Assembly (NCBI RefSeq): GCF_030645145.1
Contig: NZ_JAUSMI010000132.1
Span: forward strand, 1-33,822
Source: Microcella sp.
GTDB lineage: Bacteria; Actinomycetota; Actinomycetes; Actinomycetales; Microbacteriaceae
Length of the DNA stretch: 33,822 nucleotides
Direction of reading: 5' to 3'
The notes beneath the pieces are model-generated. The model was not told where the DNA came from. It saw only the letters and a list, made by a program, of their open reading frames with translations, and did no database searches. The first letter of the stretch is position 1. The number at the start of each line of letters is the position of its first letter. Of the stretch, positions 1-33,822 are shown one piece after another. A program made the position numbers and the translations under genes.

Positions 1-128
1 CGCCGCGACCGCGCCGCCGGCCTCCGCCCGCGCCCGCGCGAGGCCGATCGCGACGGCGCGCGAGTGCGCCATGAGGCAGTCGTCGAGGTCGAAGAGCATG
101 ACGCGGATGCTCGACCGCAGCTCGCCCG

Positions 129-132
<4 letters not shown>
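1..132 (-). CDS. HAD-family hydrolase, N-terminal fragment (runs off left edge)
   Basis: Reverse complement from ATG at 132 reads MTGELRSSIRVMLFDLDDCLMAHSRAVAIGLARARAEAGGAVAA; FDLDD matches HAD motif I. Start overlaps the stop of the upstream GNAT gene (ATGA). Absent from the supplied ORF track. Confidence 0.7.
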
Positions 133-1750
<1,618 letters not shown>

Positions 1751-2596
1751 CTACAGCTCGTAGTCGACGACCACGGGCGCGTGGTCGCTCCAGCGCGTGT
1801 CCCACGTCGGCGCCCGGTCGATCGCGTAGCCGGTCACGGCGGCCGCGAGCGCGGGAGTGGCGACGTGGTAGTCGATGCGCCAGCCGGTGTCGGTGTCGAA
1901 CGCCTTCCCGCGCTGCGACCACCAGGTGTAGGGGCCGTCGACCTCGCCGGCCTGAGCGCGACCGACGTCGACCCAGCCGAGGCCCGTGCCGGTCGTGCCG
2001 TCGTTGCACTCGATCGCCTCGCCGGCGGCGCCGAAGAAGCGGTCGAAGTAGGCGCGCTCGCGCGGCAGGAATCCCGCGCTCTTGCGGTTTCCGCGCCAGT
2101 TCTTGATGTCGAGCTCACGGTGCCCGACGTTGAGGTCGCCGACGACGAGCGCGTACTCGCTGTGCGCGGCGAGCTGCGGAAGGCGCTCCTCCATCGCGTC
2201 GAGGAAGCGGAACTTCTCGACCTGCTTGGGGGTGTCGACCTCGCCCGAGTGCACGTAGCAGCTCACGACGGTGATCGGCACGTCGCCGACGTGCAGGTCG
2301 GCTTCGAGCCACCGGCCGGCCGAGTCGAAGTCCTCGTCGCCGAGCTCGACGCGGTGCGCGTGGATGGGCCAGCGGGTCGCGATCGCGACACCGGCGCGGC
2401 CCTTCGCGGTCGCGGCGTCGTGCAGGACCGTCCAGCCCTCGCCGAGCAGCCCCGTGACGTCCTCGGTGGATGCCCGTACCTCCTGCAGCGCGAGGATGTC
2501 GACGTCGCGCTGCGCGAGCCACTCGCCCATGCCCTTGCGGTACGCGGCACGGATGCCGTTGACGTTGACGGAGGCGATGCGCACGGGCTGGGGCAT
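1751..2596 (-). CDS. xth: exodeoxyribonuclease III
   Basis: From the internal ATG at 2596: MPQPVRIASVNVNGIRAAYRKGMGEWLAQRDVDILALQEVRA...WRIDYHVATPAL...WSDHAPVVVDYEL; AP endonuclease/ExoIII motifs (LQEVRA, GDLNV, DY, SDHAPV). Confidence 0.93.
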   Translation of the reverse strand: MPQPVRIASVNVNGIRAAYRKGMGEWLAQRDVDILALQEVRASTEDVTGLLGEGWTVLHDAATAKGRAGVAIATRWPIHAHRVELGDEDFDSAGRWLEADLHVGDVPITVVSCYVHSGEVDTPKQVEKFRFLDAMEERLPQLAAHSEYALVVGDLNVGHRELDIKNWRGNRKSAGFLPRERAYFDRFFGAAGEAIECNDGTTGTGLGWVDVGRAQAGEVDGPYTWWSQRGKAFDTDTGWRIDYHVATPALAAAVTGYAIDRAPTWDTRWSDHAPVVVDYEL

Positions 2597-2606
2597 GCCA
2601 TCCATC

Positions 2607-3656
2607 CTAGGTTCGACCCCCGACCCCCGAACCGGGCCGTCGCGCCCGGCGCCGCGTCCAGAACCCGCGCGGCTTCTCTTGCGCGCCCTCGACCGAGGCG
2701 ACGAGGGCGCGCGCGGCCTGGAGCCGCTGCGCGGCGACCGCCTCGTCGAGCACGAGTCCGGCATCCTGCACCCGGACCGCGATCCACGCCGCCGACAGCA
2801 GGATCACCTGGCAGACGAGATTGAAGAAGATCAGCAGCCCGATGATGACGGCGAACGATGCGAGCAGAGGGTTGGACGTCGCGCCCCCGAGCAGCGCGGT
2901 GCCGAGCACTTTGAGCGCACCGAGGCCGGCCGCCCCGAGGAGGGCGCCGCCGCGGAGCCGGGAGATCGGGATGCGCACGCCCGCGAGCACCCGGAACAGC
3001 GCGCCCAGCACGACGGCGTCGAGCAGGAACATGACCCCGAGCGACACGACGCGCGAGAGCACGGTCGCGACGATCGTCTCACGCGCGCCGAGCCAGCCGA
3101 CGACGAGGTCGGTGGCTTGCGTGCCGACGACGGACAGCACCGCCGAGAGCACGAGCAGCGCTCCGAATCCGGCCGCGAGCCCGAGGTCCTTCAGCCGCAT
3201 GAGCACGACGTTCCCCTCGGCCGGGGGCAGGTCGAACAGCACGCGCACGGCGTCGCGCGCCGAGGCCAGCCAGCCGAGCGCGGTCACGAGCAGGCCGACC
3301 AGGGCGATCGCGCCCGTCCAGCTGAAGGTGCCCGTGTCGAGGAGGTCCTCGGGGTCGATCGCGCCGTCGCCGAGCCCCGTATCGATGAGGCCGGGCACGG
3401 CGTCGGCGAGCACCTGGATCACCGTCGTCCGTAGCCCCAGATCCTCCGAGATGATCGCCCCCGCGATCGCGAAACCGACCCAGATCGCGGCGAAGACCGA
3501 GAAGATCGCCGAGTACGCCAGGCCCGAGGCGAGGATCGGCCCGCGCTCGCGGCCGTAGTGCTGGACGACGCGGACGGGGCGCGACCGCATCACGCGGCCG
3601 ACGAGCGCGCGGATGCCCGTGGCGGGGCGTTCGGGGGCCGTGTCGGTTCGAGTCAC
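2607..3656 (-). CDS. YihY/BrkB family membrane protein
   Basis: From a GTG at 3656: VTRTDTAPERPATGIRALVGRVMRSRPVRVVQHYGRERGPILASGLAYSAIFSVFAAIW...; multi-helix hydrophobic profile typical of YihY/BrkB. Confidence 0.85.
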   Translation of the reverse strand: MTRTDTAPERPATGIRALVGRVMRSRPVRVVQHYGRERGPILASGLAYSAIFSVFAAIWVGFAIAGAIISEDLGLRTTVIQVLADAVPGLIDTGLGDGAIDPEDLLDTGTFSWTGAIALVGLLVTALGWLASARDAVRVLFDLPPAEGNVVLMRLKDLGLAAGFGALLVLSAVLSVVGTQATDLVVGWLGARETIVATVLSRVVSLGVMFLLDAVVLGALFRVLAGVRIPISRLRGGALLGAAGLGALKVLGTALLGGATSNPLLASFAVIIGLLIFFNLVCQVILLSAAWIAVRVQDAGLVLDEAVAAQRLQAARALVASVEGAQEKPRGFWTRRRARRPGSGVGGRT

Positions 3657-3864
3657 GGGCTCCAGGGTAGGCGCGCTCGTTCTCCGGATGCGGCGAGTCC
3701 TCCCCCGCCCGCGGGCGCGGAGAGAAACTTTCGCGGATCGCGTCATAGTCGAGCCCGAACCGAGTCCCTCCTCATGCCACCGCCTTACCCGGGTACGGAT
3801 GGGGGGTGGCGGCCCGCCGTCCGTGCGACGAGACTGGGGTTCAGTGCACGGACCGGGGGCGGAG

Positions 3865-5295
3865 ATGATGAAAGACGAGGCGTCGACCGGGCTTTCGGGT
3901 TGCTCGGATGCCGACCTCATCGCGGGGGCGCGTGCCGGGGGGCACGCGCCCCTCGCCGAGTTGTGGCGCCGTCATCATCGTGCCGGGGTCCTCGCCGCCC
4001 GGCGGTGCACCTCGTCGCTCGACCCGGAGGACCTCGTCTCGGAGGCCTTCGCGCGCATCATCCGCATGCTGCGTGCCGGGGGCGGGCCGAGCGATGCCTT
4101 CCGCCCCTACCTGTACGCGACGATCCGCAACATCGCTGCCCGCTGGGCCTCCACCGACCGCAGCGTCACCGTCGACGACTGGGCGGGGATAGAGGAGCCC
4201 GACCCTCGGGAGGATCCCGCGGTGCGCGCGCTCGAGCGCACGCTCACCGCGCGTGCCTTCCGTTCCCTGCCGGATCGATGGCAGACGGTGCTGTGGTACA
4301 CGGAGGTCGAGGGCCTCGACCCGCATGAGGCCGCTCCGCTGCTCGGGCTCAGCCCCAACGCCGTGGCCGCGCTCGCCTACCGCGCGCGGGACGCGCTGCG
4401 CACGGCCTGGTTGCAGGCGCACATCGCCGACCCGCGCACTCCCCCCGACTGCGCATGGTCGGTCGCTCGACTCGGCGAGCACGCCCGCGGCCACTTGCCG
4501 CCGACGCAGAGCCGCCGCATGGTCGAGCATCTCGCCGGCTGCGCGCGGTGCGCGATCCTCGCCGAAGAGCTCGACGACCTCGCGTCGCACGCCGCCCTCG
4601 TGCTCGTGCCGCTCCTGCTCGGGGCCACTGCCGCGGGCGCCGGGCTCGCGTCGTCGGGCACCCCGACCGCGATGCTCGCCACCGCGTCGGCATCGCCGAC
4701 GCCGATGCTTCCCGCACTACCGGTGCCGATGGCGGCGGGCGCGTCGCTCGCGGGCGCAGCCGTGTCCCACAGCGCAGCAGTGCTCTTGGCGCCCGCCGTG
4801 CTCGCGGTCGTTCTCGCGCTCGGGGTCCCGTCGTCGACCTCCGACCGGCCCGCGGCGGCCGAAGACGGCGGGAAAGCGACGACCACGGCAGACGTCTCGG
4901 TGAGCGGGGCCGACGGCCGTCGCACGGCCTCGGGCGACGCGGGGGCCGTCGACCGGCCGGTCGACGCCGAACCCGCACCGGATGCCGTCGGCGCGCTCGC
5001 CGAGGCGGGCTCCGCCGTCGACGAGGTCGCGACCGGAGTCTCCGAGGTGCTCGGCGACGCGGCGGGAGCCGTGGACGGAGTCGAGGGCGTGGTCGCCGGG
5101 CTCGTCGACCCCCTCGTCGGCGGCACAGTCGGCGGCACAGTCGACGGCACGGTCGGCGGAACGGTCGACGACACCGTCTCGACCATCGACGGTGCGACGG
5201 GCGACGCCCTCGATACCGGCGCGGGCCTGCTCGACGTCATCGACGAACCCCTGCCGAGCATCCCGTCGCCGACGATCGACGGCGCTCTCGGCTGA
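3865..5295 (+). CDS. sigma-70/ECF-type RNA polymerase sigma factor with fused C-terminal ZAS-like zinc finger, hydrophobic segments and repetitive tail
   Basis: Sigma region 2 (DLVSEAFARIIRMLRAGGG...FRPYLYATIRNIAARW) and region 4 (RSLPDRWQTVLWYTEVEGLDPHEAAPLLGLSPNAVAALAYRARDALR), followed by EHARGHLPPTQSRRMVEHLAGCARC (HxxxCxxC) and hydrophobic stretches. Start ATG at 3865 (in frame 3868 also possible). Confidence 0.85.
   Translation: MMKDEASTGLSGCSDADLIAGARAGGHAPLAELWRRHHRAGVLAARRCTSSLDPEDLVSEAFARIIRMLRAGGGPSDAFRPYLYATIRNIAARWASTDRSVTVDDWAGIEEPDPREDPAVRALERTLTARAFRSLPDRWQTVLWYTEVEGLDPHEAAPLLGLSPNAVAALAYRARDALRTAWLQAHIADPRTPPDCAWSVARLGEHARGHLPPTQSRRMVEHLAGCARCAILAEELDDLASHAALVLVPLLLGATAAGAGLASSGTPTAMLATASASPTPMLPALPVPMAAGASLAGAAVSHSAAVLLAPAVLAVVLALGVPSSTSDRPAAAEDGGKATTTADVSVSGADGRRTASGDAGAVDRPVDAEPAPDAVGALAEAGSAVDEVATGVSEVLGDAAGAVDGVEGVVAGLVDPLVGGTVGGTVDGTVGGTVDDTVSTIDGATGDALDTGAGLLDVIDEPLPSIPSPTIDGALG
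5116..5175 (+). repeat. Five tandem 12-nt units inside the sigma-factor CDS (protein repeat VGGT/VDGT)
   Basis: GTCGGCGGCACA GTCGGCGGCACA GTCGACGGCACG GTCGGCGGAACG GTCGACGACACC read directly; encodes VGGTVGGTVDGTVGGTVDDT. Confidence 0.85.
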
Positions 5296-5408
5296 CGCCG
5301 CCAGTGGGCTGCGGACTGCTACGCGATGCTCCGGGGTGCGGACCCCCCAAGCTCGACGGCCTCGGTCCTGCACCTACCGCCAACGCGCCGGACCATCCCG
5401 CCCAAGTT

Positions 5409-6188
5409 CTACTGGTCGGTGAGTTCCTTGGGCATTGAGTAGCCAAGGGCGTCGCTGACCCGAGTCCCGGCGTGGACAACGTGCTCAGCGACCTCGTGTA
5501 GCCGAGCCACCGGCATCTCGAACTCGAGAGCCGAGACGCTCACGCCGCCGATCCCCACGCCGGACGCGTCGAAGACTGGCGCACCAACGCAACGGAGATT
5601 TAGCTCGTTCTCGCCGTTGTCAATGGCCCACCCGCGCTGACGAGTTGATCGGAGGTCGTCCAGCAGCGCCGCGACGCTGGTGTGCGTGGACTCGGTGACC
5701 TGCCGCATCCCGGCGCGCTTCATAATTTCCGCCACGCGCGCATCCGGGAGCGTCGCCAGGAAGGACTTCCCGATCGACGTCGAATGCAACGGCACCATGC
5801 CGCCCACGCGAGAGCGCATGCGGTACGAACCGAGGCCGTCGAGCTTCGCCGCGTACATCACGCTGTCGCCCCTCACGAGCCCGAAGTGCACGGTCATCCC
5901 CGTCGCCCGCCGTAGCTCCTCCAGGTGCGGGCGAGCGACACGGCCGATCTCACCGTCCTCGCGCAGCAGTCCCGTGATGGCATGCAGCCGTCTACCGGGC
6001 ACGTAGCGCTTGTCCTCGTCCTGGAAGACCCAGCCGGTCGCGACGAGTTCGCTGAGAACCCGATGCGCCGTGCTGAAGGAGAGGTCCGTCGCTTTCGCGA
6101 GGTCCGAGAGCCGATCGGCCGCCAGGACGGCCTCCAGCATCGACAGCCCCTTGGCCAGCGCCGATCGCGGCGTGCTCGCCTCCGTCAT
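5409..6188 (-). CDS. IclR family transcriptional regulator (candidate KdgR-type regulator of the uronate island)
   Basis: SALAKGLSMLEAVLAADRLSDLAKATDLSFSTAHRVLSELVATGWVFQDEDKRYVPGRRLHAI (winged HTH) plus GMVPLHSTSIGKSFLATL and GWAIDNGENELNLRCVGAPVFD (IclR effector domain). Confidence 0.93.
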   Translation of the reverse strand: MTEASTPRSALAKGLSMLEAVLAADRLSDLAKATDLSFSTAHRVLSELVATGWVFQDEDKRYVPGRRLHAITGLLREDGEIGRVARPHLEELRRATGMTVHFGLVRGDSVMYAAKLDGLGSYRMRSRVGGMVPLHSTSIGKSFLATLPDARVAEIMKRAGMRQVTESTHTSVAALLDDLRSTRQRGWAIDNGENELNLRCVGAPVFDASGVGIGGVSVSALEFEMPVARLHEVAEHVVHAGTRVSDALGYSMPKELTDQ

Positions 6189-6204
6189 CTGCCTACCTCG
6201 CGAC

Positions 6205-7041
6205 TCAGCGGATATCGGTCACCCGGACATGGTCCATGTCATCGTACGCGGCATTCTCTCCCGCGGTAGCCCAGACGAAGCTGTATGGTCCGGTTCCCGC
6301 GCCGAAGTGCACGGACCAGCTCGGGGATACGACAAGCTGCCGATCTCCGAGCACGACATGGCGCGTTTCGTCCGGGCGACCCATCACGTGGAATACGCGG
6401 TCCTCCTGCGCGAGGTCGAAGTAGAGGTAGCACTCGGTGCGACGATCGTGGGTATGCGGGGGCATCGTGTTCCAGGTGCTTCCCGCGTGAACTGTTGTGA
6501 AGCCGAAGGCGATGTTGGCACTCGGCGTGCGCCCCTCGATGATGCACTGGTGGAGGGTGCGATGGTTGGATGCCTTGGGCGACCCGATCTCGACGATGTT
6601 CATGTCGTCCTGCGTGATGAGCGTGTGCGGAAACGCCTTGTGTGCGACGGCGGTGAACACGTAGAAGGCCGCCGGGTCGGCGGGGTCGTCGGAACGGAAC
6701 GAGACCCCGTCCGCCCCGCGACCGAGGTACACCGCCTCGCCGTGCACGACCGGAAACTCGGTCCCGTCCGCGACGACGACCCCCGACGCGCCGACGTTCA
6801 GAATGCCGGCCTCTCTCCGCTGCAAGACGTGCTTCGCTCGGACCTCGTCCGGGTTCGGCAAAGCGATCGCCTCCGCGATCGGAACGATCCCGAAGGCGAG
6901 GATGCGGTCATGATGGAGGTACACGCCCCGCGCCCCACCCAGCGCGAAGAGATCGTCCACGACGAACGCGGCGCGTAGTTGTGCGGTGTCCATCGCGGCC
7001 ACTGCGGTGGGGCTGTGGGCGTATCGGGTGTCGACCGTCAT
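6205..7041 (-). CDS. kduI: 5-dehydro-4-deoxy-D-glucuronate isomerase (copy 1)
   Basis: WNTMPPHTHDRRTECYLYFDL...VFHVMGRPDETRHVVLGDRQLVVSPSWSVHFGAGTGPYSFVWATAGEN; KduI signature with metal-binding HxH...E and later His. Start placed at the internal Met (MTVDTRYAHSP). Confidence 0.93.
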   Translation of the reverse strand: MTVDTRYAHSPTAVAAMDTAQLRAAFVVDDLFALGGARGVYLHHDRILAFGIVPIAEAIALPNPDEVRAKHVLQRREAGILNVGASGVVVADGTEFPVVHGEAVYLGRGADGVSFRSDDPADPAAFYVFTAVAHKAFPHTLITQDDMNIVEIGSPKASNHRTLHQCIIEGRTPSANIAFGFTTVHAGSTWNTMPPHTHDRRTECYLYFDLAQEDRVFHVMGRPDETRHVVLGDRQLVVSPSWSVHFGAGTGPYSFVWATAGENAAYDDMDHVRVTDIR

Positions 7042-7100
7042 CGATTCACTCTCTGCTAGGTGATGCGTTGCGTCTTTCATCGGATCTGGCATCCGCCGTG

Positions 7101-8078
7101 TCAGCGTGTGACAGGGTCAGCGGCAGCGTCGCGGAAGCGCTCGATATCAGCACGGCGCGGACTCCCCTCCCAGTCGCCATAGCTCATGCACAAGAGTGCC
7201 CCGCAGGCATTCGCTCGTTGAAGTCGCTCTGAGACGGACAGTCCGTCGAGCATTGCGCTCAGGTAGCCGGCGACGAAGGCATCCCCCGCGCCGACGGTGT
7301 CGACGGCCTCGACAATGAATCCCGGCGCCTCGATCACAGAATCGTCGATGAAGACCGTTGCACCTTCGGCGCCGCGCTTGAGGATCACTTCACGGCGTCC
7401 TTCCCGCGCGATCGCCCGCGCGGCTTCCGACGCGTTGAGACCGGGTCGGACGAGCTGCATTTCGTCCGCGCCGCCGAACACGAAATCAGCACGGTCGGCA
7501 AGCCATCGAAGAATCGAACCTGCTACGTCGGTATCGGCGAGTGCCGAGCGGTAATTGATGTCGAAGCTGATACGTACGCCGGCGGCACGCGCGCGGTCGA
7601 CCGCCTCCGACACGCAGGCGCGTGCAGATTCCGACACCAAAGCGGTGATCCCTGACACGTGCAGCACCTCGGCGTCTTCGATCCACCCGGACGGGATGTC
7701 GGCCGGGGACAGCCTGGAGCCCGCTGAGCCGGAGCGATAGTAGAGGACGCTCGTCGAGGCACTGGTCGAACGTTCCTTCACCATTAATCCGGTCGGAGCA
7801 GCGGAATCGACGACGCAACGGACGTCGAGAGCCTCGGCTCGCAATTCACGAGCGACGCGCTCGCCGAGAGCGTCGTCGCCTACACACCCGAGCCATCCGG
7901 CGTCGATACCGAGGCGTTGCAGACCGATGGCGACGTTGCTTTCGGCGCCGCCGATACCTAGGGCGAGCTCGGTGACATGGCGCAAGGAGCCGATCTCTCG
8001 GGTGCGGACGAGCGCCATGGTTTCTCCGAGCGTGACGACCCGATTGCTCGGTCTTTCGGAGCCGAGTGACGCTCTCAC
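7101..8078 (-). CDS. kdgK: PfkB-family sugar kinase, probable 2-dehydro-3-deoxygluconate kinase
   Basis: VVTLGETMALVRT...GGAESNVAIGLQRLGIDAGWLGCVGDDALGERV and VDTVGAGDAFVAGYLSAML (PfkB signature 2); KDG specificity inferred from neighbours. Confidence 0.88.
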   Translation of the reverse strand: MRASLGSERPSNRVVTLGETMALVRTREIGSLRHVTELALGIGGAESNVAIGLQRLGIDAGWLGCVGDDALGERVARELRAEALDVRCVVDSAAPTGLMVKERSTSASTSVLYYRSGSAGSRLSPADIPSGWIEDAEVLHVSGITALVSESARACVSEAVDRARAAGVRISFDINYRSALADTDVAGSILRWLADRADFVFGGADEMQLVRPGLNASEAARAIAREGRREVILKRGAEGATVFIDDSVIEAPGFIVEAVDTVGAGDAFVAGYLSAMLDGLSVSERLQRANACGALLCMSYGDWEGSPRRADIERFRDAAADPVTR

Positions 8079-8719
8079 CGCGCGCCCCCGTTTGCGCAGA
8101 GCGCGACGAACGCTGCTGCTCGTTCACGCAGCGCGCGAAGGTTCCCACCGCGCATCGCATCGCCTAGAAGCGGACCGCCAACGCTGACCGCTGCAGCTCC
8201 GGCCGCCAGCCAGTCGGCCGCCATGTCGTGATTCACGCCACCGGAAGGGATGACGTCGATTCCAGGAAACGGTCCACGGAGATCATTGACGTAATTCGCG
8301 CTCACCTGGCCCGCAGGGAAGACCTTGACCGCCGACGCTCCGGCGCGCCACGAGGCGAAGAGTTCGGTCGGAGTGAACCCCCCGGGCACCACCGGGATGC
8401 CGGCCGCCACGGATAGGGCGACGACACGCGCATCCGTTATCGGCGTCACGATGTAGTGAGCGCCGGCGCCGATGGCGGCATTGAGTTCATCCTCGTCGGT
8501 GACTGTTCCGACGCCGATGTCGGCGGCATCGCCGAATCGCGCCACGATCTCCGGCAATCTCTTGATGGTTCCCGGCGTGGTCATGGTCAACTCGACGCTG
8601 CGGATCCCAGCGTCGACGAGAGCGTCGAGCACGCGCGAGTAGTCTCCACTGTCACTGGCACGCAGCACCACGATCAGCCGGGTGGCCGCCGTGCGCGGCG
8701 GAATGGGCAGCCGATTCAC
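8075..8719 (-). CDS. eda: bifunctional 4-hydroxy-2-oxoglutarate / KDPG aldolase
   Basis: From a GTG at 8719: VNRLPIPPRTAATRLIVVLRA...GIRSVELTMTTPG...IGVGTVTDEDELNAAIGAGAHYIVTPITD...VKVFPAGQVSANYVNDLRGPFPGIDVIPSGGV; Eda Schiff-base lysine region (VKVFPA). Confidence 0.9.
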   Translation of the reverse strand: MNRLPIPPRTAATRLIVVLRASDSGDYSRVLDALVDAGIRSVELTMTTPGTIKRLPEIVARFGDAADIGVGTVTDEDELNAAIGAGAHYIVTPITDARVVALSVAAGIPVVPGGFTPTELFASWRAGASAVKVFPAGQVSANYVNDLRGPFPGIDVIPSGGVNHDMAADWLAAGAAAVSVGGPLLGDAMRGGNLRALRERAAAFVALCANGGAR

Positions 8720-8733
8720 CGTGTCACCATTGA

Positions 8734-8838
8734 TCAACGGTGCGATCCTGGAGCGGAGGCATGAGCATTCATGACCGAGCGGGATCGGCCGTCGAGGGCG
8801 ACCGTGAGGCGGAAGGCGGCTGGCGCCTGAGCAATCAT
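8734..8838 (-). CDS. Possible 34-aa small ORF upstream of eda (unverified)
   Basis: GTGAAAGGAAGCACAGCC-ATG reads MIAQAPAAFRLTVALDGRSRSVMNAHASAPGSHR*; good Shine-Dalgarno-like AAAGGAAG in the otherwise unassigned gap between the GH105 stop and the eda start. No homology evidence. Confidence 0.3.
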   Translation of the reverse strand: MIAQAPAAFRLTVALDGRSRSVMNAHASAPGSHR

Positions 8839-8900
8839 GGCTGTGCTTCCTTTCACTTAGTTCGATCGTTGGTGCGTCTTCACGCGGGTCGTGACGGGGG

Positions 8901-9980
8901 TCAACCCGGGTGGGTCTCGCGCCACGCGGCGAGCGCCTCCATGGCGAGTCCCTGGCCCCACGGCTGCGGGCGGTCATCGCGGATCACGGAGTAGCCGAAC
9001 GGGATCAACTGCAGAATAGTTCCGGCGCTGACGCGAGTCAGAAGCCCGGACTCGACGTACGCCATCGCTCCGAGGACAGCACGCTCTCCCGCGTGGAAGA
9101 GTTCGGCGTGCATGTCGACGCCGAGGCGTTCCGGGCCCAGGATGCGCGAGGTCCTCAGTAGCGCCGCGCCCAGCCCCGCGGCTGCGGAGGTTTCGATGAT
9201 CCCGCGCACTTCAGGCGCCGAATCCACGAGGACATCCCACACGCCGTGCTCCGGTTGGCGCTCCGCGATCGCCTGCAGAAGGGCGACGAGCCTCTCCTCC
9301 ACCCGGGCGTCTCCCGTGGCGGCGAGGATGTCCGCGCCCGCCAGAGCGAACCAGGCATTCGCGCGACCCCAGTGGCAGTCGATCCGCGTGCCGGCATGGG
9401 TGCCGTGCACCAACAGATGGCTCTGCGGGTGCTGGAGCAGGTCTGCATGGGCCAGCCACTGAGACAGCGCTTCATCGACGAGTTCGGGACGGTCGAGCGC
9501 GGAGCCCGCACGAAGGAGGACCTGACCGGCCATATACACGGTGTCGGCCCATACGCCTCCGGGCCAGTGCTCGAGTGCACCGTTTGGTGCACGAGTCGCC
9601 TCCGGTGCCGACTGGTACCAGCGGAGGCAGGCATCGAGGAGCCGCCGCTGCTGCGGACTGGGGTTCCTGCGATGCATCTCGGCGAGCGCCGCCGCGGGGG
9701 CGAGATTGTTGACGTGCTCGAGAACCGGGGGCGTTCGGACGTAGGGCTCGTAAAATGCCGTCACCCACGCGGGGGCAGGTTCCCCCCGGGCGTCGGCGAG
9801 CCGCAGGGACGCGAGGAGGCAGACCCCCTCTCCCCAGAACCATCGCGTCATGCCCTGCGTAGCGGTAGCCGCCTGCAAGGCCTCCTCAAGCGGCCGCTGG
9901 CGCTCGGCGAATGCGCCGCTCGACAACGGAGGACGGGCAGGCGTCGCCAGCTCCGACGACGACAGATCTTCACCGGCCAT
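8901..9980 (-). CDS. Glycoside hydrolase family 105/88-type unsaturated uronyl hydrolase
   Basis: GMTRWFWGEGVCLLASLRLAD...VWADTVYMAGQVLLRAG...HAGTRIDCHWGRANAWFALAGADIL; resembles YteR/RhiN (conserved Asp in WADTVYM, WGRANAW motif). No signal peptide apparent. Confidence 0.82.
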   Translation of the reverse strand: MAGEDLSSSELATPARPPLSSGAFAERQRPLEEALQAATATQGMTRWFWGEGVCLLASLRLADARGEPAPAWVTAFYEPYVRTPPVLEHVNNLAPAAALAEMHRRNPSPQQRRLLDACLRWYQSAPEATRAPNGALEHWPGGVWADTVYMAGQVLLRAGSALDRPELVDEALSQWLAHADLLQHPQSHLLVHGTHAGTRIDCHWGRANAWFALAGADILAATGDARVEERLVALLQAIAERQPEHGVWDVLVDSAPEVRGIIETSAAAGLGAALLRTSRILGPERLGVDMHAELFHAGERAVLGAMAYVESGLLTRVSAGTILQLIPFGYSVIRDDRPQPWGQGLAMEALAAWRETHPG

Positions 9981-12741
9981 GCTCCGCAGCCACCTCCTTG
10001 GCGGTCGTGATCGCCCCTGCTACGTCGAGACGAAGCGTCTCTCCCGCCCACTCCACTACCGCGTCCGGCTGACCGAATCTCAGGGTCACAGCGGGGTTAT
10101 GGATGTGCGGCTCGTCTTCGATGCGGCCGTCCTCGAAACCGACCGGACGGCCGCCGACGAGGAAGGGGCCATCGAAGCTGAGCTCCAGGGAGGGGTGGTC
10201 GCCGCTCTCCCAGCGCACACCGGGATCGTCATCGCTCAGCGGACGCCAGTCGGTCTCGCTCGCGGCGAGCCGCTCAACCCAGTCGGCGAAATCACCGTCG
10301 ACCGCATGCCGGCCCACCACTGCGATCCACGCGGCGCCCCCCGCGCGCGGAATCCACTCCTGCTGCGCGGTGTCGCCGGCTGCCACCGCCCGCACGCCGC
10401 CCTCCGCGGCGACGGCGACGAAGCCGCGCCCGCGCCGCCCGAACAGCCAGTCGCCGCGCTGGGCGATCTCGTCGAACTGCGCGGGGGGGAACCAGAGATG
10501 GGTGTTGCGCCGAGGGTCGGTCGTCGTGAACCTCTGGACGTGGAGGAGCGCATTCCGGTGCTGGTGCACGCGTCCCAGCACCCGGTGCCCCGCCCATGCG
10601 TTGGGCCGCGCGGCCGACCCGGTGTCGGCATTGGCCGGGTGGGTGACGAACACCTGCAGCTCGCGCCCCAGCGTGGCGCCCCAGATGTGCTCCTGAAGCC
10701 CCGGCAGACCCGAGCGATAGTCCTGAACGCTCGCGAGCATCACCTCGGGCGTGCGGTGGATGCGGAGGTCTGACCGGTATGGACGCGCGAGGAGATCGCG
10801 CTCGAACGCGAGTGCACCGCGATACACCTGGCGGCCGTCCCACTCTTCCGGCTCCGTCCGCGCGAGTTCTCGCACCACGGCCGGGATCTCGTACCTCTTT
10901 GCGAGGGCGAGCGCCGTGACCGGCAGGACGGCGTCGTTGAGAGTGCCGACTCCGCCGATCAGCCGCAGCAGTGGCGACGTCTCTTCGTAGCGGCTGCTGC
11001 GGAGCGTATGCACGTAGGAGCGGCCGTGCGCCGCACCGTGTATGCCCCGCCAGGAATTGCTCGTGAGGCTGACGAGGGTCTTGTCGAGAAGCGTCGTCGC
11101 CGACAGCGTCAAGCGCTGGTCCTGGGCGAGTTCGATGAGCGCGACGAGGGCGTAGGAGTCGATCGCCAGATAGGCGTTCGAATCAAACTCGCTGAATCCG
11201 CCCTCGAGCTTCCGGGCGATCCATGCGGCCGCCCTCGCGCGCCCCTCGGCAGCATGCTCTCTTCCGGTGCGACCATCCACCGAGAATCGCGTCTCGGCGA
11301 ACGCCTCGCCGGCGAGGGCCTGGGCGACGTGCCACACGAACTGGTGGTTCTCGGTGAAGTAGCACATGGCGTCCAGCCCCGGCTGGGTGATCCAGTACTT
11401 CATCCCGGTGAGTTCGGCGCGTACCTCCTCGCGGAGATCCTCATCCCACTGCTCGGCGGGAATCCAGTGCCAGGCTAAGAGGAGCGCGATGATCTCGAAG
11501 TCAGCGCAGTCGCCACGGGTCGCCACGCGGTGACGCGCGGAGGTGAGGTCGGCGGCCGACACCATCGTGGAGGGGTCGAGGGCGAAACGGGCGAGGACTC
11601 CCGCGACACCCGCCTCCCGCACATCGTCGCCGTCCGCACCGACGTGTGCGAGCACGTCCCGTCGCCACGACTCCGGACTTCCTTCGCTCGTCAGTCGGCT
11701 GTCCTGCGGAAGCGACGCGATGCGCAGGCGCACCGTCTGCGGGCAACGATCGTCCGCAACGCCCACCTCCACGATCGACTCACCGGTCGACAGCATCGAG
11801 GCTCCGGCCGACCGCGCGACGTCTGCTCCCTCGTCCTCCTCCTCGACCGCGCCGAGGAGCGAATACTCAGCCCGCCCATGCGCATCGGCCTGTACGTGCT
11901 GCCAGGCGCCGTCGCCGACCCGTACGCGCAGGCGCATGCCCGCCGGAGCCGTAAGGATCGCCGTCGCTCCCTCCTGCGCCCAGCTCGGCGAGCCGACACG
12001 CGACAGAACGCCGTCGGCGAGACGTGCGGCCGTCTCGTCCGCCCCGCGCGAGGGGATGACGACTCGGACGGGAAGGCCGATCACGCGCAACCGCGCCACG
12101 TGCCGCACCTCCCGGAATGCGACCTGCCAGGTGGCGAGGTGGATCGTCGTGGTCCGGGAGTGCAGCCGCAGTCGGACGCTGTGCACTTCGGGCTCCATGT
12201 ACGACACCCTGTCGCCGCGAAGGACCAGCTCGCCGTCCACCCAGAGTGCGAAGGGCCCAGTCGTGTGCAACTCGAAGGTGCGCCACTCCGCCTGGTCCGC
12301 TTCGAGCACCGTGCTCGCGACGGACGCGCGGTACTCAGGGGTGAAGCAGAAGGCCGACCAGTCGAGGTAGCCGTCCCATCCGGTGTGCACGCGCCGCCAG
12401 AAGCCCTCGTGCCGCATGCCGAACGCACTCCAGGCGATAGGGTCGCCTTCGGCGATCGTCGGCAGCGGCTGCTCGACGTCGAGCGCATGAGCCCGGAGCA
12501 ACCTCTCCTTCAACGGTCCGGCATCCGGGCCCTGAGTCAGCACCCACCGGCCCTCCTCCGCGCTCGGCGCGCCGTCCGAGAAACGGCGTCTCTCACCCCA
12601 CGGCTCACCGTCCGCGGGCAGGAACTGCTCGAGGTCGTCGCACGGCAGCGCCCAGGCAGGGGAGACGAGCCAATCCCGGACGGTGCCGTCGGCGTCGGTG
12701 AGGTGCACAGTGCGCCCTGAGGGTGCGGTGAGTTGCGACAT
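9970..12741 (-). CDS. Large uncharacterised protein (923 aa), candidate polysaccharide/oligosaccharide lyase or related (alpha/alpha)-toroid enzyme
   Basis: MSQLTAPSGRTVHLTDADGTVRDWLVSPAW...; N-terminal beta-rich region (FALWVDGELVLRGDRV...), central helical region with MCYFTENHQFVWHVAQALAGEAF, GGFSEFDSNAYLAIDSYALVALIELA, HGRSYVHTLRSSRYEE, and a C-terminal beta-rich region. 11-nt overlap with the GH105 gene. No signal peptide seen. Function inferred from context only. Confidence 0.6.
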   Translation of the reverse strand: MSQLTAPSGRTVHLTDADGTVRDWLVSPAWALPCDDLEQFLPADGEPWGERRRFSDGAPSAEEGRWVLTQGPDAGPLKERLLRAHALDVEQPLPTIAEGDPIAWSAFGMRHEGFWRRVHTGWDGYLDWSAFCFTPEYRASVASTVLEADQAEWRTFELHTTGPFALWVDGELVLRGDRVSYMEPEVHSVRLRLHSRTTTIHLATWQVAFREVRHVARLRVIGLPVRVVIPSRGADETAARLADGVLSRVGSPSWAQEGATAILTAPAGMRLRVRVGDGAWQHVQADAHGRAEYSLLGAVEEEDEGADVARSAGASMLSTGESIVEVGVADDRCPQTVRLRIASLPQDSRLTSEGSPESWRRDVLAHVGADGDDVREAGVAGVLARFALDPSTMVSAADLTSARHRVATRGDCADFEIIALLLAWHWIPAEQWDEDLREEVRAELTGMKYWITQPGLDAMCYFTENHQFVWHVAQALAGEAFAETRFSVDGRTGREHAAEGRARAAAWIARKLEGGFSEFDSNAYLAIDSYALVALIELAQDQRLTLSATTLLDKTLVSLTSNSWRGIHGAAHGRSYVHTLRSSRYEETSPLLRLIGGVGTLNDAVLPVTALALAKRYEIPAVVRELARTEPEEWDGRQVYRGALAFERDLLARPYRSDLRIHRTPEVMLASVQDYRSGLPGLQEHIWGATLGRELQVFVTHPANADTGSAARPNAWAGHRVLGRVHQHRNALLHVQRFTTTDPRRNTHLWFPPAQFDEIAQRGDWLFGRRGRGFVAVAAEGGVRAVAAGDTAQQEWIPRAGGAAWIAVVGRHAVDGDFADWVERLAASETDWRPLSDDDPGVRWESGDHPSLELSFDGPFLVGGRPVGFEDGRIEDEPHIHNPAVTLRFGQPDAVVEWAGETLRLDVAGAITTAKEVAAEHGR

Positions 12742-12778
12742 CTTTCCTTCTTTATCTGGAGCAGCGGGCGGGAGAGGG

Positions 12779-13660
12779 CTATTTGATGCCGGTGTTCGCG
12801 ATCCCCGTGGCGATCTGCCTCTGGAAGATGAGGAAGATGATCAGAACGGGGATCGTGGAAACCATGCCCATCGCGAGGATGAGGTTGAACGGCACGGTCA
12901 GCTCGGCGTTGAAGCGCGCCAGCGCCACCGGCAGCGTGTAGACCGATTCGCTCTGGGCAATGACGAGCGGCCAGAGGAAATCACTCCATCGCCACATCAC
13001 GGAGAAAATGGCGACGACGGCCAGCGCCGGCTTGCAGAGGGGTAGCACGATCTGCACGAAGGTCCGGAACTCGCCCGAGCCGTCCACCCGCGCCGCCTCG
13101 ATCAGCTCGTCCGGGATGCTGAGCATGTATTGCCGCAGCAGGAAAACGCCCGTGGGTGTCGCCGCGGCCGGGATGATCAGGCCCCAGAGGGTGTCGACGA
13201 GTCCGAGCGATGCCACTACCTGATAGACGGGGATGAGGATCACCTGGAGCGGAATCATGATCGTGGCCAGGGTGAGGAGGAACAGAAAGGTCTTGCCCCG
13301 GAAGTTGTACTTCGCCAGCGCATACGCTGCCATAGCGTTGATCGCCAGCGTGAGGGCCGTGGCCGCCATCGTGACGATGGCACTGTTGGTCAGATACTGC
13401 ACGAAGTTGAACCGGCTGAGCGCCTCGATGTAGTTGTCGGGAGCCCACGATTCCGGAAGGAAGGAGGGTGGCCGTTGCGCCAGTTCCGTCGGGGACTTGA
13501 ACGACCCGAGGAACATCCACATCAACGGCACGAGGCACGCTAGCGCGCCGCCGACGAGGACGACGACGCGAAGGACATCCGAGACCCGCACAGACCCGCC
13601 GCCGATAGATGTCCACGTGCGTGGGGGCCGGACCACCGTGATCGCCCGCGTCTCGCTCAT
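12779..13660 (-). CDS. Carbohydrate ABC transporter permease (MalG/CUT1 type)
   Basis: From ATG at 13660: MSETRAITVVRPPRTW...; PDELIEAARVDGSGEFRTFVQIVLPLCKPALAVVAIFSVMWRWSDFLWPLVI (EAA motif). Confidence 0.93.
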   Translation of the reverse strand: MSETRAITVVRPPRTWTSIGGGSVRVSDVLRVVVLVGGALACLVPLMWMFLGSFKSPTELAQRPPSFLPESWAPDNYIEALSRFNFVQYLTNSAIVTMAATALTLAINAMAAYALAKYNFRGKTFLFLLTLATIMIPLQVILIPVYQVVASLGLVDTLWGLIIPAAATPTGVFLLRQYMLSIPDELIEAARVDGSGEFRTFVQIVLPLCKPALAVVAIFSVMWRWSDFLWPLVIAQSESVYTLPVALARFNAELTVPFNLILAMGMVSTIPVLIIFLIFQRQIATGIANTGIK

Positions 13661-14580
13661 ACCGCTTCCCTCCTTCGACTGATGAGCCAATTGATGATGG
13701 TCAGGGTGAATACGGCGATGAACAGCAGTACGCCGCCGGCGGTGGCCACGCCGTACCGGATCGGCGACTGGAAGCCGTTCTCGTAGATGTACTGCACCAT
13801 CAGGGTGGTCGCTCCGACGGGGCCGCCGCCGGTGAGCGTCCAGATGAAGTCGAACGACTGGAAGCCGTGGATCGTGCCCAGCACGACGACGACGACGATG
13901 CTCGGCTGAAGCAGAGGGACGGTGATCACGCGGAACTGCTGCCACCAGTTCGCACCGTCCATCCGGGCCGCCTCGTACAGGGCGGGGTCGATCGACTGGA
14001 GACCCGCGAGCAGGATGAGCATGTAGAAGCCCACCTGCATCCACATCCCCACGAGGATGATCGCTACCATCGCCCAGGTGCCGTTGACCAGCCATGGGAC
14101 GGGGGGAGTGCCGAGCCAGCCGAGGCCGGTGTTCACGAGCCCGTTCTGCCTTTCTAACATCCAGTTCCAGATCAGGCCCACGACGACGGGCGAGACGAGA
14201 ACCGGGATGAAGAACACCGCGCGGAAGAAGGTCTTCCCCCGCCTCTGGGCGTTCACCAACGCTGCGATCACCAGAGCGATCAGAGTGCTGAGTACGACGA
14301 AGCCCACGGCGAACACCGCGGTGTTGCGGGCGACGTTCCAGAACTCAACGTCTGTCAGGATTCTTCCGTAGTTCTCCAGGCCGACCCAGCGGAAGGTGCG
14401 TCCGTTGTTCGACTCGTACAACGACATGTTGAAGCCGTTGAATGCCGGGTAGATGGTGAACACGGCGAAGATCGCCATGTTCGGGACCAGGAAGAGGTAG
14501 GGCGCGATCTTGATGCCCCACCCACCGCCCGTCCAGCGGCTGCGCCGCGGTCGGGCGGTGGTCGTCGAGGCCGTGGTCAC
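13657..14580 (-). CDS. Carbohydrate ABC transporter permease (MalF/CUT1 type)
   Basis: IKIAPYLFLVPNMAIFAVFTIYPAFNGFNMSLYE...LYEAARMDGANWWQQFRVITVPLLQPSIVVVVVLGTIHGFQSFDFIWTLTGGGP (EAA motif). Confidence 0.93.
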   Translation of the reverse strand: MTTASTTTARPRRSRWTGGGWGIKIAPYLFLVPNMAIFAVFTIYPAFNGFNMSLYESNNGRTFRWVGLENYGRILTDVEFWNVARNTAVFAVGFVVLSTLIALVIAALVNAQRRGKTFFRAVFFIPVLVSPVVVGLIWNWMLERQNGLVNTGLGWLGTPPVPWLVNGTWAMVAIILVGMWMQVGFYMLILLAGLQSIDPALYEAARMDGANWWQQFRVITVPLLQPSIVVVVVLGTIHGFQSFDFIWTLTGGGPVGATTLMVQYIYENGFQSPIRYGVATAGGVLLFIAVFTLTIINWLISRRREAV

Positions 14581-15875
14581 GAGCCAAGTTCCGCCACGAG
14601 GTCGTCGATTTGTCGGCTCAGCGTGGCCAGAGCGCTCGGCAGATCCGTCGCACCGCTCACCACGAGCGACACTGCGTCGACCAGGTTGGTCGCCGATGCG
14701 GAGAAGGCCGGGTTCGCGTTGGATGCGAAGCCCGCCTCGGGCGTGACCCTCAGGTCGCCGAGGAATACATCCATCGCGGCCTGCGTCGTCTCGTCCGCGT
14801 AGGTCACGCCGCTCTCCGAGAGATCGGTGCGCGTCGGCAGCGCTCCGGCGATCGTGACGAACGTCTCCTGGTTGTCGGCCTGGTTCATGAACCGGATGAA
14901 CTCAGCGGCGAGTGCAGGGTTCTCGGACTGCTCGAACGCGGCCATGAACTTTCCGCCCGGGAAGCCGCCGCACTCCTCTGCGCACGGATTCGGGGCCACG
15001 GCCCACTCGAACGCCGCGTTCTGGGCGAACTGCGCGACCTGCCAGTTGCCCGACAGGTAGATCGGCGTATCGCCCGCGAGGAAGATCTCGTTGGCGCCCT
15101 CGTAGCGGGAGCCCGAGCCGAGCCAGAAGTCTGCGGGCATGTCGTCGTTCGCCATCATGTCGATGAGCGGCTGCAGCGCTTCCTCGGCCTTCTCGATGTC
15201 TAGGGCGTTGCCGTCGCTATCGAGCAGGTAGGTGCCGTACTGGCTGAGGATGGTCGAGAGCCGGTGGCCGGACTTGTCCATGGCGAACGCGTACGGCGTG
15301 CCCGTCGCGTCCTTCACCTCTTTAGCGGCGGCGAGCATCTCCTCCCACGTCCACTCCTCGGGGATGGGCACGCCGGCCTGCTCGAAGAGGTTCACGTTGA
15401 TGAACGGCCCATTCAACGTGAGGTCGCTCGGCACCGCGATCATCTCGTCGTTCTCGTTGAAGACAGCCTGCACCGGGCCCGCGAGGAACTCATCCGCGTA
15501 GTCGTCCCCAAGGTACGGGTCGAGCACGAGCAGGTCCGAGCGGAAATCCGTCAGGCTCGTCAGGCGCGCTACATCAGGTGCGTTGCCTCCCGAGAGTCGG
15601 TTGAGCGTGGACGTGACGAGGTCGGCGTACGGCAGGATCTCGAGTTCGACGGTGACGTCGTACATGTCCTCGAACCCGCGGATGAGCTGGCGCGTGGCCT
15701 CCTCGTCGGGCCCGTCGGTGAAATACATGTAGGTGAGAGCTTCTCCAGCGAAGTCCTCCGGGTTCGCAGTCTGGACACCCTGGGGGGAATCGTCCTCGAG
15801 TTGGCCGGGCGCGCATCCGGCGATGAGAAGCGCGGATGCGCCGATTGCAAGCGCCGCGATGCCGCGCTTTCGCAT
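14577..15875 (-). CDS. ABC transporter extracellular sugar-binding lipoprotein
   Basis: From ATG at 15875: MRKRGIAALAIGASALLIAGCAPGQLEDD (lipobox LIAGC); then SBP family 1-like LTYMYFTDGPDEEATRQLIRGFEDMYDVTVELEILPYADLVTSTLNRL. Confidence 0.93.
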   Translation of the reverse strand: MRKRGIAALAIGASALLIAGCAPGQLEDDSPQGVQTANPEDFAGEALTYMYFTDGPDEEATRQLIRGFEDMYDVTVELEILPYADLVTSTLNRLSGGNAPDVARLTSLTDFRSDLLVLDPYLGDDYADEFLAGPVQAVFNENDEMIAVPSDLTLNGPFINVNLFEQAGVPIPEEWTWEEMLAAAKEVKDATGTPYAFAMDKSGHRLSTILSQYGTYLLDSDGNALDIEKAEEALQPLIDMMANDDMPADFWLGSGSRYEGANEIFLAGDTPIYLSGNWQVAQFAQNAAFEWAVAPNPCAEECGGFPGGKFMAAFEQSENPALAAEFIRFMNQADNQETFVTIAGALPTRTDLSESGVTYADETTQAAMDVFLGDLRVTPEAGFASNANPAFSASATNLVDAVSLVVSGATDLPSALATLSRQIDDLVAELGS

Positions 15876-15960
15876 GATTGCCACTAGATCCTCCTTGATT
15901 CGGTGGGCCAGCGACGACGGGAACTCGTCGATGGTAACGAAAAGCATTCTGGCCTATGAT

Positions 15961-15990
15961 TCAGACAGACGGGAATATATTTCTGTCTGA
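15961..15990. promoter_or_regulatory. Perfect 9-bp inverted repeat, putative operator in the divergent SBP/kduI2 promoter region
   Basis: TCAGACAGA (15961-15969) - 12 nt CGGGAATATATT - TCTGTCTGA (15982-15990), read directly; immediately downstream of a TATGAT hexamer (15955-15960). Confidence 0.6.
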
Positions 15991-16014
15991 CGGAAAAAAA
16001 GGAGCGGTATTTCG

Positions 16015-16833
16015 ATGGCCTGGACAGAGCTGTGGAGCACTCATCCCGACGATCTCGCCAACCTGAAGGGGCAAAGTCTGCGCACCCGGTTCGTCCTTCC
16101 CCGTCTCTTCGAGCGTGAAGCGTTCACGTTCGCGTATACGCACGATGACCGGCTGCTCGTCGGCGGGATCCGCCTCGGAGGCGTGGAGGTGGCTCTCGAG
16201 GCTCCCCCGGCACTGAACACGCCGCAACTGCTGGATCGACGCGAATTGGCCCTTGTCGTCCTCGACGGAAGCGTGCGTGTCTCCAGCTCGGCGGGCGACT
16301 TCGTGCTCGGGCGCCACGATGTGGTTTATCTGCCGATGGGCACTCGCGACATCCGCGTCCAGGGGGCAGGAGTCCTCTACGTCGTGTCCGCTCCCGCACA
16401 CGCGGGTGGAAGGGCTGCTCTGGCGACGCGCGACAGCGTGGAGACCGTGCGCCTCGGATCCGCTGAAGGCGCGAACGACCGCACAATACGCAAGTACATT
16501 CACGCCGGCGGCATCGCCTCGAATCAGCTCGTTCTCGGCATCACGACCCTGGAGCCGGGATCGGTGTGGAACACGATGCCCGCGCACGTCCACAGCCGTC
16601 GCACGGAGGTGTACCTGTACGACGGGCTGGGCGACAACCTTCTTGTCCACCTCATGGGCCGCCCCGACGAAACTCGGCACCTCGTCCTGCACGAACGGGA
16701 CGCGATCGTGTCGCCGCCCTGGTCGATCCACTCCGGCTCGGCGACGGGCGCCTACAGCTTCGTCTGGGCGATGGCCGGCGAGAACATCGACTACGGTGAC
16801 GTCGTCTCTGTGAACCCCGAGGATCTGCGATGA
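16015..16833 (+). CDS. kduI: 5-dehydro-4-deoxy-D-glucuronate isomerase paralog (copy 2)
   Basis: SVWNTMPAHVHSRRTEVYLYDGLGDNLLVHLMGRPDETRHLVLHERDAIVSPPWSIHSGSATGAYSFVWAMAGEN; metal-ligand pattern conserved. RBS AAAAGGAG upstream of ATG. Confidence 0.92.
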   Translation: MAWTELWSTHPDDLANLKGQSLRTRFVLPRLFEREAFTFAYTHDDRLLVGGIRLGGVEVALEAPPALNTPQLLDRRELALVVLDGSVRVSSSAGDFVLGRHDVVYLPMGTRDIRVQGAGVLYVVSAPAHAGGRAALATRDSVETVRLGSAEGANDRTIRKYIHAGGIASNQLVLGITTLEPGSVWNTMPAHVHSRRTEVYLYDGLGDNLLVHLMGRPDETRHLVLHERDAIVSPPWSIHSGSATGAYSFVWAMAGENIDYGDVVSVNPEDLR

Positions 16834-17609
16834 GCGCGCCGCAACCAGACGGGCGCCTCGACCTCACCGCACCGCTGCGCGGGCGTCGTGCCCTCGTCAC
16901 CGGAGCGGGGGCCGGCATCGGGCTAGCCTGCGCTCGCTCGCTCGCCGAACGAGGGGCGGAGCTCGTGCTGCTCGGGCGATCGTCCGTCGAGCGCGGCGCC
17001 GACGAACTGCGTCGCGCGGGCCATACCGTCGCCACGGTGACCTGCGACCTGTCCGATGTCGACGAGGCATACCGCGTGGGAGCGGAGCTCGAGGAGGGCG
17101 AGCCCATCGACATCCTCGTCAACAACGCCGGGATCATCCACCGCGAGCCGGCCGTCCGCCACGGACGGGAAGACTGGCAGCGCGTTATCGATGTCAACCT
17201 GAATTCCGTGTGGGCGCTGGCGCAGACCGTGGGCTCGGGCATGGTGTCCCGGGGCTACGGCCGCATCGTGACGATCGCGTCGCTGCTCTCCTTTCAGGGC
17301 GGCATCAACGTCGTATCGTACGCGACGAGCAAACACGCGGTCGTTGGCATGACCAAGACCCTTGCGAACGAATGGGCTCGTCACGGCGTAACCGTCAACT
17401 GCGTTGCGCCTGGCTACGTCCGCACCGAGAACACCGCGGCTCTGCGCGCGGACGAGGATCGCGAGCGGGAGATCCGTTCCCGCATCCCGGCCGGGCGGTG
17501 GGCGGAGCCCAGTGATATCGGTGGTGCTGTCGCTTTTCTCAGCGGTCCGGATGCGGCCTATGTCAACGGCCATGTGCTCGTCGTGGACGGAGGCTGGCTG
17601 GCCCGCTAG
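16830..17609 (+). CDS. kduD: SDR oxidoreductase, probable 2-dehydro-3-deoxy-D-gluconate 5-dehydrogenase
   Basis: RRALVTGAGAGIGLACARSLAERGAELVLLGR, NNAGIIHREPA, YATSKHAVVGMTKTLANEWARHGVTVNCVAPGYVRTENTAALRAD; ATGA overlap with the upstream kduI. Confidence 0.9.
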   Translation: MSAPQPDGRLDLTAPLRGRRALVTGAGAGIGLACARSLAERGAELVLLGRSSVERGADELRRAGHTVATVTCDLSDVDEAYRVGAELEEGEPIDILVNNAGIIHREPAVRHGREDWQRVIDVNLNSVWALAQTVGSGMVSRGYGRIVTIASLLSFQGGINVVSYATSKHAVVGMTKTLANEWARHGVTVNCVAPGYVRTENTAALRADEDREREIRSRIPAGRWAEPSDIGGAVAFLSGPDAAYVNGHVLVVDGGWLAR

Positions 17610-17697
17610 CATGTGTGTCGCGACCACGGCGGGGCTCGAAAGCCGCCCAGCGCAAGCGAGGCGGGGCGGCGACCCGTCGCGAACGGCCGAACGGCCC

Positions 17698-18453
17698 CTA
17701 CGGGCGGCCCCGCAGGATCGCCTGCTTGACCTCGGCGATCGCCTTCGTGACCTCGATGCCGCGGGGGCACGCCTCGGAGCAGTTGAAGGTCGTGCGGCAG
17801 CGCCACACGCCCTCCTTGTCGTTGAGGATGTCGAGCCGCACCTGGGCGGCCTCGTCGCGGCTGTCGAAGATGAAGCGGTGCGCGTTCACGATCGCGGCCG
17901 GGCCGAAGTACTGGCCGTCCGTCCAGAACACGGGGCACGACGAGGTGCACGCGGCGCACAGGATGCACTTCGTGGTGTCGTCGAAGCGTGCGCGCTGCTC
18001 GATCGTCTGCAGGCGCTCCTTCTCGGGCTTCGAGCTCGCGATGAGGAACGGCTGCACCTGGCGGTACGACTCGAAGAAGGGCTCCATGTCGACGATGAGG
18101 TCCTTCTCGAGCGGCAGGCCCTTGATCGCCTCGACGTAGATCGGCTTCGTGATGTCGAGATCCTTGATGAGGGTCTTGCACGCGAGACGGTTGCGGCCGT
18201 TGATGCGCATGGCGTCCGAGCCGCAGATGCCGTGAGCGCACGAGCGGCGGAAGGCGAGCGTGCCGTCCTGGTCCCACTTGATCTTGTGCAGAGCATCCAG
18301 AACACGATCGGTCGAGTACATCTCGACGTCGAAGTCCTGCCAGTACGGCTCGGCGTCCTTCTCAGGGTCGAACCGGCGCACGATGAGGGTGACGGTGAAG
18401 GCCTGGACGGCGCCGACCTCCTGCGCGGGAGCCTCGGGGGCGGTCGTGGCCAT
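17698..18453 (-). CDS. sdhB: succinate dehydrogenase iron-sulfur subunit
   Basis: From ATG at 18453: [33 protein letters not shown]...RRSCAHGICGSDAMRINGRNRLACKTLI...CILCAACTSSCPVFW...CSEACPRGIEVTKAI; three Fe-S Cys clusters. Confidence 0.96.
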   Translation of the reverse strand: MATTAPEAPAQEVGAVQAFTVTLIVRRFDPEKDAEPYWQDFDVEMYSTDRVLDALHKIKWDQDGTLAFRRSCAHGICGSDAMRINGRNRLACKTLIKDLDITKPIYVEAIKGLPLEKDLIVDMEPFFESYRQVQPFLIASSKPEKERLQTIEQRARFDDTTKCILCAACTSSCPVFWTDGQYFGPAAIVNAHRFIFDSRDEAAQVRLDILNDKEGVWRCRTTFNCSEACPRGIEVTKAIAEVKQAILRGRP

Positions 18454-20255
18454 CAGTACTTCCTCTCCATGGGCTGGTAGTGCGTGATCGTGACGGGCTT
18501 CCAATCCATGCGGATGTGGTCCTCCGGGTTCGCCGAGTGCAGGTCGCCCGTGAGGTAGGCCATCGTGTGCTGCATGTAGTCGGCGTCGTTGCGGTCGGGG
18601 TAGTCGTCGCGCATGTGGCCGCCGCGGCTCTCCTTGCGGTTGCGCGCCGAGAACACGACGACCTCGGCGATGTCGAGCAGGAAGCCCAGCTCGATCGCCT
18701 CGAGGAGGTCGGTGTTGAAGCGCTTGCCGCGGTCCTGGATGCCGATGTTCAGGTAGCGGTCGCGCAGCTCCTGGATCGTCTTGGTGACGCTCCCGAGGCT
18801 CTCCTCCGTGCGGAACACCTGGGCGTTCTTGTCCATCTCCTCCTGCAGCGTCTTGCGCAGGGGGGCGAGGCGCTCGGGGCCGTCGGCCACGCGGAGGCGC
18901 TCGACGAGCTCGCGGACCTCCTTCGACGGGTCGTCGGGGAGGGGCGCGAACTCGGCGGAGTTGGCGTACTCGACGGCGTAGCGGCCGGCGCGCTTGCCGA
19001 ACACGTTGATGTCGAGCAGCGAGTTGGTGCCCAGGCGGTTCGAGCCGTGCACCGAGACGCACGCGCACTCGCCGGCCGCGTAGAGGCCCTTGATGACGGT
19101 CTCGTTGTCGGCGAGCACCTCGGCCTTGATGTTGGTGGGGATGCCACCCATCGCGTAGTGCGCGGTCGGCATGACCGGCACGGGCTCGTGGACGGGGTCG
19201 ACGCCGAGGTAGGTGCGCGCGAACTCGGTGATGTCGGGGAGCTTGGTCTCGAGGACCTCCGCGCCGAGGTGCGTGCAGTCGAGCAGCACGTAGTCTTTGT
19301 TGGGGCCGGCGCCGCGACCCTCCGCGACCTCCTGGACCATGCAGCGGGAGATGATGTCGCGCGGCGCGAGGTCCTTGATGGTGGGCGCGTAGCGCTCCAT
19401 GAAGCGCTCGCCGCTCGCATTGCGCAGGATGGCGCCCTCTCCGCGGGCGCCCTCGGTCAGGAGGATGCCCAGACCCGCGAGCCCGGTCGGGTGGAACTGG
19501 AAGAACTCCATGTCCTCGAGCGGGATGCCCTTGCGCCAGATGATCCCGACGCCGTCGCCCGTGAGGGTGTGCGCGTTCGAGGTCGTCTTGTAGATCTTGC
19601 CGAAGCCGCCGGTCGCGAAGACCACGCTCTTGGCGTGGAAGACGTGGAGGTCGCCGGTCGCGAGCTCGTACGCGACGACGCCCGCGGCGCGGCGCTCGCC
19701 GTCGACCTCGCTCAGCAGCAGGTCGAGCACGTAGAACTCGTTGTAGAAGTCGATGCCGAGCTTGACGCAGTTCTGGAACAGCGTCTGCAGGATCATGTGC
19801 CCCGTGCGGTCGGCGGCGTAGCAGGCGCGACGCACGGGCGCCTTGCCGTGGTCGCGCGTGTGGCCGCCGAAGCGGCGCTGGTCGATCTTGCCGTCGGGCG
19901 TGCGGTTGAAGGGCAGACCCATGTTCTCGAGATCGATGATCGCGTCGATGGCCTCCTTCGCGAGGATCTCCGCCGCGTCCTGGTCGACGAGGTAGTCGCC
20001 GCCCTTGACGGTGTCGAAGGTGTGCCACTCCCAGCTGTCCTCCTCGACGTTCGCGAGGGCGGCGGCCATGCCGCCCTGCGCGGCGCCCGTGTGCGAGCGC
20101 GTCGGGTACAGCTTGGAGATGACGGCGGTCTTCGCGTTCGGGCCGGCCTCGATGGCGGCGCGCATGCCGGCGCCGCCCGCGCCGACGATGACGACGTCGA
20201 ACTGGTGGTGGTGGACCGCGGACGCGGTCGGGGTCATGGTGGTCTCAGTGCTCAA
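18453..20255 (-). CDS. sdhA: succinate dehydrogenase flavoprotein subunit
   Basis: [24 protein letters not shown]...[14 protein letters not shown]...[30 protein letters not shown]...; SdhA/FrdA signatures. Confidence 0.97.
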
Positions 20256-20303
20256 GGGAATGTCTCCGCGATGTCAGGGGTCGAGCGCTCAGGTGTCGAG
20301 CAA

Positions 20304-20747
20304 TCAGAGCGTCGAGCAGAAGGAGGCGACGAACTCGGGGTCCGCGCCTGCCGGGCACGGATCGAAGGTGTAGATGACGAGCGTGCCGAGGATCAGGAGC
20401 ACGGCCGTCGACGCCGCGAGCGCGAAGTGGAGCGCCGAGCGCACCTTGGGCTTCGTCACGTAGTCGTTCACGAGGGTCCGCATGCCGTTCGCGCCGTGGA
20501 TGAGCGCGAGCCAGAGCAGCAGCGTGTCCCAGACGATCCAGAACGGGTCGGTGAGCTTGCCCGCGACGAAGGCGAAGTCGATCTGCTTCACGCCCTCGCC
20601 GGCGACGAGGTTGACGAAGAGGTGGCCGAAGATGAGCACGACGAGGACGACCCCCGAGGCGCGCATGTACATCCAGCCCCACTTCTCGAGGTTCATGCCC
20701 CGGCGGGTCCGTGCGGTCGAGGTGCGGGGTGCGTCGATGGTCGTCAT
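20304..20747 (-). CDS. sdhD: succinate dehydrogenase hydrophobic membrane anchor subunit
   Basis: From ATG at 20747: MTTIDAPRTSTARTRRGMNLEKWGWMYMRASGVVLVVLIFGHLFVNLV...IHGANGMRTLVNDYV; position between sdhC and sdhA. Confidence 0.92.
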   Translation of the reverse strand: MTTIDAPRTSTARTRRGMNLEKWGWMYMRASGVVLVVLIFGHLFVNLVAGEGVKQIDFAFVAGKLTDPFWIVWDTLLLWLALIHGANGMRTLVNDYVTKPKVRSALHFALAASTAVLLILGTLVIYTFDPCPAGADPEFVASFCSTL

Positions 20748-20749
20748 GA

Positions 20750-21193
20750 TCAGCCTCCGAACACGGCGATGAGGTGGCGGGGGGTGAAGGCGAGCATCAG
20801 CACGGCCCACACGCTCAGCACGGTCCAGAACAGCGCGCGCTGGTGGCGGGTGCCGACCGACCAGAAGTCGACCAGGATGATCCGCAGCCCGTTGAGGGCG
20901 TGGAACAGGATCGCCGCGACGAGGGCGAGCTCGCCGAGCCCCATGATCGGCGTCTTGTAGGCGCCGATGACGGCGTCGTACGCCTCGGGGCTCACGCGGA
21001 TGAGCGCCGTGTCGAGGATGTGGACGAGCAGGAAGAAGTAGATCGCCACACCGGTGATGCGGTGCAGGACCCAGGACCACATGCCCTCGCCGCCGCGGTA
21101 GAGCGTTCCGGCGATGACGGGCGGTCGGGGGGCGGGCACGGTCAGGGGCGCCGACGAGCTGCTCGCTCCGGCTCCCGCTACCTTCGCTGGCAC
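20750..21193 (-). CDS. sdhC: succinate dehydrogenase cytochrome b556 subunit
   Basis: GTG start preceded by GAGGAGGG; GTLYRGGEGMWSWVLHRITGVAIYFFLLVHILDTALIRVSPEAY, HALNGLRIILVDFW typical of SdhC. Confidence 0.94.
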   Translation of the reverse strand: MPAKVAGAGASSSSAPLTVPAPRPPVIAGTLYRGGEGMWSWVLHRITGVAIYFFLLVHILDTALIRVSPEAYDAVIGAYKTPIMGLGELALVAAILFHALNGLRIILVDFWSVGTRHQRALFWTVLSVWAVLMLAFTPRHLIAVFGG

Positions 21194-21343
21194 GAGAAAC
21201 CCTCCTCAGGGCAAGGACGACGGGCGCAGTGAACTGCGTCCTTGAACTCCGATGAATACCGGTCTCGACTGGTGGCCGCCGATGCTCTCCATCCTACGTC
21301 GAGATTTCTGAGTGCTTCCGCCCCGCGCGCTAGGGTGACCGGC

Positions 21344-22465
21344 ATGCGCCAACTCGAGGGAGCACTGCCCGACTTCCACGCGATCATCCCGGCGGGCGGG
21401 GTCGGCTCGAGGCTCTGGCCGCTCTCCCGCGCGGAGGCGCCGAAGTTCCTCCACGACCTCACGGGCACCGGCCGCACGCTCCTCCGCGAGACGTGGGAGC
21501 GCATCCTCCCCCTCACCGGCGGCGACCGCATCATGGTCGTCACGGGCCGCGCCCACCGCGCCGCGGTCGAGAAGCAGCTGCCCGAAATCATGCCCGCGAA
21601 CATGGTGCTCGAGTCGGAGCCGAAGGAGTCGTCGGCGGCGATCGGGCTCGCCGCCGCGATCCTGCATCGGCGGAACCCCGACGTCATCGTCGGCTCGTTC
21701 GCCGCCGACCATGTCATCACCGACGCCGAGCGGTTCCGCCGCACGGTCGCCGAGGCCGTCGCGGTCGCCCGCACCGGGCTCATCACGACGATCGGGATCA
21801 CCCCGCTCGAGCCGTCGATCGGCTTCGGCTACATCCACTGCGGCGCCCCGCTCGAGATCGAGGGCGCCCCGCGTGCCGAGCTCGTCGACCGCTTCGTCGA
21901 GAAGCCCGACCTCGAGACGGCGACGCAGTACGTCCGCTCGGGCGACTACCTCTGGAACGCGGGCATGTTCATCTCGCGCGCCGACCGACTCCTCGACGAG
22001 CTCGCCCGCACGCAGCCCGAGCTGCACGAGGGCCTCGTCGAGATCGCGGCGGCGTGGGACACGGACCAGCGCGACGACGTAGTCGACGCGATCTGGCCCC
22101 TGCTGTCGAAGATCGCGATCGACTACTCGGTGGCCGAGCCCGCCGCGGAGGCCGGGCGCCTGGCCGTCGTGCGAGGCGACTTCCCGTGGGACGACGTCGG
22201 TGACTTCTCCTCCCTCGCGAAGCTCCTCTCGGGCGGCCGCCCCGGCGACCTCGCGATCCTCGGCGAGGGCGCGCGCGTCCTCGCCGACTCCTCGAGCGGT
22301 GTCGTCGTGAGCCAGAGCCCGCGACTCATCTCCCTCATCGGCGTCACCGACATCGTCGTCGTCGATACCCCGGACGCCCTGCTGGTCACGACGCGCGAGC
22401 ATGCGCAGCGCGTCAAGGCAGTCGTCGACGCGATCAAGTCGGCCGGGCGCAACGACCTCCTCTAG
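21344..22465 (+). CDS. manC: mannose-1-phosphate guanylyltransferase
   Basis: From ATG at 21344: MRQLEGALPDFHAIIPAGGVGSRLWPLSRAEAPKFLHDLTGTGRTLLRETWERI; GDP-mannose pyrophosphorylase signature, FVEKP motif. Confidence 0.93.
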   Translation: MRQLEGALPDFHAIIPAGGVGSRLWPLSRAEAPKFLHDLTGTGRTLLRETWERILPLTGGDRIMVVTGRAHRAAVEKQLPEIMPANMVLESEPKESSAAIGLAAAILHRRNPDVIVGSFAADHVITDAERFRRTVAEAVAVARTGLITTIGITPLEPSIGFGYIHCGAPLEIEGAPRAELVDRFVEKPDLETATQYVRSGDYLWNAGMFISRADRLLDELARTQPELHEGLVEIAAAWDTDQRDDVVDAIWPLLSKIAIDYSVAEPAAEAGRLAVVRGDFPWDDVGDFSSLAKLLSGGRPGDLAILGEGARVLADSSSGVVVSQSPRLISLIGVTDIVVVDTPDALLVTTREHAQRVKAVVDAIKSAGRNDLL

Positions 22466-22618
22466 TGCCGATGAGGGGCGGGGCGGATGCGCCTCGCGCC
22501 GCGCATCCTGTGCTCATTCGCGCACACGGCCGCGCATCCACCGGCCGGAAGCCCGGATTTCCGCGGGATTTCGCCCTCGTCGCAGTTCCGTAACGCTTGC
22601 GTCACCGGGGCCGAAAGG

Positions 22619-22633
22619 CACTGCTGAGCAGTG
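22619..22633. promoter_or_regulatory. Perfect palindrome upstream of the BMP lipoprotein gene, putative operator
   Basis: CACTGCT-G-AGCAGTG (7-bp arms, 1-nt centre) read directly in the manC/BMP intergenic region. Confidence 0.5.
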
Positions 22634-22702
22634 ATCACGGGCGCTAACGTAAAGCGCAACCACCCCAGCGCCCCCGCTGGGCCCTGCTTTCTGGAGGACA
22701 CA

Positions 22703-23794
22703 GTGACGTTCACTTCCCGCAAGACCGCCTTCAGCGGTCTCGCCCTCATCGGCGCGAGCGCGCTCCTGCTCGCCGGCTGCGCCGCAGCGCCCGAGGAGGA
22801 GACCCCGGGCGCCACGCCCACCGACGAGGCGCCCGACTTCTACCCCTGCATGGTCTCGGACGCGGGCGGCTTCGACGACAAGTCGTTCAACCAGGCCGGC
22901 TTCACCGGCCTCGAGGACGCCGCCAACGACCTCGGCGTCGAGTTCAACGCGGTCGAGTCGGCCGACGAGAACGCCTACGGCCCCAACGTATCGAGCCTCG
23001 TGGACGAGGGCTGCGACCTGATCGTCACGGTCGGCTTCCTCCTCGCCGAGGCCACGACCGAGGCGTCGACCGCCAACCCCGACATCAACTTCGCCATCAT
23101 CGACGAGTTCGTCGAGGGCGAGAACGTCAAGCCGATCCAGTTCAACACCGTCGAGGCGGCGTTCCTCGCCGGCTACGCGGCGGCGAGCTACTCGCAGACC
23201 GGCTTCGTCGGCACCTTCGGCGGCATCCAGATCCCGCCGGTCACGATCTTCATGGACGGCTTCGTCCAGGGCGTCGAGTACCACAACGAGGTCAAGGGCA
23301 CGAGCGTCCAGGCCCTCGGCTGGGACTTCGACGCGCAGACCGGCGCGTTCACCGGTGGCTTCGCCCCCGGCACCGAGGCGCTCACGACGGCGCAGGGCCT
23401 CATCGACCAGAACGTCGACGTGCTCCTGCCCGTCGGCGGCCCGATCTACCAGAGCGCCGCGGAGGCCATCCGCGACTCCGGCCGTGAGATCGCCCTGATC
23501 GGCGTCGACTCCGACGTCTACGAGACCGACCCCTCGGTGGCCGACCTGCTCCTCACGTCGGTGCTGAAGAACATCTCGGTCGGCGTCTACGACGTCACGA
23601 CCGGCGCTGCCGAGGGCAACTTCGACAACACCCCGTTCGTCGGCACGCTCGAGAACGGCGGCCTCGGCCTCGCTCCGTTCCACGACTTCGAGTCGAAGGT
23701 CAGCCCCGACCTCGCCGCGGAGCTCGAGGAGGTCACGGCCGGCATCATCGACGGCTCGATCGAGGTCACCTCGCCGGCGTCGCCCGGCCAGTAG
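22703..23794 (+). CDS. BMP family ABC transporter substrate-binding lipoprotein (probable nucleoside binding)
   Basis: VTFTSRKTAFSGLALIGASALLLAGCAAAPEEE (lipobox LLAGC); MVSDAGGFDDKSFNQAGFTGLEDA...; BMP (PnrA-like) family; GTG start preceded by GGAGG. Confidence 0.93.
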   Translation: MTFTSRKTAFSGLALIGASALLLAGCAAAPEEETPGATPTDEAPDFYPCMVSDAGGFDDKSFNQAGFTGLEDAANDLGVEFNAVESADENAYGPNVSSLVDEGCDLIVTVGFLLAEATTEASTANPDINFAIIDEFVEGENVKPIQFNTVEAAFLAGYAAASYSQTGFVGTFGGIQIPPVTIFMDGFVQGVEYHNEVKGTSVQALGWDFDAQTGAFTGGFAPGTEALTTAQGLIDQNVDVLLPVGGPIYQSAAEAIRDSGREIALIGVDSDVYETDPSVADLLLTSVLKNISVGVYDVTTGAAEGNFDNTPFVGTLENGGLGLAPFHDFESKVSPDLAAELEEVTAGIIDGSIEVTSPASPGQ

Positions 23795-23810
23795 TCCGAA
23801 CCGGAATCAC

Positions 23811-23843
23811 CCGGGGGAGGTCAGCGCTGCTGGCCTCCCCCGG
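23811..23843 (+). terminator. Strong intercistronic hairpin between the BMP gene and the ABC ATPase gene (attenuator/stabiliser or terminator)
   Basis: CCGGGGGAGG (23811-23820) pairs perfectly with CCTCCCCCGG (23834-23843); the interior continues TCAGC/GCTGG with one T-G wobble and a 3-nt loop. Only a weak T run (CGTTT) follows. Confidence 0.65.
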
Positions 23844-23888
23844 TCCCGTTTCCGGGGCGACGAGAGTCGCACCTGCGTCACCTCCGAT

Positions 23889-23918
23889 CTGCTCAGATGC
23901 GCAGATCACTGCTCAGAT
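23889..23918. promoter_or_regulatory. Direct repeat CTGCTCAGAT x2 (20-nt period) with overlapping inverted repeat, upstream of the ABC ATPase gene
   Basis: CTGCTCAGAT at 23889-23898 and 23909-23918; GATCTGC...GCAGATC inverted repeat overlaps the first copy; GATCACTGCTCAG (23904-23916) is the exact reverse complement of 22624-22636. Confidence 0.5.
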
Positions 23919-24045
23919 ACCGGCTGCGGTGCTCCCGTACAGTGGAGCATCGGGCTCGCCGCGGTCGCCCTGAACGCGGCATCCTCCCGACCCCAGCTCA
24001 CGGACAGCGCCGACTCCACCCCGACGGCGCGGGAAGGCACGGAGC

Positions 24046-25560
24046 ATGAAACTCGAGCTTCGTGGCATCACCAAGCGCTTCGGCGCCCTGGTCGCCAACG
24101 ACCACATCGACCTCGTGGTCGAGCCCGGCGAGATCCACTGCCTGCTCGGCGAGAACGGTGCGGGAAAGTCCACGCTCATGAACGTCCTGTACGGCCTCTA
24201 CCAGGCCGACGAGGGCCAGATCCTCCTGGACGACGTCGTCCAGAGCTACTCGGGCCCGGGCGACGCGATGAACGCCGGCATCGGCATGGTGCATCAGCAC
24301 TTCATGCTCATCCCCGTCTTCACCGTCGCGGAGAACGTCATGCTCGGCAACGAGTCGACCAAGCCCGGCGGCCTCCTCGATCTCGAGGCGGCGCGCGCCA
24401 AGGTCGTCGAGATCTCGGCGCGGTTCGGCTTCGACATCGATCCGGATGCGCGCATCGAGGACCTCCCCGTCGGCGTGCAGCAGCGGGTCGAGATCATCAA
24501 GGCGCTCTCGCGCAACGCCAACGTCCTCGTGTTCGACGAGCCGACGGCCGTGCTCACGCCTCAGGAGACCGACGAGCTCATGGCGATCATGCGCCAGCTC
24601 CGCGACGAGGGCACCTCGATCGTGTTCATCACCCACAAGCTCCGCGAGGTCCGCGAGGTCGCCGACCGCATCACCGTCATCCGTCTCGGCAAGGTCGTCG
24701 GCGAGGCCTCGCCCACGGCGACCAACGCCGAGCTCGCCTCCCTCATGGTCGGCCGTGCGGTCGACCTCACCGTCGACAAGGACCCGGCGACGCCGGGCGA
24801 CGACGCGCTCGTCGTGCGCGACCTGACGGTCATCGATCACGTCGGCCAGCGACTGGTCGACGGCGTCTCCTTCACCCTCCGCCGCGGCGAGATCCTCGCC
24901 ATCGCCGGGGTCCAGGGCAACGGCCAGACCGAGCTCACCGAGGCGATCATGGGCCTGCAGCACCGCGTCCACGGCTCGATCTCGCTCGACGGCGAGGAGC
25001 TCATCGGGCGGTCCACGCGCGGCGTGCTTGACGCGGGCGTCGGCTTCGTGCCCGAGGACCGCAAGGAGGACGGACTCGTCGCCGAGATGACGATCGCCGA
25101 GAACCTCATGCTCGACCGATCGACGGGCGAGCCCTTCGTCAAGCGCGGCACTCTGCAGCTCGCCGACCTCGCGCGCTTCGCGGAGGAGAAGGTGCGGGAG
25201 TTCGACGTGCGCGCCCAGGGCATCGCCACGCGCGTCGGCCGGCTGTCCGGCGGCAACCAGCAGAAGGTCGTCCTGGCTCGCGAGCTCAGTCGCGACCTGC
25301 GTCTGTTCATCGCGGCGCAGCCGACGCGCGGGCTCGACGTCGGGTCGATCGAGTTCGTGCACAAGCGCATCGTCGAGACGCGCGATTCGGGAGTCCCCGT
25401 CATCGTGGTCTCGACCGAGCTCGACGAGGTCGTCGCGCTCGCCGACCGCATCGCGGTCATGTACCGCGGGCGCATCGTGGGCATCGTGCCCGGCGACACG
25501 CCCCGCGACGTCCTCGGACTGATGATGGCCGGCGAGACGCCGGCGGAGGTGGCCGCATGA
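24046..25560 (+). CDS. ABC transporter ATP-binding protein, duplicated ABC cassette (nucleoside uptake, YufO/RbsA-like)
   Basis: MKLELRGITKRFGALVANDHIDLVVEPGEIHCLLGENGAGKSTLMNVLYGLY (Walker A), VLVFDEPTAVLTPQE (Walker B), second-half LSGGNQQKVVLARELSRD. Confidence 0.95.
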   Translation: MKLELRGITKRFGALVANDHIDLVVEPGEIHCLLGENGAGKSTLMNVLYGLYQADEGQILLDDVVQSYSGPGDAMNAGIGMVHQHFMLIPVFTVAENVMLGNESTKPGGLLDLEAARAKVVEISARFGFDIDPDARIEDLPVGVQQRVEIIKALSRNANVLVFDEPTAVLTPQETDELMAIMRQLRDEGTSIVFITHKLREVREVADRITVIRLGKVVGEASPTATNAELASLMVGRAVDLTVDKDPATPGDDALVVRDLTVIDHVGQRLVDGVSFTLRRGEILAIAGVQGNGQTELTEAIMGLQHRVHGSISLDGEELIGRSTRGVLDAGVGFVPEDRKEDGLVAEMTIAENLMLDRSTGEPFVKRGTLQLADLARFAEEKVREFDVRAQGIATRVGRLSGGNQQKVVLARELSRDLRLFIAAQPTRGLDVGSIEFVHKRIVETRDSGVPVIVVSTELDEVVALADRIAVMYRGRIVGIVPGDTPRDVLGLMMAGETPAEVAA

Positions 25561-26825
25561 GCACGACGACCAGCCCCGCGACTCCGGCGAGCGCTCCCGA
25601 GACGCCCGCCGCCCCGCGGTCCAACCAGATCATGAAGGAGATCCTCGGCGGCTCCGCCGCGATCTCCGTCCTCGCGGTCGTGCTCGCGCTCATCGCGGGC
25701 GGCATCCTCATCATCCTCACCGACGAGCGGGTCGCCGAGACCTCCGGCTACTTCTTCTCGCGGCCGACCGACACCCTCGGCGCGGCGTGGCAGGCCGTGA
25801 GCGGCGCGTACACCGCCCTCTTCCGCGGCTCGGTCTTCAACTACGAGACCGATCGCGGATTCGCGATCGCCATCCGCCCGCTCCTCGAGACCCTCACGTT
25901 CGCGACGCCGCTCATCGCCGCGGGCCTCGGCGTCGCGCTCGCGTTCCGCGTCGGCCTGTTCAACATCGGCGGTCGCGGGCAGATGCTCATCGCCGCCGCC
26001 GCCGCCGGATACGTCGGCGCGTACGTGCCGCTGCCGCCGGTCATCCACCTCGTCGTCGCCCTCGTGGTCGGCATCATCGGCGGCGCGCTCTGGGGCGGCA
26101 TCGTCGGTCTCCTCAAGGCGCGCACCGGCGCGCACGAAGTGATCGTGACGATCATGCTCAACTACATCGCGTTCTACCTCGTGTCGTTCCTGCTGCGCAC
26201 CCCGGGCGCGCTGCAGGCACCCGGCCAGAACAACCCGAAGTCGGGCCCCATGCTCGAGTCGGCGCAGTACCCGAGCCTCCTGGGGCCGCAGTACAACATC
26301 GACATCGGGTTCATCCTCGTCATCGTCGCGACGATCTACGTCTGGTACCTGCTCAACCGCTCGGCGATGGGCTTCCAGTTCCGCGCCGTCGGCGAGAACC
26401 CGCACGCCGCGCAGGTCGCCGGCATCAACGTCAAGAGCGTCTACGTCAAGGTCATGCTCATCGCCGGCGCGCTCGTCGGCCTCGCGGGCGTGCAGCAGGT
26501 GCTCGGCAACTTCACCGGCGGCTTCGCCGCCGGGCTCGACGCGGGAATCGGCTTCGACGCGATCACGGTCGCGCTCCTCGGCCGCTCGAAGCCGTGGGGC
26601 GTGTTCTTCGCCGGCATCCTCTTCGGTGCGCTCAAGGCGGGCTCGTTCACGATGCAGAGCGCCGAGGGCATCCCGGTCGACATCGTCCTCGTCGTGCAGA
26701 GCTTCATCGTGCTCTTCATCGCCGCGCCCCCGCTCGTGCGGGCCATCTTCCGACTGCCGACTCCGGACGGCAGCTTCCAGTGGCGCAAGCCCGCGATCGC
26801 CCGCAAGGCGGAGGTGTCGAAGTGA
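25557..26825 (+). CDS. ABC transporter permease (nucleoside-type, BPD_transp_2)
   Basis: LLETLTFATPLIAAGLGVALAFRVGLFNIGGRGQMLIAAAAAGYVG...; ATGA overlap with the ATPase gene; multi-helix. Confidence 0.93.
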   Translation: MSTTTSPATPASAPETPAAPRSNQIMKEILGGSAAISVLAVVLALIAGGILIILTDERVAETSGYFFSRPTDTLGAAWQAVSGAYTALFRGSVFNYETDRGFAIAIRPLLETLTFATPLIAAGLGVALAFRVGLFNIGGRGQMLIAAAAAGYVGAYVPLPPVIHLVVALVVGIIGGALWGGIVGLLKARTGAHEVIVTIMLNYIAFYLVSFLLRTPGALQAPGQNNPKSGPMLESAQYPSLLGPQYNIDIGFILVIVATIYVWYLLNRSAMGFQFRAVGENPHAAQVAGINVKSVYVKVMLIAGALVGLAGVQQVLGNFTGGFAAGLDAGIGFDAITVALLGRSKPWGVFFAGILFGALKAGSFTMQSAEGIPVDIVLVVQSFIVLFIAAPPLVRAIFRLPTPDGSFQWRKPAIARKAEVSK

Positions 26826-28132
26826 CCGCTGCACCCGCGACCACCGCTCCGGCGGCGACGACCCCCGGTGGAGCATCCCCCGTCGCCGTTCGCAGCTGGA
26901 AGGCGCCCATCGCCTTCGCGATCTTCACCGTCATCGCGATCCTGCTGTTCTTCGTGGTCGGGCGCCCCGACCTCGAGGGCGACAACCCGATCACGACCTA
27001 CCGGCTCTCCGAGGGGCGCGACGCCATCCAGCTGCCGCCGCTCACGCTCGGGCTCGCCGAGACCACGATCGTCGTCGTGCTGCTCATGGTCGCCGCGACC
27101 GTCGGCGCCGTGCTCCTGTCGCGGGCCGCGATCCGCGTCCCGCTCTGGCTCACGACGGTGTTCGCCGTGCTCTTCCTGGTCGGCTTCCTGACCTGGGCCG
27201 CCGCGGGCGCGACCGTGCCGCTCATCGGTCTCCTCGCCGGAGCACTGACCGTCAGCACGCCGCTCATCTTCGGCTCGCTCGGCGGCGTGATCTCCGAGCG
27301 CGTGGGCGTCGTCAACATCGCGATCGAGGGCCAGCTGCTCGGCGGCGCGTTCATGGCCGCGATGCTCGGCAGCCTCACCGGGAGCCCCTACGTGGGCCTC
27401 CTCGGCGCGATGGTCGCGGGCGCGCTCGTATCGTTCGTCCTCGCCGCCTTCGCGATCAGGTACTTCGTCGACCAGGTCATCGTGGGCGTCGTGCTCAACG
27501 TCCTCGTCCTCGGCCTCACGAGCTTCCTGTACTCGACGGTCATGGTACCGAACGCCGAGACGTTCAACTCGCCCGAGAAGTTCGAGCGCATCGCCATCCC
27601 GCTGCTGAGCGAGATCCCCGTCCTCGGGCCCATCCTGTTCCGTCAGACGGTCATCGTCTACCTGATGTACCTCGCGATCTTCCTCGTGTGGTTCGGTCTG
27701 TTCAAGACGCGCTGGGGCCTGCGCCTCCGTGCGGTCGGCGAGCACCCCACCGCGGCCGACACCGTCGGCATCAACGTGCGCGCGACGCGGTTCTGGAACG
27801 TCCTGCTCGCCGGTGCGATCGTCGGCGGAGGCGGCGCCTTCTTCACGCTCGCCGCGGTCGGCTCGTTCGGCAAGGACATGACCAACGGCGCGGGCTTCAT
27901 CGCGCTCGCCGCGGTCATCTTCGGCCGGTGGGACCCGATCCGCGCGACGCTCGCCGCCCTGCTGTTCGGCTTTGCCACGAACCTGCAGTCGACGTTGTCG
28001 ATCGTGGGCTCGCCCGTGCCGAGCGAGTTCATGCTCATGCTTCCGTACGTCGTGACGATCGTGGCCGTCGCCGGCTTCGTCGGCCTCTCGCGGCCGCCCG
28101 CGGCGTCCGGCAAGCCGTACCTGAAGGCCTGA
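26822..28132 (+). CDS. ABC transporter permease (nucleoside-type, second)
   Basis: GTG start VTAAPATTAPAATTPGGASPVAV...; STPLIFGSLGGVISERVGVVNIAIEGQLLGGAFMAAM...; overlaps the preceding gene by 4 nt. Confidence 0.92.
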   Translation: MTAAPATTAPAATTPGGASPVAVRSWKAPIAFAIFTVIAILLFFVVGRPDLEGDNPITTYRLSEGRDAIQLPPLTLGLAETTIVVVLLMVAATVGAVLLSRAAIRVPLWLTTVFAVLFLVGFLTWAAAGATVPLIGLLAGALTVSTPLIFGSLGGVISERVGVVNIAIEGQLLGGAFMAAMLGSLTGSPYVGLLGAMVAGALVSFVLAAFAIRYFVDQVIVGVVLNVLVLGLTSFLYSTVMVPNAETFNSPEKFERIAIPLLSEIPVLGPILFRQTVIVYLMYLAIFLVWFGLFKTRWGLRLRAVGEHPTAADTVGINVRATRFWNVLLAGAIVGGGGAFFTLAAVGSFGKDMTNGAGFIALAAVIFGRWDPIRATLAALLFGFATNLQSTLSIVGSPVPSEFMLMLPYVVTIVAVAGFVGLSRPPAASGKPYLKA

Positions 28133-28151
28133 GCAGGGAGAGAGCCAGCAC

Positions 28152-28577
28152 ATGACCGGATCGACCGCGCCCGCGGCCGACGCCATCGACTGGGACGCGC
28201 TCCGCGCCGTCGCGCTCGAGGCGATGGCCAAGGCCTACGTCCCGTACTCCAAGTTCCCCGTCGGCGTCGCCGCGATCGTCGACGACGGCCGGGTGATCTC
28301 CGGCTGCAACGTCGAGAACGCCTCCTACGGCCTCACGCTGTGCGCCGAGTGCACGCTCGTCTCGACGCTCCACATGACCGGTGGCGGCAGGCTCGTCGCA
28401 TTCACGTGCGTCGACGGGAACGGCGGAGCCCTCATGCCCTGCGGCCGCTGCCGCCAGCTGCTGTTCGAGCACTCGGCCGAGGGCATGCTCCTCGAGACCG
28501 TCTCGGGCATCAGGACCATCGACGAGGTGCTGCCCGACGCCTTCGGGCCGCGCACCCTGGAGGAGTACCGCTCGTGA
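28152..28577 (+). CDS. cdd: cytidine deaminase
   Basis: AYVPYSKFPVGVAAIVDDGRVISGCNVENASYGLTLCAECTLVS...MPCGRCRQLLFEH; zinc motifs CAE and PCGRCRQ. Confidence 0.96.
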   Translation: MTGSTAPAADAIDWDALRAVALEAMAKAYVPYSKFPVGVAAIVDDGRVISGCNVENASYGLTLCAECTLVSTLHMTGGGRLVAFTCVDGNGGALMPCGRCRQLLFEHSAEGMLLETVSGIRTIDEVLPDAFGPRTLEEYRS

Positions 28578-29869
28578 GCATCGAACCGTTCGACGTCGTC
28601 GACCTGATCCGCACCAAGCGCGACAAGGGTGCGCTGACGACCGAGCAGATCCAGTGGATGATCGACGCCTACACCCGCGGCTACGTCGCCGACGAGCAGA
28701 TGTCGGCCATGACCATGGCGATCTTCCTCAACGGCATGACGCGCGAGGAGGTGCGCGACATGACCCTGGCCATGGTCGCCACGGGCACGCGCCTCGACTT
28801 CTCGGGTCTGTCGAAGAAGACCACCGACAAGCACTCGACGGGGGGAGTGGGCGACAAGATCACGTTGCCGCTCGCGCCGCTCGTCGCATCGTTCGGGGTC
28901 GCTGTGCCGCAGCTCTCCGGCCGCGGGCTGGGTCACACGGGTGGCACGCTCGACAAGCTCGAGAGCATCCCGGGCTGGCGGGCCAACGTCACCGTCGACG
29001 AGATGATGGCGCAGCTCGAGAGCGCGGGCGCCGTCGTCTGCGCCGCCGGCTCGGGCCTCGCGCCCGCCGACGGCAAGCTCTACGCTCTGCGCGACATCAC
29101 GGGCACCGTCGAGTGCATCCCGCTCATCGCCTCGTCGATCATGTCGAAGAAGATCGCCGAGGGCACCGCGGCCCTCGTGCTCGACGTGAAGTTCGGCTCG
29201 GGCGCGTTCCTGAAGGACATCGAGCAGTCGCGCGAGCTCGCGAAGGTCATGGTGCGCCTGGGCGAGGATGCCGGGGTCGCCACGCGCGCGGTGCTCACGA
29301 ACATGAACGTCCCGCTGGGCCTCGCGATCGGCAACGCCAACGAGGTGCGCGAGTCGGTCGAGGTGCTCGCCGGCGGCGGGCCAGCCGACGTCGTCGAGCT
29401 CACCGTGACGCTCGCGCGCCACATGCTCGACCTCGCGGGCGTGACCGACGTCGACGTCGAGGGCGCGCTGCAGAACGGTCGGGCGATGGACGCCTGGAAC
29501 GCGATGATCCGCGCCCAGGGCGGCGACCCCGAGGCGCCGATGGCCGAAGCGAACGAGCACCACGTCGTCACGGCCGACCGCGACGGCGTGCTCGTCGAGC
29601 AGCTCGCGCTGCCGTTCGGCATCGCGGCCTGGCGCCTCGGCGCCGGCCGCGCGCGCAAGGAGGACCCGGTCGACCACGCCGCGGGGATCGACCTGCACGC
29701 GAAGCCCGGCGATGCCGTGACGAAGGGTCAGCCGCTCTTCACGATGCACACCAACGATGCCGCCCGCTTCGATCGGGCGTTCGAGGCGCTCGAGGGCGGC
29801 TACCGCATCGGCGACGCCGGCGACGAGGTCGTCACCGGCGGCCCGCTCATCGCGGGGGTCGTCGACTAG
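28574..29869 (+). CDS. deoA: thymidine phosphorylase
   Basis: GTG start; VSIEPFDVVDLIRTKRDKGALTTEQIQWMIDAYTRGYVADEQMSAMTMAIFLNGM...DKHSTGGVGDKITLPLAPLVASFG...SGRGLGHTGGTLDKLESIPG; pyrimidine-nucleoside phosphorylase signature. Confidence 0.96.
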   Translation: MSIEPFDVVDLIRTKRDKGALTTEQIQWMIDAYTRGYVADEQMSAMTMAIFLNGMTREEVRDMTLAMVATGTRLDFSGLSKKTTDKHSTGGVGDKITLPLAPLVASFGVAVPQLSGRGLGHTGGTLDKLESIPGWRANVTVDEMMAQLESAGAVVCAAGSGLAPADGKLYALRDITGTVECIPLIASSIMSKKIAEGTAALVLDVKFGSGAFLKDIEQSRELAKVMVRLGEDAGVATRAVLTNMNVPLGLAIGNANEVRESVEVLAGGGPADVVELTVTLARHMLDLAGVTDVDVEGALQNGRAMDAWNAMIRAQGGDPEAPMAEANEHHVVTADRDGVLVEQLALPFGIAAWRLGAGRARKEDPVDHAAGIDLHAKPGDAVTKGQPLFTMHTNDAARFDRAFEALEGGYRIGDAGDEVVTGGPLIAGVVD

Positions 29870-30813
29870 AGATCCACCGCGCCGATTCGCTCGAGGGCGT
29901 CGACGACGAGCGCCCAGAAGCGGTCGTTGTCGATGTCGAGGGCGACCTGCGTCGTGCACCCCTCGGGCGCGGGCCCGCGCAGATCGGCGACCGTCATGCC
30001 GAGCGTGAGCCCGCCGGTGAGCTCGACGTCGAGGGGCGCCTTCACGACGCGCAGCAGCGAGGGGTCGATGAGGAAGGCGACCGCGCACGGGTCGTGCACG
30101 GGCGGGTGGTCGAAGCCCTGCGCATCCTTGTACGAGTGGGCGAAGAACTCGAGCAGCTCGCCGACGAACCGCGAGGGGGCGGTGCCGACGGCGGCGATGC
30201 GCGCGGCGACCTCGTCGGTCGCGAGCGCCTGGTGCGTCGCGTCGAGCCCGATCATCGTGAGCTGCCAGGGCTCGTTGAACACGATGTGCGCGGCCTCGGG
30301 GTCGATGATGATGTTGAACTCGGCGACCGCGCTCCAGTTGCCGACGTGCACGCCGCCGCCCATGAGCACGACCTGCTTGACGCGCTCGGCGAGGCGGGGC
30401 TCCTTCCGCACCGCGAGAGCGATGTTCGTGAGCGCGCCGGTCGGCACGAGCGAGACGGTCTTCGGCGGGTGGCTCATGACCGTGTCGATGATGAGATCGA
30501 CCGCGTGGCGGGGATCGAGGGCGACGGCGGGCTCCGGCAGGACGGGGCCGTCGAGGCCCGATTCGCCGTGGATGTCCGGGGCGGTCTCGATGGTCCGCAC
30601 GAGCGGGCGGTGGGCTCCGCGCGCGATCGGCACCGCATCCATGCCGATGACGCGAGCGACGGAGAGCGCGTTCCTCGTGACCTTCTCGATCGTCTGATTG
30701 CCCATGACCGTCGTGACGGCCAGGAGCTCGATCGCGGGGGAGCCGTGGGCGAGCAGCATTGCCACCGCATCGTCGTGGCCGGGGTCGCAGTCGAGGATGA
30801 TCTTCTCGGGCAT
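29866..30813 (-). CDS. nucleoside hydrolase (IUNH family)
   Basis: MPEKIILDCDPGHDDAVAMLLAHGSPAIELLAVTTVMGNQTIEKVTRNAL (DxDPGxDDA motif). Confidence 0.95.
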   Translation of the reverse strand: MPEKIILDCDPGHDDAVAMLLAHGSPAIELLAVTTVMGNQTIEKVTRNALSVARVIGMDAVPIARGAHRPLVRTIETAPDIHGESGLDGPVLPEPAVALDPRHAVDLIIDTVMSHPPKTVSLVPTGALTNIALAVRKEPRLAERVKQVVLMGGGVHVGNWSAVAEFNIIIDPEAAHIVFNEPWQLTMIGLDATHQALATDEVAARIAAVGTAPSRFVGELLEFFAHSYKDAQGFDHPPVHDPCAVAFLIDPSLLRVVKAPLDVELTGGLTLGMTVADLRGPAPEGCTTQVALDIDNDRFWALVVDALERIGAVDL

Positions 30814-30876
30814 GAGCCGAGCCTAGAGCTCACCGAGCGGGGTCACGACACGGTAACGAACCGGTAGGTTTGAGGC

Positions 30877-32016
30877 ATGACGACGGCGACGACGACGACC
30901 CTCCTGCCCGGCACCGACACGGTGCTGGAGGCGCTGCCGAAGGTGTCGCTGCACGATCACCTCGACGGCGGTCTCCGCCCGCAGACGATCATCGAGCTCG
31001 CCGCCGACGCCGGCGTCGAGCTGCCCACGACCGACGCCCACGAGCTCGCCGCGTGGTTCGCGGAGAAGAGCAACTCCGGCTCGCTCGTGGAGTACCTGAA
31101 GACCTTCGACATCACCACGGCCGTGATGCAGTCGCGCGAGGGCCTCGAGCGCGTCGCCCGCGAGGCCGTGCTCGACCTCGCCGCCGACGGCGTCGTCTGG
31201 GGCGAGCTCCGCTGGGCTCCCGAGCAGCACCAGCAGGGCGGGCTGAGCCTCGACGAGACGGTGGAGGCGGTTCAGGCCGGCATCGACGCCGGAGTCCAGG
31301 AGGCTCGCTCGCTCGGCCACCGCATCCGCATCGGCCAGCTCGTGAGCGCGATGCGCCACGCCGACCGCGGCCTCGAGATCGCCGAGCTCGCCGTGCGCCA
31401 CCGCGACTACGGCGTCGTCGGCTTCGACATCGCCGGAGCCGAGGCGGGCTTCCCCGCCAGCCGACTGCGCGACGCGTTCGACCACCTCGCGGCGAGCTTC
31501 TTCCCCGCGACCGTGCACGCGGGCGAGGCCGACGGGCTCGAATCGATCCGCGGCGCGCTGCTCGACGGCCGCGCCCTGCGCCTCGGCCACGGGGTGCGCC
31601 TCGCCGAGGACATCGAGATCACGACCGAGGGCGAGTCGACGTTCGCGCGGCTCGGCACGCTCGCCGAGTGGGTCAAGGACCGCGGCATCGCCCTCGAGAC
31701 GAGCCCGAGCTCGAACCTGCAGACCGGGGCGATCGCGCAGTGGGGCGACGAGCTCGTCGACCACCCGCTCGACCTCTTCTACCAGCTCGGCTTCCGCGTG
31801 ACCGTCAACACCGACAACCGACTCATGAGCGGCACGACCCTCAGCCGCGAGCTCGCGCTCGTCGCCGAGGCGTTCGGCTACGGGCTCGACGACATCCTCG
31901 CCTTCCAGCTCAACGCCGCCGAGGCGGCGTTCCTCCCGGTCGAGGACCGCGTCGAGCTCGCCGAGATGATCGTCGAGGGCTTCGAGGCCGCCCTGGCGGG
32001 TGAGCACGCCGAATGA
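30877..32016 (+). CDS. add: adenosine deaminase
   Basis: ALPKVSLHDHLDGGLRPQTIIEL (metal-binding HDHLDG), VHAGEADGLESIRGAL, RLGHGVRL, VTVNTDNRLMSGTTLSREL. Confidence 0.95.
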   Translation: MTTATTTTLLPGTDTVLEALPKVSLHDHLDGGLRPQTIIELAADAGVELPTTDAHELAAWFAEKSNSGSLVEYLKTFDITTAVMQSREGLERVAREAVLDLAADGVVWGELRWAPEQHQQGGLSLDETVEAVQAGIDAGVQEARSLGHRIRIGQLVSAMRHADRGLEIAELAVRHRDYGVVGFDIAGAEAGFPASRLRDAFDHLAASFFPATVHAGEADGLESIRGALLDGRALRLGHGVRLAEDIEITTEGESTFARLGTLAEWVKDRGIALETSPSSNLQTGAIAQWGDELVDHPLDLFYQLGFRVTVNTDNRLMSGTTLSRELALVAEAFGYGLDDILAFQLNAAEAAFLPVEDRVELAEMIVEGFEAALAGEHAE

Positions 32017-32465
32017 CGCTGCCCCCTCTCGCCGACCGCGCGATCGTGCTGCGCGCTCGCGCCGCCGACTGGCGCGAGGCCGTGCGCATCGCCGGTGAGG
32101 CCCTCGTCGACAGCGGCTGCGCGACAGTCGAGTACACCGACGCGATGATCCGCATGGTCGAGGACCACGGCCCGTACATCGTCATCGCCCCGGGTCTCGC
32201 GCTCGCGCACGCCCGCCCCGGCGCGGCCGTGCGCTGCGATGGCCTCTCGGTCGTCACGCTCGCCGAGCCGGTCGAGTTCGGCCACGCCCACAACGACCCG
32301 GTGCGGGTCGTCATCGGCCTCGCCGGTGTGGCGCCGGATGCCCACCTCGCGGCCGTCGCGGCCCTCGCGAACGCCTTCAACGACTCCGCCGCGATCGCCG
32401 CGGTGGCCGACGCTCCAACCCGCGAAGCCGTCCGCGCCATCCTCGAGCGCTCGGACCGCGCGTGA
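32013..32465 (+). CDS. PTS sugar transporter subunit IIA (mannitol/fructose/ascorbate-type EIIA-2)
   Basis: YTDAMIRMVEDHGPYIVIAPGLALAHARPGAAVRCDGLSVVTLAEPVEFGHAHNDPVRVVIGLAG; active-site His in LALAHARP. ATGA overlap with add. Confidence 0.88.
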   Translation: MTLPPLADRAIVLRARAADWREAVRIAGEALVDSGCATVEYTDAMIRMVEDHGPYIVIAPGLALAHARPGAAVRCDGLSVVTLAEPVEFGHAHNDPVRVVIGLAGVAPDAHLAAVAALANAFNDSAAIAAVADAPTREAVRAILERSDRA

Positions 32466-32734
32466 AGATCGTCACCATCTGCGGCGCCGGCATCGGCTCG
32501 AGCGGCATCCTGAAGGTCAACGCCGAGCGCGTCCTGCAGCGGCTCGGCCTCGAGGCCACGGTCGTCGCGGCCGATATCGGCTCGGTCGCCCGCGTCGCCG
32601 CCGATGCGCAGGTGATCCTCACGAGCGCCGAGTTCGTCGAGGCGATCGGCGCGACCCGCGCCGACGTGGTCGTGATCGAGAACTACTTCGACACCGACGA
32701 GCTCAGCCGGAAGCTCGAGATCGCGATCGGCTGA
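32462..32734 (+). CDS. PTS sugar transporter subunit IIB (UlaB/lactose-type)
   Basis: MKIVTICGAGIGSSGILKVNAERVLQRLGLEATVVAADIGS; phospho-Cys loop CGAGIGSS. GTGA overlap with IIA. Confidence 0.87.
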   Translation: MKIVTICGAGIGSSGILKVNAERVLQRLGLEATVVAADIGSVARVAADAQVILTSAEFVEAIGATRADVVVIENYFDTDELSRKLEIAIG

Positions 32735-32740
32735 CGTCGC

Positions 32741-33367
32741 TCAGCGCCCGGGGGCGCCGCCGGTGCCGGAGTCGCCCTCATCGGTCGGCTCAGCGTCGTC
32801 GATCGCATCGACCTCCGCCTGCTCGCGATCGCGGCGGATGCGCAGCGCCAGGGCGATGACGAGCCCGATCGCGGCGATCGGCACGATCGCCCCGGTGTAG
32901 CCGAAGAGGGCGAGCCCGACGAGGGCGGCGACCGCGACGCCGACGACGGCGATGCGCTCCGGCCGCCGGGCGGGGCCCGTCGTCGGGAGGACGCTGATCG
33001 CGGCGACGCCCGCCGCGACGGCCGTGGTGAGGAAGATCGGCAGCGTCAGCGGCTGAGGGACGAGGGCGACCGGCGACGCGATCGCCTCGAGCACGACGAC
33101 CACCGGCCGGACGAGGAGGAGCGCGATCGCCAGCCGCAGCAGCCACGCGGGCTGCGGCGCTCGACCGACGAGCGCGAGCGCCGCGAGCAGCAGCGGGATG
33201 AACCCGAGGAGCGCGATCGCGCTGCCCACGAGGAGCACCCGCAGCGTCGTCACCTGGTCGGCCGGGTCGAGCACGCCCACGGCGAGGAGGAGCGCCGGCC
33301 CCCAGCCGCCGATCGCGGTCATCGCGAGGGCGACGACGGCGAGGACCAGCCCGCGCCGCGCGGTCAT
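32741..33367 (-). CDS. Hypothetical multi-pass membrane protein
   Basis: From ATG at 33367: MTARRGLVLAVVALAMTAIGGWGPALLLAVGVLDPADQVTTLRVLLVGSAIALLGFIPLLLAALALVG...; several hydrophobic helices, charged C-terminus. Confidence 0.65.
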   Translation of the reverse strand: MTARRGLVLAVVALAMTAIGGWGPALLLAVGVLDPADQVTTLRVLLVGSAIALLGFIPLLLAALALVGRAPQPAWLLRLAIALLLVRPVVVVLEAIASPVALVPQPLTLPIFLTTAVAAGVAAISVLPTTGPARRPERIAVVGVAVAALVGLALFGYTGAIVPIAAIGLVIALALRIRRDREQAEVDAIDDAEPTDEGDSGTGGAPGR

Positions 33368-33822
33368 CGTCGCGCCTCGTGCACGACGGGCCTGCCGCGG
33401 CCCGGGCTGCGGCGCCGCCCTCGGCGCCGCAGCGCGAGGAGCGTCGTGACGACCGCGGCGAAGGCGAGGAGCAGCCCGCCCGTGCTGACGATCACGAGCC
33501 ACCACGCCGTCGCCGCGACGATCGCCACGTGCACGGCGCCTTCCGTCGTCGCTCCGAATCCGAGGCGCGCGAGCGCGCCGGCGAGCAGAGCGACCCCGAT
33601 CGACTGCGCGGCGACGGCCACGAGGAACACCGGCTCGAGCGGTGCGAGGAGCAGGACGAGGGACGCGAGGCCGAGCATCCCGCCCCCGATCGCGAGCCAG
33701 GGGCGCAGGGGCGTGAGAACGCCCCGCAGCATCGCGAGCTGGACGGCGAGCGGGATCGCGGCGAGCGACGCGGCGGCGAAGCCCTGGCCGCCGCCCGCGC
33801 CGTCGGCCCCCGCACCGCCCGC
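33364..33822 (-). CDS. Hypothetical membrane protein, truncated at right edge
   Basis: Open frame continues past the track ORF's Met at 33732 to the window edge (...AGGGQGFAAASLAAIPLAVQLAMLRGVLTPLRPWLAIGG...); hydrophobic; stop overlaps the start of the next gene. Confidence 0.6.
   Translation of the reverse strand, partial: AGGAGADGAGGGQGFAAASLAAIPLAVQLAMLRGVLTPLRPWLAIGGGMLGLASLVLLLAPLEPVFLVAVAAQSIGVALLAGALARLGFGATTEGAVHVAIVAATAWWLVIVSTGGLLLAFAAVVTTLLALRRRGRRRSPGRGRPVVHEARR

Follow-up and report, generated by a model that had tools for sequence, protein, structure and literature searches.

A candidate cytosolic lyase for oligosaccharides, from an unnamed sequence family, in an unsaturated-uronate gene cluster of Microcella

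In the operons of the PL22 oligogalacturonate lyases (Ogl, the Tog importer, KduI and KduD), imported oligouronides are cut by a lyase in the cytosol, and this step feeds KduI, KduD, KdgK and Eda. A gene cluster of Microcella sp. built around a 923-aa open reading frame, here termed U923, resembles the PL22 operons in its context and differs from them in also holding a GH88/105 hydrolase. PL22 is a beta-propeller, and the Microcella genome was found to contain no PL22 gene. With the L-rhamnose-alpha-1,4-D-glucuronate lyases of PL27 and PL42, the product would likewise be an unsaturated GlcA-sugar of a kind suitable for GH105. PL42 has a propeller-type fold, unlike that predicted for U923. In PL27 a beta-sandwich is followed by an (alpha/alpha)6 barrel (PMC8377490); the order in U923 is the opposite, with the helical domain predicted to precede a large C-terminal sandwich, and no PDB sequence match was obtained.

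U923 is like the lyases of PL12, PL15, PL17, PL21 and PL39 in its predicted toroid plus beta-sandwich, and in an NH motif followed by G..E..Y, with the tyrosine 53–59 residues after the asparagine. Several of these heparinase II/III-type and alginate lyases act on oligosaccharides, and a separate N-terminal domain occurs in the PL15 exoheparinases too (PMC7904915). U923 differs from them in having no detectable sequence kinship, in the GH2-like character of its N-terminal region and in being cytosolic-looking in the branch found in importer operons. Both the HxHxD sandwich motif and the C-terminal profile match of the heparinase II/III type (PF07940; PL12/15/17/21) are missing. PL8 likewise shares the predicted toroid and beta-sandwich, and the asparagine–tyrosine spacing is 59 in both, the pair in the PL8 chondroitin AC lyase being N183/Y242 (PMC12088678). 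A conserved GR pair lies 54 residues after the tyrosine in PL8 and 50 in U923. However, the catalytic histidine of PL8 is located nine residues before the tyrosine, where U923 has a glycine (G515) and no histidine within 505–523; the PL8 Pfam profiles gave no match to U923, and profile comparison was insignificant.

The window (the whole 33,822-nt stretch of Microcella DNA analysed) contains the following features.

5409–6188, minus strand: IclR-family regulator, KdgR-like (HMM)
6205–7092, minus strand: KduI copy 1, 5-dehydro-4-deoxy-D-glucuronate isomerase (HMM, 346 bits, cut-off 250)
7101–8078, minus strand: PfkB-family kinase of the 2-keto-3-deoxygluconate kinase (KdgK) type (HMM)
8075–8977, minus strand: Eda-type KDPG/KHG aldolase (HMM; domain at residues 98–271)
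8901–9980, minus strand: GH88/GH105 unsaturated uronyl hydrolase (HMM)
9970–12741, minus strand: U923, candidate lyase for oligosaccharides in the cytosol (family unnamed); N-terminal beta domains ~1–345, toroid ~356–628, beta-sandwich ~634–906
12779–14095, minus strand: sugar ABC permease 2 (HMM; listed ORF too long)
13657–14580, minus strand: sugar ABC permease 1, UgpA/MalF type (HMM)
14577–15947, minus strand: sugar ABC substrate-binding protein (SBP) with a signal-like N-terminus (HMM)
16015–16833, plus strand: KduI copy 2, divergent from the importer operon (HMM, 291 bits, cut-off 250)
16830–17609, plus strand: KduD-like 2-dehydro-3-deoxy-D-gluconate 5-dehydrogenase (best family kduD, 304 bits, below the 339 cut-off)

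The eda, kdgK, kduI, GH88/105 and importer genes named by the first-pass annotation agree with the HMM matches, which cover the IclR regulator, both permeases and the SBP as well. The divergent pair of a second KduI and KduD at 16015–17609(+), absent from that annotation, completes the unsaturated-uronate pathway. The GH88/105 gene is the sole copy in this genome, and no secreted depolymerase was seen within the window.

U923 begins with an ATG preceded by the purine-rich, Shine–Dalgarno-like AAGAAGGAAAG, and overlaps the downstream GH88/105 ORF by 11 nt; the coordinates given earlier for U923 were reproduced exactly. It is no chance ORF; scanned for the pattern, 84,980 species genomes yielded 24 homologues of 43–79% identity, nearly all of full length and all from Actinomycetota by title. 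As first noted for U923 itself, no signal-peptide-like stretch is present in the protein or its close family, while the SBP of the same cluster has one.

U923 is quite likely to act in the cytosol as an oligosaccharide lyase, from a family that has no name so far and belongs to the superfamily with an (alpha/alpha)-toroid and an antiparallel beta-sandwich, the fold of PL8, 12, 15, 17, 21, 33, 35 and 39. It represents a new sequence family with a known fold, as predicted, and probably a known reaction class; the inference of lyase function is well supported. The earlier reading of U923 as the best candidate for the lyase holds as a candidacy, with which predicted fold, Asn-His...Tyr layout and gene context agree.

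The protein could not be placed in a named family by the first-pass annotation, and neither the single sequence nor the family profiles (A1, A2, A3 and A6) matched Pfam, NCBIfam or PDB sequences, the Pfam HMM search being one that the annotation had proposed. Nor did phmmer or hmmsearch, the wide profile included, find a match among solved PL structures. No confident match to a non-lyase family, named at the outset as evidence against a lyase, appeared. Comparison by hhalign with the PL8 and heparinase II/III profiles was insignificant, and is uninformative because a PL8-versus-heparinase control was insignificant too. No description of the family or the cluster was found in the open-licence literature.

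The whole of U923 was modelled by AlphaFold with pTM 0.82, and the core (residues 345–923) with pLDDT 87.5 and pTM 0.91. The model comprises mostly strands to ~343, helices from 356 to 628 and strands from 634 to 906, corresponding to the beta, helical, beta layout read earlier from the sequence. Residues ~1–345 are predicted to form a GH2/PA14-like jelly roll. In a Foldseek search of the PDB with the core, ranks 1–18 are all polysaccharide lyases (E from 2e-5 to 2e-2) of families PL8, 12, 15, 17, 33 and 39. They include heparinase III (4fnv, 5jmf and 4mmh), PL8 lyases (1rwa, 2wda, 1j0m and 8g0o), Atu3025 (3afl), Dp0100 (6jp4), Alg17c (4nei), a PL33 enzyme (8r73) and a chondroitinase (9o3q). 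Identity is ~10% and TM-scores are 0.2–0.4, so that the link to the lyases is at the level of the fold only. The model is thus predicted to have the toroid and antiparallel beta-sandwich of the polysaccharide lyase superfamily, the architecture guessed initially and now matched by the core. Whole U923 matched mostly GH2-type enzymes and also rhamnosidases, with chondroitinase ABC second; because the GH2-like N-terminal region dominated that search, only the core model was useful. Assignment of U923 to GH2 or GH78 was rejected, such matches arising with the full-length model only, with none among the core matches listed and no Pfam match. A viral fold search gave no match.

An alignment of 22 diverse members, from bacteria and one archaeon, has 21 invariant columns, including E464-N465-H466, E518, S521, Y524, G573-R574, Y576, Q683 and H748; G515 is at least 90% conserved. 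The three motifs pointed out at first sight, HGRSYVHTL among them, are all present in U923 and lie within the best-conserved stretches of the family. The heparinase II/III-type proteins used for comparison have invariant N331-H332, G376, E380 and Y385, with 54 residues from asparagine to tyrosine. The insignificant hhalign alignment with heparinase II/III has the same register, pairing ENH with NNH and GFSEFDSNAY with GVNREQASDYH. When the invariant letters were shuffled among positions the pattern NH..G..E..Y arose in 2.5e-5 of trials, for a pattern chosen after it had been seen. N465 and Y524 are 59 residues apart, and such pairs are 53–59 apart in PL8, 12, 15, 17, 35 and 39 (PMC12088678 Table 4). 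In sequence and spacing they fit the layout of toroid lyases, in which asparagine is the neutralizer and tyrosine the acid/base.

The usual histidine of the beta-sandwich is not conserved at the expected spacing. H685, at +161 from Y524, was initially adopted as the sandwich base and then dropped; it is histidine in 21 of 25 core members and otherwise tyrosine or glutamine, and in the wider alignment it is not conserved, being threonine or asparagine in some distant members. The invariant H748 lies at +224, beyond the range of ~130–166 for the sandwich histidine in PL12, 15, 17, 21, 35 and 39. In the PL15 enzyme VBAly15A the sandwich histidine is not the base; the histidine of the NH type can abstract the proton, and tyrosine can perform both functions (PMC11921355). 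Given this precedent and the lack of a conserved sandwich histidine, N465, H466 and Y524 are proposed as the candidate active site, with R574, Y576, Q683 and H748 as putative binding or supporting residues.

We infer the reaction, residue roles and substrate of the following scheme. The ABC importer would take up an oligosaccharide containing a 4-O-substituted uronate, which U923 would cut by beta-elimination. N465 (with H466) would neutralize the carboxylate, the C5 proton would be taken by H466 and/or Y524, and Y524 would protonate the leaving group, leaving an unsaturated uronosyl product. GH88/105 would then free the unsaturated uronate, for conversion to pyruvate and glyceraldehyde-3-phosphate by KduI, KduD, KdgK and Eda.

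Among close actinobacterial relatives the order SBP-permease-permease-U923-GH105 recurs. Of the 24 loci, 21 have the same sugar-ABC importer next to U923, a contig end truncating one of the three exceptions, and 21 have GH88/105 after U923. GH88/105 is present in 22 of 25 carrier genomes, in 19 of those 22 as the only copy, and KduI in 20 of 25. Three loci (L009, L010 and L017) keep the importer and U923 in genomes lacking both GH88 and KduI, so that the product must be handled otherwise there. The island had been said to contain no other lyase-like gene, and profile searches of the entire Microcella genome (PF08124, PF07940, PF14583 and PF00544) also found no PL8, heparinase II/III, PL22 or PL1-type lyase. 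Distribution is sporadic, since 6 of 397 genomes of a phylum sample carry U923 or a distant relative, and just one of 59 near relatives of the Microcella genome has even a distant homologue, that one being from another family of the same order. These distant relatives retain the core without the N-terminal domain; several have lipoprotein- or Tat-like starts by eye, and their neighbours gave no match to the operon genes.

A translated search of plasmids gave 199 records with relatives of 21–32% identity, mostly from Rhizobium and also from Sinorhizobium, Shinella, Aminobacter, Pseudosulfitobacter, Haladaptatus and Subdoligranulum; where annotated, they are 'hypothetical protein'. The carriers include rhizobia, marine bacteria and archaea. 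The annotated bacterial ones adjoin GH88, KduI/KduD and an importer, of either the ABC or the TRAP class. In Rhizobium etli CFN 42, whose homologue is WP_086005050.1, an SBP is followed by U923 homologue-GH88-GH28-UgpC-permease-permease; the order in Shinella is GH88-KduI-U923 homologue-SBP-permeases-UgpC-KduD, and that in Aminobacter is similar. In Pseudosulfitobacter a TRAP importer lies beside KduD, KduI, GH88 and the homologue. Around the haloarchaeal homologue lie sugar oxidoreductases and, <10 kb away, a gene of the heparinase II/III type; no GH88 was seen there. The pairing with different classes of importer argues that the enzyme acts after uptake and ahead of GH88, on sugar already imported. 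Across phyla and types of importer, the neighbouring genes point to an enzyme of the cytosol whose step precedes those of GH88/105 and KduI. We somewhat favour a still broader proposal, of a new and widespread polysaccharide lyase family (Actinomycetota, Rhizobiaceae, Roseobacteraceae, Clostridia and haloarchaea) that performs the intracellular lyase step on uronate oligosaccharides, pectic or other, once these have been imported. Asn-His and Tyr would serve it with no conserved sandwich histidine, and the secreted relatives would be a second branch acting outside the cell.

The imported sugars might already have been made unsaturated by extracellular lyases of other organisms; U923 would then be a cytosolic carbohydrate-active enzyme of another kind (a glycosidase, esterase or epimerase), trimming them either ahead of GH88/105 or afterwards. 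GH88/105 and KduI/KduD require only an unsaturated product, the window has no visible secreted depolymerase, and the GH2-type enzymes and rhamnosidases dominating the full-length fold search would suit such a role. Yet the core alone matches lyases, with no GH2 enzyme among the matches listed, the invariant residues fit the lyase Asn-His...Tyr layout, and it is the core that distant secreted-looking homologues retain, without the N-terminal domain; we regard this alternative as unlikely. It is very improbable that U923 is a toroid/sandwich protein with altered catalysis that serves as a carrier or regulator, binding or sensing uronate oligosaccharides and cleaving none. The variable sandwich histidine at the expected place and the relatives whose genomes lack GH88 or KduI would be consistent with this, but 21 invariant columns shared by bacteria and an archaeon and clustered in catalytic-looking motifs are typical of an enzyme, and PL15 can work without a sandwich histidine base (PMC11921355).

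A further alternative concerns the name and not the lyase function: U923 could belong, as an outlying member, to one of the existing CAZy families (e.g. PL8, PL12, PL15, PL17, PL27, PL33 or PL35), where a dbCAN profile would place it. The predicted fold is shared and the active-site layout is similar. However, neither phmmer nor hmmsearch matched U923 to a solved PL structure and none of the Pfam and NCBIfam models fits it, while G515 replaces the catalytic histidine of PL8, the heparinase HxHxD is missing and the domain order is opposite to that of PL27, making such membership distinctly unlikely. If U923 is indeed a lyase, the lyase still missing from the uronate-import operons of bacteria from soil, the rhizosphere and fresh water would be named, and 'hypothetical protein' could be replaced in ~200 plasmid records alone. 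It would add an enzyme family for which no characterized member has been found so far, and would put to the test whether a toroid lyase can do without the sandwich histidine.

The best substrate lead is the GH28 of the R. etli operon, which may point to galacturonate-containing, pectic substrates in rhizobia. The N-terminus of this GH28, judged by eye, is not signal-like, and the protein looks cytosolic. In R. phaseoli, root exudates induce a polygalacturonase gene of GH28 (PMC8581550), which may not be the gene of the R. etli operon. A rhamnose-glucuronate substrate (the gum arabic cap) was set aside as a weak candidate, rhamnose isomerase being rare in carriers (undetected in 21 of 26 genomes with U923).

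Two of the neighbouring genes appear shorter than listed. The true start of Eda is probably downstream of 8977, because its domain covers only residues 98–271, and homologues of ~290 aa suggest a start near 13640 for permease 2.

The uronate cluster contains two paralogues of KduI (5-dehydro-4-deoxy-D-glucuronate isomerase), located at window positions 6205-7092 on the minus strand and 16015-16833 on the plus strand. Both match the same equivalog model, with scores of 346 and 291 bits respectively, and comparable KduI pairs are also present in the genomes of L002, L003, L004 and L005, loci with homologues of the 923-aa candidate lyase U923.

The genomes of L009, L010 and L017 keep both the importer and U923, with neither the unsaturated uronyl hydrolase GH88/105 nor KduI anywhere in the whole genome; this suggests that the downstream route or product differs. 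At L007 the ABC importer ahead of U923 and GH105 is replaced by an MFS-like transporter (8684-9847, assigned by eye).

A U923 cassette is also found on L016, a contig titled Bifidobacterium breve. It closely resembles that of L013, a freshwater-type actinobacterium, and the MAG label is probably wrong.

Distant homologues from other actinobacterial lineages (L038-L044) comprise the core only, without the N-terminal domain, and lie outside uronate operons. Their N-termini are lipoprotein- or Tat-like, and they form a probable secreted branch of U923 relatives.

Within the window, 24046-32016 is a nucleoside-salvage-like cluster unrelated to the uronate cluster, including:
nucleoside/B6-type ABC transporter
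uridine-preferring hydrolase UriH
adenosine deaminase
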